NCBI RefSeq assembly: GCF_000024785.1
Contig: NC_013441.1
Span: 4,960,001-5,024,000, forward strand
Source: Gordonia bronchialis DSM 43247
Lineage (GTDB): Bacteria > Actinomycetota > Actinomycetes > Mycobacteriales > Mycobacteriaceae
Length of the DNA stretch: 64,000 nucleotides
Direction of reading: 5' to 3'
The translations under genes and the position numbers were made by a program. This document shows, in pieces, positions 1-64,000 of this stretch (the stretch's first letter is position 1; each line of letters starts with the position of its first letter). The notes beneath the pieces were generated by a model. The model did not search any database. It saw only the letters and a program-made list of their open reading frames with translations, and had not been told where the DNA came from.

Positions 1-978
1 ATCGGTGAGCGCGTCCGCGACTGGCAGAAGCGGTCGGGTGCGGTGTCCGATGAGGCCGCGACACGCGCCGGAATCCACAAGCAGGCCCTGGTACCCGAAG
101 GTGCGCAACCCATTCCACCGGTGGGTACCGCGCCGGGCGTCGCGATCGGGGCCGGTGCACGCGACGGCCGGGTCCCGGCGATCCTGATCCTGCCCGGGCC
201 GCCACGCGAACTACAGGGCATGTGGCGCGACGCCCTCGCCTTCCCCGCCGTCGTCGACGCCCTGTCCGGGCGCGGCGATTATCGGCAGGAGACCATCCGC
301 GCCTATGGCCTGCGCGAGGCCGAGCTCGCCGCCACCCTGCGCGACGCCCAGAACAGCGTCGACGTCTTCGACGACCTGGAGATCACCACGTGCATGCGTG
401 GCGGTGAGGTGGAGATCGTCACCCGGTTCGAGACCGCTGCGCAGCCCGCGTACTCCGAGCTGTCCGATGTCCTGCGGGCCGCTCATGGCCGCCAGATCTT
501 CTCGACCGATGGCTCGACGCTCGGCGATCTCGTCGCCGGCGCGCTGACCGGCCGTCGGATCGCGACCGCCGAGTCCTGCACCGGCGGTCTCGTCGCGGCC
601 CGCCTCACCGACCGGGCCGGATCCTCGGCGTATGTGATGGGCGGGGTGGTCTCCTACGCCAATGACGTGAAGACCGGGTTACTCGACGTCCCGGCGGAGA
701 TGATCGCCGAGCACGGCGCCGTCAGCGAGCCGGTGGCCGCCGCAATGGCCGACGGCGCACTCCGTCGACTCGACACCGACACCGCGGTCTCGACCACCGG
801 AATCGCCGGACCTGACGGTGGAAGTCCGGAAAAGCCGGTTGGCACGGTCTGTTTCGGGATCGCTGTCGCAGGCCGGCCGACCGCGACATTCACTCGCCGA
901 TTCCCCGGCGACCGGACGACCGTGCGGGCACTCGCGACCACGGCCGCGCTGCATCTCCTCCTCGACGCCCTGAGCTGA
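1..978 (+). CDS. cinA: CinA family protein (nicotinamide-nucleotide amidohydrolase), 5' end outside window
   Basis: The frame is open from base 1, so the gene starts upstream; 325 of roughly 410-430 residues are present. The visible N-terminal part is the end of the molybdopterin-binding-like (MoCF) domain. The C-terminal half, from about residue 175, is the CinA amidohydrolase domain with the signature ATAESCTGGLVAARLT and, later, TGIAGPDGG. The family's C-terminal domain deamidates nicotinamide mononucleotide in pyridine-nucleotide recycling, and the N-terminal domain can act as an ADP-ribose pyrophosphatase. The gene ends in TGA just before a short repeat-bearing spacer. Function is assigned from family knowledge. 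Confidence 0.9.
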   Translation: MGERVRDWQKRSGAVSDEAATRAGIHKQALVPEGAQPIPPVGTAPGVAIGAGARDGRVPAILILPGPPRELQGMWRDALAFPAVVDALSGRGDYRQETIRAYGLREAELAATLRDAQNSVDVFDDLEITTCMRGGEVEIVTRFETAAQPAYSELSDVLRAAHGRQIFSTDGSTLGDLVAGALTGRRIATAESCTGGLVAARLTDRAGSSAYVMGGVVSYANDVKTGLLDVPAEMIAEHGAVSEPVAAAMADGALRRLDTDTAVSTTGIAGPDGGSPEKPVGTVCFGIAVAGRPTATFTRRFPGDRTTVRALATTAALHLLLDALS

Positions 979-988
979 CCCGCCCCGA

Positions 989-1094
989 CGTTGATCGTGC
1001 AGGTGAACACGTCCACCGTGCACCGACCCGCGCCCGGCAATACCCACTGAACGCGTTCGGGCGCACGATCAACGGATTTGGGCGCACGATCAAC
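989..1094. repeat. Three copies of a 12-bp motif, one inverted and two direct
   Basis: GCACGATCAACG occurs at 1063-1074 and 1083-1094 (20 bp apart), and its reverse complement CGTTGATCGTGC at 989-1000. All lie in the 185-bp gap between cinA and the copper ATPase gene. No protein is likely here. The inverted pair could form a weak stem across about 60 bp. It may be a regulator-binding cluster or part of a dispersed repeat. Confidence 0.45.
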
Positions 1095-1135
1095 GCGCAA
1101 CAGCACGTCCGACGGCGTCGAACCGTGGTGGCCAG

Positions 1136-1157
1136 ATACCCCCCTAGGGTATATGGT
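1136..1157 (+). promoter_or_regulatory. Copper-repressor type operator overlapping a leaderless -10
   Basis: ATACCCCCCTAGGGTAT at 1136-1152 is an inverted repeat of the form TACCC-N5-GGGTA, the motif described for the mycobacterial Cu(I) repressors RicR/CsoR. A TATGGT hexamer (1152-1157) overlaps its 3' end and sits 6 nt before the ATG at 1164, the spacing of a leaderless actinobacterial promoter. A repressor bound here would cover the core promoter. No csoR/ricR gene lies nearby, so the regulator must act in trans. Confidence 0.8.
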
Positions 1158-1163
1158 GGAGTC

Positions 1164-3272
1164 ATGTCCATACCTCACCACACACATCCCGAGGGACATA
1201 CCGACATCGAAACGACTGCCGGACCTGCGGGTTCTCCCGATCACATGACACATTCGGACCATGGCGGCCACGCCGGGCATGCCGATCACGTCGCCGTCTT
1301 CCGGCGACTGTTCTGGATCATGACGGCGCTCGCGGTGCCCGTCGTGCTGACCAGCGAAATGTTCGCGCACCTCGTCGGCTATCACCTACCAGCGCTCGGG
1401 TGGCTGCCCTGGGTCTCGCCGATCCTGGGCACCGTCATGTACGTGTGGGGCGGGCGCCCGTTCCTGACCGGTGCCGTCGATGAGATCCGGCGCCGCCAAC
1501 CGGGCATGATGCTGCTGATCGCCCTTGCGATCACCGTCGCCTTCCTCGCCTCCTGGGGCGCCACGCTCGACGTTCTCGCCGATGAGCTCGATTTCTGGTG
1601 GGAACTGGCCCTGCTGGTGGTCATCATGCTGCTCGGCCACTGGATCGAGATGCGGTCGCTGGCCCGCACCACGTCAGCGCTGGATTCGCTGGCCACACTG
1701 CTCCCCGACACCGCGGAACGCGTCGACGGCGATCGCGTCGAGGTGGTGGCGCCGAGCGATCTGAGGGTGGATGACGTGGTCGTCGTCCGTCCGGGCGCAG
1801 CGGTGCCGGCCGACGGAACCATCATCGAGGGGTCATCGGGTGTCGACGAGTCGATGGTGACCGGCGAATCCCGGGCCGTGCACCGGGGTCCTGGCGATCG
1901 GGTGGTGGCCGGTACGGTCGCCACCGACTCCGGCCTTCGAGTGCGGGTGACGGCCACCGGCGACGACACCGCGCTGGCCGGCATCGCGCGCCTGGTCTCC
2001 GACGCACAGACCAGTTCCACTCGGGCACAACGGATCGCCGATGTCGCCGCAGGCTGGTTGTTCTGGTTCGCCTTGAGCGCCGCCGTCATCACGGCCATCG
2101 TCTGGACCGTCGTCGGCATGCCCGACGACGCGGTGATCCGGGCCATCACAGTGCTGGTCATCGCCTGCCCGCACGCCCTCGGCCTCGCCATCCCGCTCGT
2201 GGTCGCCATCGCAACCGAACGCGCCGCCCGAGGCGGCGTACTGATCAAGGACCGGCTCGCATTGGAGACCATGCGAACCGTGGACACGGTGCTCTTCGAC
2301 AAGACCGGCACCCTCACCGAGGGCGCCCCGACGGTCATCGCCGTCGAAGGCACGGCCGGTCACAACGCCGACGAGGTGCTCGCCGTCGCCGCTGCCGCCG
2401 AGGCCGACAGCGAACATCCACTCGCACAGGCCATCACCCGGGCCGCGACCGAGCGCGATCTCGACGTCCCGGCCGCGGCCGGCTTCTCGTCCTCACCCGC
2501 TGTGGGCGTCACCGCGACCGTGGCCGGACGAACGATCCGCGTCGGCGGACCACACCTGCTCACCGAGCGCGATGTCCCCGAGCTACCCATCGCCGAGAGC
2601 TGGCGCGGCGACGGCGCCACCATCCTGCACGTCCTCGATGGCGACGAGGTGATCGGTGCGCTCGAGCTCGCCGACGCCGTTCGGCCGGAATCCCGCGAGG
2701 CGATCGACGCCCTGCACGACCGGGGTGTCGAGGTGGTCATGATCACCGGCGATGCCGAAGCCGTGGCCGAGTCGGTGGCCGCCGAGCTGGGCATCGACCG
2801 CGTCTACGCGGGGGTCCGGCCGGCGGACAAGGAAGCCAAGGTCGCCGAACTCCAGCAGGAAGGCCGACGGGTCGCGATGGTCGGCGATGGTGTCAACGAC
2901 GCACCCGGACTCGCGCGGGCCGACGTCGGCATCGCGATCGGCGCGGGAACCGATGTCGCCATCGCGTCGGCGGGCGTCATCCTGGCGTCCTCGGACCCCC
3001 GTTCGGTGCTGTCTTTGATCGAACTCTCACACGCCGCGTTCCGGAAAATGAAGCAGAACCTCTGGTGGGCAGCCGGTTACAACCTCGTATCGGTGCCGCT
3101 GGCGGCCGGCGTCCTCGCGCCGATCGGCTTCATCCTCCCGATGAGCGTAGGCGCCATCCTCATGTCGGTCTCGACGCTGGTGGTCGCGGCGAATGCGCAA
3201 TTGCTTCGGCGACTTGACCTCTCGCCTGAGCACGTCGTTGAGCGAGATGGCCACGGCCGACGGGCTGGATGA
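1164..3272 (+). CDS. copB: CopB-type heavy-metal (copper) translocating P-type ATPase
   Basis: This 702-residue P1B-type ATPase probably exports copper across the inner membrane. The N-terminus is His-rich (residues 5-45, several HxxH/HGGH patterns) and replaces the usual CxxC domains. The TGES actuator motif is at about residue 233, the membrane metal motif CPH at 335, the phosphorylated DKTGT at 379 and the hinge GDGVND at 574-579. CPH rather than CPC, with a His-rich tail, is typical of the CopB group. The start at 1164 was chosen over an in-frame upstream codon (1125) because the operator and -10 lie between them. Substrate is inferred; silver or another soft metal is possible. Confidence 0.88.
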   Translation: MSIPHHTHPEGHTDIETTAGPAGSPDHMTHSDHGGHAGHADHVAVFRRLFWIMTALAVPVVLTSEMFAHLVGYHLPALGWLPWVSPILGTVMYVWGGRPFLTGAVDEIRRRQPGMMLLIALAITVAFLASWGATLDVLADELDFWWELALLVVIMLLGHWIEMRSLARTTSALDSLATLLPDTAERVDGDRVEVVAPSDLRVDDVVVVRPGAAVPADGTIIEGSSGVDESMVTGESRAVHRGPGDRVVAGTVATDSGLRVRVTATGDDTALAGIARLVSDAQTSSTRAQRIADVAAGWLFWFALSAAVITAIVWTVVGMPDDAVIRAITVLVIACPHALGLAIPLVVAIATERAARGGVLIKDRLALETMRTVDTVLFDKTGTLTEGAPTVIAVEGTAGHNADEVLAVAAAAEADSEHPLAQAITRAATERDLDVPAAAGFSSSPAVGVTATVAGRTIRVGGPHLLTERDVPELPIAESWRGDGATILHVLDGDEVIGALELADAVRPESREAIDALHDRGVEVVMITGDAEAVAESVAAELGIDRVYAGVRPADKEAKVAELQQEGRRVAMVGDGVNDAPGLARADVGIAIGAGTDVAIASAGVILASSDPRSVLSLIELSHAAFRKMKQNLWWAAGYNLVSVPLAAGVLAPIGFILPMSVGAILMSVSTLVVAANAQLLRRLDLSPEHVVERDGHGRRAG

Positions 3273-3282
3273 GCCGCGAGGC

Positions 3283-3360
3283 GGATGCGGACATCGTTGA
3301 CGCACTGGTGGTTTCGATACGCCTCCGCCAGCGCTCCGGCTACTCAACCAGCAGAAGAAG
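3283..3360 (-). repeat. Dispersed intergenic repeat, copy 1
   Basis: The segment TGCGGACATCGTTG...CACTGGTGGTTTCGATACGC...CTACTCAACCAGCAG matches, in reverse complement, the element at 28602-28675. It fills most of the 138-bp gap between the convergent ATPase and acyl-CoA ligase genes. Reading frames across it give a peptide containing RTSLTHWWFRYA, which is an artefact of the repeat. The core carries imperfect inverted GC-rich arms, so it may fold as RNA and serve as a bidirectional terminator. Confidence 0.7.
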
Positions 3361-3410
3361 GGGCGACACCCGCGGAAGCAACCAGCAGGAGGATCGACCC
3401 CGGCGGCCGA

Positions 3411-5045
3411 TCAGTCCAGCGGTCCCGTCGGAAGCTCCCGTCGCACGAGTTTGCCGGTGGGGTTGCGCGGGAGTTCGTCGACGAAGACGATGTCGCGCGG
3501 GACCTTGTAGCGGGCGAGATGTGACTTCACATGCTGCTTGAGATCTTCGACGGCGGGGTTCGCCTCGGGCTGGGCAACAATGAAGGCGCGCAACCGATGT
3601 CCGAACTCTTCGTCGTCGACGCCGACCACCGCCACGTCGGCGACGTCGGGGTGTTCGGCGAGGAGATTCTCCACCTCGAGGGGATAGACGTTCTCGCCGC
3701 CGGAGACGATCATGTCGTCGTCGCGGCCCTCGATGAACCACAGTCCGTTCTCGTCGACGCGGGCCATGTCACCGCTGGACATGTAGCCGTCGATGATCTG
3801 CTTGTTGCGACCGTCGGTGTACCCCTCGAAGGGAGCACCGTTACGGACGAAGAGGCGGCCGCGCACGTTGGTGCCGGTGATGCGCTGGTCGTTCTCGTCG
3901 AACAGGGCAAGGCGACTGGTGATCGGCGGACGTCCGACGGTCCCGGGGGCCTGCCGCAGCTCGTGGGGCTGCGCGATCGCCGCGATGGCGACCTCGGTGG
4001 AACCGTACATGTTGTAGAGCACGTCGCCGAAGGCGTCCTGCACTCGCTCCGACAGTGTCGGCGACAGTGCGGAGCCGGCGATGACGATGATCTTCAGTGC
4101 CGAGACATCGTATTTGGCAAGAACTTCCGGACCCAGCGCGAGCATCCGGTGCAGCATGGTCGGTACGGCCACCAGCACCTCGGCACGATGCTCGGCGAGC
4201 GCGGCGAGGGTCTTCTCGGCGTCGAAGCGCCGCATCACCACTGTCTGGTTGCCCAGCGCGGTCCCGACGCCCCAGACGGCGAAGCCGGTGGAGTGGAAGA
4301 TCGGCGAGACGATCACCATCGAGCCACGCTGCGGCAGCGGCACCCGGTCCAGCAGCAGGGCGCTGGTGAACGGTGACACCTTGGAACGCTGCGCCCCCTT
4401 GGGCAGTCCGGTGGTTCCGCTGGTCAGGATCACGAAACCGCCGAAGGATTCCGGGGTCGGCGGCATCGAGGTGTCACCGGTGGCGATCACGTCGTCGAGC
4501 GTGTCGACACCGTCGGGGACCGGACGATCGCCGTCGACCCAGGTGAGGATGCGCGGCATGTCGGGCAGGCCTTCGAGGAGATCGGTGAACTCCTCGTCGT
4601 AGAGCATCGCGCGGACCTTCTCGCGCTCGGCGACCTCCACGAACTGGGTCTTGCCGAACCCGGTGTTCATCATCGCGAGCCGGTAGCCGGCGCGGCCGGC
4701 GGCCGACAGCGCCATGATCAGGCCGCGGTGGTCCCGGGCCAGCACGCCGATCACCGATCCGGGTTGCACTCCGGCCGCGAGCAGCGAATTGGCCAGCGCG
4801 TTGCTCTGCCGGTCCATCTCCCCGAAGGTCACGGTCCCGCGCTCATCGGTCACACACGGCGCATCCGGGTACTCCTCGGCGCCGTGGACGATGACCGTCG
4901 ACGCCGGTCCGATGACCTTGGAGCGTTTGACCGCCTTGAGCAGCTCGCCCGGTTTCGTCACGTCGATCGCACCGGAGCGGTGCAGTACCCGGGCCGCGCC
5001 GACGGCGTCGGACACCATCTCCAGAGCGTTGCTGACAGAAGCCAT
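3411..5045 (-). CDS. Fatty-acid--CoA ligase (FadD-type AMP-binding enzyme)
   Basis: This 544-residue member of the ANL adenylating family activates a carboxylic acid to acyl-AMP and then acyl-CoA. It has the P-loop-like LTSGTTGLPKGAQ in the middle, YGSTEVA, the hinge region GDMARVDENG...IVSGGENVYP and the C-terminal lysine motif PTGKLVRRELP. All catalytic regions are present. The start is the ATG at 5045, preceded by a GAGGGGTGG ribosome site. An in-frame upstream extension to 5177 overlaps the divergent dedA promoter and looks non-coding. Substrate chain length cannot be read from the sequence; it resembles mycobacterial FadD12-like ligases. Confidence 0.88.
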   Translation of the reverse strand: MASVSNALEMVSDAVGAARVLHRSGAIDVTKPGELLKAVKRSKVIGPASTVIVHGAEEYPDAPCVTDERGTVTFGEMDRQSNALANSLLAAGVQPGSVIGVLARDHRGLIMALSAAGRAGYRLAMMNTGFGKTQFVEVAEREKVRAMLYDEEFTDLLEGLPDMPRILTWVDGDRPVPDGVDTLDDVIATGDTSMPPTPESFGGFVILTSGTTGLPKGAQRSKVSPFTSALLLDRVPLPQRGSMVIVSPIFHSTGFAVWGVGTALGNQTVVMRRFDAEKTLAALAEHRAEVLVAVPTMLHRMLALGPEVLAKYDVSALKIIVIAGSALSPTLSERVQDAFGDVLYNMYGSTEVAIAAIAQPHELRQAPGTVGRPPITSRLALFDENDQRITGTNVRGRLFVRNGAPFEGYTDGRNKQIIDGYMSSGDMARVDENGLWFIEGRDDDMIVSGGENVYPLEVENLLAEHPDVADVAVVGVDDEEFGHRLRAFIVAQPEANPAVEDLKQHVKSHLARYKVPRDIVFVDELPRNPTGKLVRRELPTGPLD

Positions 5046-5155
5046 GGTCGGCCACCCCTCGTTTTCAGAGAACGCGCGTTGTCTGATGCCAATGTAGGGC
5101 GATGATGTCACACCGGCCGGCGGTTCTCCGAAATCGGTGCCGCGCGCGGCACCCC

Positions 5156-5161
5156 TATGGT
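5156..5161 (+). promoter_or_regulatory. Leaderless promoter -10 for dedA
   Basis: TATGGT ends 6 nt before the GTG at 5168. No Shine-Dalgarno with usable spacing is present, so transcription probably begins at the start codon itself. Confidence 0.55.
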
Positions 5162-5167
5162 TGGGGA

Positions 5168-5809
5168 GTGCACGCATTCGCCGACTGGCTCGTCGATGTC
5201 GTCGGCTCGGTGCCGTCGTGGGCCGTTTATCTGGTGGCGTGCGGAGTCGTCTTCGCCGAGACGGCGACGCTGATCCTCGGCCTCATCCTCCCCAGTGAGG
5301 CGGTCCTGCTGGCGGCCGGCGTCGCCGCGGCCGTCGGATCGACGCAGATCGCCGCACTGATCGTCGCGGTCTGTGTGGCCGCCGTCGCCGGCGATCTCAC
5401 CGGATATCGGGTGGGCCGCACGTCCGGGCACCGTCTGATGTCGTCGCGGATCGGCCGCCGGTTCGGCGAGGAACGCTGGGCGCACGCCGCCGAGCGCATC
5501 AACGCCGACGGCATGATCGCCGTCGCCTCCGGCCGCTGGATCGGTTACGTCCGCACCGTGGTCCCGCCGGTCGCGGGTACGACGCGGATGCACCTGACCC
5601 GCTTCGTCGTCGCCGACGTCATCGGCGCGACCAGCTGGGCGACGACCGTTTTGCTGGTCGGCTACTTCGCCGGGGCCGCGCTGGCCACCACCGTGCTGTT
5701 CTATCTCGCGGCGGCGATCGCGGTGACGGCCGGGCTCTACTACCTCTTCCGCTGGTGGCGTTCCCGACGGGTCGCCACCTCGGACGCCGACGAGCTCACC
5801 CGAGACTGA
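5168..5809 (+). CDS. DedA family membrane protein
   Basis: A 213-residue integral membrane protein with about five hydrophobic segments. DedA (SNARE-associated/VTT) proteins act in membrane lipid homeostasis, some as undecaprenyl-phosphate or phospholipid flippases. The family signature is visible as GRWIGYVRTVVPPVAGT (about residues 119-135), with the conserved Arg, Pro and Gly, and an acidic residue in the re-entrant loop ILGLILPSEAV. The GTG start is set by the leaderless -10. The gene's 3' end overlaps the convergent porin gene by 14 bp. Confidence 0.85.
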   Translation: MHAFADWLVDVVGSVPSWAVYLVACGVVFAETATLILGLILPSEAVLLAAGVAAAVGSTQIAALIVAVCVAAVAGDLTGYRVGRTSGHRLMSSRIGRRFGEERWAHAAERINADGMIAVASGRWIGYVRTVVPPVAGTTRMHLTRFVVADVIGATSWATTVLLVGYFAGAALATTVLFYLAAAIAVTAGLYYLFRWWRSRRVATSDADELTRD

Positions 5810-6485
5810 ACGGCTTGCCGTAGAGGAACACCACCTGCATGAGGTAATCGGTCTGCGCGCCGACCTTGACATAGGACCGGGCCTGCGCGTAACCCGCACA
5901 GCCGTTGATCATCATGGTCTGATTCTTGTACAGCAGGGTCCCCTCGCCGTTGGCGAAGCTGATCGCACTGGTGTGGGCCGCCGCGCCGAAGTCGTCGGCA
6001 TACCCGTAGTCGTTGACGACGTAGTTCGCGGTCTGGCCCGGTCCGATCGTGACGCCACCACCGACTTGTCCAGTGGCAGTGGCACTTTCCGGGTTGTATT
6101 CGGCCGCGGTACCGGAGCCGGTGCCGTTGGCCTTGGCACCCAGCGTCAGCTGGCAGCCGACGATGTATCCGGCCCCGATCTTGAAGCGCGCCTTCTTGTC
6201 CGAGGTCTTCACGTGATAGCGCGCCGATACCCAGGCGTTGCGATGCAACGGTGTGCCGCCCATCGACGGACTGATCCGTGCCTTCTCCGCGGTGCGGCTG
6301 ATGGTGAGTTTGGTGCCGTCCTTCAACGTCTTCACGATGTTCTGGCTCGGCAGCGTGACGGTGGTGTCCGCGTGGGCTGGTGTACCCACGATCATCGGAA
6401 GAGTCACTGCCGCAGCCGATGCGGCCAGCGCGGCGCGGATTCGCCGCGACCGCGGGCGGATGGTCAGGGGATTGCGCAGGGTCAT
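5796..6485 (-). CDS. MspA family porin
   Basis: A 229-residue secreted protein with an N-terminal signal peptide of about 39 residues (hydrophobic AALAASAAAVTLPMIV, cleavage near AHA-DTT). The mature part has MspA-like beta sequence, two cysteines in the GAGYIVGCQLTLG and NGCAGYAQARSYV regions, and the C-terminal end YGKPFSLG. MspA-type proteins form octameric water-filled channels in the mycolate outer membrane and admit small hydrophilic solutes; Gordonia porins of this family are known. It lies 44 bp downstream of a second, truncated MspA gene on the same strand. The start has an AGAGG ribosome site. Confidence 0.85.
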   Translation of the reverse strand: MTLRNPLTIRPRSRRIRAALAASAAAVTLPMIVGTPAHADTTVTLPSQNIVKTLKDGTKLTISRTAEKARISPSMGGTPLHRNAWVSARYHVKTSDKKARFKIGAGYIVGCQLTLGAKANGTGSGTAAEYNPESATATGQVGGGVTIGPGQTANYVVNDYGYADDFGAAAHTSAISFANGEGTLLYKNQTMMINGCAGYAQARSYVKVGAQTDYLMQVVFLYGKPFSLG

Positions 6486-6529
6486 CGAAACCTCTTGTCA
6501 GACGGTGGGAATGGGACGGCGAGTACGGA

Positions 6530-7069
6530 TCAGCCGATGGAGAAGGGCTTGCCGTAGAGACTCACCTTCTGGTGCACCTTTCCGGTGGTCTCAACCGTGG
6601 TGAACGCGCGTGCCTGTGCGTATCCGCCACAGTTCTGCACTGCGAGCTGGGTACGGTCGTAGCCGACGTAATAGGTGCCGGCCTTCTCGGCGTTCTTCGA
6701 TACCAGCAGAACGAACTTCACCTCGCCGGCCGACAGCGGGACGTCGACCGTTCCGGTGACCGTCGGCGCCGACGGTGTCAGTGCGCCGGAGAGCCCGCCC
6801 TTGAGGCCTTCGATGTTCACCTGGCAGCCGACGATGTATCCGGACGAAAGAGTCGCTGCCGCACCGCTGTTGATGGTGCCGTTACTGCCCGGCATGGCGT
6901 CCTCACCGGCTGGGTCCTGCTCGGGCCCACCCTTGGCCGGCTCGAGTTTCGGCGCGCGCAGCGTGATGTCCGCCGACACCCATGCGGTACGCGACGCACC
7001 GTTGGCCGCCAAGGAGGGTGAGATCTGCGCGTGCTCGTTGGTCCGCGTGACGGTGAAACCCTCACCACG
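6530..7069 (-). pseudogene. MspA family porin paralog lacking its 5' end and signal peptide
   Basis: It shares with the neighbour porin the stretches TRTNEHAQISPSL (versus SRTAEKARISPSM), SSGYIVGCQ, CGGYAQARAFTTV and YGKPFSIG. The similarity runs upstream only to about 7066. Beyond that the frame reads into unrelated sequence with no start codon or signal peptide, so the first 45-50 codons are missing. A TTG at 7012 could open a 160-residue cytoplasmic product, but that could not be exported. The break coincides with the end of the inverted regulator fragment next door. Presumably inactive. Confidence 0.7.
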
Positions 7070-8040
7070 GGCGACGTGGATGCGGCGAGTTCGCCGGAGG
7101 GAACGGCCTCGGTCGGCGATGTCGCCGCACGACTCGGCATGTCACCCGATCGCACGCAACAATGGCTTCGCCGAACGGGTTTCACCGTACTCGGCGAATA
7201 CGTCGTCACCTCGGCGTCGTCCACCGCCGACCTGGTGGCCGCAGTTCTGTCCATCGCCGACCGGCCCTTGAGCCTGGATGACATCGTCGCCGCGATGGGC
7301 GCGGAACGTCGGGCGGCGTCGAGTGTGCGCAACGCGCTGGTCTCCGACAACCGTATCGTCAAGACAGACCGCGCCCGGTATGGCCTCGCGCGATGGGGAG
7401 GGCCACCGTATCTGCCGGTACACCGGCAGATCGCGCAGATCGTCGACGAGGCCGGCGGCAGCGTGGCATTGAGCGAGGTCATCGAGACGATACGGTCCCG
7501 CTACGACGTCACCGAGACGAGCATCCGCGCCTACGCGGCCGCGGGTGAGTTCCGGACCGAGAACGACATCGTGTCCCGACGCGATCGCCCCCAGCGATCA
7601 CGCAGAACCCCGACCCGCACCCGGGGCCTGTACCGAGAGGGTGACACCGTGCATTGGTCGACGACCATCACGACAGCGCACCTCAAGGGCTCGGGGTTCG
7701 GCATCCCGAGTGCACTTGCCGACATTCTCGGGGTGGGCCCGGATGCCCCGAGGACGCTCGAAACCCGTTACGGGAAACAGCCATTCACGTGGGCTTCGGT
7801 GCAAGCGCGGTCTGGCAGCATCAAGCGATTCGTCACCGAGCTTCTGGGGAATGATGGTCGGTGTGATCGTCGACATGCCTGAGGAGTTCTTCGACTTCCT
7901 CGACCGTCTGGAGGCCAAGGCCACCGGCGGTGATGCGCAGTCGACGCGGGTGCTGGCCCATGTGGTGGCGGCGCTGGCGGATCTTGCGGCGTTGCAGGGC
8001 CCGCCGACACGGGAGACCCCGAGTCTCAAACGGGTGCGTC
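7070..8040 (+). pseudogene. C-terminal half of a sigma-region-4-like regulator, apparently inverted and frameshifted
   Basis: The open frame 7031-7882 encodes helix-turn-helix-like segments (SVGDVAARLGMSPDRTQQWL near the start, then two winged-helix-like repeats) and a beta-rich end (GLYREGDTVHWSTTITTAHL). Such segments form the C-terminal part of large actinobacterial regulators whose N-terminal part is the protein encoded at 8026-8895 on the other strand. There is no credible start: its first codons run antisense through the porin remnant. At 7847-7850 skipping one G of GGGG moves the frame to one reading MMVGVIVDMPEEFFDFLDRL to about 8040, a better end than the 14 residues of the present frame. 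Read as a gene half, not an independent gene. Confidence 0.55.
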
Positions 8041-8895
8041 AGTCGGGCCAGTATCCCCGCACACGAGCCACTCGTCGACGATCTCCACACGCGTCGACGC
8101 GGCCGCGACGACCCACCACACCGGGATGTCGGAGCCGGGCAGCACCATACCGGTGGACGGGAGCTCATCGATCAGATCCTCGATGGCGATCACCGGCGTC
8201 GCCAGCCCCACCATCTCATCGTGCAACCCACGAAGATGCGCTGTGGTGTCGACGTTTTCGCGCAACCGGGCGCGCAGTTGACGCTCGATCTGGGCGACCC
8301 GCTCTCGGGAGATGCCCAGCATCGCGGCCAGTTCGGACTGCCGGCGCGGTCGCAACGCGAGGATACGATCCTCCAGGATGAGCCGATCACGCGCATCGAG
8401 CGATCCGATGACATCCGCGACCGCCTCGAGACCGTCCGCGATCATCGGAATCGGTGCGGCGACGGCCATCACGAGGGCACCGACCAGCTCACCGACCGTC
8501 GTGGTTCCGATACGCGGCAGACCCAGCAGCGCGGTGCAGGTGCGGTCGAGGACTTCGGTGAGCGTGTCGATCCCGGTGGCATGCAGCGCCGCGCGCACCG
8601 GTTGCGCTACGTCGAGGGCGGTGACCGGCAGATCACCCGCGACAGTGGGGAAATCATCACGCAGGACCCGCTTGGATCGGTCCCGCACATACCGTTCGGA
8701 GATTCGTCGTCGGAATGCGCCGGTGTTGCTCGCCGTCAGCGTCTGCGCCGGCGACGAATCCATCCACACATTCACGAAGATCTCGTCGTCGGCGAGGATG
8801 GGAGGTCCGGTGCGGTACTCGGAGAGCCAGGGCAGCAGTTCCGACCAGGGACGATTCGAGAGTCGGGCACCGTCGGCGCGCATATCGGAGGTCAT
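8026..8895 (-). pseudogene. N-terminal half of a sigma-70-region-4-like DNA-binding regulator
   Basis: A 289-residue open frame. Around residues 100-140 is a helix-hairpin-helix segment resembling the RNA polymerase alpha C-terminal domain (TGIDTLTEVLDRTC, LPRIGTTTVGELV). Around 165-212 is a sigma region 4-type helix-turn-helix (LDARDRLILEDRILALRPRR, SELAAMLGISRERVAQIERQ). The frame then runs into winged-helix-like sequence and stops soon after DEWLVCGDTG, exactly where the convergent fragment ends. It could be an intact short regulator, but the neighbouring inverted C-terminal half suggests truncation. Target genes are unknown. Confidence 0.6.
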
Positions 8896-9061
8896 CGTTC
8901 AACAGCCGGGCTGCTGGTTCGGTGACATCGATCGGTTCCCTGGTGGTGCGTCGTGAGGTGCCCCGCGGCGGGCGACGAGTCACCAGACTACCCGGCCCGA
9001 TGGCCGCGACCGGACCGCAGTAGCGTCGAACGCACAACCCCGCTCACCCCAGGAGTGACCT

Positions 9062-10021
9062 GTGACCCACGAACTGCGCCCTCGTCGAACCACCCTCGCC
9101 GTCCCGGCGTCGAGCACCAAGATGATCGACAAGGCACGCACCCTGGGCACCGACGAGTTCTTTCTCGACCTCGAAGACGCATGCGCACCGGAGAAGAAGC
9201 CGGAGGGACGCAAGAACATCGTCGCCGCGCTCGCCGACGGCGACTGGCAGGCGAAGATCCGCGCCGTGCGCGTGAACGACTGGACCACACCGTGGACCTA
9301 CACGGATGTGATCGAAGTGGTCAGCGGGGTGGGACAGGAGGTCGACGCGATCATCCTGCCCAAGGTGAACGACCCGAATCAGGTTGCTGCGCTCGATCTT
9401 CTGCTGACCCAGATCGAGCGGACCGAAGGATTGCCGGTGGGCCGGATCGGCATCGAGGCCCAGATCGAGGACGCGGCCGGGCTCATCAAGATCTACGAGA
9501 TCGCCCAGGCCTCACCGCGTCTGGAGACCCTCATCTTCGGGCCGGGCGACTTCATGGCGAGCATCAACATGCGCTCGCTGGTCGTCGGCGCGCAGCCCCC
9601 GGGCTATGAGATCGCCGACGCGTTCCATCACATCCACATGTCGATCCTGATGGCCTGCCGCGCAAACAACCTGCAGGCGATCGACGGGCCGTGGGCCCAG
9701 ATCCGCGATCTCGACGGATTACGGCGCAGCGCAACGCAGGTCGCGGCGCTCGGCTTCGATGGCAAGTGGGTGCTGCATCCCGATCAGATCGAACCGACCA
9801 ACGAGATCTTCACACCGAGTCAGCAGGACTACGACCACGCCGAGAACATTCTCGACGCCTACGCCTGGCACACCTCGGCCGCGGGTGGCGGCCGAGGTGC
9901 GGCGATGCTCGACGACGAGATGATCGACGAGGCGTCGCGCAAGCTGGCGCTTGTCGTCGCCGCCAAGGGTCGGGCGGCCGGACTCGACCGCGCCGAGGTG
10001 TGGTCGGCGCCGACGGACTGA
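9062..10021 (+). CDS. CoA-ester lyase, HpcH/HpaI aldolase (CitE-like / malyl-CoA lyase) family
   Basis: A 319-residue TIM-barrel enzyme of the citrate-lyase beta/malyl-CoA lyase group, which cleaves or condenses 3-hydroxyacyl-CoA thioesters with a divalent metal. Diagnostic regions are RTTLAVPASS at the N-terminus, DEFFLDLEDACAPEKK (acidic metal region), IEAQIEDAAG (metal-binding Glu) and LIFGPGDF. The C-terminal lid KWVLHPDQI is present. Length fits the family. The GTG start has AGGAG eight bases upstream, and a TAGCGT hexamer lies about 35 bp upstream. The exact substrate (malyl-CoA, methylmalyl-CoA or citramalyl-CoA) cannot be told from sequence. Confidence 0.85.
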   Translation: MTHELRPRRTTLAVPASSTKMIDKARTLGTDEFFLDLEDACAPEKKPEGRKNIVAALADGDWQAKIRAVRVNDWTTPWTYTDVIEVVSGVGQEVDAIILPKVNDPNQVAALDLLLTQIERTEGLPVGRIGIEAQIEDAAGLIKIYEIAQASPRLETLIFGPGDFMASINMRSLVVGAQPPGYEIADAFHHIHMSILMACRANNLQAIDGPWAQIRDLDGLRRSATQVAALGFDGKWVLHPDQIEPTNEIFTPSQQDYDHAENILDAYAWHTSAAGGGRGAAMLDDEMIDEASRKLALVVAAKGRAAGLDRAEVWSAPTD

Positions 10022-10034
10022 CGGACTGACGCCG

Positions 10035-10190
10035 TCAGTAGTAGTGCGCTCGACCGCCGACAGCACGGCCGGTGGCCCCGAGAATCGCCAGGATGACACC
10101 GATCACCACGAGGATGATGCCGATCGTCCAGAGGATCGGGATGCTGAAGATAAATCCGAGGATCAAGCAGATGATTCCGAGAATGATCAC
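10035..10190 (-). CDS. Small two-helix membrane protein (DUF6131-like)
   Basis: A 51-residue protein made almost wholly of two hydrophobic helices (IILGIICLILGFIF and TIGIILVVIGVILAIL) followed by a basic tail ending GGRAHYY. This matches the pattern of the actinobacterial DUF6131 proteins, whose role is unknown. The GTG at 10190 was chosen over a longer frame to 10319 because AGAGGGG lies 8 nt upstream and the extension is polar and unlike the family. Confidence 0.75.
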   Translation of the reverse strand: MIILGIICLILGFIFSIPILWTIGIILVVIGVILAILGATGRAVGGRAHYY

Positions 10191-10337
10191 GACTGAGCCC
10201 CTCTCGCCATAGTTGGAAGACGGCACTCGACGCTGCTGCAAGTACTTCCCAACCCTACGTGCCCAGAGCGCCGTCATGGCTGATTCGCCGGCTTTGCTCG
10301 GGGAGTCGAGACCCCTCATTCATCGCCGCGTGACCCA

Positions 10338-10343
10338 TACACT
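10338..10343 (+). promoter_or_regulatory. Leaderless promoter -10 for the LysR-type gene
   Basis: TACACT followed by CTGTGC (6 nt) and the GTG start at 10350. There is no ribosome-binding site upstream. Confidence 0.65.
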
Positions 10344-10349
10344 CTGTGC

Positions 10350-11258
10350 GTGGACATCTCCCTCGACGGTTTGCGCACGTTACGTGCGGTCCTCGAGTAC
10401 GGCACCTTCGAGGCGGCCGCCGCCGAACTCCACGTCACGCCGTCCGCGGTCAGCCAGCGAATCAAGGCCATGGAGGTCTCGGTCGGGCGTGTCCTGGTGC
10501 ATCGCACCAAACCCGCCACCCCCACCAGCGACGGCGAGGTCCTCGTCCGACTCGCCGAACAGTGGGAACTGCTCAGCGCCGAGGCCCGGCTGGAACTCGT
10601 CGGCGACGACGGGACCGGGTCACCGCCGCGGCTGATCCACCTGCCCATCGCCGGCAACTCCGACTCCCTGGCCACCTGGCTGCTACCGGCGCTGGCCCGC
10701 ATCCACCGCGAGCACCCCGTCGTCGTCGAGGTGCTGCGCGACGACGAATCCCGCAACAGTGACTTTCTCCGATCGGGAGAAGTGTTGGGCGCCATCACCT
10801 CTGACCCGGTCGCGATTCGCGGCTGCACTGTGGTGCCGCTCGGTTCGATGCGCTATCTGCCGGTCGCGACGCCGCATTTTCTGGACACCTGGATGCCCGA
10901 CGGAGCCGACGAGGACAGCCTGTCGCGTGCACCGATGGTGTCCTACGACCGTAACGACCACATCCAGCGAGAAGCGTTGGGCCGGTTCTCGTCTCACATC
11001 TCCGAACCGCCCACCGTGTACATCCCGGCGTCCGGCGAATACCACCGCGCCGTCGAACTGGGCATGGGCTGGGGTCTGGTGCCCACCGCCCAGATCACCG
11101 ACGCCCTGACCACCGGACGCGTCGTCCGCTTCCTCGACGCCGACGTCGACGTGCCACTGTTCTGGCAGTACTGGAAACTCAGTTCCCCGCTTCTGGACGC
11201 AGTCACACAGATCATCGTCGACGCGGCGCGCACCGAACTGCTGCCGGCGCACCCCTGA
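10350..11258 (+). CDS. LysR family regulator, ArgP/LysG type
   Basis: A 302-residue LysR-type transcription factor. The N-terminal winged helix (LDGLRTLRAVLEYGTFEAAA, SAVSQRIKAMEVSVGRVLV) is followed by a periplasmic-binding-like effector domain. The wording of the helix and the FEAAAAELHVTPSAVSQRI segment fit the ArgP/LysG branch, which senses lysine and arginine and activates the exporter LysE/ArgO. No lysE gene is adjacent: the next gene is convergent and unrelated. The target is therefore probably elsewhere. The start is fixed by the leaderless -10. Confidence 0.82.
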   Translation: MDISLDGLRTLRAVLEYGTFEAAAAELHVTPSAVSQRIKAMEVSVGRVLVHRTKPATPTSDGEVLVRLAEQWELLSAEARLELVGDDGTGSPPRLIHLPIAGNSDSLATWLLPALARIHREHPVVVEVLRDDESRNSDFLRSGEVLGAITSDPVAIRGCTVVPLGSMRYLPVATPHFLDTWMPDGADEDSLSRAPMVSYDRNDHIQREALGRFSSHISEPPTVYIPASGEYHRAVELGMGWGLVPTAQITDALTTGRVVRFLDADVDVPLFWQYWKLSSPLLDAVTQIIVDAARTELLPAHP

Positions 11259-11270
11259 CTGGTTGGTCGG

Positions 11271-12269
11271 TCACTCCGGGGCCACCTCGATCACCACGCG
11301 CCCGCGGATCTGACCGGCCAGAATCTTCTCGGCCAGCGCGGGCACGTCGTCGAAGCCGGCCGTCACCGCGATCGCACGCAGGTCATCGACGCTCAGCGCA
11401 TCATCGAGCCGCGACCATGCCGCCCGGCGCAGCTCGATGGGTGCGTTGACCGAGTCGACGCCCAGCAGCGCGACGTTGCGCAGGATGAACGGCATCACCG
11501 TGGTCGACAGTCCGGCACCACCGGCGAGTCCGCAGGAGGCGACGGCCCCGGAGTAGCGGATCTGCGGCAGCACGTTGGCCAGTGTCGCCCCGCCCACGCT
11601 GTCGACGGCACCGGCCCAGCGTTCCTTCGCCAACGGCCGAGGCTCGCCGGTGAGGGTGTCACGCTCGATGATCTCGGTGGCGCCGAGATCACGCAGGTAC
11701 TGATGTTCGTCGGCGCTGCCGGTGGAGGCGTGGACCTCGTAGCCCAGCCGCGACAGCAGCAGCACCGCGAAACTCCCGACGCCTCCGGTGGCGCCGGTGA
11801 CCAGGACGGGCCCCTGTTCGGGCGTGACGCCGGCCTGTTCGAGCCGCAGCACGCAGAGCATCGCGGTGAGACCCGCGGTACCGACCGCCATCGAACCCCA
11901 CAGCCCCAGGCTCGACGGTGCCGGCACCACCGGCGTGGCGTCGACGCGCGCGTACCCGGCGAACCCGCCGTCACGGGTCTCCGACAGGCCGGCGCCGGTG
12001 AGCACCACCGCATCACCCGCCGTGAACCCGGAATCCGTAGCGGCGTCGACGACTTCGCCTGCCAGATCGATGCCGCAGGTCAGCGGGAACTGCCGGACCA
12101 CGCCCGGTTTGCCGAGCACGGCCAGGCCGTCCTTGTAATTGAGCGACGAGTAGCGAACCCGCACCGTCAGGTCCCCCTCGCCGAGGTCGTCGGGTCCGAG
12201 CGTGACGAGTTCGGCAGGCTGCTTGGCGGCCGGGGCGCGGTAGGCCGGGAAGGACGGAACGGTGGTCAT
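11271..12269 (-). CDS. YhdH/AcuI family medium-chain reductase (acrylyl-CoA reductase-like)
   Basis: A 332-residue zinc-free medium-chain dehydrogenase/reductase. The GroES-like N-terminal domain contains SSLNYKDGLAVLGKPGVV and the nucleotide-binding domain has the Rossmann motif VTGATGGVGSFAV. The YhdH/YhfP/AcuI signature is clear (SLNYKDG, GAVDSVGGATLANVLPQI). Members reduce acrylyl-CoA or other enones with NADPH. The ATG at 12269 has AGGAG 7-8 nt upstream; a longer in-frame reading reaching 12608 overlaps the divergent nitroreductase gene and is rejected. Single gene, convergent with the LysR-type gene. Confidence 0.85.
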   Translation of the reverse strand: MTTVPSFPAYRAPAAKQPAELVTLGPDDLGEGDLTVRVRYSSLNYKDGLAVLGKPGVVRQFPLTCGIDLAGEVVDAATDSGFTAGDAVVLTGAGLSETRDGGFAGYARVDATPVVPAPSSLGLWGSMAVGTAGLTAMLCVLRLEQAGVTPEQGPVLVTGATGGVGSFAVLLLSRLGYEVHASTGSADEHQYLRDLGATEIIERDTLTGEPRPLAKERWAGAVDSVGGATLANVLPQIRYSGAVASCGLAGGAGLSTTVMPFILRNVALLGVDSVNAPIELRRAAWSRLDDALSVDDLRAIAVTAGFDDVPALAEKILAGQIRGRVVIEVAPE

Positions 12270-12339
12270 CGACGACTCCTGACGGATAGGGAACACGAAC
12301 TGGCGAATGGGCAGCCCGAATTGGTGGCATGGTGCAGGT

Positions 12340-12771
12340 ATGGCTTCAATCGACAACCTCCACGGCGATGCACATGTCGAGCGGTACCTCGAGACCGACG
12401 GCGACGAGGGTTTCCACTGGAACGGTACCCAGATCCTGATTCTGTTCACCAAGGGCCGTAAATCCGGGGCCGAGCGCAAGCACGCGCTCATCTTCCGCCC
12501 CTGGGGGGAGGATGCCTTCATGGTGGTGGCCTCCAAGGGTGGCACCGACGCACCGCCGGCCTGGTTCCTGAATCTCGAAGAGAACCCCGACGTCGAGGTG
12601 CAGGTCAAGGATCAGCGCATCCCGGTGCGTGCGCGGGTCGCCACCGATGACGAGAAGCCGGCGATGTGGGCCAAGATGACCGAGGTGTGGCCCGATTACG
12701 ACGAGTACCAGAAGAAGACCGACCGCCAGATCCCGGTCGTCGTGCTCGAGCGGGCCTCCTCGCTCAACTGA
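12340..12771 (+). CDS. Deazaflavin (F420)-dependent nitroreductase family protein
   Basis: A 143-residue split-barrel protein of the actinobacterial DDN/FDOR-A family, which binds F420H2 and reduces quinones or nitroaromatics. Family features are GTQILILFTKGRKSG (first strand), RKHALIFRPWGEDAFMVVAS and PAWFLNLEENPDVEVQV (the W-x-x-N-L motif). The ATG at 12340 is preferred to an upstream codon at 12307 because the family begins close to this point; CATGGT lies 6 nt before it, a degenerate leaderless -10. It is divergent from the AcuI-type gene with a short shared promoter region. Confidence 0.85.
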   Translation: MASIDNLHGDAHVERYLETDGDEGFHWNGTQILILFTKGRKSGAERKHALIFRPWGEDAFMVVASKGGTDAPPAWFLNLEENPDVEVQVKDQRIPVRARVATDDEKPAMWAKMTEVWPDYDEYQKKTDRQIPVVVLERASSLN

Positions 12772-12839
12772 CGAACCGCAACAATCTGACGAACGCCCCG
12801 CTGACGGTCGCCGAGCCGAGCCGGCGTTGGACACCGCGG

Positions 12840-12845
12840 TAGCCT
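12840..12845 (+). promoter_or_regulatory. Leaderless promoter -10 for marR
   Basis: TAGCCT, then GCCTGC (6 nt), then the ATG at 12852. No Shine-Dalgarno. Confidence 0.55.
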
Positions 12846-12851
12846 GCCTGC

Positions 12852-13280
12852 ATGTCGAGTCCGCCACCGTTCTCGCCCACGATCATGCTGTTGACGCTGA
12901 GTCGGGTGTGGGAGGCGTCGTTGGCCGACGGCCTCACGCCCCTGGGTCTGACCACCCGGAAGTACGGTCTGCTCGGCCATATCAGGGCGACGCCGGGAAT
13001 CTCGTTCAGCGAGTTGGCCCGTCGCTCGCGCATCTCGGTGCAAAGCGCGCACACCGCGGTGAGTGCGTTCGTGCGGGACGGCCTCGTCGACGATGGGACC
13101 GCCCATGCGGGTTCGGCGTCGCAGCTACGGGTAACGCCCCGCGGCGAGTCCGTTCTTGCGAAGGCCGCCGAGGTGGTCGTCCGCCTCGACACCGAGTTTG
13201 TCGCTCGCGACCCCGACCTCGTCGCTGTGTTGCGCGACCACATGGAGCGCGCCGTGTCCGACGACCCAACCTTCAGTTAA
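12852..13280 (+). CDS. MarR family transcriptional regulator
   Basis: A 142-residue winged-helix regulator. Helices 3-4 of the DNA-binding domain are visible as ISFSELARRSRISVQSAHTA followed by FVRDGLVDD, and the wing carries LRVTPRGESVL. The family acts as dimeric repressors released by small phenolics or oxidised/sulfur ligands. Its stop codon TAA is the centre of a 23-bp inverted repeat which also covers the promoter of the following rhodanese gene. MarR therefore probably controls that gene. Its own promoter carries no obvious copy of the palindrome. Confidence 0.82.
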   Translation: MSSPPPFSPTIMLLTLSRVWEASLADGLTPLGLTTRKYGLLGHIRATPGISFSELARRSRISVQSAHTAVSAFVRDGLVDDGTAHAGSASQLRVTPRGESVLAKAAEVVVRLDTEFVARDPDLVAVLRDHMERAVSDDPTFS

Positions 13281-13290
13281 ACTGAAGGTT
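13268..13290 (+). promoter_or_regulatory. Perfect 10-bp inverted repeat operator over the rhodanese core promoter
   Basis: Arms AACCTTCAGT (13268-13277) and ACTGAAGGTT (13281-13290) are separated by TAA, the marR stop codon. A TAAACT hexamer (13278-13283) lies inside it, 7 nt before the rhodanese ATG at 13291. Operator, leaderless promoter and upstream stop codon are thus superimposed. The likely ligand is the MarR protein encoded immediately upstream. Confidence 0.8.
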
Positions 13291-13620
13291 ATGAAGGTTC
13301 GTCACTACCTACGCCGTCCACCGACGATCCCTGCCGCCGACGCCCTCGAGCTCGTCGCACAGGGAGCGCTCGTCGTCGACGTCCGGCGCGACTTCGAATG
13401 GAATCGGGTACGCATCCCGTCGGCGGTCCACCTACCGCTCGAGGTTCTGCCGCAACGGTGTGTCGAACTCCCCGACGATCGCCTCCTGATCGCCTTCTGC
13501 ACCGGTGGAATCCGCTCCGCTGGTGTGGCAAATCTGTTGGTGGAGAACGGTTTCGATGCAGTGAACATGAGCGGCGGACTAATCGGCTGGCGTGCCGCCG
13601 GGGGATCACTCACGCCATGA
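13291..13620 (+). CDS. Rhodanese-like sulfurtransferase (single domain)
   Basis: A 109-residue single rhodanese domain. VVDVRRDFEWNRVRIPSAVH is the CH2A-like region, and the active-site loop is FCTGGIRSAG with the catalytic Cys near residue 70. Single-domain rhodaneses carry persulfide sulfur and often appear with sulfur-responsive regulators. The six-residue loop CTGGIR fits sulfur transfer rather than phosphatase activity. The ATG sits directly at the end of the palindromic operator. Regulation by the adjacent MarR protein is inferred. Confidence 0.85.
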   Translation: MKVRHYLRRPPTIPAADALELVAQGALVVDVRRDFEWNRVRIPSAVHLPLEVLPQRCVELPDDRLLIAFCTGGIRSAGVANLLVENGFDAVNMSGGLIGWRAAGGSLTP

Positions 13621-13644
13621 TGTGACGCCCACGCGCGGGGCTGC

Positions 13645-14475
13645 TCACAGCCGTCCGAGCAACTCGGCCTTCTTGGCGGTGAACTCCTCGTCGGACAGGA
13701 TGCCGCGCTGGTGCAGACCCGCAAGCGACTCGATTGCGGCGACGATGGCGTCGGCATCGGACGCGGGAGCCGCCGCCGGTTGTGCGGCCGGGGCCGCCGG
13801 CACGGGCTGGGGTTGCGCCATGGGCTGGGGTTCGGGGGCATACAGAGGCTCGGACTCGGCGCGATGTTTGGGCGCGGGCGCCGCCACCGGGGTCTGGGCC
13901 ACTGTATGGCCGTCGAGTTCGGTCAGGGCGGAGACGTCGAAGGTCCCGAACTGGCTGGTGAAATTCAGGGAGCCCGACGCGCCGCCCTGCTGCTGTTGCA
14001 CACCGCCGATCTGATGTTCACCGGTATCGAAAACCCTTGTCATACCGCCCGATTCGACGACGAGCCGGCGGGTGGCCGGGAAGATCGCATAGCGTGCACC
14101 GTTCTGGGCCCCGGTCGCGCTGGGGACACCGAGGTCGGCGGGCCACCAGTTGCCGGAGGTGAAACCACCGACCTGCCCCGACGCCGCGGGCACCGGCGGG
14201 AACACCGCCGTGGTGGCCAACAGTTGCGAGAGTTCGTTGCACAGGGCGTCGACGCGCGCTTTGAGTGCGTTGTCGAACATGTTGCCGACCATGGTCATCC
14301 CGCCACGCATCCACTGGCCGGAACCGCCGAGTTCGGGGATGGAGAACTGCGCCATCGTGCCACCACCGTTGTTCACGGCGAACAGCATTGCAAGGACCGC
14401 GTCGCGCGACAGTCCGTGGCGCCCGGCGATGTCGGTGATGGCCCGCTCGGCTTCGGGGGTGACCGTGGCCTCCAT
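13645..14475 (-). CDS. SHOCT-domain protein
   Basis: A 276-residue protein with a globular N-terminal half, a Pro/Ala/Gln-rich linker (about residues 190-240) and a C-terminal SHOCT motif (IESLAGLHQRGILSDEEFTA). SHOCT is a short bihelical domain found at protein ends in bacterial envelope and toxin-related proteins and may mediate oligomerisation. The N-terminal half contains EAERAITDIAGRHGLSRDAV and a beta-rich middle and is not recognised. There is no signal peptide. The start is the ATG at 14475, with only a weak ribosome site. Confidence 0.72.
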   Translation of the reverse strand: MEATVTPEAERAITDIAGRHGLSRDAVLAMLFAVNNGGGTMAQFSIPELGGSGQWMRGGMTMVGNMFDNALKARVDALCNELSQLLATTAVFPPVPAASGQVGGFTSGNWWPADLGVPSATGAQNGARYAIFPATRRLVVESGGMTRVFDTGEHQIGGVQQQQGGASGSLNFTSQFGTFDVSALTELDGHTVAQTPVAAPAPKHRAESEPLYAPEPQPMAQPQPVPAAPAAQPAAAPASDADAIVAAIESLAGLHQRGILSDEEFTAKKAELLGRL

Positions 14476-14643
14476 GAGTTGACTCTTTCGTCGATGCGGG
14501 AGTTGCTGAGGCCACCACTATACGAGCGGCGTACTGCTACGAGATCAGGCACTGCTGCGAGATTCGGCGCTCGGCAGACATTCGCCGTCGACAATGGTCC
14601 ACTGGAGTGAGGTCGGCAAACACGATGATGACAGGGGTGTCGG

Positions 14644-15438
14644 GTGTCGGAACTGGTGGAGAAGGCAGCCGACAGCACGTGGTTCGAGCGGGCCGCGCGG
14701 GCCGGACAGTTCGCCAGTGGTTGCGTACACCTGCTGATCGCCTACATCATCCTCCGACTCGCCTTCGGCGACGCGGGGAATGCCGACCAGTCCGGAGCGC
14801 TGGCCATTTTCGCCGACTCCGCCGGTGGCCGGATCGCGTTGTGGGTGGCGGCGGTCGTGTTCGCGGCGCTCGCGTTGTGGCGCCTCACCGAGGCGATCGT
14901 CGGGCCGCATCCGAGTGAGGCCGGCGACGAGGATTCCGGGTGGACCGACCGGGCAAAGGCCCTCGGTTTGGTCGCGGTGTATGTGGCGTTCGCCTTCTCC
15001 ACCGCCCAGTTCGCCCTGGGTCAGGGCAAATCCAGCGGGCAACAGAACGCCGGACTCAGCGCTCGGTTGATGCAGTCCGGTGGCGGGAAGTTCGTGCTCG
15101 TGGTGGCGGGACTGGTGATCCTGGCCGTCGGCGGCTACCACATCTTCAAGGGTGCGACGCGCCGCTTCATCGACGACCTCAAGGGTTCACCCAGCCGGCT
15201 GGTGGTGGTGGCCGGCGTCGTCGGATACGTCGCCAAGGGTGCGGTGCTGGCGGGCGCGGGAATTCTGGTGATCGTCGCCGCCATCCGCGCTGACCCGTCG
15301 AAGGCGACCGGAATCGACGGCGCGGTCAAGACATTGGCCGGACTGCCCGCCGGGCAGATCCTGCTCGTGGTCGCCGCGATCGGAATCGCCACTTACGGTT
15401 TCTACTCCTTCGTGATGGCCCGGTACGCGCGCATGTGA
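14644..15438 (+). CDS. DUF1206 domain membrane protein
   Basis: A 264-residue polytopic protein with six hydrophobic segments in three pairs. Each pair belongs to a repeat of the DUF1206 type (ARAGQFASGCVHLLIAYIIL, KALGLVAVYVAFAFSTAQFA, VGYVAKGAVLAGAGILVIVA). Acidic loops separate the pairs. The family is common in actinobacteria and cyanobacteria and has no established function. GTG start at 14644; the gene stands alone. Confidence 0.8.
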   Translation: MSELVEKAADSTWFERAARAGQFASGCVHLLIAYIILRLAFGDAGNADQSGALAIFADSAGGRIALWVAAVVFAALALWRLTEAIVGPHPSEAGDEDSGWTDRAKALGLVAVYVAFAFSTAQFALGQGKSSGQQNAGLSARLMQSGGGKFVLVVAGLVILAVGGYHIFKGATRRFIDDLKGSPSRLVVVAGVVGYVAKGAVLAGAGILVIVAAIRADPSKATGIDGAVKTLAGLPAGQILLVVAAIGIATYGFYSFVMARYARM

Positions 15439-15450
15439 CCGGCTACCCCT

Positions 15451-15650
15451 GTTCAGCGTGTGGTGACAACCCGCCCGGGGCATCCGGTGGTGAGCGTCTG
15501 CAGCACGAGCCGACCGAACTGTGCGTCACCCGGCTCCTCGGCGTGGGAGACCCCACGCACCCGCGGTACCTTGCACCAGCGGCCGGCGATACCGCCGTCG
15601 TTGGAGTCGGCGAGCAATCGGGCCAGAGGCCACCGTCCTTCGATGGTCGA
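15451..15650 (-). pseudogene. Possible gene remnant without a start codon
   Basis: In the 224-bp gap after the DUF1206 gene the minus strand is open for 66 codons with plausible composition (GGIAGRWCKVPRVRGVSH, then FGRLVLQTLTTG). It begins directly after a TAA and has no ATG or GTG. It may be the tail of a decayed gene or chance coding look in high-GC DNA. Nothing else is visible in the gap. Confidence 0.2.
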
Positions 15651-15662
15651 TTATGCGGGTGG

Positions 15663-17114
15663 TCAGGTCAACAGGCGGATGCGTTCCGCGGAACTCTCAG
15701 CGGGCTGATCCTCCGGCGGGTCCTGACGCACGCGCCGACGACGTAGGACCGCGCGGATTGCCGCGCGGATCAGGAGGCACAGACCCACCAGCGCACCGAC
15801 GATAAGGAGTAGGAAGCCGAGTGCGATGGCGGTGAGGGACCACGGCCACGCCGATGTACCCGCGTCGGCGGCATCCGTCGGGTACTGCAGGCTCTTTGCG
15901 ACCCATCGGGCGGTGGCGCGGTCGTAGTGGGTGGCGATGTCGCGGATCGCACCGTCGAAGGCGAACTCGTCTCGGGTGTGCAGATAGTCGACGTCGGTAC
16001 CGTCGCGTCGCACGGCGTCGGCGACGTGTTCGTCGGCGGCTACCCGGCCGGGTACCACCACCCGGTCGACGTCCCGCACACCCATCCGACCGCGCGGGAT
16101 GACGGTCACGCCGTGAACGGTGGTGACCGATTGTCCCGTTGACGAAAGTGTCTGCGGCATGGCGAGATACGAAAGCTCAGTGTAGGGGCGGTAGGCCGAC
16201 GCGAGTTCGATCTCCCCGACGCCGGAGGTCACCAGCACCCCCATCTCGGGCCGGTTCCATCCGAACGCGGCACTGAGCACCGCGGGCAGATCCGCGGGCC
16301 CGGGTGAGAAGACAGGGATATCGAGACCGGCACCGGGACGGTAACCGGGCCAACGGATCTCGTCGGCGACGACGGTCGCGGCGTCGGCGCCCAGGAACCG
16401 TTCGGTGAGCCGCAACGCGCCGTCGATGCCGGAGAGGACCCCCGCGGTGCTGATCACACGTCCGTCTTCGACGAAGCGTTTGCCGGCCACCCAGGTGATG
16501 CCGGGATACCCGCGGCGCAGCCCGATGAGCTTGAGCCAGTGCGATGTTGCGCTCTTTCCGTCCAGAATGTGTGTCTCGGCGAGGTATTCCGCGCCCACGC
16601 ACACGCTCATGAAGGTCGCGTGCGTGTTGTCCCGGTACTGCGCGGTCAACCAAGCGGTCACCGGTCCGCGGTGGCCGTGGAGTTGGGGCACCACGATGAT
16701 CGCGGGTCCGTCGGGGACGGTCGCCGCCAGACTGGCAAAGCTGTGCTGGGGGACCACAGTCAGACCACCCCCCAGCGTGACCGGGCGCGCCGACGGCGCA
16801 ACCAGATACGTGTTGAAGCCACCGGTCCGCGCGAACACTTCATACGGCGCCAGGGTGTCGGCGACATTCGCGCCGCCCTCCCCCATGACGACGGCCACCG
16901 TCGGCTTGCGCGGGTCATAGGCGAGCGCGCCTGCCGATGCCGCGGCTTCGGGCGGTGCCGCCTCGGGCGGTGGATACATCTCGGCCGCGGCATGCCGCAT
17001 GGACGGAATGCTTGCCGCCACTTCGATTCCCAGCGCCCCTGCCAGGAGCAGCACCGTGCCCACGGCAATGAGGGCGTAGCGGAGAGCGCGTCGGACTCGG
17101 GGTTGCGATGTCAT
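15663..17114 (-). CDS. Membrane-anchored DJ-1/PfpI family protein
   Basis: A 483-residue protein. Residues 10-35 form an N-terminal transmembrane helix. A Pro/Ala-rich stretch follows, then a DJ-1/PfpI (class I glutamine amidotransferase-like) domain with the nucleophile elbow MSVCVGAEYLAE. The C-terminal region has a second DJ-1-like or linker domain, a transmembrane helix (SLTAIALGFLLLIVGALVGL) and a basic cytoplasmic tail. It is divergent from a GlxA regulator, which has the same fold in its sensor domain, so the two may respond to one signal. ATG at 17114 was chosen, because the upstream extension overlaps the shared promoter region. Function not known. Confidence 0.75.
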   Translation of the reverse strand: MTSQPRVRRALRYALIAVGTVLLLAGALGIEVAASIPSMRHAAAEMYPPPEAAPPEAAASAGALAYDPRKPTVAVVMGEGGANVADTLAPYEVFARTGGFNTYLVAPSARPVTLGGGLTVVPQHSFASLAATVPDGPAIIVVPQLHGHRGPVTAWLTAQYRDNTHATFMSVCVGAEYLAETHILDGKSATSHWLKLIGLRRGYPGITWVAGKRFVEDGRVISTAGVLSGIDGALRLTERFLGADAATVVADEIRWPGYRPGAGLDIPVFSPGPADLPAVLSAAFGWNRPEMGVLVTSGVGEIELASAYRPYTELSYLAMPQTLSSTGQSVTTVHGVTVIPRGRMGVRDVDRVVVPGRVAADEHVADAVRRDGTDVDYLHTRDEFAFDGAIRDIATHYDRATARWVAKSLQYPTDAADAGTSAWPWSLTAIALGFLLLIVGALVGLCLLIRAAIRAVLRRRRVRQDPPEDQPAESSAERIRLLT

Positions 17115-17142
17115 GGTCCGACGATGGCGCGCCTGCCGCATC

Positions 17143-17163
17143 CCGTTCCATACCTCGGAACGG
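17143..17163. promoter_or_regulatory. Inverted repeat in the DJ-1/GlxA divergent promoter region
   Basis: CCGTTCC-N7-GGAACGG, a perfect 7-bp inverted repeat between the divergent starts at 17114 and 17227. A second imperfect pair (CATGT...ACATG, 17165-17188) follows. It is a candidate site for the GlxA protein. GATACT (17215-17220) lies 6 nt before the GlxA ATG and may be its leaderless -10. Confidence 0.5.
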
Positions 17164-17226
17164 TCATGTCCGAATTATTGGGAAACATGGCTGACAGACA
17201 TGCCCGGGTCGTCGGATACTGAGGTC

Positions 17227-18231
17227 ATGGACACCGCACCGCTCCTCGCCGAGCCGACGACACCTCGGCGGGTCCTAATCGTCGGCTATCCGGCCGCTGA
17301 ACTCCTCGACATCGCGTGTGTGGTATCGGCGCTGCAGATCGCGAACCATCTGCACGGCCGCGCGCTGTACCAACCGCGACTGGCCTCACCGGGCGGAAAC
17401 GCCATCCACACCGGCACCGGGTTGGTCGTGAATGCCGAGATCGCGCTCGAGCGAGTTCGCGGCCCCATCGACACCCTCGTGGTCAGCGGCGGTATCGGCT
17501 ACGTCGACGCCATGGCCGACGATCATCTCCTGGCCCACGTCGGACGCCTCGGGCGGTTGTCCCGTCGTGTCGCCTCGGTGTGCACCGGTGCCGGAATCCT
17601 CGCCGGCGCCGGACTCCTGGACAATAGGCGGGCGGCGACCCACTGGCGCCACGCCGCCTATCTGACCCGACGTTTCCCGGCCGTCACCTTTGACCCAGTG
17701 CCGATCTTCATCCGCGACGGAGACACCTACACGTCGGCCGGAGTCACCTCCGCCATCGACCTCACGCTGTCCTTCATCGAGGCCGACGCCGGTCCGGCAC
17801 TGGCTCGCGACGTCGCGCGGGACCTGGTCACCTACCTGCAGCGGCCCGGCAACCAGGCGCAGATGAGTGTGTTCACCACCGCGCCTGCACCCACCCACTC
17901 ACCGGTGCGCCACGTCATCGATCACATCACCGCCCACCTCGACGCGGATCTGTCCACCGCGATCCTCGCCCACCGGGCCGGCTTGAGCGAGCGACACCTC
18001 ACTCGAATGTTCAACGACGAGATCGGGCTCAGCCCAGGCAAATTCGTGCGACGCATCCGGGCGGAGTCGGCGGCCACCCTGCTCGTCGAAACCGACCTCA
18101 CCATCGCCGCGGTCGCCCGCCGCTGCGGTTTCGGCACCGCAGAGGCTCTGCGACAGTCGTTCATCGCCACCTATGGCGTCGCACCGTCGCGGTATCGCGC
18201 CACCCAGCAGATGCAGCGCAGTCCGGCCTGA
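17227..18231 (+). CDS. GlxA family transcriptional regulator (DJ-1/PfpI sensor plus AraC helix-turn-helix)
   Basis: A 334-residue regulator. The N-terminal DJ-1/PfpI domain (residues 15-195) has the elbow SVCTGAGILAGAGLL with a Cys at the nucleophile position. The C-terminal AraC domain has two helix-turn-helix units (STAILAHRAGLSERHLTRMF and TIAAVARRCGFGTAEALRQS). GlxA-type regulators control amino-acid, quaternary-amine or stress genes. The divergent membrane DJ-1 protein gene is the most likely target. ATG start. Confidence 0.87.
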   Translation: MDTAPLLAEPTTPRRVLIVGYPAAELLDIACVVSALQIANHLHGRALYQPRLASPGGNAIHTGTGLVVNAEIALERVRGPIDTLVVSGGIGYVDAMADDHLLAHVGRLGRLSRRVASVCTGAGILAGAGLLDNRRAATHWRHAAYLTRRFPAVTFDPVPIFIRDGDTYTSAGVTSAIDLTLSFIEADAGPALARDVARDLVTYLQRPGNQAQMSVFTTAPAPTHSPVRHVIDHITAHLDADLSTAILAHRAGLSERHLTRMFNDEIGLSPGKFVRRIRAESAATLLVETDLTIAAVARRCGFGTAEALRQSFIATYGVAPSRYRATQQMQRSPA

Positions 18232-18265
18232 GACCCCGGTCCGAGATCCTTGCGGTGCCTCGAGG

Positions 18266-19477
18266 TCAGAGTCCCGTCGAGTAGTAGAAGGCCCGGTAGG
18301 TGGTCAGCATGCCGGACAGCTTCGCGTCATAGATCAGCGTTCCGTGCGCACTGAACGCACTGATGTGCCCGGTGGTCCCCCAGCCGCCGAACACCGAACC
18401 GTCAGCGAGGGCTTGGGCATTGCCCATGGCCCAGGCGGTGAGCCGATCGGGAGACGTGACGCGGGACACCACCCGCACCCTCCCATGCTGCCAGTCCGGA
18501 CGCAGGGTGAGGATCGACGACGGCCCGCCGAGCACCGGGACCGAGGCGTTGTTGTCGAAGAGACGGATGGTCCCGTCGGGTCGCAGTTCCGCGTCATGCT
18601 GGTTGGCGAAGCGCGCGGCGTCGGGAACCCGAAGGCTCGAATGCACTCCCCCGATCGTCGCGCGCACGTTGCCGGTTCGTCCGTCGATCAGATACAGCGC
18701 CGAAGTGTTGCGCGACGAGATCAGGTAATTGCCCGCACCGTCGGGAAAGACGCTGTTGATGTGGAAGTAGTCGAGCCCCTCGCCGGGGATCGGCAGCGGG
18801 GTGGTGGTCGCGTCCACCGGCACGTGCCGTAGTGAGCTCCACCCGAATTGTGCTGCATCGGTGTCGATGTCGAGAATGTAGAAGCGCGAGTCGATGACCG
18901 GGACTCGGACCCCACGCACCACCGAGGTGGTGTGCACATAGCTGGTGACCGCCGCCCGGTGACCGTCGGGGAGGATCCGGAACTCGTGTAGGTCTCCCGA
19001 GGTTCCGGCCGGGGTGTGCAGCCGGCGCAGGACGCGAAAGTTCTTGTCGGCGATGATGTATGAGCCGGCACCGTGACCGGGCAGGCTGGCGCCCTGCCAC
19101 CAGGTGTGGACACGCTGCCCACGGTAGCGTGTCCACACCTGGTGGACACGCTGCCCACGGTAGGTCTGGATGGCGAATTTGCCCGCCTCCTGCCCGGTCG
19201 GCATCACCCGCCGCGCGAGGAGCTTTCCGTTCCACGCCCGGACCTGCAACTCGGCCGGCGCGAGGGCGTCGGGGTCGGCGGCGCGCGGTACTGCCGGATT
19301 GTTGCGGATGTCCGTCGGTGCGAGCAGGATCACCCCGCCCCGCTGTGGCATTCGGTCGACCAGCACCGTGTATGCCGCCGGCGGCGCGGCCGACGCGGGT
19401 CCGGATTGCCCGAAAAGAGCCGTTATCGCCAGTGCCAGAAGAACTCCCGGCACTACCATCCATCGTCTCGTTCTCAC
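18266..19477 (-). CDS. Secreted arylsulfotransferase (ASST)-family protein
   Basis: About 403 residues with an N-terminal signal segment (VVPGVLLALAITALFG, Ala-rich cleavage region). The repeated beta-propeller-like motifs of the family are present: DLHEFRILPDGHRAAVTSYV, FHINSVFPDGAGNYLISSR, ANQHDAELRPDGTIRLFDN and GNAQALADGSVFGGWG. The family includes aryl-sulfate sulfotransferases and many actinobacterial proteins of unknown activity. The GTG at 19477 has GGTGGAG upstream; a TTG at 19513 is an alternative. A 12-residue insertion (repeat of YRGQRVH) sits in one loop, created by a local DNA duplication listed separately. Confidence 0.75.
   Translation of the reverse strand: MRTRRWMVVPGVLLALAITALFGQSGPASAAPPAAYTVLVDRMPQRGGVILLAPTDIRNNPAVPRAADPDALAPAELQVRAWNGKLLARRVMPTGQEAGKFAIQTYRGQRVHQVWTRYRGQRVHTWWQGASLPGHGAGSYIIADKNFRVLRRLHTPAGTSGDLHEFRILPDGHRAAVTSYVHTTSVVRGVRVPVIDSRFYILDIDTDAAQFGWSSLRHVPVDATTTPLPIPGEGLDYFHINSVFPDGAGNYLISSRNTSALYLIDGRTGNVRATIGGVHSSLRVPDAARFANQHDAELRPDGTIRLFDNNASVPVLGGPSSILTLRPDWQHGRVRVVSRVTSPDRLTAWAMGNAQALADGSVFGGWGTTGHISAFSAHGTLIYDAKLSGMLTTYRAFYYSTGL
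19097..19163. repeat. Combined inverted and direct duplication inside the ASST gene
   Basis: Two 20-bp perfect inverted arms (19097-19116 and 19126-19145, 9-bp loop) overlap two 22-bp direct copies (19105-19126 and 19142-19163, offset about 36 bp). The 36-bp in-frame extra sequence contains an inverted copy then a direct copy of the same segment and adds 12 codons. This pattern is typical of replication template switching at a hairpin. Confidence 0.85.
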
Positions 19478-19527
19478 CTGCGTGAGTCTCCACCGGCGGC
19501 GGCGACCGGTCAATAGTTCGGTCGCGC

Positions 19528-20715
19528 GTGCGTGACCTCGTGCGGTGTCGCGCGGTGATCCGCTGCGGTGGTAGACACGATCGGGTGGACGGTGAGCCTT
19601 ATCTGTACGAGCGCAGCGGACGCCGGTACCCGATCGACGACTGGCGCTGGCGCGGCGATGACGGATCGCCGCTGTCGGTGAGCGCGATGACCGGGCCGAC
19701 GCCGGATCCGATCGATTCAGCCGAGCGGTCGCTGTGGCGGTACCGCGCGGCTCTTCCCGTCGACGCCGAGCACCGAATCAGTCTCGGCGAGGGTTGCACA
19801 CCGATGCCGGCACTCGACTGGCGTGGGCATCGGGTGCGCTTCAAGCTCGAATGGTTCAATCCCACCGGCAGTTTCAAGGATCGCGGGGTGTCGGTGATGA
19901 TCTCGCATCTGCAGTCCCAGGGTGTCACCCGGGTGCTGGAGGATTCGTCGGGCAATGGCGGCAGCGCCGTCGCCGGTTATGCGGCCGCCGCCGGGATGGA
20001 CGCGAAGATCCTGGTGCCGGCGGCGACGTCACCCGCCAAGATCCTGCAGGCGCGTGCCTACGGCGCGGAGATCGAGCTCGTCGGAGGTACCCGCGACGAC
20101 GTCGGCGACGAGGCCATCCGGCAGTCCGCGTTCATTCCGTATGCGAGTCACAACTGGCATCCGATGTTCATCCAGGGCACCAAGACCATCGGGTACGAGA
20201 TCTGGGAGGATCTCGGCTTCCGCGTACCCGACAACATCGTTCTGGTCGCCGGGGCCGGCAGCGTCGCGCTCGGTTGCGATCTGGCGGCGACCGAACTGCT
20301 GGCTACCGGGGCGATCGATCGTCGGCCGCGACTGTTCGTCGGACAGCCGGCGGATTGGGCCACCATCGCCGAGTTGGTCAACGGCGTCACCGGCCCCGAC
20401 GATGCGCAACGTCGACCCACCATCGCCGAAGGCGCTTCGATAGCCCGGCCGGTGCGTCTGCCAGAGGTGGCCGCGGCGATCACCCGGTCCGACGGTGGGG
20501 CCGTGGCCGTATCGGAGGACAGCATCCACGCGGCGGTCCGGGCGCTCGCCGGACGTGGGCTCTACGCCGAACCGACCAGCGCTGTTGCCGCCGCCGCACT
20601 CGACCACTTCATCGACACCGGCGACATCCGATCCGACCAGATCACCGTCGTCGTGCTCACCGGGAGCGGCCTGAAATCGCCGGCGCGGATGGGCGAGGTT
20701 GTCGGGGTGTCCTGA
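19528..20715 (+). CDS. PLP-dependent threonine-synthase-like enzyme
   Basis: A 395-residue fold-type II PLP enzyme. The cofactor lysine lies in FNPTGSFKDRG, the phosphate-binding/dipole loop is SSGNGGSAVAGYAAAAG, and the C-terminal LTGSGLKSP holds the pyridine-N contact. The arrangement is that of threonine synthase or its paralogs (phospho-homoserine to threonine, or a related beta-replacement/elimination). The short N-terminal zinc-ribbon-like CRAVIRCGG and the YLYERSGRRYPIDDW motif are as in threonine-synthase paralogs. It stands alone, away from hom/thrB, so a housekeeping ThrC role is not assured. GTG start. Confidence 0.82.
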   Translation: MRDLVRCRAVIRCGGRHDRVDGEPYLYERSGRRYPIDDWRWRGDDGSPLSVSAMTGPTPDPIDSAERSLWRYRAALPVDAEHRISLGEGCTPMPALDWRGHRVRFKLEWFNPTGSFKDRGVSVMISHLQSQGVTRVLEDSSGNGGSAVAGYAAAAGMDAKILVPAATSPAKILQARAYGAEIELVGGTRDDVGDEAIRQSAFIPYASHNWHPMFIQGTKTIGYEIWEDLGFRVPDNIVLVAGAGSVALGCDLAATELLATGAIDRRPRLFVGQPADWATIAELVNGVTGPDDAQRRPTIAEGASIARPVRLPEVAAAITRSDGGAVAVSEDSIHAAVRALAGRGLYAEPTSAVAAAALDHFIDTGDIRSDQITVVVLTGSGLKSPARMGEVVGVS

Positions 20716-20875
20716 CGCTGCGGTTTTACCGTGTCCAGCCCAGTTCTTTACTAACCCTTTATCTGTTGTGGCCCTTGTGGATCGAGAATGGCGCGGGCGC
20801 ACCAAAGCCGTTAGGTTCGGTAGCCGTTAACCCGGTCCAACCAGCACGCGCTTCACCTCTGCGCTCGCGTGCTTC

Positions 20876-21079
20876 ATGTGGCTGACCGAGCGGTTGTCGA
20901 CTGTGATCGTCGTTGCTGCACTCGTCGCGATGTCGAGCGTGATCCTTGCCCTGCGTGTCACCTTTCATCGCCAATTCGCCAGGCACGAACTGCTTTCGTC
21001 GCTCGTGATGGGATTGATCGCCGGCCCCATCGTCGCCGTGGTGATGGTCATCGTGGGGCTGAAGGCGTGGTCTGTGTGA
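20876..21079 (+). CDS. Small membrane protein, first of a coupled pair
   Basis: 67 residues with two hydrophobic helices (VIVVAALVAMSSVILAL and VMGLIAGPIVAVVMVIVG) separated by a basic loop. Its end overlaps the next start by 4 nt (GTGA), so the two are probably translated together. Pairwise it resembles the N-terminal half of the single protein at 21330-21851. No function is known. No ribosome site is evident upstream. Confidence 0.5.
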   Translation: MWLTERLSTVIVVAALVAMSSVILALRVTFHRQFARHELLSSLVMGLIAGPIVAVVMVIVGLKAWSV

Positions 21080-21288
21080 AAGACCGGATCACCGCAGCCC
21101 TCGGCGCCATTGTCGGTGCCGCATTCCTGATAGTTTTCGGGGTCCTCGGCCCGGAGTTGTGGACTCTCTATGTCTTCGTCGCTCTCAGCCTGACCATTTC
21201 ATCGCGTACCCGGCCCGTCAGCATTGGACTCTGGTCAGCATTCTTGGCTGCCGCCTCATTTCTTGCCGCAGGGCTTCCATTAGCGTGA
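21076..21288 (+). CDS. Small membrane protein, second of a coupled pair
   Basis: 70 residues with three hydrophobic segments, beginning at GTG 21076 inside the stop of the previous gene. It matches the C-terminal half of the protein at 21330-21851 (ELWTLYVFVALSL versus ILWALYVIIAIGV; SRTRPVSIGLWSAFLAAASF versus ARTRSFGIGFWTALLAVTAF). The pair and the following gene therefore look like a split and a fused version of one family. Role unknown. Confidence 0.55.
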   Translation: MKDRITAALGAIVGAAFLIVFGVLGPELWTLYVFVALSLTISSRTRPVSIGLWSAFLAAASFLAAGLPLA

Positions 21289-21329
21289 TGATCATCCACG
21301 CACACGGATCAATTTGGAGGTGACCGGTC

Positions 21330-21851
21330 ATTCGAAAAGGGGCCTCCAGTCCGACCACCCGCTCCAATTCCAGCACGGCCCTGGTCGTCGGCGCGGCAAC
21401 CAGCGTCAGCGGCGGATTCGCACTCGGTGTTGCAATCCACGGGACAGCTCATCAGATGATGAGCAGGCCGGCCGCCGCACTGGTCTTGCTCTGCGCGGCG
21501 GCATCCGTCGTACTGGTGCGTCTGCTGCTCAACAGTCGGTTGCACTGGCATGGGCGCTCGTCGTCGCTGATGATCGGGCTCGCCTGCGGCCTTGCTCTGG
21601 GCCGCTCCGTACGTATGGGCGGTGCCGGTCCTTCCGTGAAGCCACAGACTCAAGCCATCGCCGGAGCCGCGACCGGTTCGGCATTCCTGGTCGGTGGTCT
21701 GATCGCTCCGATCCTGTGGGCGCTCTACGTCATCATTGCGATCGGAGTGGTCCAGCGCGCACGGACCCGATCGTTCGGCATCGGCTTCTGGACAGCGCTG
21801 CTGGCAGTCACCGCGTTCGTCGCCGTGCGGATGCTGCTCGACCACGTCTAG
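21330..21851 (+). CDS. Membrane protein, fused paralog of the preceding pair, probable ATT start
   Basis: A protein of up to 173 residues with four to five hydrophobic segments. GGAGGTGA (21316-21323), an excellent Shine-Dalgarno, is followed 6 nt later by ATT (21330). The frame from there has coding character (STALVVGAATSVSGGFALGV) and continues through the ATGs at 21456/21459. An in-frame TGA just upstream rules out an earlier start. If ATT is not used, translation would begin at 21456 with 131 residues and no ribosome site. The remainder aligns with the two small proteins upstream. Confidence 0.6.
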   Translation: MRKGASSPTTRSNSSTALVVGAATSVSGGFALGVAIHGTAHQMMSRPAAALVLLCAAASVVLVRLLLNSRLHWHGRSSSLMIGLACGLALGRSVRMGGAGPSVKPQTQAIAGAATGSAFLVGGLIAPILWALYVIIAIGVVQRARTRSFGIGFWTALLAVTAFVAVRMLLDHV

Positions 21852-22026
21852 ATCCGCGTGCAGCCTACCGAGTTCACTCCTGTGGCCGTCACCTTTGCCC
21901 GCCCTGCCGAAACCCGCCCATCGGTCCCCCTCGCCGGGTCACAATGACCCTGCCGGGAGCGCCCGCACGAGGCGGCGACGCCCGGCAGGTCCGCTTTGAC
22001 GCGGACCGGACGAGAGTGATGCGAGG

Positions 22027-24288
22027 GTGATGACCGTGGCCGATCCAGTGGTGGTGTTGGCGGAAACCCGCACGTCGTGTGAGATGACTGCGGTGACCGA
22101 GTGGGCCGACAACGCTCATCCCGGCGCACCGGTGCAACGCCTCGACGACGTCGACCTCGACGGGCTCTCTGGGGAGACCATGCTCGTCCCGGTTCGTCCG
22201 GTTTGGCTGCCGGCGGTACGGCAGGGAGAGCGCCGGGTGACGCTCGGTGACCTGCTGGTGCTGTCCAACCCGCGACGACCGGCGGCGATCGCGCAGCCGC
22301 TGATCCGTGGCCGGCGCCCGGACAGCCTGCGGGTCGCGCAGGGCGAGCCCGCGACCGTCGATGAACTGCGCAGCCGCTACGAACGCGACATGGCCGAGGG
22401 CGAGTCCTTCGCCAAGTTCGTCGAGATGGCCGCCGCGCTCTCGGCCGACCGCGCGGAACGCCAGATCATCGGTGACCGCTACAAGGTGCCGCGTCTCGTC
22501 GCCGAGCAGATCAGCAGCTCGGCCCGCTTCAAGACCGGTGCGGCCAAACTCGCTGCCGATCTCGGTCGCCCCACCGATGCGGTGATCCGCGACGCCACCG
22601 ACAAGTTGTCGGACTTCGTCGCCACGCAGAGTCGCCTGATGAGCGACGTGTTCTCGGCGACGTTCAGTCGCCTGCACGAACGAGCCTGGAACGTGTCGGT
22701 CGACCTCGACACCCTCAACAATCTGCGGACTCTCAACAAGTCGACCGGGCTGATCTTTCTGCCGTCGCACCGCTCCTACGTGGACCCGCTGATCCTCGCC
22801 GAGGTGCTGCGCGCCCACGACTTCCCGCCGAATCTCGTGCTGGGCGGGAACAACCTCTCGTTCTGGCCGGTCGGCCCTATCGCCCGCCGGGCCGGCATGA
22901 TCTTCATCCGGCGCAAGTTCGGCTCCGACCCGGTCTACAAGTTCGCGATGCGCTCCTATCTGTCATTCATCGTGGAGAAGCGATTCAACCTCGAGTGGTA
23001 CATCGAGGGCGGCCGCAGCCGAACCGGCAAGCTGCGCAAGCCGAAACTCGGTCTGCTCCACTACGTCGTCGACGCCGTCACCCAACTCGACGAGGCCGAC
23101 GTCACCCTGGTCCCCACCTCCATCGTTTACGACCAGTTGCACGAGATCGGAGCGATCGCCGCCGAGGATGCCGGTGGCACCAAGAAGCCGGAGGGGGTGG
23201 GCTGGCTGCTGCGTTACGCCAAAGCCCAGCGCAGCTATCTCGGGGAGGCCAGGGTTCGCTTCGGGCAACCGTTCTCACTGCGCAATGCACTCGACGAGGC
23301 CGGTGAGGGTCCGGCCCAGGTGGAGAAGGTCGCATTCCGGGTGATGGACGAGATCAACTCGGCCACACCGATTTCCGCGACGTCACTAGCGGGCTTTGCG
23401 CTTCTGGGCGCACGGGACCGCGCCTACACGGAACCGGAGATCGAGGCCATCCTCGCCCCGCTGCTGGACTACATCGATCGTCGCAAACTCCCCGGACCCG
23501 ACCCCTCCATGTGCCGCGGCATCGGCCTGACGCAGACCCTGCGGGTACTCGCCGAGGCCGGGGTGGTGCGGTGCTTCGACGGCGGTACCGAGCCGGTCTG
23601 GTCCATCGCCCCGGACACGCACGCCGTCGCCGCCTACTACCGCAACGGCGCCATCCACCACTTCGTCAACCGCGCGATCGTGGAGATCGGGATGCTGGCC
23701 GTTGCGGAGGGCGACGTGGACGTTCCCGCCGAGACGCTGCTCGCCGCCTCTCAGAACGAGGCCCTCCGCATCCGGGACCTCCTCAAATTCGAGTTCTTCT
23801 TCCCGAGCAAGGACGAGTACTTCCACCGTCTGGGTGCCGAACTCGACCTCCTCGCACCGGACTGGCGAGAGGTCACCCCGACGCAGGAATGGACCTACGA
23901 CGTCCTGCACGGCCACACCGGTGGATTGCTCGCGCGGCGCACGCTGCAGCCGTTCTTCGACGCGCAACTGGTGGTCGCCACCCGACTGGTCCAGCTCGGT
24001 GTCATCTCCCGCGACAAGGATGACATCGTCGCCGACTGCCTGGGGCTGGGAAAACAGCTGGCGCTGCAAGGTATTGTGCGGAGCAAGGATTCGGTGTCGA
24101 AGGATCTGTACGACTCCGCCTACCAACTCGCCGACAACCGCGGCCTCCTCGACGGCTCGGGTACCGACGATCTGCGCGGTGCACGCCAGGCGTGGCTCGA
24201 CGAGGTCGAGGAGATGCGGGATCGACTGGGACGGATCGCCGCCATCGAGGAGATCCAGCCCGATGTGATCAACGGAGCACGACGATGA
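22027..24288 (+). CDS. plsB: Glycerol-3-phosphate 1-O-acyltransferase
   Basis: A 753-residue membrane-associated enzyme that transfers an acyl chain from acyl-CoA/ACP to sn-glycerol 3-phosphate, the first step of phospholipid and triacylglycerol synthesis. The acyltransferase motifs are complete: LPSHRSYVDPLIL (HX4D, block I), PIARRAGMIFIRR (block II), EWYIEGGRSRTGKLR (block III) and LVPTSIVYDQ (block IV). It is the first gene of a three-gene operon with ATGA overlaps. The order plsB-plsC-WS/DGAT matches the mycobacterial Rv2482c-Rv2484c cluster. GTG 22027 or ATG 22030 is the start. Confidence 0.92.
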   Translation: MMTVADPVVVLAETRTSCEMTAVTEWADNAHPGAPVQRLDDVDLDGLSGETMLVPVRPVWLPAVRQGERRVTLGDLLVLSNPRRPAAIAQPLIRGRRPDSLRVAQGEPATVDELRSRYERDMAEGESFAKFVEMAAALSADRAERQIIGDRYKVPRLVAEQISSSARFKTGAAKLAADLGRPTDAVIRDATDKLSDFVATQSRLMSDVFSATFSRLHERAWNVSVDLDTLNNLRTLNKSTGLIFLPSHRSYVDPLILAEVLRAHDFPPNLVLGGNNLSFWPVGPIARRAGMIFIRRKFGSDPVYKFAMRSYLSFIVEKRFNLEWYIEGGRSRTGKLRKPKLGLLHYVVDAVTQLDEADVTLVPTSIVYDQLHEIGAIAAEDAGGTKKPEGVGWLLRYAKAQRSYLGEARVRFGQPFSLRNALDEAGEGPAQVEKVAFRVMDEINSATPISATSLAGFALLGARDRAYTEPEIEAILAPLLDYIDRRKLPGPDPSMCRGIGLTQTLRVLAEAGVVRCFDGGTEPVWSIAPDTHAVAAYYRNGAIHHFVNRAIVEIGMLAVAEGDVDVPAETLLAASQNEALRIRDLLKFEFFFPSKDEYFHRLGAELDLLAPDWREVTPTQEWTYDVLHGHTGGLLARRTLQPFFDAQLVVATRLVQLGVISRDKDDIVADCLGLGKQLALQGIVRSKDSVSKDLYDSAYQLADNRGLLDGSGTDDLRGARQAWLDEVEEMRDRLGRIAAIEEIQPDVINGARR

Positions 24289-25766
24289 GCGCTTTCACCG
24301 ACCGTATGCGCGAGATCCGTTCGGCACCAACGGGTAAGAAGGTGGCGGCGTTCTTCGACTACGACGGCACCCTCATCGAGGGGTTCTCGGCGTCGGCGAT
24401 CATCCGGGCGCGAATGCGCAGCATGGAGTTCGGGCTCGGCGAACTCGCCGACTTCTTGTTCATCGGGCTGCGCGGGGTCGTGTCCGAACAGGATTACGCC
24501 GAGGTGCTCGAAGCCACCAAACCCACCTTCGCCGGCAAGACCTACGCCGAGTTGCTGAAGTTCGGCGACGAACTGTTCAAACACGAGACGGCGGCCAAAC
24601 TCCGACCGCAGATGTGGCAGATCCTGCGGGCCCATCGGGAGATGGGGCACATGATCGTGATCGCGTCGTCGGCCACGCGGTTCCAGATCGAGCCGATCGC
24701 CCGCGAGATCGAGGCCGATCATGCGCTCGCCACCGATGTCGAGGTGATCGACGGTGTGGTGACCGGCAACATCATCGGGCGACCGCTGTGGGGGCCGGGA
24801 AAGGCCGCTGCGGTACGGACTCTTGCGCGTGAACACGAGATCGACCTCGACGCGTCATTCGCCTACAGCGACGGCAACGAGGACATCCCCTATCTCGAGG
24901 CGGTGGGTCACCCGGCGGCGGTGTCGCCACGGCGCAACCTGCGTGCCGAGGCCGAAGCCCGTGGCTGGCCGATCATCGACATCCGCAACCCCACCTACAA
25001 CCGGGTCGGCATGCTGGCCCGCACGAGCGCCTTCTACGGCAGCTTCCTCACCTCTGCCGCAGTCGGTTTCGCCGGTGGTCTGCTCCGCGGCGACGCCGGC
25101 ACCCTCGTCGAAGCGCTACCCACCGGCAACGACGTGGGACTCTCGCTCGCCGGGGTGCACGTGCAGGTCCTCGACGGCGGCGAGTTCCTGACCTCGCACC
25201 GCCCCTGTGTGTTCGTGTTCAACCATCAGTCGAAACTCGATCTGCCGGTGATGATCCACCTGGTGCGTAACGACGCAACCGGCGTGGCCAAGCAGGAGGT
25301 CAAACACGTCCCCGTGCTGGGGCAGATCCTCGATGCGGCGGGCCTGGTGTTCATCGACCGGGCCGACGCCGGCAAGGCGATCGAGCAGTTGGCGCCGGCA
25401 GTCAAAGCCCTTCGCGACGACGGCATGTCGCTCGTCGTCGCACCCGAGGGGACCCGGTCGTCGACGCCCCGGGTCGGCCCGTTCAAGAAGGGTCCGTTCC
25501 ACATCGCCATGCAGGCCGGTGTGCCGGTGGTTCCTGTCGTCATACGCAACACCGGTGAATTGATGTGGCGCGGTTCGCAATTGATCAAGCCCGGGACCGT
25601 GGAGGTGCGGGTGCTGCCACCCGTCGACACCACCGACTGGCGCGCCGAGGACATCGGCGCACACGCCGAGGAGGTACGGCAGATGTTCATCACGGCGCTC
25701 GCCGACTGGCCGCTGGAATCATTCACCGATGCCGCGGCACCGAGCGGTGAGGGGGCACTGGGATGA
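24285..25766 (+). CDS. plsC: Bifunctional HAD phosphatase-like / 1-acylglycerol-3-phosphate acyltransferase
   Basis: 493 residues. The N-terminal HAD-IB domain has the nucleophile motif FFDYDGTLIEG, later IASSATRFQIEP and the acidic motif YSDGNEDIPYLE. The C-terminal LPLAT domain has FNHQSKLDLPVMI (HX4D) and VAPEGTRSSTPRVGPFKKG. In the related mycobacterial protein both domains are fused; the acyltransferase would make phosphatidic acid, and the HAD domain may dephosphorylate an intermediate. It starts at ATG 24285 within the plsB stop (ATGA). Both domains look intact. Confidence 0.9.
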   Translation: MSAFTDRMREIRSAPTGKKVAAFFDYDGTLIEGFSASAIIRARMRSMEFGLGELADFLFIGLRGVVSEQDYAEVLEATKPTFAGKTYAELLKFGDELFKHETAAKLRPQMWQILRAHREMGHMIVIASSATRFQIEPIAREIEADHALATDVEVIDGVVTGNIIGRPLWGPGKAAAVRTLAREHEIDLDASFAYSDGNEDIPYLEAVGHPAAVSPRRNLRAEAEARGWPIIDIRNPTYNRVGMLARTSAFYGSFLTSAAVGFAGGLLRGDAGTLVEALPTGNDVGLSLAGVHVQVLDGGEFLTSHRPCVFVFNHQSKLDLPVMIHLVRNDATGVAKQEVKHVPVLGQILDAAGLVFIDRADAGKAIEQLAPAVKALRDDGMSLVVAPEGTRSSTPRVGPFKKGPFHIAMQAGVPVVPVVIRNTGELMWRGSQLIKPGTVEVRVLPPVDTTDWRAEDIGAHAEEVRQMFITALADWPLESFTDAAAPSGEGALG

Positions 25767-27253
25767 GCGACACCCAAAACACCGACAACGACCCCACCGA
25801 CAGCGATCCCACCGACACCGTCGAGAGCGGGGATCGGCCGCTGGAGTGGGCCAACGATCCGCACATGAGTGCCGTGGACACCATCATGTGGCGCGGTGAC
25901 ACCGACCGGCGGATGCGCGGCACCATCAGCATGCTGGAGATCTATGACTGCGTCCCGGACTGGGATCGTCTGGTCGCGGCGCACGAATGGGCCAGCCGAA
26001 TGGCACCCCGATTCCGGCAGCGCGTCATCGACTCCCCTTTCGGCACCGGAACACCAAGCTGGGCAGTCGATCCCGACTTCGACCTGCACTACCACATGCG
26101 TCGCATCCGGCTTGGCGGCGACGGCAGCATGCGTGAGCTGCTGACCACGTGCGAGCAACTCGCGATGACCGCGCTCGACGCCGCGCGACCGCCGTGGGAG
26201 GGCACCCTGATCGAGGGCTTGCCCGACGGCAAGGCCGCCTATTTCCTGAAGGCCCACCACGCACTCACCGACGGACTGGGCGCAATTATCGGTCTGGCGC
26301 AACTGCATTCACCGATGCGCGATCACAACCCCAGCAAACCCCAGCCACCGAGCCCTGATCCGACCAGCATCAGCGCACTCGACATCCTCACCCGACAGGT
26401 CGGCGAGGAGGTGCGCCGCATCCCCCACCGGATCGACACCACGTGGAAGGGTGTCCGTTCCCTCACCCGGCCGCGGCGCGCGCTGAGCACTGCGCTGCGA
26501 TACGGCCGTTCGGTACCGCGCGTCGCCGGACTGGTCAGCCCGCCCGGATCACCGCTGCTCGCCGGGCGCAGCCTGTCCTGGCGGTTCAGCGCCTTCGAGG
26601 TGCCCTTCACCGACATGAAAGCGGCCGCAACCGCGTGCAAGGCGTCGGTGAATGACATTTATCTGGCCGGGCTGATCGGCGGCTTCCGGCGGTATCACGA
26701 GAAGCTGGGCCATCCGGTGGAGGCGATCCCGGTGGCCATCCCGATCTCGGTGCGCCGACCCGAGGATCCTGCGGGTGGTAATCGGATCGCGGTGGGACGC
26801 CTCGCCGGGCCCACCGGTATCGCCGATCCGTTCGAACGAGTTCTCACCATTCGTGAACAGGTCCGCGCCGCGCGACACGAACCCGCTGTCGACATCTTCA
26901 ACACACTGGGCTCGGTGATGGCCTGGCTGCCCGGACAGGTGCTGATGCAGTTCAGCGGCACCACCAGCCAGAACGACCTGCAGGCCAGCAACGTCCCGGG
27001 CATCCCGTGGGACACCTACGTCGCCGGAGCCAAGGTGGAACGCATGTTCCCCTTCGGCCCGCTGCCCGGGTGCGCGGTGATGGCGACGATGATCACCCAC
27101 AACGGGGTGGCCTGCCTCGGTCTGAACTCCGACGGCGCCGCGATCACCGAGCCCGAGCTGTTCGCCGACTGCCTGGTCGCGGGATTCGACGAAGTTCTCG
27201 CTCTGGCCGCCGACGACGAGGTGCAGCCGGGGCGGCTGGTGCGGGTGGTGTGA
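25763..27253 (+). CDS. Wax ester synthase / acyl-CoA:diacylglycerol acyltransferase
   Basis: A 496-residue WS/DGAT-family protein that condenses acyl-CoA with diacylglycerol or a long-chain alcohol, producing storage lipid. The catalytic motif is KAHHALTDGLG (HHxxxDG, about residues 164-170), followed by the family motifs NDIYLAGLIGGFRRYH and SNVPGIPWDTYVAGAKVERM. It overlaps plsC by ATGA and completes an apparent glycerol-3-phosphate to neutral-lipid route. The N-terminus has an Asp/Thr-rich stretch of about 20 residues of low complexity. Confidence 0.9.
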   Translation: MSDTQNTDNDPTDSDPTDTVESGDRPLEWANDPHMSAVDTIMWRGDTDRRMRGTISMLEIYDCVPDWDRLVAAHEWASRMAPRFRQRVIDSPFGTGTPSWAVDPDFDLHYHMRRIRLGGDGSMRELLTTCEQLAMTALDAARPPWEGTLIEGLPDGKAAYFLKAHHALTDGLGAIIGLAQLHSPMRDHNPSKPQPPSPDPTSISALDILTRQVGEEVRRIPHRIDTTWKGVRSLTRPRRALSTALRYGRSVPRVAGLVSPPGSPLLAGRSLSWRFSAFEVPFTDMKAAATACKASVNDIYLAGLIGGFRRYHEKLGHPVEAIPVAIPISVRRPEDPAGGNRIAVGRLAGPTGIADPFERVLTIREQVRAARHEPAVDIFNTLGSVMAWLPGQVLMQFSGTTSQNDLQASNVPGIPWDTYVAGAKVERMFPFGPLPGCAVMATMITHNGVACLGLNSDGAAITEPELFADCLVAGFDEVLALAADDEVQPGRLVRVV

Positions 27254-27421
27254 ACCCCACACCGGCGGTGACGCACCTCACATTCTCCTGAAAGTCGTGC
27301 GTGGCAGCGGTTTACGTGATGTTCGTCCGCCCGATTCGGCAGTGTTGGTTTCAATGTCTCGTCGACTGGCAAGACTCGGAGGTGTACGCATCCCCCATCG
27401 GATGAAGGGAGCGAATTTCCG

Positions 27422-28438
27422 ATGACTGTTTCCACCACCACCATTCATCAGCAACTACGCACACTCCTGGCCCTCACGAACACCGAGGTCCAGATCGCCG
27501 AGACCAGGACCGGTCAGGCACGCACCGACGCCATCCGCCAGGAGCTGGCGCAGAACGCGGAGAACGGCAAACTGCGCGCCGCCGCGATCGAGAAGGCGCT
27601 GCGCGACCGCGACGGACTCGTCGACGTGGTCCGCCCGGTGATCGGCCGAATCGGCGCGACCGTCAAGGCCACCGTCGAACAGGCACAACCGCTCGACGAG
27701 GCACTGCTCGGCGACCTCGCACTCGAGCAGCAGTTGCTCGGACGCGCCACCTATCTGAAGGCGCTGGCCACCGGCCAGGACGACGCCGACCTGGTCGCGC
27801 TAGCCGAACGTCTCATCCTCGCGCACAGCGCAACGGTTGACTGGATCACGACCGTGCTCGCCGAGGAGGCACTCGGCGGCCCGGCGGCACTGCGCCGCAG
27901 CCCGACGCAGTGGGCCAGCGGATTCGCCGCCCGCGCGGTGAGCCTGCCCGCGATCGTCGCCTCGCGCGGTATCGACCGCGCCGTCGACTACCTGCGCCAG
28001 ACACCCGACAACGTCACCGCCCTGCGCAAGCGAGTCGGCAAGGCCGTCGACGACGCGGGTGACAGCGTGGCCCGCGCCGGTGAGAGCGTCGCCGATGCCG
28101 GTGCCGCGATCGCGAAGACCGCTGCCGCCGGACGCGACGCCGCTCTCGAAGCCGTCGAGGACAGCGCCCGCGACAGTGGCGCACCGGGCGTCGCCGACGC
28201 CCTGCATCAGGTCCGGGAGGCGACCGGCATCGTCGACGCCGACGAGCTGCCCATCGACGACTACGCCGACCTGAACGTGGGCGACGCCGTCGCAGCGGTC
28301 AACGAGCTCACCGAACCGGCCGACATCCGCACGATCCTGCACTTCGAGGAGGCGCACAAGAATCGTCAGCGCGTCATCTCGGCCAGCGAGAACCGGATTG
28401 CCGAGATCGCGAAAGAGGTTGTCGGCGTTGACAGCTGA
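27422..28438 (+). CDS. Ferritin-like domain protein, alpha-helical
   Basis: 338 residues, nearly all helical. The N-terminal half (TTTIHQQLRTLLALTNTEVQ onward) has the pattern of the ferritin-like domain annotated in related actinobacteria, with Glu/His-containing helices. Residues 200-260 form an Ala-rich amphipathic repeat (VGKAVDDAGDSVARAGESV). The C-terminus ends in a helix (TILHFEEAHKNRQRVISA). There is no signal peptide. A function in iron or fatty-acid handling is not shown. Ribosome site GAAGGGAG precedes ATG 27422. The 168-bp upstream gap holds no gene. Confidence 0.55.
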   Translation: MTVSTTTIHQQLRTLLALTNTEVQIAETRTGQARTDAIRQELAQNAENGKLRAAAIEKALRDRDGLVDVVRPVIGRIGATVKATVEQAQPLDEALLGDLALEQQLLGRATYLKALATGQDDADLVALAERLILAHSATVDWITTVLAEEALGGPAALRRSPTQWASGFAARAVSLPAIVASRGIDRAVDYLRQTPDNVTALRKRVGKAVDDAGDSVARAGESVADAGAAIAKTAAAGRDAALEAVEDSARDSGAPGVADALHQVREATGIVDADELPIDDYADLNVGDAVAAVNELTEPADIRTILHFEEAHKNRQRVISASENRIAEIAKEVVGVDS

Positions 28439-28443
28439 TCACC

Positions 28444-28601
28444 CTGCTGGTTGAGTGGCACGCCGCTTCTCTGCTCATGAGCAGCGCCACTTCTCTTCTG
28501 CTGGTTGAGTAGCACGCCGCTTCTCTGCTCATGAGCAGCGCCACTTCTTCTGCTGGTTGAGTAGCACGCCGCTTCTCTGCTCATGAGCAGCGCCACTTCT
28601 T
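28444..28601. repeat. Three tandem 52-54 bp repeats
   Basis: Units start at 28444 (54 bp), 28498 (52 bp) and 28550 (52 bp). Units two and three are identical except at edges; unit one has one substitution and two extra bases. Each begins CTGCTGGTTGAGTAGC, contains the perfect 14-bp palindrome CTGCTCATGAGCAG and ends CCACTTCTT. There are no spacers. They follow the ferritin-like gene directly and lead into the dispersed repeat at 28602, whose first 16 bases they share. Confidence 0.9.
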
Positions 28602-28675
28602 CTGCTGGTTGAGTAGCTCCGCGCGAGGAACGAGTGCGGAGCGTATCGAAACCACCAGTGAGACAACGATGTCCG
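28602..28675 (+). repeat. Dispersed intergenic repeat, copy 2, with hairpin
   Basis: Starts CTGCTGGTTGAGTAGC and ends near AACGATGTCCGCA. It is the reverse complement of the element at 3283-3360. The hairpin arms GCTCCGC (28616-28622) and GCGGAGC (28636-28642) could act as a transcription terminator between the ferritin-like gene and the convergent cupin remnant. Confidence 0.75.
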
Positions 28676-28715
28676 CACCCCACACTCGCGGGGTGCGGGC
28701 ATCGTCTTCTGTCCA

Positions 28716-29164
28716 CTATCGGTCACATGCCGGAACCGGCGCATCCTCGAAGAGTGGCTTGCCGAGCGGGATGAGGTAGAGCACGTCCAGCACGACCGGC
28801 GTGGTTCCGAGGTTTCGCCCGACGTGTGTGTTCTTCTGTCCGCGTGGCTCTTTGATGATGTCGCCGGTGCGATAGACGACGGGCACACAGTCGGACCCCG
28901 GATGCGTGAGCGTCCCCGCTCGGACCAGACCCACGAGATCTCCGCGTGATAATGCCAGCCGGTGGTCCCGCCGGGGGCGATGGTGATCTCGCGGACTGCG
29001 ACGTGCACGCCGTCGGGAACAAAGGGCAGCAGCCCGGCCGGGATGTCATCTTCGGCGAGGGTGACTGCGGAGATCCCCGAGGATGGCGTGGCCTTCGCCG
29101 CCGCCGAAACGAGGCAGACGGACGCGATCAGGATGAAAGCGCAGGCCAGGCGTACAGAATTCTC
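28716..29164 (-). pseudogene. Secreted cupin-domain protein, frameshifted
   Basis: Joining frames gives a signal segment (LACAFILIASVCLVSAAAKA), then a cupin with VREITIAPGGTTGWHYH (metal-binding His pair) and TGDIIKEPRGQKNTHVG. A single base seems missing near 28941-28945, where WHYHAE should continue as GDLVGLVRAGTLTHPG in another frame. A second shift near 29146-29152 separates the ATG at 29164 from the signal sequence. Without these changes the product would be about 148 residues. Either the gene is dead or there are two sequencing errors. Confidence 0.65.
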
Positions 29165-29338
29165 ATGTGCGGACTGTACTGCTGACAGTCCCGAAGCGCC
29201 GAGGTTTTGCCCACCACGGACGGGCTGAACCTTTGGTGCGCTTACCAGGAGTCCCCTGCGGTGACCAGGACCTCAGTATGCTCGCGGTGAGGGATTGATT
29301 GAGGCAGCCGTTCACGCGGACCGGCGGGAGGTATCAGA

Positions 29339-30301
29339 ATGAGCATGCCGAATCCGCTGCGCGTCAACATTATCGGCGCCGGCGTGATCGGGTTGAGCAT
29401 CGCCTGCGAGCTTCTCGACCGCGGCGCGACGGTGACAGTGATCTCCGACGCTGCGCATCCCTACGACTGTTCCCCGCTTGCCGGCGCAGTGTGGTTCCCC
29501 TACGGTGTCTCCCTCGATCCCGAGGTGCTCGCCTGGTCATGGGTCACCCGCGAACGTCTCGAGTACGTCGCACATCACGATCCGGCAGCCGGTGTCGCAA
29601 TCCGTGACGGCCGCTACATCATCCGTGACGACTCAACAGATGTCTCGTGGGCAGTGGGTCTACCGTCGTACCGGGAACTCGACCTGGCCGAGCTTCCCGA
29701 CGGCGCGCTACGCGGATTCACGGCCGCACTGCCGGTTGTGGACATGTCACGTTATCTGCCGTGGCTACGCAATCGGGCCGGGAGTGCACACTTCGTCAAC
29801 CGTCACATCACCACACTGTCCGATACTGAGTGCTTCCACCCCGACGCGGTCGTCGTCGCGGCCGGAATCCGTTCTGCCGAACTGATTGCCGACGAAGCCC
29901 CACCGAAACCCGTGCGCGGGCAGGTGGTTCGTCTGCGCAATCCGGGGCTCACCGACTGGTATGTCGATGAGCTCGCCCCCGACGGAATGACTTATGTGAT
30001 ACCGCGATTCGACGACGTGGTGTGCGGCGGCACCGCCCTGGCCGGCGACTGGTCCACTGAGATCGACACCGCAACCGAGGCCGCGATCCTGCGGCGCGCC
30101 ATCGCCCGCGTTCCCGCACTCGCGGGGCAACCTGTCGTATCGCGGGGCGTCGGGCTACGGCCGACGCGACCGTCGGTCCGTTGCGGCTGGGTCGACGGGC
30201 AGCGCCTGCCCACCCTGGCCTGCTACGGCCACGGTGGTGCCGGGGTATCGCTGTCGTGGGGAAGCGCTGAGGCGGTTGCCCGTGCTCTGGCGGCCAGGTG
30301 A
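29339..30301 (+). CDS. FAD-dependent D-amino-acid oxidase family protein
   Basis: A 320-residue DAO-fold flavoenzyme that would oxidise D-amino acids to imino acids with H2O2 production. The N-terminal FAD motif is NIIGAGVIGLSIACELLDRG. The active-site/FAD loop CSPLAGAVWFPYG matches the DAAO pattern, and the C-terminal GHGGAGVSLSWGSAE is the family signature. Length fits bacterial DAAO. ATG 29339 follows GGGAGG. The upstream 174 bp contain nothing recognisable apart from the promoter region. Confidence 0.87.
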   Translation: MSMPNPLRVNIIGAGVIGLSIACELLDRGATVTVISDAAHPYDCSPLAGAVWFPYGVSLDPEVLAWSWVTRERLEYVAHHDPAAGVAIRDGRYIIRDDSTDVSWAVGLPSYRELDLAELPDGALRGFTAALPVVDMSRYLPWLRNRAGSAHFVNRHITTLSDTECFHPDAVVVAAGIRSAELIADEAPPKPVRGQVVRLRNPGLTDWYVDELAPDGMTYVIPRFDDVVCGGTALAGDWSTEIDTATEAAILRRAIARVPALAGQPVVSRGVGLRPTRPSVRCGWVDGQRLPTLACYGHGGAGVSLSWGSAEAVARALAAR

Positions 30302-30469
30302 TCGAGAATCAATTCGAGCCGGGTTCGAATACCGTCGCCCGCCGCAACCCGAAGTCGAACGCTCAGCCAAGCTCATTCAGCGATGAAACATGTTGCAGCG
30401 CCGCGTGTTACAGATTCATTCGAAAAGGTTTGCGATTCCCCTTGCGTGCTCGCCGGCTGCTCGGTATTG

Positions 30470-30485
30470 TCGAACATAGATTCGA
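30470..30485 (+). promoter_or_regulatory. Probable LexA (SOS) box
   Basis: TCGAAC-ATAG-ATTCGA matches the mycobacterial/actinobacterial SOS consensus TCGAAC-N4-GTTCGA at 11 of 12 defined positions. It is 21 bp upstream of the GTG of the DUF222/13E12-type gene. Genes of that family are known DNA-damage-inducible members of the LexA regulon in Mycobacterium tuberculosis. Confidence 0.7.
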
Positions 30486-30505
30486 TACGGCGGGGAGGGG
30501 GTTCG

Positions 30506-31330
30506 GTGGCCGACAACAAGTACAACGTTCAGCCAGGCGATCAGCCGTTGCCGGATGACTCGCGTTCGTCGGCAGGGTTCGAGTCGTGGGAGGTGTGGCG
30601 GCCGGGTCAGGGGTGGGAGCCGGATCTGCCGCAGTCGTATGCGGCGTTGATGGCCGCGCGGATCGCGACCGGGCGCGATCCGGCACCGACTGGGGAGTCT
30701 GCGGAGTCGTCGGGCCCCGACGGTGATCTGCCGGCCCTGTATGCGCTGTTGGGGCAGGTGGTCGATCAGATCGCCGCGGCGGAGTCCTCGGGTTTGTCGG
30801 ATGCGCAGGTCGTGGAGGTGGCCGAAGCCCATGAGCTGATCGCTCGCCGGTTGTGGGGGTTGGGGCATCGGCGGGTGATGGACATCTCGGACCGTGGTGC
30901 GTTCACCAAGACCGGCCATAAGTCGATCCGCCAGTTCATGGACGACCGGCTGCGGATCACTGATCTGCGTGGTCGGGTCGCGGCGATGGACGCGATCTGT
31001 GCCAAGTATTCGATGCAGGGTGAACGACTCACCCCGAAACATCCGTATCTGGCCGACGCGGTGGCTGAGGGCGCTCTCGGGCCAAGTCATGTGACCGCGG
31101 TGTTGGAGGCGCTCGACAAGATTCCCGCCGCAGTGATTCCGGAGAAGAAGCACGCCGCGGAAATGCTGCTGGTCGATGCCGCCCGATCGTGTACGCCCAC
31201 CCAGATCGGGAAGGTGGGGCAGAAGATCCTCGGCTATCTGGATCCGGACGGATCGTTGACCGAAGACCGCGACCGGGCTCGGCGGCGCGGGATTCGTCTG
31301 TCCCCGCAGGATTCGCAGTTGATGTCGAAG
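30506..31330 (+). pseudogene. DUF222/13E12-family HNH protein, 5' part, cut by an IS3 element
   Basis: The first 275 codons of a DUF222 protein. GWEPDLPQSYAALMAARIA and LYALLGQVVDQIAAAE lead into the conserved helical region (GHRRVMDISDRGAFTKTGH, EGALGPSHVTAVLEALDKIP). The frame stops at TGA in the first bases of the IS inverted repeat (31331), just after LSPQDSQLMSK, where family members continue for another 150-200 residues to an HNH nuclease motif. A matching HNH end occurs at about 35010-35388, downstream of the insertions. GTG 30506 has GGAGGGGG upstream. Confidence 0.75.
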
Positions 31331-31382
31331 TGAACCGCCCCGGGTTCGTCGGAGGCTCTCGAACCTGTGAAGGATGGAGAGC

Positions 31383-31700
31383 ATGGCAGCACCTCGGAAG
31401 TACAGCATTGAGCTGAAGGAGCGAGCGACGCGGATGGCGGTGGAAGCCCGCAAGGACCCGGCCACACGGCCGGGAGCGTTCAAACGGATCGGCGATCAAC
31501 TCGGTGTGCACCCGGAGGCGCTACGCACCTGGGTCAAGCAAGCCGAAATCGATGGCGGGCAGCGGCCGGGTACCACGAGCAGCGATTCCGAGCGGATCGC
31601 GCAGCTCGAGCGGGAGAACCGCGAGCTGCGGCGGGCGAACACGATCTTGAAGCAGGCGTCGGCTTTTTTTGCCGCGGAGATCGACCGCCCACAGCGTTGA
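31383..31700 (+). CDS. IS3-family OrfA (helix-turn-helix) of IS-A
   Basis: 105 residues. A helix-turn-helix (AFKRIGDQLGVHPEALRTWV) is followed by a leucine-zipper-like coiled coil (RIAQLERENRELRRANTILK). A run of seven T (31664-31670, GC-TTT-TTT-T) lies just before the end and is the expected -1 programmed frameshift site producing the OrfAB transposase. Another in-frame ATG at 31374 is possible. Confidence 0.85.
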   Translation: MAAPRKYSIELKERATRMAVEARKDPATRPGAFKRIGDQLGVHPEALRTWVKQAEIDGGQRPGTTSSDSERIAQLERENRELRRANTILKQASAFFAAEIDRPQR

Positions 31701-32665
31701 TCGTGGAGTTCGTCGCCGCTTCTCGCGACGAACACGGAGTCGATCCGATCTGCGCGGCCCTACGCGACACGGCCGCCCAGATCGCTCCGTCCACGGTACG
31801 AGCCCACCTGAGTGCGAACAAGACCGAGGCGCCACGCACGGTGCGTGACCGGGAGATGCTCGGCGAGATCCGCACCGTGCACGCCGACAATCTCGGCGTC
31901 TACGGTGCCCGCAAGGTCCACGCCGAACTACGCAGAAAGGATATCGACGTGGCGCGCTGCACTGTCGAACGATTGATGAAAGCCGATGGACTGCAAGGGA
32001 TACCGAGGTTGAAGACACGCAGGACCACCCGCAGCGATGGCGCCGAAACCCCGCAACCGGCCGACCGAGTCGGCCGGCAGTTCACCGCCGAGGCGCCGAA
32101 CACCTTGTGGGTGGCGGACCTGACCTACATCCGCACCCACTCCGGGTGGGTGTACGCGGCGTTCATCCTCGACGTGTACTCGCGCGTGGTCGTCGGCTGG
32201 CAGGTCTCGACCACGATGCACACCGACCTCGCATTGGACGCCTTAGACATGGGATTGTGGGCGCGTGATCGTGCCGGCCAGGATGTGGCCGGACTGATTC
32301 ACCACTCGGACCGCGGAGTGCAGTATCGAGCGATTCGTTACACCGAGCGTCTCGCCGAAGCTGAAGCGGTGACTTCGGTTGGCTCCAAGGGTGATTCGTA
32401 TGACAACGCGATGGCCGAGGCGTTCAACTCGTTATTCAAGGCGGAATGTATCCGCAACCCGATCATGCGCCCGAAGAGCGGGTGGGGCGGTGTCGGCGAC
32501 GTCGAGATCGCGGTCGCCGAGTACATCGAGTGGTTCAACCACCGCCGTCTGCACGGCGAGATCGGACACGTCCCGCCGGTCGAGTACGAGGCCGCCTACT
32601 GGGCGGCCCACACGGTCACCAGCTACCGTGAGAACCCGGTCCCAGCAGAGGCCGGAACCAACTAA
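31697..32665 (+). CDS. IS3-family OrfB (DDE transposase) of IS-A
   Basis: 322 residues in the -1 frame relative to OrfA, overlapping its stop by four bases. The rve/integrase core carries all three acidic residues: LWVADLTYIRTH (first D), LIHHSDRGVQY (second D) and DSYDNAMAEAFNSLFKAE (E). It ends with the typical YNxxR-like segment EWFNHRRLHGEIGH. It looks intact, so the element may be active. Confidence 0.9.
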   Translation: MIVEFVAASRDEHGVDPICAALRDTAAQIAPSTVRAHLSANKTEAPRTVRDREMLGEIRTVHADNLGVYGARKVHAELRRKDIDVARCTVERLMKADGLQGIPRLKTRRTTRSDGAETPQPADRVGRQFTAEAPNTLWVADLTYIRTHSGWVYAAFILDVYSRVVVGWQVSTTMHTDLALDALDMGLWARDRAGQDVAGLIHHSDRGVQYRAIRYTERLAEAEAVTSVGSKGDSYDNAMAEAFNSLFKAECIRNPIMRPKSGWGGVGDVEIAVAEYIEWFNHRRLHGEIGHVPPVEYEAAYWAAHTVTSYRENPVPAEAGTN

Positions 32666-32695
32666 CCGAGCCTCCAGCAAACCCGGGGCGATTCA

Positions 32696-33262
32696 CGTTT
32701 GCTTTGTCAACGACTGCTTCCATCACATCCAAATTCACGTCGGTGGCGACCTGGCCCGCGGCGGGCCAGTCCACCTCCGCCGCAAGGGGAAGCCCTGCGC
32801 GTAGACGGCCCGCTCAACTCGGTACTCATCGAGCGCCGTTGTCGCGAGCGCATGAAGTACCTGTTCACCCATCTGCGGCGATCGTAGGTCAAGGTCGGGA
32901 TGGCCCTCCATCCGCGAATGGATCAGCGCGTGTCCCGCTTCGTGTGCCAGAAGACGGCCAAGCTGTGCGAGTTCCAACCCGCGCACGGGGTCCGCGTTCA
33001 CCACGATCACCTGGCTATCGTCCGACACCGGGATCGTCTTCGCCGCAACGACGTTCGCTCCACGGACGGTGTCGTACGTTGTTGAACTCAACAGATTGCG
33101 GACCTCGCTGACAAAGTCCTCACAGATCACGACCTCCGCGGACGCAGGGCATGACATTCGATCCAAGCCCTCGGACATCGCGGCTAGCTGATCGCTGGAG
33201 AAGCCGGCGCGGTTGTCAATGCGAATACCCACGCTGAACAGCCTATGCGCCACCAACGACAT
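32696..33262 (-). pseudogene. HEXXH metallopeptidase-like gene, frameshifted and cut at its 3' end by IS-A
   Basis: The first ~155 residues read cleanly from ATG 33262 and include LGRLLAHEAGHALIHSR, a zinc HEXXH motif of the ImmA/IrrE-like type, with further acidic residues (DEYRVERAV) downstream. At about 32785-32796 one missing base shifts the frame; the alternative reading continues sensibly (LPLAAEVDWPAAGQVATD) and runs straight into the IS-A right end. The gene has therefore lost its tail. Its GTG/ATG context and neighbour suggest it was the second gene of a small operon. Confidence 0.65.
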
Positions 33263-33304
33263 GAGCGGACCAGACCGCACAGCAGCGGTTCGGGCGGCCT
33301 GGTG

Positions 33305-33564
33305 CTACGGCACGATGAGGTACACGGCAACCGACTTGTGCGGGCCAGTCGTCCCGAACCCGATTGCTTGCAGACCGCGCCCGGTGTAGAGCGTCTTCTT
33401 CACCGATTTTCCGCCACGCGGGCCGGCGGTGATCGTCGGCGACCAGTTGTGCCCCGGAAGCTGGACACCCCAGTTGGACCACACCCGCATAGTGCAGGCC
33501 GGCCGGCTGAACCGGTCGGGCTGGTAGGTGGCAAACACCCGGCCAGGCTTGGCGGGGTCGGTCT
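33305..33564 (-). pseudogene. 3' fragment of an unrecognised gene, cut at its 5' side by IS-B
   Basis: 86 codons in frame from the IS-B end to a TAG: FATYQPDRFSRPACTMRVWS, then LPGHNWSPTITAGPRGGKSV and the end KSVAVYLIVP. Codon use and hydropathy look real. There is no start. It precedes the metallopeptidase remnant by about 40 bp on the same strand. I do not recognise the family. Confidence 0.5.
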
Positions 33565-33595
33565 TGAACCGTCCTGGATCGGATAGAGACCTGGT

Positions 33596-34525
33596 TCAGG
33601 CCACCTCCGCCACGGAGGCGACGCTGTCACGATAGCGCGTCTCGTACTCGACGGGTGAGCAGTAGCCCAGGGAGGAGTGCAGCCTCTCGGCGTTGAACCA
33701 GTGCACGTAGGCGGCGGTCTCTCGTTCGACCTCGCCGCGGTCCTTCCAGGCGCGGCCGGTGTCGATCAGTTCGGTCTTGTACAAGCCGATCGCCGACTCC
33801 ATGAGCGCGTTGTCGAGCGCATCGCCGACCGATCCTATGGATCCGGTGATGTTGGCCTCGGTCAGCGCAGCGGTGAATGCCAACGATGTGTACTGACTGC
33901 CCGCATCGCTGTGATGAACCAAACCGGTTGCGGTGAAGTCGAATCCGGATCGGCGGCGGGCGAACAACGCTTGCTCGACAACACTCGTCACCAACGGTGT
34001 GTGCTTGCTCGCCATGACTCGCCACCCGAGGATGCGTCGCGAAAACACATCCACGAGGAACGCGACGTAGACAAACCCCGCCAATGTCCACACATACGTG
34101 AAGTCGGCCACCCACCACTGATCCGGATGTGTCGGTGTATCCCATTGTCGTTCAACATGATCAGGGAATCGTGGCGCCCTATCGTCTCGGTGGGTCGTGG
34201 TGGTGCGATGGCTGCCGCGTACAGCACCGGAGATGCCGCAGATCCCCATCAGCCGGCCGACCTGATCACGACCCATCACGTGACCGGCGCGCCACATCGT
34301 GTGATACATCTTGCGCACCCCGTACACACCGCGGTTCTTCTCGAACTGCTGGTAGACGGCATGAGCGGCGTAGGCCTCCTCGAGCATCGCTGCCGAGACC
34401 AGGCCACGCTGCTTGTGGGCATAGTAGGTGGATGGGGCAATCTGCATTCCGTACTCGGTGAGTACCCGGCAGATCGGATCGACCCCGAACCTGTCCCTGT
34501 GATCGTCGATGTACTCGACGATCAA
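33596..34525 (-). CDS. IS3-family OrfB (DDE transposase) of IS-B
   Basis: 309 residues with the DDE residues in WWVADFTYVWTL, LVHHSDAGSQYTSLAF and DALDNALMESAIGLYKTE. The C-terminal WFNAERLHSSLGYCSPVEYE is typical of the family. No internal stop. It ends 31 bp from the left terminal repeat. Confidence 0.9.
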   Translation of the reverse strand: MIVEYIDDHRDRFGVDPICRVLTEYGMQIAPSTYYAHKQRGLVSAAMLEEAYAAHAVYQQFEKNRGVYGVRKMYHTMWRAGHVMGRDQVGRLMGICGISGAVRGSHRTTTTHRDDRAPRFPDHVERQWDTPTHPDQWWVADFTYVWTLAGFVYVAFLVDVFSRRILGWRVMASKHTPLVTSVVEQALFARRRSGFDFTATGLVHHSDAGSQYTSLAFTAALTEANITGSIGSVGDALDNALMESAIGLYKTELIDTGRAWKDRGEVERETAAYVHWFNAERLHSSLGYCSPVEYETRYRDSVASVAEVA

Positions 34526-34848
34526 CGAAGTCGGCGGTCGATCTCCGCCGCGGCGAAAAACGCCGACGCCGTCTTCAAAATCTCATTGGCTCTGCGCAAT
34601 TCGGAATTCTCACGACGCAGCTCACGCACCTGAGCATCCAACTCCCCACTGGTCGTACTCACCCCCGAGGAGACCACCGGCGTGTCCTTCTCGATCCAGT
34701 TACGCAGCGTCGCCTGATTGATATCGAGCATCTCGGCGACATGCCGGCGCGCCGCCGACTTCGACCCGCCCACCTCGCCGAGCCGATCCTGATACATCCG
34801 CACGGCACGCTCACGCGTCTCCTGGTCAAACTTCCGTGGTGCTCCCAT
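34522..34848 (-). CDS. IS3-family OrfA of IS-B
   Basis: 108 residues with a helix-turn-helix (RRHVAEMLDINQATLRNWIE) and a coiled coil (QVRELRRENSELRRANEILK). The end overlaps OrfB; a run of five T on the coding strand (34556-34560) is the likely -1 frameshift site. ATG 34848. Confidence 0.85.
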   Translation of the reverse strand: MGAPRKFDQETRERAVRMYQDRLGEVGGSKSAARRHVAEMLDINQATLRNWIEKDTPVVSSGVSTTSGELDAQVRELRRENSELRRANEILKTASAFFAAAEIDRRLR

Positions 34849-34952
34849 AACAGCATTCTCTTGGTGAGATCACGGTCTCCACCAGACCCAGGACGGTTCA
34901 AAACAGCGAAATCCACCACGCGGCGAAGGATTGGGCTGATGGTGGCACCACC

Positions 34953-35011
34953 GAAATCTCGATACGCCTCGGGCTCGCAAGCTCGCACGTGGCTACTCGA
35001 TCCAAGTATCG
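34953..35011. repeat. Dispersed intergenic repeat, variant copy 3
   Basis: ATCTCGATACGCCTCGGGCT...GCTACTCGATCCAAG has the same plan as the copies at 3283 and 28602 (TCGATACGC ... GGCTACTC) but a different core with the arms CTCGCAAGCTCGC. It abuts the HNH gene remnant. Confidence 0.5.
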
Positions 35012-35388
35012 ACACCCTGACCACCGCGTGCGGGCCGCACAACCGGATGGTCGGCCCGAAACCCGGCCAGTACACCACCAGCGTCCTCACCGACGGGCCG
35101 GATGCCGGTCGGACGGCGTGGCGGTTGAACACCGAGGACGGGATGGCGTCGAATGAGGCGCGGATCAATCGGGTCAATGACATCGGCCCGCAGATCGTGG
35201 CCTACCTCAAAACCATTCGTGTCCAACGCGAACACCACCAACAATCCCGGGCCGCGACGACCGCCCCGCTGATCCGGGACGTACGGGACACCCCCGACAG
35301 TCGTCGTATCCGCCGGATGATCGCCGGCTGCTGGACCATCCGCCGCATCAACCTCGACAACGACGACCGCCTCCGCGCCGGACCCTGA
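35010..35388 (+). pseudogene. 3' end of a DUF222/13E12 HNH nuclease gene
   Basis: About 125 codons in frame to a TGA. They begin with the end of an HNH motif (DTLTTACGPHNRMVGPKPGQ) and continue YTTSVLTDGPDAGRTAWRLN, then a basic tail. There is no start; the sequence in front is the dispersed repeat. It is in the same orientation as the DUF222 5' part at 30506 and could be its other end, with the middle deleted. Confidence 0.7.
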
Positions 35389-35411
35389 CCCCGCCCCACC
35401 GTCAGCACTCA

Positions 35412-35438
35412 CCCCGCCACCAGCCACCGGTGGCGGGG
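35412..35438 (+). terminator. Strong hairpin after the HNH remnant
   Basis: Perfect 10-bp arms CCCCGCCACC and GGTGGCGGGG with a 7-nt loop, 23 bp after the stop. There is no U-tract, as is usual for high-GC actinobacterial terminators. The remaining 35439-35613 hold only the promoter region of the VOC gene. Confidence 0.55.
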
Positions 35439-35613
35439 CAGAAGCGCATGCGCTGTGGGCCAAACCCGACACACACCGCAGGGATCGGAGATGTCCATCG
35501 AGCACGGTGGTGCCGGGTGCGCAGCATCGGTCACGCTGGCCGAGGAACAGGTGCGGCGAACACAGATGAGTTCGAGCACGCGGCCTGGTCTGTACCCAGA
35601 GGAGGCGATGACA

Positions 35614-37409
<1,796 letters not shown>

Positions 37410-37423
37410 CCGATACGACGGCA

Positions 37424-37454
37424 GTGGCAGGCCACCCCGCGGATGACCTGCCAC
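37424..37454 (+). terminator. Hairpin downstream of gdhA
   Basis: GTGGCAGG and CCTGCCAC (8-bp arms, 15-nt loop) start 15 bp after the gdhA stop. A candidate terminator. The remaining sequence to 37668 shows no supported gene. Confidence 0.5.
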
Positions 37455-37668
37455 CGGTTGTCGTGTCTGATGTGTACGTCGATTCGAGCTCCCCTGCGCA
37501 GCCCACCTGCCCGGCGAATGCGTCGTCGTGACGTGATGCCCCGCCAGGTCAGCGGTCGGAGTCGCCGCCGGCTGCGGGCCGTGTTCGGTTTCGGGCGTCT
37601 CGGTTCAAGGCGTCACGCTGCCAGGGGTCGCTCGGATCGAGCCTCTGCTGGTCTTCGCCAACTATCCG

Positions 37669-38025
37669 CTACCACCTCCTCGCTTCTTCACTATCGTTGT
37701 CCCTCACCACAATCCGGCTGGGCGGGCCCCGCTGGCGACCACCGCGCGATGCGGGAAGGTACGCCTGCGGCGGACTGTCCCTTCCTGCTACCGGCGGATG
37801 AGAGGTCCGCATCGTCCCGGTGGCCACCCGCACCGTCGTCCGCGGGCGCAGATAGTGTTCGGCGCCCTCGCTGAACATTCGGTCGATCTGGGCACCCAGC
37901 CAGGCTTCCGCAGCGCGCCAGCACGCATCGACATCGTCGGCGATCTCAGACTCGAGAATCGTGAGGGTCTCGTCGTCGACCACCGAGAACACCGCACCCG
38001 GCCTACGGCGGATGCGGATGCTCAC
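37669..38025 (-). CDS. Hypothetical protein downstream of hsp20
   Basis: 118 residues from GTG 38025, which overlaps the end of the preceding small gene. The first part is compact and acidic (VVDDETLTILESEIADDVDA, WLGAQIDRMFSEGAEHYLRP). The last 45 residues are Pro/Arg-rich and may be disordered or non-coding. I do not recognise a family. Position suggests a stress-linked third gene of the hsp20 unit. Confidence 0.4.
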   Translation of the reverse strand: MSIRIRRRPGAVFSVVDDETLTILESEIADDVDACWRAAEAWLGAQIDRMFSEGAEHYLRPRTTVRVATGTMRTSHPPVAGRDSPPQAYLPASRGGRQRGPPSRIVVRDNDSEEARRW

Positions 38026-38167
38026 CGCCCGATTCGTCCTGGTCGTCGTCTCGTCGGGTGTAGGGGTATTCGTCAATGCCGGCGGCGGTGTCGTCGACAG
38101 GTATGGACTGTTCGACCCAATCACCCTCGTCAACAGCCGAAAAGGTTGGTGTGTCAGGTGATTTCAT
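38003..38167 (-). CDS. Small acidic protein, second gene of the hsp20 unit
   Basis: 54 residues, strongly acidic with an Asp cluster (RRDDDQDESGGEH) at the end. A perfect AAGGAGG lies 5 nt before ATG 38167, which is 35 nt after the hsp20 stop. The quality of the ribosome site and spacing argue that it is translated. Function unknown. Confidence 0.55.
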   Translation of the reverse strand: MKSPDTPTFSAVDEGDWVEQSIPVDDTAAGIDEYPYTRRDDDQDESGGEHPHPP

Positions 38168-38201
38168 GCGAACCTCCTTACTGTGCCAACTCGGCCGGAC
38201 G

Positions 38202-38645
38202 TCAGTCCGATCCGGTGGTGATGGCTTGCGGTGACCCGGTCGCCTCGACCGTGATCCGGCGCGGCTTGGCCTTCTCCGCGAGCGGGATCGTCAGTGTCAG
38301 AACACCATTGTCGTAATTAGCGGTGATCCGCGACGCGTCGATCCCGTCACCGAGCGACAGCTGGCGTCGATATGTGCCGGAGAATCGCTCACTCGTCAGC
38401 CACTGCACGCCGTCATCCGAGGGCGCACTGCGCTGAGCCGAGAGAGTCAGCACTCCATTGTCGACGGCGACGTCGATGGAACCCGCGTCGGCGCCCGGGA
38501 GATCGGCCACCAGCATGTAGTGATCGTCCACCTTGTACAGATCCAGCGGCATGAACCGGGGGGTGCGCGCGGTACCAGCCAGGGAGCCGGTCATCAATCC
38601 ACGAGCAAGCGCATCCACATCACTGAACGGATCAAAACGAAGCAC
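38202..38645 (-). CDS. Small heat-shock protein (Hsp20/alpha-crystallin)
   Basis: 147 residues. The alpha-crystallin domain (about residues 35-125) includes DHYMLVADLPGADAGSIDVA and the C-terminal consensus NGVLTLTIPLAEKAKPRRI (A-x-x-x-n-G-v-L). Proteins of this type hold unfolding proteins as ATP-independent oligomeric chaperones. It is transcribed away from a CIRCE element about 97 bp upstream, so HrcA control is likely. It is followed by two small genes in the same direction. Confidence 0.92.
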   Translation of the reverse strand: MLRFDPFSDVDALARGLMTGSLAGTARTPRFMPLDLYKVDDHYMLVADLPGADAGSIDVAVDNGVLTLSAQRSAPSDDGVQWLTSERFSGTYRRQLSLGDGIDASRITANYDNGVLTLTIPLAEKAKPRRITVEATGSPQAITTGSD

Positions 38646-38741
38646 AGCTACTCACCTCCTGAACATCAGGCTGCTCGCCACCCGTTGACGAGCAGCACAC
38701 GCTGTACACCAACCAAAATAGCACCGCTTCGCGACCTTCGC

Positions 38742-38768
38742 TAGCACTCTGTCACAAAGAGTGCTAAT
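38742..38768. promoter_or_regulatory. CIRCE element (HrcA operator)
   Basis: CTAGCACTC-N9-GAGTGCTAA matches the CIRCE consensus TTAGCACTC-N9-GAGTGCTAA at 17 of 18 positions. It lies between hsp20 (minus) and two small plus-strand genes and could repress both. Confidence 0.85.
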
Positions 38769-38824
38769 AGTGTTGGCGTCCGATAGAGGTAGGCGCAGAG
38801 AACCGGAAAGACAAGGAGGACACC

Positions 38825-38989
38825 ATGACTGCGCGCGAAGCCGATCTCGTCGAGCCCATCGTCGTATGGCCCGATCCCTCCCCTCTGCACTCTTGGTGGA
38901 CCACGGTCATGGCGCCACCAACCGAGACCGCCGGCGCCCGCGAATCGGTTCGACGCCCCAGCCCTGACGCGGCAGCGGAGGTGGCGTGA
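38825..38989 (+). CDS. Small hypothetical protein, divergent from hsp20
   Basis: 54 residues beginning TAREADLVEPIVVWPDPSPL with a Trp-rich motif (LHSWWTTVMAP) and a Pro/Ala tail. AAGGAGG lies 6-7 nt before the ATG. The stop and the next start overlap in TGATG, so it is co-translated with the next gene. It sits on the other side of the CIRCE element from hsp20. Confidence 0.6.
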   Translation: MTAREADLVEPIVVWPDPSPLHSWWTTVMAPPTETAGARESVRRPSPDAAAEVA

Positions 38990-39309
38990 TGGCCACCGTG
39001 CTGCATCCCCCGTTCGAAGTCGCCGACGTCGCTCACGTCCTCCGGGCCCGCGGCGCACAACCCGATCCGAGCCGCGATTGGGCGCGACGACCCGCACGCT
39101 ACGGGCGGGTCCGGGGCAACTTCTTGCCGGGCGGATGGCAATGGAGCCCATTGGACGGCTTCCTGGCCGCCCTGATCGCGACCGCGGCTTTTGCAGCGAC
39201 CTGCCTTCTCGTTCTCGCCGGGTCGTCGACGACGGCAGTCTTCTGGGCAGCGGTGTTCGCGTTCGTGTCGTTTGCACTCGAGATCCACGTGTTCAGTCGG
39301 CTGCCCTGA
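38989..39309 (+). CDS. Small membrane protein, divergent from hsp20
   Basis: 106 residues. A polar N-terminal half (VADVAHVLRARGAQPDPSRD) precedes two transmembrane helices (FLAALIATAAFAATCLLVLA and FWAAVFAFVSFALEIHVF). Unknown family. Coupled to the preceding small gene; heat-shock control through the CIRCE site is possible. Confidence 0.6.
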   Translation: MATVLHPPFEVADVAHVLRARGAQPDPSRDWARRPARYGRVRGNFLPGGWQWSPLDGFLAALIATAAFAATCLLVLAGSSTTAVFWAAVFAFVSFALEIHVFSRLP

Positions 39310-39353
39310 GACGCCCGTGACACCCCCGCCTTCCCCTCGAAAGCTCTCGCGCA

Positions 39354-39509
39354 GTGCATGCTTCAACCTTTCCGCCTCCACCTCCTTGGCGACCCGACGA
39401 CATCCGGAATGCCGGGCCCGGTCATCACGACGAAGGTCCGCTGTGGCCGGCCGTCGCCGTCATCGTCACCTGCGTGCTGTTGCTGGTGGTGGTGAGTCTT
39501 ACCACCTGA
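39354..39509 (+). CDS. Possible 51-residue single-pass membrane protein
   Basis: From GTG 39354 the frame encodes a Pro-rich start, a His/Asp segment (GPGHHDEGPLWP) and one hydrophobic helix (AVAVIVTCVLLLVVVSL) before TGA. It is too short for routine detection. The ribosome site is weak, so it is tentative; it could belong to the same unit as the two genes before it. Confidence 0.35.
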   Translation: MHASTFPPPPPWRPDDIRNAGPGHHDEGPLWPAVAVIVTCVLLLVVVSLTT

Positions 39510-39524
39510 CTGCGGTCTCCTGCA

Positions 39525-40513
39525 TCAATCACCGGGCAGCAGAAGCACTTTCCCCACCGACGACGACGATTCCAGCAGTTCCTGGCCCTTCTCGGCGTCG
39601 GCGAGGGGGAGCTTCGCGGAGATCACCGGGGCGATGAGTCCGCCTGCCACCAGCGGCCATTCGTTCGCGGCGACGTCGGCGACGATCTCCGCCTTCGAGC
39701 CGGGACCGGTGAGCGGACGGTTACGGACGTTGAGTCCGATGATCCGGGCACGCTTGCCGATGAGCGCGCCCACGTTCACCTCACCGGTGAAGCCGCCCTG
39801 CATCCCGATGATCACCAGCCGGCCGCCGACGGCGAGGGCGTCGATGTTGCGCGCGAGGTAGCTGCCCCCATGATGTCCAGGATCACGTCGGCCTGACCTG
39901 CCAGCTCGACGGCGAAATCCTGTTCACGGTAGTTGATCACGGTGTCGGCCCCCAGGTCGCGGCAGCGTTGCGCCTTGCCTTCCGACCCGACCGTCACCGC
40001 CACCCGGGCGCCCAGCGCCTTGGCGACCTGAATCGCGTGGGTCCCGATGCCGCTGCCGCCACCGTGGACCAGCAACAGTTCGCCCTCGCGGAGTCCGGCG
40101 TCGGCGACGATCGTGGACCAGACGGTGCTCGCAACCTCCGGCAGGGCGGCCGCGTCGACGAGGGAGACTCCCGCCGGCACCGGCAGCAATTGGGCCGCCG
40201 GGACCACGGCGTAGTCCGCATAACCGCCACCGGCGATGAGGGCACACACCTCGGTGCCCACGACGGGGCCGTAAACACCGGGTCCGAGTGCGACGACGAT
40301 GCCGGAGACTTCCATCCCCATGATGTCGGTGATACCGGGCGGCGGTGGGTAGAGACCTTGGCGCTGAAGCAGATCCGCACGGTTGATGCCCGCCGCGGCC
40401 ACGCGGACGAGGACCTCACCGCGAGCGGGGGTCGGGGTGGGCACATCCTCGAGGACGAGGCGCTTCTCGTCGTCGAGGATGATGGCGCGCATGGTGGTCG
40501 GGGTAGTGATCAT
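39525..40513 (-). pseudogene. NAD(P)H quinone oxidoreductase (PIG3/QOR type), frameshifted
   Basis: Starting at ATG 40513 (AGGAG upstream), a medium-chain reductase reads MRAIILDDEKRLVLEDVPTP, GINRADLLQRQGLYPPPPG and the nucleotide motif VHGGGSGIGTHAIQVAKALG down to DVILDIMGA. At the C5 run 39865-39869 (G5 on the coding strand) one base appears missing. After it the protein continues in another frame with a normal end (VIIGMQGGFTGEVN...KVLLLPGD). Corrected length is about 329 residues. Single homopolymer indel: sequencing error or a recent mutation. Confidence 0.75.
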
Positions 40514-40530
40514 GATCGTTCTCCTGAGGT

Positions 40531-41403
40531 TCAGCGGACCGAGTACGGTACCGGCATGTGCAGCGCGGCCTGCGCAGAGGTGTTGACGTCGAACCGGATG
40601 GCGCGGAACGGTTTCAACGCCCGCAGGTCGTCGGCCATCCGTCCGGACCCGATCGTGAGCCGGTGCCCACGCGGCAGCGACGACGTCCCGGCAGCGAGGA
40701 TGTTGGTCTGGTTCAACGTGGAATGCCACGCCCCGTCGCGACGGGTATAGGAGGTGAGGGTGGACACGTGCTCGCCGCCCGCGAAGCGTTTCTGGGTCGG
40801 AGTCGGCGCCGAGAACGCGACGTCAATCCCACCGTCCGCGTTGGCAATCCGCGCCGAGATTCGGTCCGCGTCGATGTCGACGTCGAGGTCGGTGACCCAC
40901 TTGGGAAAGCCGTAGCCGTCGTGCCCGCGCACCTGCGCGATCTCGGTGTTCACCGGAAGCGACAGCACGTACGCGTGAAGATGATCGTTGCCGAGTGCGG
41001 CGGCGAGATCGGCCACTCCCGCGCCACCGTGGCGTGCCGGCCGGACCGCAATCCCGACGGCCGCCTCGGTGTAGAAGTCGATGTCGCACACGTCGTATCG
41101 GAAGAGCACGAGATCATCCGGCACATGCCGACGAATCGCCCGGGTCGGCGCGACCATCGTGAGTCTCGCCGAGGACATCGCGTAGTAGAAGTTCGGCGTG
41201 CGGGTCTCGCCGATCGGCGACTGCACCACCGTCTTGGGCAGTGTGCGAAAGAAGTCGACGCCGGGTACGCGCGGGTCGGCGGCCACCTCGTCGAGCGGCG
41301 CCGCCATCCGGTACCGATCGAACCAACCACCCCGGGGAACTGGGACGGTCCGCCCGCCCAGGTCGACGTCGACGGTGTCGGCGGGTAACGCGGAATCTGT
41401 CAT
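40531..41403 (-). CDS. Acetoacetate decarboxylase (ADC)-like protein
   Basis: 290 residues of the acetoacetate-decarboxylase superfamily. The core has TPNFYYAMSSARLTMVAPTR, YTEAAVGIAVRP and the signature HDGYGFPKWVTDLDVD, where the Lys corresponds to the Schiff-base region of true ADC. Many actinobacterial members have other or unknown reactions. ATG 41403. An inverted repeat lies 20-40 bp upstream, so it is likely regulated. It is 17 bp upstream of the quinone oxidoreductase gene in the same direction, suggesting one operon. Confidence 0.75.
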   Translation of the reverse strand: MTDSALPADTVDVDLGGRTVPVPRGGWFDRYRMAAPLDEVAADPRVPGVDFFRTLPKTVVQSPIGETRTPNFYYAMSSARLTMVAPTRAIRRHVPDDLVLFRYDVCDIDFYTEAAVGIAVRPARHGGAGVADLAAALGNDHLHAYVLSLPVNTEIAQVRGHDGYGFPKWVTDLDVDIDADRISARIANADGGIDVAFSAPTPTQKRFAGGEHVSTLTSYTRRDGAWHSTLNQTNILAAGTSSLPRGHRLTIGSGRMADDLRALKPFRAIRFDVNTSAQAALHMPVPYSVR

Positions 41404-41423
41404 GGCTGCACTCCCTGATTGTC

Positions 41424-41465
41424 GATGTGAGCAACGTTCACATCAAGATGGACGTCGATGTTAAC
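41424..41465. promoter_or_regulatory. Inverted-repeat operator upstream of the ADC-like gene
   Basis: GATGTGA-N7-TCACATC (41424-41444) with AACGTT inside the spacer, followed by a further half-site GATGTTAAC (41457-41465). Positioned just upstream of the minus-strand start at 41403. Fits a TetR- or MarR-sized dimer site; which protein binds is unknown. Confidence 0.55.
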
Positions 41466-41559
41466 GGCGTCAACACCGGCAATCACCTGCGCTGATACAT
41501 TTGACGGCGGCTCGCAGACCGTCTAATGTAAGCGCCGTACACATATTTGGGAGGCACTC

Positions 41560-42243
41560 ATGGCGCCACGCGTCCTCACTGTCGTGACCAACGTCGGCCA
41601 CTACGACGATCCGTCGCACCCCACCGGGCTCTGGCTGTCCGAGCTCACCCACGCGTGGGACGTTTTCGCCGAGCGGGGGTTCGAGCAGGTCCTCGTCAGC
41701 CCGCAGGGCGGGCGGTCGCCGCTGGAGCCGAAGTCCGTGCGCTTTCCCACCTACGACAAGTCCGCGAAGTCCTGGCACGCCGACCCGGACCGCATGGACC
41801 TGCTGGAGCACACCGCCGCCCCCGAGGCGATCGACTCGGCCGACTTCGACGCCGTCTACTTCACCGGCGGTCACGCCGTCATGTACGACTTCCCCGACTG
41901 CCCAGGCCTGCAACGGATCACGCGGGAGATCTGGGAGCGCGGCGGCATCGTCGCATCGGTGTGCCACGGCTACTGCGGACTACTCAACACCACACTTTCC
42001 GACGGCTCATATCTCGTCGCCGGTCGTCGGGTCACCGGATTCGCCTGGGCCGAGGAGGTTCTCGCACGAGTGAACAAGCTGGTTCCGTACAACGCCGAGG
42101 AGGAGATGCGCAAGCGGGGCGCCATCTACGAGAAGGCGAAACTCCCGTTCGTCTCCTACGCCGTGGTCGACGGCAACCTGGTCACCGGGCAGAACCCGTT
42201 CTCGGCCAAGGAGACCGCGGCGAATGTCGCCGACCTACTGTGA
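41560..42243 (+). CDS. DJ-1/PfpI family class I glutamine amidotransferase-like protein
   Basis: 227 residues, the Hsp31-like branch. VYFTGGHAVMYDFPDC carries the conserved Gly/His region, and IVASVCHGYCGLLNT the nucleophile Cys-His elbow. Members act as glyoxalase III, chaperone or deglycase-like enzymes. GGGAGG is 8 nt before ATG 41560. Followed by a TetR gene in the same direction but with its own leaderless promoter. Confidence 0.82.
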   Translation: MAPRVLTVVTNVGHYDDPSHPTGLWLSELTHAWDVFAERGFEQVLVSPQGGRSPLEPKSVRFPTYDKSAKSWHADPDRMDLLEHTAAPEAIDSADFDAVYFTGGHAVMYDFPDCPGLQRITREIWERGGIVASVCHGYCGLLNTTLSDGSYLVAGRRVTGFAWAEEVLARVNKLVPYNAEEEMRKRGAIYEKAKLPFVSYAVVDGNLVTGQNPFSAKETAANVADLL

Positions 42244-42266
42244 GCATGCACCGCGTGCGACGCGGA

Positions 42267-42272
42267 TAGGAT
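42267..42272 (+). promoter_or_regulatory. Leaderless promoter -10 for the TetR gene
   Basis: TAGGAT, 7 nt, then the GTG at 42280. Confidence 0.6.
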
Positions 42273-42279
42273 CTCATCC

Positions 42280-42852
42280 GTGGCTACCGAAACCTCGTAT
42301 CACCACGGCGACCTGCCGTCGGCACTGGTGCAGGCGGCCATCGAACTGCTCGAGGAGAACGGGCGCGCCGAGCTGTCGCTACGCGCGGCGGCACGCCGGG
42401 CCGGGGTGTCCACCGCGGCTCCGTATCGGCACTTCCCCGACCGCACGGCACTGCTGTCCGCAGTGGCCGCCGTCGGCTACACAGACCTCGCCCGGGATCT
42501 GGCGGCCGCCTGTCCTGAGCCACAGACCGTCGACGATCTGGCCACCATCGCGTACGCCTACGTAGAATTCGCTCTGCGGCGACCCGGCCTGTTCCGGGTG
42601 ATGTTCGCCGAGGGCTGCGATCCGACGAGCCCGGATCGGGTGGCGGCGGTCGCCGCGATCCACGACTACCTCGGCAGCATCGTCGCCCGCGTATTGCCGA
42701 GCGACACACCCGAACCGTTGGCGCTGGCGTCGTGGGCCCTCGTCCACGGTCTGGCGTTCCTGCATCTCGACGGCAAACTCGACAGCAGTGACGATGCCAC
42801 CGTCGAGGCCACTGTTCGTAACGCAGTTCTCGCCACCCTCATCCGCCGCTGA
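42280..42852 (+). CDS. TetR/AcrR family regulator
   Basis: 190 residues. The N-terminal helix-turn-helix reads LSLRAAARRAGVSTAAPYRH and ends FPDRTALLSAVA. The C-terminal domain (ALRRPGLFRVMFAEGCD) belongs to the WHG-like TetR_C group. Ligand and targets unknown; the operator at 41424 upstream of the ADC-like gene or the adjacent DJ-1 gene are candidates. Its stop abuts the convergent hydrolase stop with no gap. Confidence 0.85.
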   Translation: MATETSYHHGDLPSALVQAAIELLEENGRAELSLRAAARRAGVSTAAPYRHFPDRTALLSAVAAVGYTDLARDLAAACPEPQTVDDLATIAYAYVEFALRRPGLFRVMFAEGCDPTSPDRVAAVAAIHDYLGSIVARVLPSDTPEPLALASWALVHGLAFLHLDGKLDSSDDATVEATVRNAVLATLIRR

Positions 42853-44268
42853 CTACTCGTCGTCAAACCGCTGCGCGATCCAGTCGGTGATCTTGGGGTG
42901 GGTGAAGTAGGCGAGATGGTCGACGCCAAGGCTTTTCGGTAGCAGCAACACGTCCTCGCCCGGCAACGGATTGTCGTTGATACGGGACATCGACGTCACC
43001 GCGACGGCGAGATCGTTGGCGACGGTGAGGATCTCGTCTGCCCCGAAGTCCGCGGCGGCGAGCACCAGACCCTTCCAACCGGCCGGCTGCGGTTCGGCGT
43101 CCTGCGGTTCGAAATCACTTGCCACGGCGAGATAGCGTGCCGTGAGGTCGGTGTCGGGCCGGTTCAGGGCGTGCAGATACTCACTGTCGGGGTCCATGGC
43201 CGCGAGGCCGGGAATCTTGGTGGTTCCCTCGCCGACAACGGCTTTCACGAGTTCGGCGAGTAGTCGCAACGGCTCGGGCAGAGTGAGGCCGAACTCGGCC
43301 GCATAGGCGGCGACGAGGTTGGTCATCAGGTTGATGAATCTCTCCCAATTGTGGGCCTCGGCCATACCGGTGCCCGCGTTTGGTCCGCCCGCCATCGCGA
43401 CGTTTCGGACGGTGATCGGGTCGGTGGACGTCAGAACGTGCTCGGCGAGACTCCGGGTGACCAGGCTTCCGCGGCTGTGGGCGATCACGTCGACGACGAG
43501 CGGTCCGCTCGACGCCGCGAGCAATGCCTTGTTGAGTTCCTGCGCATTGGTTGTCGGGTCGACGCTCAGCGTCCGATGGTCGTATCCCAGCACCGCATCG
43601 TATTTCTCGTGTGCGGCAGCGAGGAAGGCCTGCCCCCAATCCGTGGTGGGGAGCTGCTTGAAGCTGAACCCGGTGGTCGCGAAGATTCCGTGGACAAGCA
43701 GGAGCAGCGTCGCCGGCCGACCCGCGTGGCTGGGTGTGATGGTCCCGGTGAATCGAGGCCAGTCCTCACCCGTGGCCGGCACCGTCACCAGGCCGGGATG
43801 GATGAAACCCTCCTGGATGACCATCGCGCCGTGCACCAACTTGTCGGCAATGAAGCGGATCACGTTGACCCGCACAGACGTCCAGCCACGTTCGAGCACA
43901 CCCGCGGTGTGTGGTGCACCGGGTAGCCGCGCGCCGGCGATCTCGAAGGTCATCGACGCGGCATCCGGGTCATGCTGTCCGGACACCCACCGCAGGACTC
44001 CCTGGTCGTCGGTCACCAGCAGGACGGCACCCTGATCAGCGGCCACCTCCACGCGAACCCGCGGATCGGCGACGGCAGCGGCCCGAACCGTCGTGCCACC
44101 ACGGTCCACCGTGCGCAGGCCGACGGTCTCGAGGATCTCCCACTCACCCGCGCCACCGAGTGCGGTGGCGAAGTCTTCGGCCGGGGCCCTCAACGACTCG
44201 TCGGCAACCACGTCGTCGGCAACCACATGGTCCGGCAGGTCAAGGGTGACGGGTTGATTCGGCTGCAT
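42853..44268 (-). CDS. Alpha/beta-hydrolase (lipase-like) protein
   Basis: 471 residues. A beta-rich N-terminal region of about 190 residues precedes the hydrolase core. The core begins TLLLLVHGIFATTGFSF (oxyanion HG) and has the nucleophile VIAHSRGSLVTRSL (S-x-S-x-G variant AHSRGS). The C-terminus ends FTHPKITDWIAQRF, placing the His in HLAYFTHP. The class suggests an esterase or CHAT/lipase-associated protein. GGAGG stands 6 nt before ATG 44268; nearer ATG 44274 would have no spacing. No signal peptide, so cytoplasmic. Confidence 0.75.
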   Translation of the reverse strand: MQPNQPVTLDLPDHVVADDVVADESLRAPAEDFATALGGAGEWEILETVGLRTVDRGGTTVRAAAVADPRVRVEVAADQGAVLLVTDDQGVLRWVSGQHDPDAASMTFEIAGARLPGAPHTAGVLERGWTSVRVNVIRFIADKLVHGAMVIQEGFIHPGLVTVPATGEDWPRFTGTITPSHAGRPATLLLLVHGIFATTGFSFKQLPTTDWGQAFLAAAHEKYDAVLGYDHRTLSVDPTTNAQELNKALLAASSGPLVVDVIAHSRGSLVTRSLAEHVLTSTDPITVRNVAMAGGPNAGTGMAEAHNWERFINLMTNLVAAYAAEFGLTLPEPLRLLAELVKAVVGEGTTKIPGLAAMDPDSEYLHALNRPDTDLTARYLAVASDFEPQDAEPQPAGWKGLVLAAADFGADEILTVANDLAVAVTSMSRINDNPLPGEDVLLLPKSLGVDHLAYFTHPKITDWIAQRFDDE

Positions 44269-44343
44269 CGCCATCCTCCGTTCGCGGCCCCCGCTCCACC
44301 ATGGCACACCGCAGGGCACCGGGACGACGCATTCGGTGGTTGG

Positions 44344-45786
44344 TCAGCGGATGGCGGTGGCGCGCACCAGGCCACCCTCACGCGGGATCATGGTCACATT
44401 GCGATGGCGCGGGCGTTCGGCGGGTTGTTCGGCCGGAGCCAGATCGACCCGCCGCAAGATCTCGGTGACCACGATCTCCAGTTCGGACATCGCCAGGGTC
44501 GCACCGAGGCAGCGACGGTTGCCGCCGCCGAAGGGCATGAGTGTGTGCGGGGCGGGCCGCACCCCGAGGAAGCGTTGCGGCTCGAAGGCGAAGGGGCGCT
44601 CGTAGAGGTCGTCGCGGTGATGCAGGAGCAGGATGCTGACCGCTGCGATGGTGCCCTCGTTCACCCGGTGGGCACCGAACTGCCAGGCCTGCTTCAGTTC
44701 TCGCACCACCAGCGGCACCACCGGCCGAGAGCGCATCGATTCGTTGAGGAGAGCGTCGAGGTAGTCGTCCTCGTCGGCCGCGGCGGCATCACGCGCATCG
44801 TGATATGCCGATGGTGTCCGGGTGAGGCGCTCGAAGGTCCAGGCCACAGTGTTCGCGGTGGTCTCGTGCCCGGCGAGTACCAGAGTCATCAGCTCGTCGC
44901 GAATCTCCCCGTCGGACAACGGATGACCGTCTTCGTCGACGGCCGCCAGCAACAGCGCAGCGATGTCGTCGCGTTGCGTCGCGGCAAATTCGGCGCGACG
45001 CTCGGCCAGCACGGCGGCGATCGCCTTGTCGACCGGCCGCAGCACCACCTTGGTGATGCCCACGGGTTCTTCACTGAAGCTGTTGGTCAGCTGGGCGATG
45101 GTGGCGACGGGGTGGGTGGACAACTTCAGGAGCCGCGTCATCGATGTCCGCAGGGCCGCTTCGGCATTCGTGGTCGGCCCGCCGTCCGGGAGTCCGAACA
45201 CCGCTGCCATGATGACGTCGAGAGTGATCTGCTGTGCCAGATCGACCAGCCGGATCTGTTCTCCGACGGGCCAGGTGTCGATCCGGGTGGCGGTGGCGTT
45301 CTCGATGCTGGAGCGATACGCGACAACCGATCGCCCGTGGAACCGGGGCATGAGCAGAGTGCGCTGCCGCCGGTGACGTGGACCGGTCGAGGTGAGCACC
45401 GAGTTCGGTCCGAGGATCGGCCGCAGCGGGGACTGTTTGGTCGCCGACGGCGCGATCGCCGGGTCGGCGGTCATGATCGACTTGATGTGTGCCGGATTAC
45501 ACAGCACCGCAAGCAGTTCCGGTCCGCCCGGGAATGAGTAGCTCAGTACGTCACCGTGTTCGGCGGCGTCGGCGAAGAGGACGTCACCCTGCCGCAGCGC
45601 GAACTGCAGCGACGTCCGCAGCGTTCGTGGGCGCAGCCGGGCGGGGGATGCGGAGACGATCTGGGTCGGGACCGGGCCGGCGGTGTCGTCGGCTCCGACG
45701 ATCCCCGACGCCGCGTCGTCGGGCCGGGTGTGCCACCGCGCCGGCGACGTGCGTATGTGCGGCGACAACAGATTCAACGCGGTCAC
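44344..45786 (-). CDS. Cytochrome P450
   Basis: 480 residues. The I-helix oxygen motif is LAGHETTANTV, the K-helix motif is ESMR and the heme-binding loop is FGGGNRRCLGATL with the Cys thiolate. The plan resembles the actinobacterial CYP110/CYP135-like group, but the substrate cannot be inferred. No ferredoxin or reductase gene is adjacent. GTG start at 45786; GATGGT lies 6 nt before it. Confidence 0.9.
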   Translation of the reverse strand: MTALNLLSPHIRTSPARWHTRPDDAASGIVGADDTAGPVPTQIVSASPARLRPRTLRTSLQFALRQGDVLFADAAEHGDVLSYSFPGGPELLAVLCNPAHIKSIMTADPAIAPSATKQSPLRPILGPNSVLTSTGPRHRRQRTLLMPRFHGRSVVAYRSSIENATATRIDTWPVGEQIRLVDLAQQITLDVIMAAVFGLPDGGPTTNAEAALRTSMTRLLKLSTHPVATIAQLTNSFSEEPVGITKVVLRPVDKAIAAVLAERRAEFAATQRDDIAALLLAAVDEDGHPLSDGEIRDELMTLVLAGHETTANTVAWTFERLTRTPSAYHDARDAAAADEDDYLDALLNESMRSRPVVPLVVRELKQAWQFGAHRVNEGTIAAVSILLLHHRDDLYERPFAFEPQRFLGVRPAPHTLMPFGGGNRRCLGATLAMSELEIVVTEILRRVDLAPAEQPAERPRHRNVTMIPREGGLVRATAIR

Positions 45787-45923
45787 GACGTCACCATCCC
45801 CTGACTCTCCGGATCACCCACACGGCCTCCACGATAAGCCGATTTGCGGCTGCGGTCATCGCCCATGAGACGGATGCGCCGCACCGACTGTAGGCGGAGG
45901 CGGTTCCACTCGTGGGTGGAGGA

Positions 45924-46436
45924 TCACAGCTTCCCGAAGGCCACCCCGCGGTAGGTCCATCCGTTGCCGGTGACCACCTGTGTGATGGGCTCCTTGAGTT
46001 CCTTGGTGGCGAACCGATAGTTGTATACCTGGCCGTAGTCGAGCTGCTCGGTGAACGCGTATGCGGTGCCGAACTCGACCCCGACCTTCTGGCCGCGAAA
46101 TCCCGATGCCGCGACGGACAATTCGGGCACCCCGGCACGCCATCGCACTTCCCATTCCCGGTCCACCGCCCGCACCTCGTGCGCCTCGGGGTCCAGACGC
46201 ATCAGAATCTGGAACGTTTTGCTCAGACCGGCTTTCGCGAAGATCTCATACCAGCGGGCGTCGACGATGCGCCATTCCGCTATCAGGTCGACGCCCTGAT
46301 CGGCGGCGTCACGGATCACGAAGGGCGCGGTCTCGCGGTTGACTGCCAGCAGGGCCGCCCGCACCTCGGCGGCGCTGCGCGGCTCGATGTCACCCGTGGG
46401 TCGTTTGGTTCCGGTGAAGATGTCGAACAATCCCAT
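45924..46436 (-). CDS. Hypothetical cytoplasmic protein
   Basis: 170 residues starting MGLFDIFTGTKRP. The body has mixed alpha/beta sequence (LIAEWRIVDARWYEIFAKAG, VRWRAGVPELSVAASGFRG, FTEQLDYGQVYNYRFATKE). It looks like a genuine conserved actinobacterial protein, but I do not recognise a domain. Flanked by short gaps, no operon partner. No signal or membrane segment. Confidence 0.6.
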   Translation of the reverse strand: MGLFDIFTGTKRPTGDIEPRSAAEVRAALLAVNRETAPFVIRDAADQGVDLIAEWRIVDARWYEIFAKAGLSKTFQILMRLDPEAHEVRAVDREWEVRWRAGVPELSVAASGFRGQKVGVEFGTAYAFTEQLDYGQVYNYRFATKELKEPITQVVTGNGWTYRGVAFGKL

Positions 46437-46532
46437 GCCCGCGCTCCTGTCTCGGTGGTGGTTGATCCAGTGTCACCGTGGCAGCGCGTTCTTGTGGCCG
46501 GCTTGGAGCGGACTTGCGCCTCCGACCGCGCA

Positions 46533-47174
46533 TCAACGTTCCGAGATGCCCGCCATCGCCAGCACTCCTTCGATCTGCGCCTGCACCGCCTCGCGCAGGT
46601 CGAAGGCGCGCGAGAGGTTGGGCCACGACCCGAGCAGGCCCGCGACCCGGGGAAGGCCGATCAGGTCGTCGGGGGTCAACCGCTCATGCCACGACGTCTC
46701 GCCGGGTTTTCGTCGCGCCAGGGTTTCCTGCCAGCCGAGTTCGGACTGGACCAGGTACCAGCAAGCCCGCCACAAGTCCAGTGAGCGTTGGTCGTCGAGG
46801 CCGAGTTCGCTTGTGGCGTCGAGGAATTGCTCGGCGAGGGTGAGAGCCGGTACGCCGACGTTGGTCCCGGTCGTGAGGATGGACACCACCCAGGGCAGTT
46901 CGCCGAGCCGCTCGTACATGTCCATCACGATCCCGGCCATGCGCTGGGTAGGGGTGCCGGTCGGCGGGGTCCACGGGATGCTCGCGGCAACGTCGGACAG
47001 CGCCATCGACAACAGCGCCGACTTGTTGGGCACGTAGTGGTAGAGCGTCATCGGTTTGGTGTCGAGGTCGGCAGCCAGCCGGCGCATGCTGAGGCCGTCG
47101 GGGCCGTCGGTCGCCAGAATCCGAATCGCGGCGTCGACGATCGTCTGGCGATCCAGGGACGGCGTCGGCGGCAT
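46533..47174 (-). CDS. TetR/AcrR family regulator of the adjacent MFS gene
   Basis: 213 residues. The helix-turn-helix LSMRRLAADLDTKPMTLYHY and the C-terminal domain of the TetR_C/TetR-VTR type are typical. It is divergent from an MFS exporter with 48 bp between the starts, and an 18-bp perfect palindrome begins at the base next to its ATG. This is the classic arrangement of a repressor of its own gene and an efflux pump. Confidence 0.88.
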   Translation of the reverse strand: MPPTPSLDRQTIVDAAIRILATDGPDGLSMRRLAADLDTKPMTLYHYVPNKSALLSMALSDVAASIPWTPPTGTPTQRMAGIVMDMYERLGELPWVVSILTTGTNVGVPALTLAEQFLDATSELGLDDQRSLDLWRACWYLVQSELGWQETLARRKPGETSWHERLTPDDLIGLPRVAGLLGSWPNLSRAFDLREAVQAQIEGVLAMAGISER

Positions 47175-47192
47175 TGTCGTACGCGTACGACA
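47175..47192. promoter_or_regulatory. 18-bp perfect palindromic operator
   Basis: TGTCGTACGCGTACGACA, directly adjoining the TetR ATG at 47174 and 30 bp from the MFS ATG at 47223. It is the probable TetR binding site. Confidence 0.85.
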
Positions 47193-47222
47193 TCCCTGGC
47201 CGGCTGCTCTTTCGGAGGTCCC

Positions 47223-48626
47223 ATGGTTCTCACCTCATCGCGACCCACCCGGGCGGTCTCGCTGTTCGTGGCGGTCTTCGTGTTGCAGTTCCTCGTCGCA
47301 GTCGACATGTCACTGGTCAACATCGCGTTGCCGGCCATGGCCGACGATCTCGGCTTCACGGCGACCGGACTGCAATGGGTGGTCAACGCCTACCTGCTGT
47401 GCTTCGCCGGATTCATGCTCCTCGGCGGCCGGCGGGGCGACTGGTTCGGACGACGCCGGGTGATCGTGGTGGGGCTGATCGTGTTCGCGGCGGCGAGCGT
47501 CGTCGGCGGTCTCGCCGCCGTCCCGTGGGTCCTGGTCGCCGCCCGTGCGGTGCAGGGCGTCGCGGCCGCCCTCCTCGCACCCGCCGCATTGGCCCTGGTC
47601 ACCATCTCCGACGACACTCGACGCAAGAAGGCAATGGGACTCTGGGCGGCTGCCGGTGCCGCGGGAGGCGCCGTGGGCGTGGTCGCCAGCGGCCTGCTCA
47701 CCCAATGGTGGGATTGGCGCGCGGTGATGTTCGTGAACGTGCCGATCATCGTCGTCGGCCTGGCCGCGACATGGCGTGGCGTGGCCGGGCACGACGAGCA
47801 TGATCGAAGCCGGCTCGACGTTCTCGGCGGAGTGCTGATCACCGCATCGGTCACCGCGCTGGTCTTCGCGGTGACCTCCACCGACATCCACGGATGGACG
47901 TCGGCGCGCACGCTGATCGCCCTGGCCGCGGCAACGGTTCTGTGTGCCTGGTTCGTGCCTACCGAGCGCAGGGCCCCGCACCCACTGATGCCGCCCCGGT
48001 TGCCCGCCCCCCGAAGTATTCTGGGCGCCAACGTCTTCGGGTTCATGCTCGCTGCCGGACAACTGGCCGCGTTCTACTTCTGCTCGTTGTACGTGCAGAC
48101 CGTCTGGGATGTGGAGCCGGCGATCGCCGGGGTGCTGTTCCTGCCGTTCTGCGGCTTCGTGGTCGTGGGTATCGCGGTGTCCGGGAAGCTCGTGGCGCGC
48201 TTCGGCCCGCGCAACACCATCGCCGGCCTCGGTGTGCTCGGCGCCCTCGGTCTGGCCGTATTCGCCCGCATGCCAGCCGATTTCGACTTCTGGCTCGGTA
48301 TCCTCCTGCCGTCGGCCATCACCGCGACCGGCATCGGCGGTTCGATGGTGCTTCTCGGCGTGGCCGGGACCGCCGGAGTCGACGCCCGCGATGCCGGCGC
48401 GGCGTCGGGCGTGCTCAACAGTTCACGCCAGCTCGGCGGCACATTCGGGCTCGCCGTACTCGTCACCATCGCCGCGCACGCCACGTTGCCGCGCGACGGC
48501 TACCAACTCGGACTGGCCGTCGGAGCCGTGTTCCTGCTCGTGGGAAGTGTTGCGGCGTGGCTCATCCTGCCGCGGTCGACGGAGGATGCCGACGTTGCCG
48601 AGGCTGTCACGACGGCCGGGATCTGA
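47223..48626 (+). CDS. MFS drug/metabolite exporter (DHA2, EmrB/QacA-like)
   Basis: 467 residues with about 14 hydrophobic segments. The first helix has the motif DMSLVNIALPAMADDLGF, loop 2-3 contains GGRRGDWFGRRRV (motif A) and the motif C region is AAGAAGGAVGVVASGLL. It probably exports hydrophobic compounds by proton antiport. GGAGG precedes ATG 47223. Regulation by the divergent TetR protein through the palindrome is strongly suggested. Substrate unknown. Confidence 0.88.
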   Translation: MVLTSSRPTRAVSLFVAVFVLQFLVAVDMSLVNIALPAMADDLGFTATGLQWVVNAYLLCFAGFMLLGGRRGDWFGRRRVIVVGLIVFAAASVVGGLAAVPWVLVAARAVQGVAAALLAPAALALVTISDDTRRKKAMGLWAAAGAAGGAVGVVASGLLTQWWDWRAVMFVNVPIIVVGLAATWRGVAGHDEHDRSRLDVLGGVLITASVTALVFAVTSTDIHGWTSARTLIALAAATVLCAWFVPTERRAPHPLMPPRLPAPRSILGANVFGFMLAAGQLAAFYFCSLYVQTVWDVEPAIAGVLFLPFCGFVVVGIAVSGKLVARFGPRNTIAGLGVLGALGLAVFARMPADFDFWLGILLPSAITATGIGGSMVLLGVAGTAGVDARDAGAASGVLNSSRQLGGTFGLAVLVTIAAHATLPRDGYQLGLAVGAVFLLVGSVAAWLILPRSTEDADVAEAVTTAGI

Positions 48627-48627
48627 C

Positions 48628-48689
48628 GGTATGACTCACTCATACCCTCAATTGTTTGATAAGTGAGGGCATGATGTCGCCATGCCCTC
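48628..48689. promoter_or_regulatory. Nested inverted repeats between the MFS gene and the SWIM operon
   Basis: GGTATGA-N5-TCATACC (48628-48646), then CCCTCA...TGAGGG (48645-48669) and GAGGGCAT-N9-ATGCCCTC (48665-48689). The last could terminate the MFS transcript. The first is more like an operator. The rest up to 48822 is the presumed promoter region of the five-gene operon. Confidence 0.5.
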
Positions 48690-48822
48690 GGATCCGCGTG
48701 CAACCTCACACGGTGGGGAGCGGGTCACCGGGCTACAACGGAATCGCATGTGGCACGCAGTCGAGGTGACCGAGATTTGGTGTGTCTGGCCAATGTCCGA
48801 GGCGTGTGATTGATTGGTCGCC

Positions 48823-50130
48823 ATGGGGGAGCGATGGACGGTCGACCAGGTGCTGATGCTGGCGCCCGACGCCGCGTCGGTCCGGGCCGGTCAGAAACTC
48901 GCCACCCCGACGCCGTGGACAGCCACCGGCCACCGTCTGGGCGCGGTGTGGGGTCTGTGCGCGGGCAGCGGCAGAACTCCCTACCGGACCGTCGTCGATC
49001 TCACGGCGCCCGCGTACAAATGCTCCTGCCCGTCCCGCAAGTTTCCGTGCAAGCATGCGATCGGCCTGCTCCTGCTGTGGAGTGAGGGTTCGGTCCCGGA
49101 GGCAACCGAACCACCCGACGACGCCGCGGAGTGGCTCGCCGGCCGCGCAGCGCGAACGGTCACACCCAAGGCGTCGGCACCGCCGAAGGACCCGGCGCAG
49201 GCAGCAAAAACCGCTGCTCAGCGCGCCGACCGGGTGCGCGCGGGCGTCGAGGAACTGCAGCTGTGGCTCACCGATCAGGTGGCCAACGGCCTCGCCGGCG
49301 CCGAGGCCGACGCGTACCGCCGATTCGACACCGTCGCCGCACGGCTCGTCGACGCCCAGGCGCCCGGTCTCGCGCGCCGCGTCCGGCGTCTGCCGGAGCT
49401 GATCGTGACCGGTGACGGTGCCGACTGGCCGGACCGCCTTCTGGCGGAGTTCGGGCGGCTGTGGTCGTTGACCGTCGCCCACCAGCGTCTCGATCAACTC
49501 CCGGAACCTCTGCAGCACACGGTGCGACGCCACGTCGGCTATCAGACGTCGCGCGCCGATGTCCTGGCGACACCGGGGGTCACCGACACCTGGGCGTTTG
49601 TCGGGTCGCGCACCACCGAGGAAGACCGCCTGCAGGCACGACGTACCTACGTCTTCGGCGTCGAATCCGGGCGGTTCGGCCTGATCCTCGACTACGCTCC
49701 CACCGGCGCAGTGCTGCCCACCTACCCGGTGATCGGGTCGGCGCTGCGGACCGCCATGCACTTTTATCCCGGAAACCCCGACTTGCGGTGCCTGCCCGAC
49801 GAGCAACCCGCCACCTTGGTCGAGGTGCCATCACTGCCGTTCGCGACTGTTGCCGACGCGCGGCGCCGGTTGGCCGACGCGGTCGCTACCGATCCCTGGC
49901 TGTCGGTTCACCCGGTTCTGATCGGTGGATGGCTCGCGCGGACCGCCACGGGCAGGGCTGCCCTGGTCGACGACGCGGGGGCGGCGGTCGAACTCCTCGA
50001 TGTCGACGCGCGCTGGGCGATGCTCCTCGCCCTCAGTGGTGGGCAGCGCATCGGCGTCGTCGGCGACTTCGGCGTACACGGGCTCGATCCGTTCGCCATC
50101 CAGCTCGACGGGCAGGTGGTGGGCCTGTGA
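48823..50130 (+). CDS. SWIM zinc-finger protein, first gene of the five-gene MoxR/VWA operon
   Basis: 435 residues. The SWIM motif is C67-x-C69-x6-C76-x-H78 (YKCSCPSRKFPCKHAIG), a zinc finger that binds DNA or protein. An Ala/Pro-rich linker (110-130) and a long helical and beta-rich C-terminal region of unknown fold follow (SRTTEEDRLQARRTYVFGVE; LSVHPVLIGGWLARTATG). It is the counterpart of E. coli YehQ-type SWIM proteins. The next gene starts within its stop (GTGA). ATG 48823 was preferred to a GTG at 48814. Confidence 0.82.
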   Translation: MGERWTVDQVLMLAPDAASVRAGQKLATPTPWTATGHRLGAVWGLCAGSGRTPYRTVVDLTAPAYKCSCPSRKFPCKHAIGLLLLWSEGSVPEATEPPDDAAEWLAGRAARTVTPKASAPPKDPAQAAKTAAQRADRVRAGVEELQLWLTDQVANGLAGAEADAYRRFDTVAARLVDAQAPGLARRVRRLPELIVTGDGADWPDRLLAEFGRLWSLTVAHQRLDQLPEPLQHTVRRHVGYQTSRADVLATPGVTDTWAFVGSRTTEEDRLQARRTYVFGVESGRFGLILDYAPTGAVLPTYPVIGSALRTAMHFYPGNPDLRCLPDEQPATLVEVPSLPFATVADARRRLADAVATDPWLSVHPVLIGGWLARTATGRAALVDDAGAAVELLDVDARWAMLLALSGGQRIGVVGDFGVHGLDPFAIQLDGQVVGL

Positions 50131-51593
50131 GTACCTGGGAAGAGGTGGTGTCCGCGGCGCTGGTCGGAGCACGTACCCGCGCCGTGGACGCAGAGAACCT
50201 GGATGCGGTTGTCGCCCAGCATGTCACGAGAGTTGTCGATACCGACCCGTCGATCCGGGTCCTGCAGATCGCCGCCCTCACCGCGGTGGCCACGCAGGCC
50301 AGCGGACCCGTCCCCGACCTCACGGCACAACCGCTGCCACCGGTTCCCGCCGACCCACGGCCCCTGATGTCCGAACTCGCGTCCGCGCACGTCGGCCGAG
50401 CATTCACCCTGTCACCCGCGGTAGCCAACTGGTGTGTGGACCTGTTGTCGCACAGCCGATTCCGTCCACCGATGCGGCTACTTCCGGACCTGTTGCGCCG
50501 GACCGCTCACAATGTGGCGATCCGGCCGAAGATCGAGCGGATCGCCGGACCGGCCGGGTACTGGCTGGCCGAATATGCACCGGACCTCGGAGCCGTCCTG
50601 CCGCGGGAGGAGGTGGGGACCACTACCCGAGAGGATCCCACGGTCTGGACCCACGGGGCGTTATCGGAACGGACCGCGTACCTGCGCGCCCTCCGCGGAC
50701 GTGACCCCATCGCCGGTGCCGAACTGCTCGCCGCAGGTTGGGCGTCGGAAAGCGGACCCGACCGCGAAGCCCTCCTCGACACGCTGACGCAGGGCGCGTC
50801 CGTCGCCGACGAGGATTTCCTTGAACGAGCGCTCGATGACCGACGCGGCGCGGTACGGGCCACCGCGGCGCGCATACTCGACATCATTCCCGAATCCGGT
50901 TTGCAACAACGCCTTTTCGCGGCCGCCTCGCCGCACCTCGAGATGCGTGGACGCCTGCGCAAGAAGCTACATGTCACGCTGCCGGCCGAACCCGACGACG
51001 ATCTGCGACGCGACGGCATCACCGTGAAACCACCGAGGGGGACCGGGCTGCGGGTGTGGGTCCTCGCGCAACTGCTGTCGCGCATCCCACCCAGCCGCTG
51101 GGAAGCCCAGTTGGGCGCCGACCCCACCACCATCGTCGACGCCATCGGCCCCGAGGACGGTGTCGTGGTCGAGAGTCTGTGCCGCGCAGCAGTTCTCCAC
51201 CGCGATCAGCGGTGGGCCGACGCCCTGGTCGGACATCGGGAGGCCCTCCCCGATGTTGCGCGGGCAGCGTCGACCGCCCGGCTGGTGTCTGTCTACCCCG
51301 ACCTGCCGGCGGAGAAGCTGCCGGCGTTGCTCGCGCTCATTGACGCGCCGTGGCCTGAGCCGATTGCCCGGCATACCTTTGCTGCCGTTGCCCGGTTGCT
51401 GCGCGAGAACACCTATTCCGCCCCGGCGGCCGCGCGACTTCTCGACGCGCTCGCCGTCGGCCTGCCCGCTACCGACCGGTGGCAGGAGGCCGTCGCCCAG
51501 CTGTCAGCCACCGCCGTCACCGGGCACGCCCAGCTGGCCGTGGTCAGCGAGGCCCTCCGCGTCCGATCCGTCCTCACCAAGGAGTTGCAGTGA
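50127..51593 (+). CDS. DUF5691 protein, second gene of the operon
   Basis: 488 residues, mostly helical and repeat-like, starting STWEEVVSAALVGARTRAVD, the usual opening of the family. No catalytic motif is obvious. The central HEAT-like section (SERTAYLRALRGRDPIAGAE, EDFLERALDDRRGAVRATAA) suggests a scaffold. It is always near SWIM and MoxR genes in such clusters, as far as I know. GTG start overlaps the SWIM stop and its own stop overlaps the next start. Confidence 0.75.
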   Translation: MSTWEEVVSAALVGARTRAVDAENLDAVVAQHVTRVVDTDPSIRVLQIAALTAVATQASGPVPDLTAQPLPPVPADPRPLMSELASAHVGRAFTLSPAVANWCVDLLSHSRFRPPMRLLPDLLRRTAHNVAIRPKIERIAGPAGYWLAEYAPDLGAVLPREEVGTTTREDPTVWTHGALSERTAYLRALRGRDPIAGAELLAAGWASESGPDREALLDTLTQGASVADEDFLERALDDRRGAVRATAARILDIIPESGLQQRLFAAASPHLEMRGRLRKKLHVTLPAEPDDDLRRDGITVKPPRGTGLRVWVLAQLLSRIPPSRWEAQLGADPTTIVDAIGPEDGVVVESLCRAAVLHRDQRWADALVGHREALPDVARAASTARLVSVYPDLPAEKLPALLALIDAPWPEPIARHTFAAVARLLRENTYSAPAAARLLDALAVGLPATDRWQEAVAQLSATAVTGHAQLAVVSEALRVRSVLTKELQ

Positions 51594-52690
51594 CCGAGAA
51601 CCACCAGACCGACGATCTACTGCGACCGCACGCCGAACAGCTGTATGCCGATGAGCTCGCCGCGCTGCGCGCGCAGGATCACGCCACCCGGCCGACGAAC
51701 TGGATGCTCTCTCCGTCGGCCGTCGTCACCTATCTCCTCGGCGGTGAACTCGACGACGGAACCACCATCTCGCCCAAGTACATCGGGCCGCGGCGCCTCA
51801 TGGAGGTGGCGGTCGCGACACTCGCCACCGACCGCGCACTGCTCCTGCTGGGAGTACCCGGCACGGCGAAAACGTGGGTGTCGGAGCACCTGTCCGCCGC
51901 GATCAGCGGGACGTCCACGCTGCTCGTGCAGGGCACCGCGGGCACACCGGAGGAGGCCATCCGATACGGCTGGAACTATGCCCGCCTCATCGCCGAGGGA
52001 CCGAGCCGGGAGGCGCTCGTGCCGTCGCCCATCATGACGGCCATGGAGCAGGGCAAGATAGCCCGGCTCGAGGAGCTGACCCGCATCCCGTCCGACGTTC
52101 AGGATGCGCTGATCACGGTGCTCAGCGAAAAGACCCTGCCCGTACCCGAACTCGGGATCGAGGTGCAGGCCGCCAAGGGGTTCAGCGTGATCGCGACCGC
52201 CAACGACCGGGACCGCGGCGTCAACGAGCTGTCGTCGGCGTTGCGACGGCGCTTCAACACCGTCGTCCTTCCGCTGCCGGCGACCGCCGACGAGGAGGTG
52301 GCGATCGTGACCCAACGCGTCGCGGCGCTCGGTAAAAGCCTCGAACTTCCCGACCTGCCGTCGGCCACCGAGGAGATCCGGCGCGTCGTCACCGTGTTCC
52401 GCGAAATGCGTTCCGGCGTCACCGAAGACGGACGGGCCAAGGTGAAGCAACCCAGCGGAACCCTGTCCACCGCCGAAGCGATCTCGGTGATCACGCATGG
52501 TCTGGCGATGTCGGTGCACTTCGGCGACGGGGTACTACGACCGAGTGACGTGGCAGCCGGCATCCACGGCGCCGTGATCAAGGACCCCGCCGCAGACACC
52601 GCGATCTGGACCGAATACCTCGAAGGCGTCATCCGCGAACGTGCGGACTGGGCGGACTTCTACCGCGCCGCCCGTGGCGCACTACGATGA
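51590..52690 (+). CDS. MoxR-family AAA+ ATPase, third gene of the operon
   Basis: 366 residues. Walker A is GVPGTAKT (88-95); the acidic Walker B-like segment is ARLEEL (158-163). Sensor 1 Asn is in IATANDRDRG (about 205), and the arginine-rich SSALRRRF is near 214-222. MoxR proteins remodel or activate partner complexes through VWA proteins, and one lies in this operon. The family fits E. coli YehL. GTG start with AAGGAG upstream, overlapping the DUF5691 stop (GTGA). Confidence 0.88.
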   Translation: MTENHQTDDLLRPHAEQLYADELAALRAQDHATRPTNWMLSPSAVVTYLLGGELDDGTTISPKYIGPRRLMEVAVATLATDRALLLLGVPGTAKTWVSEHLSAAISGTSTLLVQGTAGTPEEAIRYGWNYARLIAEGPSREALVPSPIMTAMEQGKIARLEELTRIPSDVQDALITVLSEKTLPVPELGIEVQAAKGFSVIATANDRDRGVNELSSALRRRFNTVVLPLPATADEEVAIVTQRVAALGKSLELPDLPSATEEIRRVVTVFREMRSGVTEDGRAKVKQPSGTLSTAEAISVITHGLAMSVHFGDGVLRPSDVAAGIHGAVIKDPAADTAIWTEYLEGVIRERADWADFYRAARGALR

Positions 52691-54954
52691 CCTCGACCGT
52701 CGAAATACCGGCACCGCAGACACTTCCAACAGGGGTCTATGTGCTCGGCATCCGCCACCACGGGCCCGGGTCGGCGCGCGGGGTCATCGCCGAACTCGAT
52801 CGCATCCGTCCCGACGCCGTGCTCATCGAAGGTCCCGCAGACGCATCCGACCTCATCGCGACGGTGGCCGACCCCGATCTGTCCCCACCCGTGGCGTTGC
52901 TCGCCTACGCCGCCGACGATCCGGGTGTCGCGGCCTTCTGGCCGTTCGCCGAGTTCTCACCGGAGTGGCAGGCGATGCGGTGGGCGGTCGCCGCGTCGGT
53001 GCCCGTCCAGTTCTGCGATCTGCCGTCGACGATGACCTTGGCGCACCGGTCAACGCCCACGCCGGCACCCGACGACCCTCCACGCGGTGACGATTCGGCA
53101 CACACCGTCCGCGGCGACCCGATTGCGCTGCTCGCAGCCGCCGCCGGATACGACGATCCGGAGCGCTGGTGGGACGACATTGTCGAAACCCGCGGCGAGG
53201 GAGCCGGATTCGAGGCGATCACCGAAGCCATGGCAGCACTGCGTGCCGACGCCCCGGATGCCGCGGGATCGTCGTCGGAGGTCGAGCACGACGCGCGCCG
53301 GGAAGCACATATGCGTCAGGTGCTCCGCAGAACCTTGAAACTCCCCGGTGTCGAGCGGGTGGTGGTGGTCTGCGGTGCCTGGCATGCGCCGGCGCTCAGT
53401 GGCAAGCTCCCGCCGGCGAGCACGGATACCGCGATCCTGCGGGGCACACCGAAGCTCCGCACCCGGCTGGCCTGGGTGCCGTGGACCCACTCGCGCCTCG
53501 CGTCGGCCTCCGGTTACGGCGCGGGCGTGATCTCGCCGGGCTGGTTTCACCATCTGTTCACCACCGAATCCGACATCATCGTCCGGTGGCTGATTCACGA
53601 GGCCATGCTGTTGCGCGCCAAGGACATCGACATCTCGTCGGCGCACATCATCGAGGCCGCCCGGCTCGCCGAAACCCTGGCCACACTGCGGCGGCGGCCG
53701 CTCGCCGGGCTCGCCGAGATCAACGAGGCGACGCTGGCAGTGATGTGTCAGGGCGATTCGGCCCTGGCCGACATGATGTACCGCGAGGCGGTCATCGGCG
53801 AACGCCTCGGCGCGGTACCCGAGGACGCACCCGTGGTGCCGTTGCAGGCCGATCTGACCGCCGCGGCGCGTTCGGCACGACTTAAGATGGTGCCGACGAT
53901 CAAAGAGATCGACGTCGACCTGCGCAAGCCGGTTGATCGTTCCAAATCGCTGGTGCTGCACCGGATGAGAGTGCTGGGGATCGAGTGGGGCACGCCACGC
54001 GAGACCGCCGGAACCGGAACCTTCAAAGAGGGCTGGACCCTGGTGTGGCGACCCGAGTTCGTCGTCGATGTCGTGATGGCTTCGGTGTGGGGCACCACGC
54101 TGCTCGCCGCGGCGAGCGCCAAGGTCATCGACCGGGCCACCGCCGGGTCGTCGTTGGCTGACGTCACCGGCGCGCTGGAGGACGCATTGCTCGCCGACCT
54201 TCGCGACGCCCTACCGCTGGTGCTGCACTTACTTGCCGACCGTGCCGCGATCGACCACGACGTGGCGGCCCTGATGTCGGCGCTGCCCGCGTTGGGGCGT
54301 GCCCGACGCTACGGGGACGTGCGCGGTACCGATGTCGGTGCGCTGGGCGACGTCGCGTCGACGCTGCTGATCCGGGTGTGCAGCGGGTTACCGTCGGCGG
54401 TCACCAATCTCAATGACGATGCCGCGGCCGATCTCACGAAACGCCTCAACGCGGTGCATGCCACGATCGCCCTGCTCACCGACAATGACCAGGCGCGCTG
54501 GATCGCGGTGCTGCACACCATCGCCGGACGCTCCGACGTCAACGGTCTACTCGTCGGACGCGCCACCCGGCTGCTGCTCGACGGAGGTGAGATCGATGGT
54601 GGCCAGGCCGCGGTCCGGCTCGGCCGCGCACTGTCCGCCGGCGCCAGCCCGACGGCGAAAGCCCAATGGATCGAGGGGTTCTTGGGTGACGGCGGGTTGT
54701 TGTTGATCCACGATCGTGACCTCCTCGCGATCCTCGACGACTGGCTGGTGGGACTCCCGGAGCGGGATTTCACCGATGTGCTGCCGTTGGTGCGCCGCAC
54801 TTTCGGAACCTTCGACGCGTCGATCCGGCGCAACATCGGCAGCCGCGTCGCCGGGCTGGATCAGCCGTCGAAACGTTCTGCCACAACCGTATTCGACGCC
54901 GAGCTGGCCGCACCGGCGGTCGCCGTCGTCGCCGGCATTTTGGGGTTGCCATGA
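52687..54954 (+). CDS. DUF5682 protein, fourth gene of the operon
   Basis: 755 residues. The first 250 carry GIRHHGPGSA (His24-His25), PDAVLIEGP (Glu48) and VVVVCGAWHAPAL (Cys229, His233). These are spaced and worded like the metal/active-site motifs of the TraB/Tiki/ChaN group. The remaining 500 residues are helical. The E. coli homologue is YehM. ATGA overlap with the ATPase gene. Enzymatic activity is not proven. The assignment to the DUF5682 family is from memory of its opening motif. Confidence 0.82.
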   Translation: MTSTVEIPAPQTLPTGVYVLGIRHHGPGSARGVIAELDRIRPDAVLIEGPADASDLIATVADPDLSPPVALLAYAADDPGVAAFWPFAEFSPEWQAMRWAVAASVPVQFCDLPSTMTLAHRSTPTPAPDDPPRGDDSAHTVRGDPIALLAAAAGYDDPERWWDDIVETRGEGAGFEAITEAMAALRADAPDAAGSSSEVEHDARREAHMRQVLRRTLKLPGVERVVVVCGAWHAPALSGKLPPASTDTAILRGTPKLRTRLAWVPWTHSRLASASGYGAGVISPGWFHHLFTTESDIIVRWLIHEAMLLRAKDIDISSAHIIEAARLAETLATLRRRPLAGLAEINEATLAVMCQGDSALADMMYREAVIGERLGAVPEDAPVVPLQADLTAAARSARLKMVPTIKEIDVDLRKPVDRSKSLVLHRMRVLGIEWGTPRETAGTGTFKEGWTLVWRPEFVVDVVMASVWGTTLLAAASAKVIDRATAGSSLADVTGALEDALLADLRDALPLVLHLLADRAAIDHDVAALMSALPALGRARRYGDVRGTDVGALGDVASTLLIRVCSGLPSAVTNLNDDAAADLTKRLNAVHATIALLTDNDQARWIAVLHTIAGRSDVNGLLVGRATRLLLDGGEIDGGQAAVRLGRALSAGASPTAKAQWIEGFLGDGGLLLIHDRDLLAILDDWLVGLPERDFTDVLPLVRRTFGTFDASIRRNIGSRVAGLDQPSKRSATTVFDAELAAPAVAVVAGILGLP

Positions 54955-56126
54955 CAGACGAGCCAGAGCGCATGCGGCGCTGGCGCCTGATTCTCGGCGA
55001 CGCGGCTGCCGAGGAGTTGCCCGCGCTCGGCGGCGACGACTTCGACATGGACGGCGCGCTCGGCGCCCTGTACAACAGCTCCGGCGACCGGCGAGGCGGG
55101 CTCGGCAAGTCGGCGCCGTCGGTGGCCAGGTGGCTCGGTGACATCCGAAAGTTTTTTCCGGCCACGGTCGTTCAGGTGATGCAGACCGACGCCATCGAGC
55201 GTCTCAATCTGCACGCGTTGCTCGCCGAGCCGGAGCTGATCGAGCACGTCGAGCCGAACATCGACATGGTCACCACGTTGATGGCGCTCGGTAGGGCGAT
55301 CCCGGAGAAGTCGAAGGCGTCGGCGCGTGCGCTGGTGCGGACCGTCGTCGACGAGGTCGAGCGGCGCATCGCCGAACGCACCCGCAGCGCAGTGGGTGCC
55401 GCGCTCGACCGGGCCGCGCGGACCACCCGCCCGCGACTGCATGACATCGACTGGAGCACCACCATCGCTCGCAACCTGCGCCACTATCTGCCCGAGCAGC
55501 GCACCATCGTGCCCGAGCGGCTCGTCGGCTACGGCCGACGGTCCCAGGTGGTCAGCAAAGACATCGTCCTGGCCATCGACCAGTCCGGTTCGATGGCCAA
55601 TTCCATTGTGTACGCGTCGATCTTCGGGTCGGTCATCGCGACGATGCGCTCGGTCCGTACTTCCTTGGTGGTCTTCGACACCGAGGTGGTGGACCTCACC
55701 GACAAGCTCGACGATCCCGTCGACGTCCTCTTCGGCACCACCCTCGGCGGCGGCACCGACATCAACCGGGCAATCGCCTACTGCCAGGAACTGATCACGC
55801 GGCCCAACGACAGCATCTTCGTCCTGATCTCGGATCTCTACGAGGGTGGCATCCGCGACGAGATGCTCAAGCGGATCATCGCCATGCGCGACAGTGGTGT
55901 CGCCGTCATCGTGCTGCTCGCGCTGTCCGACGAGGGAGCACCCGCCTTCGACCGCGAGATCGCCGGCGCTCTGGGAGCTCTCGGCGTTCCGGCCTTCGCG
56001 TGCACCCCCGACGCCTTCCCCGACCTGCTCGCCGTCGCGATCAGCCGCGGCGACATAGTGGGGTGGGCGGACGCGAACGAGCTTGCGCAGCGGGGGATGT
56101 CGGAGGATGTGCCCGACGTTCTCTGA
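54951..56126 (+). CDS. VWA-domain (CoxE-like) protein, fifth gene of the operon
   Basis: 391 residues. A helical N-terminal half of about 200 residues precedes a von Willebrand A domain with an intact MIDAS: DQSGSMANS (from Asp210), a Thr in GGGTDINRAI and the Asp in LISDLYEGG. Such proteins pair with MoxR ATPases to insert metal or remodel targets. E. coli YehP is the counterpart. It overlaps the previous stop (ATGA) and ends the operon, 63 bp before a convergent gene. Confidence 0.88.
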   Translation: MTDEPERMRRWRLILGDAAAEELPALGGDDFDMDGALGALYNSSGDRRGGLGKSAPSVARWLGDIRKFFPATVVQVMQTDAIERLNLHALLAEPELIEHVEPNIDMVTTLMALGRAIPEKSKASARALVRTVVDEVERRIAERTRSAVGAALDRAARTTRPRLHDIDWSTTIARNLRHYLPEQRTIVPERLVGYGRRSQVVSKDIVLAIDQSGSMANSIVYASIFGSVIATMRSVRTSLVVFDTEVVDLTDKLDDPVDVLFGTTLGGGTDINRAIAYCQELITRPNDSIFVLISDLYEGGIRDEMLKRIIAMRDSGVAVIVLLALSDEGAPAFDREIAGALGALGVPAFACTPDAFPDLLAVAISRGDIVGWADANELAQRGMSEDVPDVL

Positions 56127-56189
56127 AGTGCGAGGAGCGTTGCTTTCTCGGGATCTCGCGTCGTCGAACTTCCCCTACCCGGCCAAACG

Positions 56190-57639
56190 TCATCCCAGGT
56201 GCCGAAGCTCCGCCCACAAGCCCGTCGGGTCGTGCGGACGTTCACAGAGTGCGACAGGAACGCCTTGCTCCTCGTTGTCGACACCGAGCCCGTTGTCGAG
56301 GGTGGTGAGGACCACGCACGACGCGAAAAGGTGCGCAACCCGGTCGAATTGGTCTCCGACGATGAGCACCGCGTCGGTATTGTCCGGGAGCCGGCGCTGG
56401 TCATAGAGGGCGTTGTGACCCGAGTACGGGGCCGGCAGGCCATACGCCGGGCCGTAACGGGCCAGCGCTCCGGCCTCCCCATAGTTGGAGGCCAGGATCG
56501 GCGGCCGCGGTGTGGGTAGGTCGTCGTAGATCCGCGCGATCTGTGCCACATACTGGGTCCAGCCGATCTGGTCGGCAACCATCGGTCCGGCTTGCACCAC
56601 CGGCGTGCGGCCGACCACGGATACCGGGATGACAGGTAGCGCCAGCACCATCGACACCACCGCATTCACGGCTATGACGCTGAGCAACAGTCGCTTTCGC
56701 CATTGATGGCCAGCGATCCAGGCGGCGACGGGTACGCATCCGGCCGCGTACATCACCGACATCAGGTGCACCGGATAGTGCGGTTGAGCACCACCGACGA
56801 AGGTGAAACCCAGCAGCACGACGAAGCCGACGACCAGCCGCCGTCGATGTTGCGCCGGTCGGCGCGCAGCAGCCAGACGACGCCGGTGCCCCACACCGCC
56901 ACCAGCGGCGGCCCCAGCATCACGAGCAGCATCAGCGCGAAGCCGCTGCGCACCGACGCCGCGTTGCTCGCCCCGAGTGCCGAACCCATCTCGAGCTGCG
57001 GCCACCCGTTCATCGCTCGGTAGAGCAGGTTCGGCAAACCCACGATACCGCGACGACTCCCCAGAGGTAGGGCCACGGTGTCCGGAACGCACGCCGCGGA
57101 CCCAGCAGGAGCAGCCCGAAGATCAGACCGGCGACCACGATCACCACCAACCACCGGTTGTAGGTGGTGATGCCCGCGATCAGACCAGCGGCCGCCCACC
57201 AGCGGTTGCTCCCCTGCACGGCGACGAGCAGGGCGTAGACCACCAGCAGGAGCAGGAGCAGATCGATCGTCGAGGTGAACAGGACGTGCCCGAGCATCAG
57301 TGGCATCATCGCGGTGGCGTAACCCCAGGCGGACAGGCTCTGGGCGGTTCGATTGCCACCGAGCCGCCAGGTGATCATCGCCAGAACGACCACCGACAGC
57401 GCCGACGCGAGTGTCGCGGGTATCCGCATCGCCCATTCCGCGTCGGCCAGGTGCACGGTCATCCGCGCGATCGCGGGAGTCAGCGGGGGCTGGTCGACGT
57501 AGCCCCAGGCCGGGTGGAGCATCCGATAGTAGAGCTCGTCGCGGTGATAGTCGTAGCCGACTGAACTCACGCTCAGCACGACGGCCTGGGCGGCCGCAGC
57601 GGCCCACACCGGGCCTCGGGCGAACTGTTCGATCGTCAT
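56190..57639 (-). pseudogene. Membrane glycosyltransferase (GT39/ArnT-like), two frameshifts
   Basis: Read across frames, it is a polytopic glycosyltransferase of about 483 residues. The first loop has YDYHRDELYYRMLHPAWGY with the catalytic acidic pair, followed by VDQPPLTPAIARM and many transmembrane helices. Frames change near 57041-57052 (after YLWGVVAV) and near 56834-56844 (before RLVVGFVVLLGF); each looks like a one-base deletion. The remaining C-terminal domain ends TGLWAELRHLG. Such enzymes use polyprenyl-phosphate sugars. Either decayed or mis-sequenced. Confidence 0.75.
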
Positions 57640-57839
57640 GTGCGAGCCGTCATCGGTGTCGACGAGATCCGGCACCATCCGACGGTGGCACCCGCGGTCC
57701 GCATGATCGGCACGAGGTGTTCCTATCGCAGCCGGACGTGTGCTCGTTCCTCGAACCTACCCGGAGGACGGTTCGTGCACGCGCGAATATGCGGTGTCGG
57801 CCCAACCGGGTGTCCGGCCGATGATGTCGCCGGACGCCG

Positions 57840-58943
57840 TCAGCGTGACCCCGGGTAGGGGTGGTCGGCGTAGAAGTCGAGGTGGGCCTGTGCTGCCGAA
57901 TCCCAGGTGAGGCTGCGCGCCAATGCATCGCCGCGACGACGGCACCGGTCGTCGGGGATTCGGGCGGCGAGTATGGCGGCCGCCAACCCGGCGGGATCGT
58001 CGGCGTAGGTGACGGTGTCACCGAAGACTTCGCGCAGGATCGGCAGTTCGCGGGCCACCACGGGGCGTCCGGCCGCGAGTGCTTCCATCGCGGCGAGACC
58101 AAATCCCTCCTTGGTGGAGGGGAATGCGAAGACGTCACACCCGGCGACCAGCGACGGCAGATCGTCGTCGGCGACGGGCCCGAGCACAATGGGGTCGATG
58201 CCGAGCTCGGTGCGTCGCCGGTCGAATTCGGCGCGGTAGTCGCGATAGTCGAACAGGGTCTCCCCGCCGGCGAAGACCAGTGCCAGATCCGGTGCCTCGG
58301 CGCGCAGTAGCGCGTACGCCTCCAGCAGATCGATGCTGCCTTTGCGGGGTTCGATCCCACCGATGGCCAGGACGTAGTGGCCGAGTTCGCGGCGCCACCG
58401 TCGACGGGCTGCCATGGCAGGCTCGGTGTCGTCGGCCGCGTTCGCGAAGCGGCGATGGTCGACGCCGTTGGGGATGACCGCCGGCGACAGGTTCCAGCCG
58501 GCGGCGACCTCGTCGGCCACCCCACGGGACACACAGATACGTGCGTACGGGTTGACGACGGCCTTCTCGTGGCATTCCTGCAGGATCGGCGTGGTGAACT
58601 GATCGAGGTGATGGATGGTTCGGATACATGTGCCGACGGCGTTGGCGCTGATGCAGTCCTGGGCGTGGACGATGTCGTACTCGGTCGGATCGAAGGCAGC
58701 GCGCAGGGTGTCGATCGACCGTACGATTCGGGCGGTGATGGTCTCGTCCGGTATGTCTGCGAACGGCACAAGACGTTGGCGGACAGACGGTTCGACCACA
58801 CGGAAGAATCCCTCGTCCCCACCCCGCGCGAGACTCCAGACGGTCACCTCGGCTCCCGCGCGGGCCAGTGCTTCGGCGAGGTTGAGGGTGTGCACGACCC
58901 CACCGCGGGGCTTGGTCGAGTAGGTGAGCAACGCGATCCGCAT
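57840..58943 (-). CDS. GT4-type glycosyltransferase, MSMEG_0565 family, last gene of the Nit-type operon
   Basis: 367 residues. GT-B fold: N-terminal KPRGGVVHTLNLAEALARAG, donor-binding FAFPSTKEGFGLAAMEAL with the EX7E pattern and LAIGGIEPRKGSIDLLEAY. It belongs to the family named after MSMEG_0565, found only near the nitrilase/radical-SAM cluster, as here. Three bases separate it from the upstream CN-hydrolase gene. The sugar and acceptor are unknown. Confidence 0.85.
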   Translation of the reverse strand: MRIALLTYSTKPRGGVVHTLNLAEALARAGAEVTVWSLARGGDEGFFRVVEPSVRQRLVPFADIPDETITARIVRSIDTLRAAFDPTEYDIVHAQDCISANAVGTCIRTIHHLDQFTTPILQECHEKAVVNPYARICVSRGVADEVAAGWNLSPAVIPNGVDHRRFANAADDTEPAMAARRRWRRELGHYVLAIGGIEPRKGSIDLLEAYALLRAEAPDLALVFAGGETLFDYRDYRAEFDRRRTELGIDPIVLGPVADDDLPSLVAGCDVFAFPSTKEGFGLAAMEALAAGRPVVARELPILREVFGDTVTYADDPAGLAAAILAARIPDDRCRRRGDALARSLTWDSAAQAHLDFYADHPYPGSR

Positions 58944-58946
58944 GAA

Positions 58947-59801
58947 TCACCCTCCCCCGACCGGCTTTTGGACGATCCGGTGGTAGGTGTCCGGTCGCAG
59001 TTCGTTCAGGTGATCGAGAACCCTACGCGCCCGGTCTATGTCGGAGTCGACGTCGACGCGCGCCAGGGCGAGACCGCCCTTGGATCGGGTGGTAGCCAGG
59101 ACGTCGCCGCCGGGGCCGACGACCTTGGCCTGCCCGAGGAACCGCAGCGACCCGGTGACGCCGGTGAGGTTCGACGACACGACGAACACCTGGTTCTCGG
59201 CGGCCCGTGCGCAGTCGTAGAGGTCGAACAGACGGGACTGCCGATCGGCGGGAAGCCGTGCGGCACGGTCGGTCACGCTGGCCGGCCAGGCCGAGAGAGT
59301 CGCTATGATGCGGGCACCGTCGAGTGCCAGGGTGCGTGCGGATTCCGGGAAGGTCTTGTCGTAGTCGATGAGCATGCCGATCCGCCCGACGGGCGTGTCG
59401 AACGCCTGGAACGAGTCGCCGGCGGCATACGCCTCCGACTCCCCCGCCGGTTGGTGCACCTTGCGGTGAGTGCCGAGAATGCCGTCGCCGCACAGGCATA
59501 CCGCGGTGTTGTACCGCACTCCGGCGTCGGCTTCGGTGTAGCCGATGCACACGGTCATGGCTCCGGCGGCCGCGGCGATCGCGGCGAGTTCCGGACCGTC
59601 GGGATCGAGGGTGGGTGGCAACTCGGCGGGGTCTGGATGACGGAGGTCGCCGATGTACCCGCCGATCGAGGCATCCGGGAACACGAGGAGATCTACACCG
59701 TCGCGGGTGGCGGCTTCGACGATCCCGACGGCTTTGGCGACGCCGCGTTCCACGTCTCGTCCGAAATGCGCTGCGAGAGCGCCCAGAGTGACCGTGGTCA
59801 T
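58947..59801 (-). CDS. Carbon-nitrogen hydrolase family protein with altered catalytic triad
   Basis: 284 residues of the nitrilase superfamily. The three usual catalytic positions read: Asp43 in LLVFPDASIGGY (Glu expected), Lys114 in THRKVHQPAGE (kept) and Asp146 in IGMLIDYDKTFPE (Cys expected). The fold motifs around them are otherwise normal (FPESARTLALDG). Hydrolysis through the usual Cys thioester is therefore not possible unless chemistry differs. It stands in the place occupied by the nitrilase in Nit clusters. ATG 59801. Confidence 0.82.
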   Translation of the reverse strand: MTTVTLGALAAHFGRDVERGVAKAVGIVEAATRDGVDLLVFPDASIGGYIGDLRHPDPAELPPTLDPDGPELAAIAAAAGAMTVCIGYTEADAGVRYNTAVCLCGDGILGTHRKVHQPAGESEAYAAGDSFQAFDTPVGRIGMLIDYDKTFPESARTLALDGARIIATLSAWPASVTDRAARLPADRQSRLFDLYDCARAAENQVFVVSSNLTGVTGSLRFLGQAKVVGPGGDVLATTRSKGGLALARVDVDSDIDRARRVLDHLNELRPDTYHRIVQKPVGGG

Positions 59802-59831
59802 GTCATCGCACTCTACTCAGCGTCGGCTCGG

Positions 59832-61277
59832 TCATGCGGCTCCCAGACCCGTCACGGTGGAGCCGACCGCCACGGTGACCTCGCCGTCGGGCCAGCGCAG
59901 CCGCACGCCGGGTGACGAGGTCAGCCGTCCACACGCTCGTGCGGTGGTGGGAGCGGGAGTGTGCTCGATGGACCGACGGTCGGCCATGAGCATCGCGTAG
60001 CCGGGGAAGCAGGTCAACCACTCCCCCATGCGCGCCGCGTCCGGCCGCGGGACGGCCGCCACGTCGAGTTCGGCACCCGTTCCGGAGGCCTCGGCCAGCA
60101 TGCCGAGCGTGCCCGCGATCCCGGCCATGCTGACGTCCTTGGCGGCCGCCGGTCGCACCTCGGCCGGTAGCCGGGCCATCCGCGCCAGTTCGTCGGCGGA
60201 TCGTGCGCTGGTGCTGTCCCATTGGCGCCCTTGGTAACCCGGCCGCCACGAGCCGCCGAGGTCGGTGATGAGGGAGAGGGTGTCCCCGACGCGCCCGCCA
60301 CCGCCGGGGATCGGACGTTCGGTCTGGCCGAGTGCGGTCACCGACAGCGACGCGTGGACACCCACCTGGGTGTGCCCACCGAGCACCGGGGTGCGCCAGG
60401 CCTGTGCGGCCGCGGCGATCCCACGGACGACGCGGGTCAGGTGGGATCGAGTCGGCGCGCCGACGGCGTCGAGCAGGCCGAGTGGTCGGGCCCCCATGGC
60501 GGTCAGATCGTTGATGTTGACCAGTACCGAGCACCAGCCGGCCCATTCGGGATCCCGCTCGACCATCGCCGGGAGGATCGCGTCGCAGGCGGCGATCACG
60601 TCGGAATCGGGTACCGGTGCACCGTCGTCGCCGCGGAACCCGTTGCCGCCCAGTCCTCCTGATTGCGACCACAGCGGCGAGAGAATCTCGGCCAGCATCG
60701 CTTTGGTGGAGTCCGCCGCCCGCTGGATCGTTCCGATGGGCCATTGCATCCGACGATGATCACGGCCCCGGATCGTCGGACCATCACCGCGGTCGAGCCA
60801 GCCGAGGGACCGGAACATCGGTGCGTAGCGGTCCTGGACGGTCGCGTCGAAGCGTAGGACGCCGTGGGTTTCGGCGTACGCGCACGCGGCCCGTACCAGG
60901 GCGGCTCCGATCCCGGCGGCGTGTGCCGGGTCGGCGACGACGAGCCTGCTGCCCGACCACCAGCCGATGTCGTCGGTGGTGCCCGGGGCGAGCCGCACAC
61001 CGCCGATCACCTCACCATCGGGAGTCGCGGCGACAAGGACGACGGTCCGTGGGTCGTCGTCGGTGTCGTCGTGGTCGCTGTGATCGAAGAGTTGTTGGCG
61101 CTCGACGAATTCCACGTGCCGCAGCGCGCGATAGGCGTCGGACGATTGTCGGTCGTCGGCCACTCGAATCAGGAATGGGTGTGGTGGCGAACAGGTTCGG
61201 ACGCCGGCGAGGATGGACAGATCGGTCTTCGGCCCGTCGATCCTTCGGGCGGGCGTGGTGGCGTTGCCGTCGAGCAT
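59832..61277 (-). CDS. GNAT acetyltransferase - AIR synthase-like fusion, MSMEG_0567 family
   Basis: 481 residues. The N-terminal GNAT-like part (residues 20-180) includes VIGGVRLAPG and HAAGIGAALVRAACAYAE (acetyl-CoA loop). The C-terminal AIR synthase/PurM-like part (200-480) includes GAPVPDSDVIAACDAI, LVNINDLTAMGARPLGLLDA and GHTQVGVHASLSVTALGQ, typical of ATP-using PurM enzymes. In cyanobacteria these are separate genes (sll0786 and sll0787 types). ATG 61277 lies 4 bp after the radical SAM stop. Substrates unknown. Confidence 0.85.
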   Translation of the reverse strand: MLDGNATTPARRIDGPKTDLSILAGVRTCSPPHPFLIRVADDRQSSDAYRALRHVEFVERQQLFDHSDHDDTDDDPRTVVLVAATPDGEVIGGVRLAPGTTDDIGWWSGSRLVVADPAHAAGIGAALVRAACAYAETHGVLRFDATVQDRYAPMFRSLGWLDRGDGPTIRGRDHRRMQWPIGTIQRAADSTKAMLAEILSPLWSQSGGLGGNGFRGDDGAPVPDSDVIAACDAILPAMVERDPEWAGWCSVLVNINDLTAMGARPLGLLDAVGAPTRSHLTRVVRGIAAAAQAWRTPVLGGHTQVGVHASLSVTALGQTERPIPGGGGRVGDTLSLITDLGGSWRPGYQGRQWDSTSARSADELARMARLPAEVRPAAAKDVSMAGIAGTLGMLAEASGTGAELDVAAVPRPDAARMGEWLTCFPGYAMLMADRRSIEHTPAPTTARACGRLTSSPGVRLRWPDGEVTVAVGSTVTGLGAA

Positions 61278-61281
61278 CGGC

Positions 61282-62337
61282 TCAGCCTCCCACGTTCGGC
61301 AGGACGCTGCAGGCCCCGCACGCAGCACAGCCCGCACGTTGATCCGAGCCGGTCATGCCGATGAGTTGCAGATGGGCGGCAACTTCTCGGCTGACCTTCT
61401 CGACGTCGGCCGGTGCCGGCGCACGTGCGTGATCGACATCGACGGCCAGCGTGCCGGCGTGCGGGCGGAACGGAACGATGAACGGATAGACGCCCATGTC
61501 CGCGAGTTCCTTTGCGCCCGCGATCATGTCGTCGATGTTCTCGCCGAGCCCGACGAGCAGGTAGGTCGATACCTGATTGCGGCCGAAGACGCGGACCGCC
61601 TCGGCCCACGCTGCGCGGTACTCGTCGAGTGACACCGACGACTTGCCCGGCATCCAGTGGCGACGCACATTGTCGTCGAGTGATTCGACGTGGATGCCGA
61701 TGGCATCGGCGCCGGCCTCGCGCAGATCCGTGATCGTGGAGAGGTCAGCAGGTGGCTCACATTGGACCTGGATCGGCAGATCCGGTACGGCCGCCTTGAC
61801 CGCGCGGACACATCGGGCGAGATGCTTTGCCCCACGATCCTTTCCGGCCGAGGTTCCGGTGGTCATCACCATCTGGGTGACGCCGTCGAGGTCGACGGCG
61901 GCGCGTGCCACCGCGGCGAGATCGGCGGGCTTCTTCACCGCGACCGTGGAGCCGCTGCGCAGCGATTCCTCGATGGAGCAGAAGCGGCAGCGCTGATCCT
62001 CCGAGTACCGGATGCAGGTCTGCACCACCGTTGTCGCGAGCACATTGGCGCCGTGCAGCCGAGCGATCTTCTCGAAAGGAGTTCCGTCGTCGGTGGTGAG
62101 GTCGTAGAAGCGCGGGCGGCCGATGGATTCCACCTGCACCCCGGTGTCGACGCCGTCATAGAGGACGCGGTCACCGTCGAACTCGAAGGGACTGAGCGGG
62201 TTTCGCGGAATCGCAGCATTGAGCCCGTCGATCAGCAGGTGGCCGTCGTCGGTGGGGCCCGCCCCGCCGGTGCGGTTCACCGGTGGCGTTCCGCGGATGC
62301 CGAGGAGGGCAAGATCGACTCGGGTGGACACGGTCAC
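61282..62337 (-). CDS. Radical SAM protein, MSMEG_0568 family
   Basis: 351 residues. The cluster-binding segment is C108-x8-C117-x2-C120 (TCIRYSEDQRCRFCSIEES), with wider spacing than the usual CX3CX2C. The SAM region MVMTTGTSAGKDRG and the later QVSTYLLVGLGENI follow. The end has CAACGAC, likely for a second cluster. GTG start overlaps the stop of the flavoprotein gene (GTGA). Reaction unknown; in the cyanobacterial cluster it is sll0785-type. Confidence 0.85.
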   Translation of the reverse strand: MTVSTRVDLALLGIRGTPPVNRTGGAGPTDDGHLLIDGLNAAIPRNPLSPFEFDGDRVLYDGVDTGVQVESIGRPRFYDLTTDDGTPFEKIARLHGANVLATTVVQTCIRYSEDQRCRFCSIEESLRSGSTVAVKKPADLAAVARAAVDLDGVTQMVMTTGTSAGKDRGAKHLARCVRAVKAAVPDLPIQVQCEPPADLSTITDLREAGADAIGIHVESLDDNVRRHWMPGKSSVSLDEYRAAWAEAVRVFGRNQVSTYLLVGLGENIDDMIAGAKELADMGVYPFIVPFRPHAGTLAVDVDHARAPAPADVEKVSREVAAHLQLIGMTGSDQRAGCAACGACSVLPNVGG

Positions 62338-63641
62338 GAGGGCGCTCCGTTCACTGCTGCGGCACTCACGCCTGCGGCGACGCTGCGCCGAGAGCCACCC
62401 AGGGAGGCGACGACGTGGTCGGCGACGTGCCGGGCGTCGCGGTCGATACCGAGGAACCGGCCCGATCCCCAGGTGTGCATCCACGGCAGGCCGATGAAGC
62501 TGAGGCCGGGAACCTGCGTGATCCCGCGGGTCTGCATGGGACGCCCGGCACCGTCGAACGCGCTGGCTTCGATCCACCGGTAGTCCGGCCGAAAGCCGAT
62601 GGCCCACACGATACTTGTGATGCCGGCGGCGGCGAGGTCGAGTTCGGTCGGATCGGTGTCGGGCGCCCAGACCGGTTGGTAACGGGTTGCGGGCGGGGCG
62701 TCGATCCCGTTGGCGTCGATGTAGCGGTCGATGTCGGCGCAGATGGAGTTGTAGACGGCGTCGGCCTTGTCCAGGGCAGCGGTCAGAGTGGGCGCAAAGC
62801 GCAGCGTCGAGTCCTTGCCGTCTTCGAGGGCCCCGTAGAGTCGCATGCCCTCGGTGGCGAACCGGCGGAGGTCGATGTCGCGCCCGCCATCACGGCCGGT
62901 GACATAGTGGTTCGTCTTCTCCTGTGCCGCTTTGCCTCCCGGATACTGCTGGGTCGGGGTGTCGTAGAGTCCCATGTCGGCGAGCCAGGTCATGCTGTCA
63001 CGGCCGCGGTAGAACCGCGCGACGCGGGGTGCGTTCCCGATGGCCAGGTGGACGTCGCGGCCGGCGAGGTGCAGGTCTTCGGCGATCTGAGTGCCGGATT
63101 GGCCGGAGCCCACCACGAGTACCGCGCCGTCGGGGAGTTGGTCGGCGTTGAAGTACTGCTCGGAATGGATCTGGGTGACGCTCGGGTCCAGTGTTCCGGC
63201 GTAGGGCGGAATGACCGGCAGCGGGTAGCCGCCGGTGGCGACGACGACCTGTTCGCAGGTCACCGATTCGATCCCGTCGGGACCGTTGAGCGTCAGCTCG
63301 AATCCGTGGGCGCCGGTCTCGGTCAGACGGGTCACCGTGGTGTGTTCACGGACCGGTGGGGTGAAGGTGGCCAGCCACCCCTGAAGCCAGGTGACGACCT
63401 CGTCGCGGGTCATGAAGCCGTCGGGGTCCGGACCGTCGTAGACGTAGCCGGGCAGGCGGCAATGCCAGTTGGGGGTGACGAGAGTGAAGTTGTCCCAACG
63501 GGAGTCGGCCCAGGCGTGGGTCGGGGTCTTGGACTCGACGAGCAGGTGGTCGACTCCGGCACGGCCGAGGTACCAGCTGACCGAGAGTCCGGCCTGGCCG
63601 GCGCCGACGATGACGACGGGATGGTGGGCGGTTGCGCTCAT
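62334..63641 (-). CDS. FAD-dependent oxidoreductase, MSMEG_0569 family (flavin monooxygenase-like)
   Basis: 435 residues. The FAD motif is VVIVGAGQAGLSVSWYLGRA (from residue 9), the NADPH-type motif AVLVVGSGQSGTQIAEDL and the C-terminal WAIGFRPDY segment. Overall it resembles class B flavin monooxygenases. It overlaps the previous gene's stop (ATGA) and the radical SAM start. Probably oxidises a nitrogenous intermediate; this is an inference from the cluster. Confidence 0.87.
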   Translation of the reverse strand: MSATAHHPVVIVGAGQAGLSVSWYLGRAGVDHLLVESKTPTHAWADSRWDNFTLVTPNWHCRLPGYVYDGPDPDGFMTRDEVVTWLQGWLATFTPPVREHTTVTRLTETGAHGFELTLNGPDGIESVTCEQVVVATGGYPLPVIPPYAGTLDPSVTQIHSEQYFNADQLPDGAVLVVGSGQSGTQIAEDLHLAGRDVHLAIGNAPRVARFYRGRDSMTWLADMGLYDTPTQQYPGGKAAQEKTNHYVTGRDGGRDIDLRRFATEGMRLYGALEDGKDSTLRFAPTLTAALDKADAVYNSICADIDRYIDANGIDAPPATRYQPVWAPDTDPTELDLAAAGITSIVWAIGFRPDYRWIEASAFDGAGRPMQTRGITQVPGLSFIGLPWMHTWGSGRFLGIDRDARHVADHVVASLGGSRRSVAAGVSAAAVNGAPS

Positions 63642-63958
63642 GATGTCTCCAGAGCGGTTGGTGTCGAGGCGGGTAGTGGTGGATGCATTGCGATGACGGC
63701 GACGGTGCCATCGGGGTCGTACTGTGCTGCGTTGCAGACGATGTCGTCGGCCGTTGCGGCCGCCGAGGTGCACGCGAATCCGAACTTCGTCCGGACTCGT
63801 TCGCCGGCTTCGTCGAGGGCGGCTGTCGCGCGGGAGCAGAAGTCCGCGACGGTGTAGGAGTTGCCGACGGTGAGGTGATCGTGCATGACCAGACTGGGTG
63901 AATAGCATTGCTGCACAGCGCCGTCGGGCCAGCGCACGGTGAAGGTCATCTCAGGCAT
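63638..63958 (-). CDS. MSMEG_0570-type small protein (nitrogen-starvation-associated)
   Basis: 106 residues. It begins with a beta strand stretch (MTFTVRWPDGAVQQCYSPSL), a helical middle (YTVADFCSRATAALDEAGER) and a short C-terminal domain (FACTSAAATADDIVC). The opening matches the MSMEG_0570 family of the Nit-type cluster. ATG 63958 lies inside the tail of the preceding gene. It may bind a cofactor or metal; role not known. Confidence 0.75.
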   Translation of the reverse strand: MPEMTFTVRWPDGAVQQCYSPSLVMHDHLTVGNSYTVADFCSRATAALDEAGERVRTKFGFACTSAAATADDIVCNAAQYDPDGTVAVIAMHPPLPASTPTALETS

Positions 63959-64000
63959 GAGCGAGGTCCCGCCAGCCTGCGGTGCCCGTGGCGTCGAGTT
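63951..64000 (-). CDS. 3' end of the next Nit-cluster gene, rest outside window
   Basis: The last 15-16 codons (LDATGTAGWRDLAHA, then TGA at 63951-63953) overlap the next start by 8 nt, so the operon continues to the right. Identity cannot be told from this fragment; the neighbouring MSMEG_0571/0572-type gene would be expected. Confidence 0.45.
   Translation of the reverse strand, partial: LDATGTAGWRDLAHA

Follow-up and report, generated by a model that had tools for sequence, protein, structure and literature searches.

A conserved MoxR-VWA gene system with a predicted TIKI-superfamily domain in its DUF5682 protein

Five overlapping genes in Gordonia bronchialis DSM 43247 raise the question of whether they constitute one system, and what their DUF5682 protein may do within it. 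We analyzed them in a window of 64,000 nucleotides, which is the whole stretch of DNA studied here.

The five-gene locus and its products

The genes occupy positions 48823-56126 and are co-directional on the + strand, in the order SWIM, DUF5691, MoxR, DUF5682, VWA. Each overlaps the next by 4 nt (successively GTGA, GTGA, ATGA and ATGA). The first encodes a SWIM zinc-finger protein of 435 aa (48823..50130; SWIM motif at residues 59-84; Pfam SWIM, 4e-6). It is followed by the DUF5691 gene (50127..51593, 488 aa; Pfam DUF5691, 6e-111), the gene of a YehL-like, MoxR-type AAA+ ATPase (51590..52690, 366 aa; Pfam AAA_5, 6.6e-39), the DUF5682 gene, which encodes the third core subunit (52687..54954, 755 aa; Pfam DUF5682, 6.9e-267), and the gene of a CoxE-like VWA protein (54951..56126, 391 aa; Pfam VWA_CoxE, 9.3e-50). 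Coordinates, overlaps and Pfam matches confirmed the layout and the domains named in an earlier note on this DNA. The spacer that separates the upstream MFS gene from the SWIM gene contains a GC-rich stem-loop (48664..48690, + strand; z -2.3 for the whole stretch 48627-48740), possibly the end of the upstream transcript. The scan for promoters and terminators gave no signal beyond chance. We did not observe a horizontal-transfer signal in base composition, as G+C was even over 40-64 kb of the window.

The zinc ligands reported before for the SWIM protein (C67/C69/C76/H78) were found as claimed, and of the 77 aligned sequences with letters there, 76 retained the Cys and His residues of the motif. 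The MIDAS of the VWA protein, described as intact, is present as D210-x-S212-x-S214 and D295, and it is conserved among aligned relatives. The VWA_CoxE match stops at residue 356 of 391, and Pfam detected no effector domain on the VWA protein of the window. The ATPase carries Walker A K94, an acidic pair (E161-E162) at the place of Walker B, N205 and the arginines R220/R221; the solved chains nearest to it are midasin and NorQ. It is a MoxR-type AAA+ protein with an adjacent VWA gene, and its match to the YehL profile, together with the shared neighbours, assigns it to YehL, one of seven MoxR subfamilies (PMC3893208). A PDB sequence search with DUF5691 returned no credible match. Kinship of DUF5691 with DUF4132 or with the repeat of DUF5682 was considered and found no support (hhalign probabilities 0.1-0.2%, five DUF4132-side proteins).

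Linkage of the genes across genomes

Of the 80 most similar loci, 77 had all five genes; the remaining three lie on short contigs. The genes stand together in loci of four phyla. The same order was observed on plasmids of Rhizobium, Methylosinus, Methylobacterium and Deinococcus, and also on a Hymenobacter plasmid, in which SWIM and DUF5691 are fused. Such SWIM-DUF5691 fusions occurred in 12/80 relatives (one partial), and fusions of DUF5682 with VWA were found as well. The count of fusions leaves out a DUF5691-MoxR frame in locus L023, where the genes look frameshifted, and fusions seen in single records (P0034, P0122, P0124, P0126, P0131, P0134).

We sampled 296 genomes of the phylum; DUF5691 scored above its cut-off in 22 (5 weaker matches were dropped) and DUF5682 in 25. 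All 22 genomes with DUF5691 also carried DUF5682, and the two genes were 1.2-3.3 kb apart (hypergeometric 2.5e-30, uncorrected for kinship). Their linkage is beyond chance. In 11 of these 22 genomes, which all belong to one genus, DUF5691 and DUF5682 lie on opposite strands, and in locus L083 the SWIM gene too is divergent from MoxR-DUF5682-VWA. Therefore, a single transcript is usual but not required. Judged by gene content and order, the five genes are one conserved system. The single-system idea of the earlier note holds for linkage, but its one-transcript part is weaker.

In a second subtype, which includes E. coli, DUF4132 takes the place of DUF5691; a WGR-DUF4132 protein was seen once. 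The E. coli genes yehL-yehM-yehP are the core MoxR-DUF5682-VWA, followed by the SWIM gene yehQ. The roles given to these four genes previously were right (MoxR, DUF5682 and VWA by profile, the SWIM of YehQ by Pfam). Comparison of the loci shows a core of MoxR, DUF5682 and VWA, accompanied by a SWIM protein and either DUF5691 or DUF4132.

The N-terminal domain of DUF5682

Residues 10-292 of DUF5682 (52714..53562, + strand) were folded alone by structure prediction and gave a predicted TIKI-superfamily domain; rows 1-16 of its structural ranking were all TIKI superfamily. The TIKI superfamily is defined by GxxH-type histidine motifs. DUF5682 has two of them, G21-x-x-H24 (codons 52747..52758) and G230-x-x-H233 (53374..53385), and their counterparts in YbaP are G38SIH41 and G249ALH252. 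In 70 aligned DUF5682 sequences, spanning 23-74% identity, G21, H24 and H233 were invariant (70/70) and G230 was kept in at least 90%. A glutamate follows the first histidine: E48 (codon 52828..52830), equally invariant (70/70) and placed in the second strand (residues 44-50), lies 24 residues past H24, compared with 28 in Ere L110 and 26 in YbaP. A basic residue was identified by sequence position only. This is R205, 28 residues before H233, in R205-E-x-x-M209 (53299..53313; R205, E206 and M209 invariant), which parallels the RDxxM of erythromycin esterase. In Ere L110 the corresponding R265 of RDxxM is 33 residues before H298; YbaP is without R[DNE]xxM. All four motifs, which are encoded on the + strand, were kept by pattern in 99 of 107 matching open frames. 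The C-terminal helical-repeat region comprises residues 424-727 (53956..54867, + strand).

The extra Glu expected 2-3 residues before the first His is absent (G21-I-R-H24), and therefore we do not file DUF5682 under the 2His/2Glu subset of erythromycin esterase and RRSP. The TraB_PrgY_gumN profile (PF01963) gave no match, and Pfam gave DUF5682 alone at E <= 1. The hhalign comparison with YbaP-type proteins reached 0.8%; the control pair, Ere and TraB, also scored a low probability, but with an alignment that was much longer. Forced global alignment recovered no relation. PDB sequence searches gave no credible match, the best one in one search being designed armadillo repeats (E 0.0019), of which no stretch passes alone.

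In summary, the predicted fold and the ordered motifs suggest that the N-terminal domain of DUF5682 belongs to the TIKI-superfamily fold (TraB/ChaN/erythromycin esterase), an assignment that is new here, and that the two GxxH histidines, the glutamate and the arginine are likely its active site. The "DUF5682 effector" proposed earlier can be sharpened accordingly to a predicted TIKI-superfamily, hydrolase-like protein.

A proposed machine, its alternatives and related systems

We estimate at roughly 50% the probability that the genes encode one multi-subunit MoxR-VWA AAA+ machine acting on, or with, the predicted TIKI-fold, hydrolase-like DUF5682. The VWA protein would dock onto the MoxR hexamer and couple its ATP-driven movements to DUF5682, whose predicted TIKI hydrolase-like domain would sit on the C-terminal helical repeat. 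DUF5682 would be either switched on as a hydrolase or fed a remodelled substrate, probably a protein, while SWIM-DUF5691, or SWIM with DUF4132 (once WGR-DUF4132), may select the target. That MoxR and VWA act with DUF5682 had been suggested before, and it gains indirect support from the constant triad and the DUF5682-VWA fusions. A narrower version, which we regard as unlikely, is a new ATP-dependent protein-cutting machine, in which the MoxR hexamer and a VWA adaptor would gate or feed a TIKI-fold peptidase aimed at nucleic-acid-bound protein by SWIM (in the other subtype partly WGR) modules. Such a machine, if real, would have no kinship with Clp, Lon, FtsH, HslUV or the proteasome, and would have a core nearly universal in E. 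coli.

Alternatively, the genes might encode a chaperone that inserts a metal or cofactor, as NorQ-NorD and CoxD-CoxE do, with a ChaN-like DUF5682 that binds metal or haem, or is the matured client, and cuts nothing. This is possible but rather unlikely, as the Glu and Arg next to the two histidines, both invariant, have the look of catalytic residues. Moreover, when the 122 proteins encoded around 15 loci were compared with Pfam, the MFS and acyl-CoA dehydrogenase families were the only ones of the 25 listed to match more than two of them, and upon DdrO depletion in D. radiodurans DUF4132 and WGR genes go up while molybdate genes are unchanged (PMC8533742). DUF5682 could also have the TIKI fold but be catalytically dead, a scaffold linking MoxR/VWA to the SWIM module. 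The missing extra Glu and the long helical repeat would fit such a role, but invariance of H24, E48, R205 and H233 over so wide a range of identity, and the retention of the motifs in most open frames, make it quite improbable.

The earlier note leaned towards a conflict or defence system, that is, an ATPase-controlled toxic hydrolase released upon infection or stress. MoxR-vWA ternary conflict systems exist (PMC7159879), the MoxR of the window matches their bpMoxR family below its cut-off (23.1 vs 27 bits), the distribution is patchy (14/37 genomes of the genus, 25/296 of the phylum), and copies were found on 36 of 72556 plasmid records. BrxL models matched two neighbour proteins, and the BREX genes BrxL and PglZ were confirmed near one relative (L007). 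However, the five proteins gave weak PADLOC matches (2023 database, best E 0.0023), the VWA protein of the window is without an effector domain, and the phage collection gave only one match, an unverified gut scaffold. In E. coli the yeh genes are near-core: yehM was matched in 5284/5426 genomes, in 5166 of them over at least 80% of its length. A defence-island setting found no clear support. The neighbours of 15/80 loci (122 proteins) matched 73 PADLOC families at E <= 1e-10, and 15 arbitrarily placed stretches 61 (122 of 196 predicted proteins), which is no clear enrichment in this crude comparison, though it does not prove absence. Gene prediction relied on a crude G+C script, and proteins above 900 aa were dropped, as were those beside the operon that overlapped core frames. 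Many PADLOC families among the 25 listed for the neighbours were generic kinases. The leaning towards conflict or defence is thus not supported, and we consider this explanation the least probable one.

The literature searched names neither DUF5682 nor DUF5691, and no function for the YehL-type MoxR system was found in it, although the system is near-core in E. coli and other phyla have it too. Should DUF5682 prove to be a TIKI-superfamily hydrolase, the AAA+ machine would be directly testable, because it would offer a predicted active site, four mutable residues and a genetically tractable host. It would also mean that a MoxR-VWA pair can work with a hydrolase rather than in metal insertion.

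DUF5682 shares with the TIKI superfamily (TraB/PrgY/GumN, ChaN, erythromycin esterase, Tiki) the predicted fold and the ordered motifs GxxH, Glu, R[DE]xxM, GxxH. It differs in that profile similarity is not convincing, the first His is not shortly preceded by a Glu, the tail is a long helical repeat and the pairing with MoxR-VWA is constant. NorQ-NorD and CoxD-CoxE also combine a MoxR-type ATPase with a VWA partner bearing a MIDAS, whereas the operon studied here has a constant third, hydrolase-like subunit and usually a SWIM module, and none of the 25 neighbour families listed stands out as a cofactor enzyme. VMAP, iSTAND and other MoxR-vWA ternary systems share a MoxR, a VWA and a third protein per operon (PMC7159879). 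The VMAP systems have the order VMAP-MoxR-vWA and carry effector domains that vary at the C-terminus of the VWA protein, while here the third protein, DUF5682, stands between MoxR and VWA. No VMAP family was among the Pfam matches of the five proteins, and the main text of PMC7159879 does not mention SWIM, YehL, YehM or DUF5682. In the E. coli yeh locus the SWIM gene is last and has two SWIM motifs, no DUF5691 was matched, yehI (DUF4132) is upstream, and DUF5682 is only ~25% identical to that of the window. It nevertheless has the MoxR, DUF5682 and VWA genes in identical order together with a SWIM protein, and by these similarities it is the core of the same putative machine.

Organization and conservation of the five genes

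The operon at window positions 48823-56126 (+) consists of five same-direction genes, each neighbouring pair sharing four bases. They encode, in order, a SWIM protein (435 aa), a DUF5691 protein (488 aa), a MoxR-type AAA+ ATPase (366 aa, 51590-52690), a DUF5682 protein (755 aa) and a CoxE-like VWA protein (391 aa). The upstream neighbour, an MFS transporter gene, ends at 48626, and a strong GC-rich hairpin without a T run (48664-48690) lies between it and the operon. G+C content was even across this region. The nearest named DUF5682 proteins were those of Gordonia (69-73% identity), and the MoxR protein was distantly related to NorQ and midasin.

The SWIM and MIDAS motifs named in the earlier note were present, and alignments of relatives confirmed their conservation. 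The SWIM Cys/Cys/Cys/His was kept in 76 of 77 aligned relatives having letters at those positions, and the MIDAS Asp/Ser/Ser/Asp in 80/80 VWA sequences. The Walker A Lys was kept in 80 of 81 aligned MoxR sequences, the remaining one having a gap. The usual form of Walker B is Asp-Glu, whereas residues 161-162 at this site were Glu-Glu in all 81.

Elsewhere in the window we observed two oppositely oriented IS3-like transposase pairs (HTH_Tnp_1 and rve integrase core) at 31374-32662 (+) and 33599-34848 (-), approximately 0.9 kb apart. A gene group at 57843-61337 (-) encodes a glycosyltransferase and a carbon-nitrogen hydrolase (nitrilase), both assigned by Pfam, followed by a long ORF; we take it to resemble the Nit1C nitrilase cluster.

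Linkage of the genes as one system

The five genes are one system, as had been proposed from the sequence alone; locus linkage, a phylum sample, plasmid gene order and gene fusions all bear this out. Profiles detected all five in 77 of the best 80 loci, picked by similarity from at least 586 confirmed relatives in species genomes; judged by title, the 80 are actinobacterial. The other three, without SWIM, were on contigs of at most 8.5 kb ending before the SWIM position. In-frame 4-nt overlaps were found at the four successive junctions in 50/75, 63/77, 49/80 and 46/79 cases. SWIM was fused to DUF5691 in 12 of the 80 loci (one partial), and three more, separate loci carried a DUF5682-VWA fusion.

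In an even sample of the phylum (296 genomes), DUF5691 was matched at E <= 0.001 in 27 genomes, and dropping five weak ones left 22 over the cut-off. All 22 were among the 25 genomes with DUF5682, the two genes being 1.2-3.3 kb apart. They shared a strand in 11 genomes and lay on opposite strands in the other 11, all of a single genus; in a locus of that genus (L083), SWIM and DUF5691 diverged from the MoxR-DUF5682-VWA triad. The genes are thus tightly linked, yet co-transcription of all five is not obligatory.

Of 36 plasmid records with a match, we opened five, picked for spread. Rhizobium, Methylosinus, Methylobacterium and Deinococcus plasmids carried the five-gene order, which was kept on that of Hymenobacter with SWIM fused to DUF5691. 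A small extra gene preceded DUF5682 on the Deinococcus and Hymenobacter plasmids. On Methylosinus plasmid pOB3b3 (locus L155) the VWA gene (10160-11385) was broken over three frames, and the system there looks decayed. That stretch also carries recombinase and toxin-antitoxin genes.

Subtypes around a constant core

MoxR-DUF5682-VWA is the constant core of all types. In type A, the operon of the window, SWIM and DUF5691 stand beside it; in type B the neighbour is DUF4132, which carried a WGR domain in one scanned locus (L095). In the 296-genome sample, DUF4132 lay 1.4-7.1 kb from all ten mid-scoring DUF5682 copies (320-718 bits). None of the 23 high-scoring places had DUF4132 on its contig at a distance of up to 15 kb, some contigs being short. 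DUF5691 and DUF4132 therefore look like alternative partners of the core; no profile similarity was found between them. The E. coli type B locus reads yehI(DUF4132)-yehK-yehL-yehM-yehP-yehQ. A CxC...CxH pattern was present in 7/7 inspected type B loci (six of the ten and E. coli), with Pfam SWIM above cut-off in E. coli YehQ and below it in the two other scanned loci.

Type C, a divergent third type, comprises the four low-scoring DUF5682 copies of the sample. In the two fetched loci (L086 and L088) the genes run VWA-MoxR-DUF5682, and a search for the SWIM pattern gave nothing; in L088 the DUF5682 match was weak, with RExxM and GxxH retained. The triad also occurs in a phage-labelled record (L158, MT835988, an unverified gut 'Bacteriophage sp.' scaffold), where SWIM and DUF5691 gave no matches. 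This record is possibly a bacterial fragment.

Possible roles and relation to known systems

The leaning of the earlier note towards a conflict system was not supported. The best PADLOC match of the five proteins reached only E 0.0023. Of the 25 families listed for proteins flanking 15 of the 80 loci, most were ordinary, and with 73 PADLOC families, against 61 in arbitrary stretches, these flanks were not clearly richer. A yehM match was present in 5284/5426 E. coli genomes (5166 covering >=80% of yehM), and 5289 of 5291 places were chromosomal. Within the window's genus DUF5682 was patchy (14/37 genomes), and in Tsukamurella spumae (L007, 13401-18087) the BREX genes BrxL and PglZ lay on the strand opposite to the operon, approximately 1 kb beyond its downstream end. 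A term search of the accessible text of a paper on MoxR-vWA conflict systems (PMC7159879) did not return SWIM, YehL, YehM, DUF5682 or DUF4132. A CRISPR survey, by such a search, mentions vWA-MoxR-VMAP, with SWIM in a figure legend, and not DUF5682 (PMC10910872). Two further reports describe a genome-reduced strain from which the E. coli locus and adjoining genes were deleted (PMC10652928) and two Shigella sonnei lineages without yehL-yehM (PMC12795559), so the genes are dispensable there. We consider a defence role for the operon improbable.

MoxR ATPases work together with VWA partners. Since VWA-DUF5682 fusions exist in some relatives, the VWA protein may hand movement on to DUF5682, which would open or feed its predicted hydrolase-like domain, the target being delivered by the SWIM module. 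We infer cutting, a peptide or ester type of substrate, and nucleic-acid binding. In NorQ-NorD, the VWA protein inserts a finger into the pore of the hexamer, and ATP turnover is proposed to twist its linker (PMC13036017). In D. radiodurans, depletion of the repressor DdrO increases expression of genes encoding DUF4132 and WGR domains (PMC8533742). Through these domains, the response may be a hint towards DNA damage.

The study defining the SWIM domain reportedly noted SWIM proteins beside AAA and VWA genes. The E. coli yeh genes and the Pfam families of the operon were already known, as was the YehL subfamily of MoxR (PMC3893208). We did not find the following stated in the part of the literature searched, mostly non-subscription papers, and present it as new: a predicted TIKI-superfamily fold for DUF5682, the division into types A, B and C, in which DUF5691 and DUF4132 look like alternatives to each other, and the pattern of SWIM-DUF5691 and DUF5682-VWA fusions.
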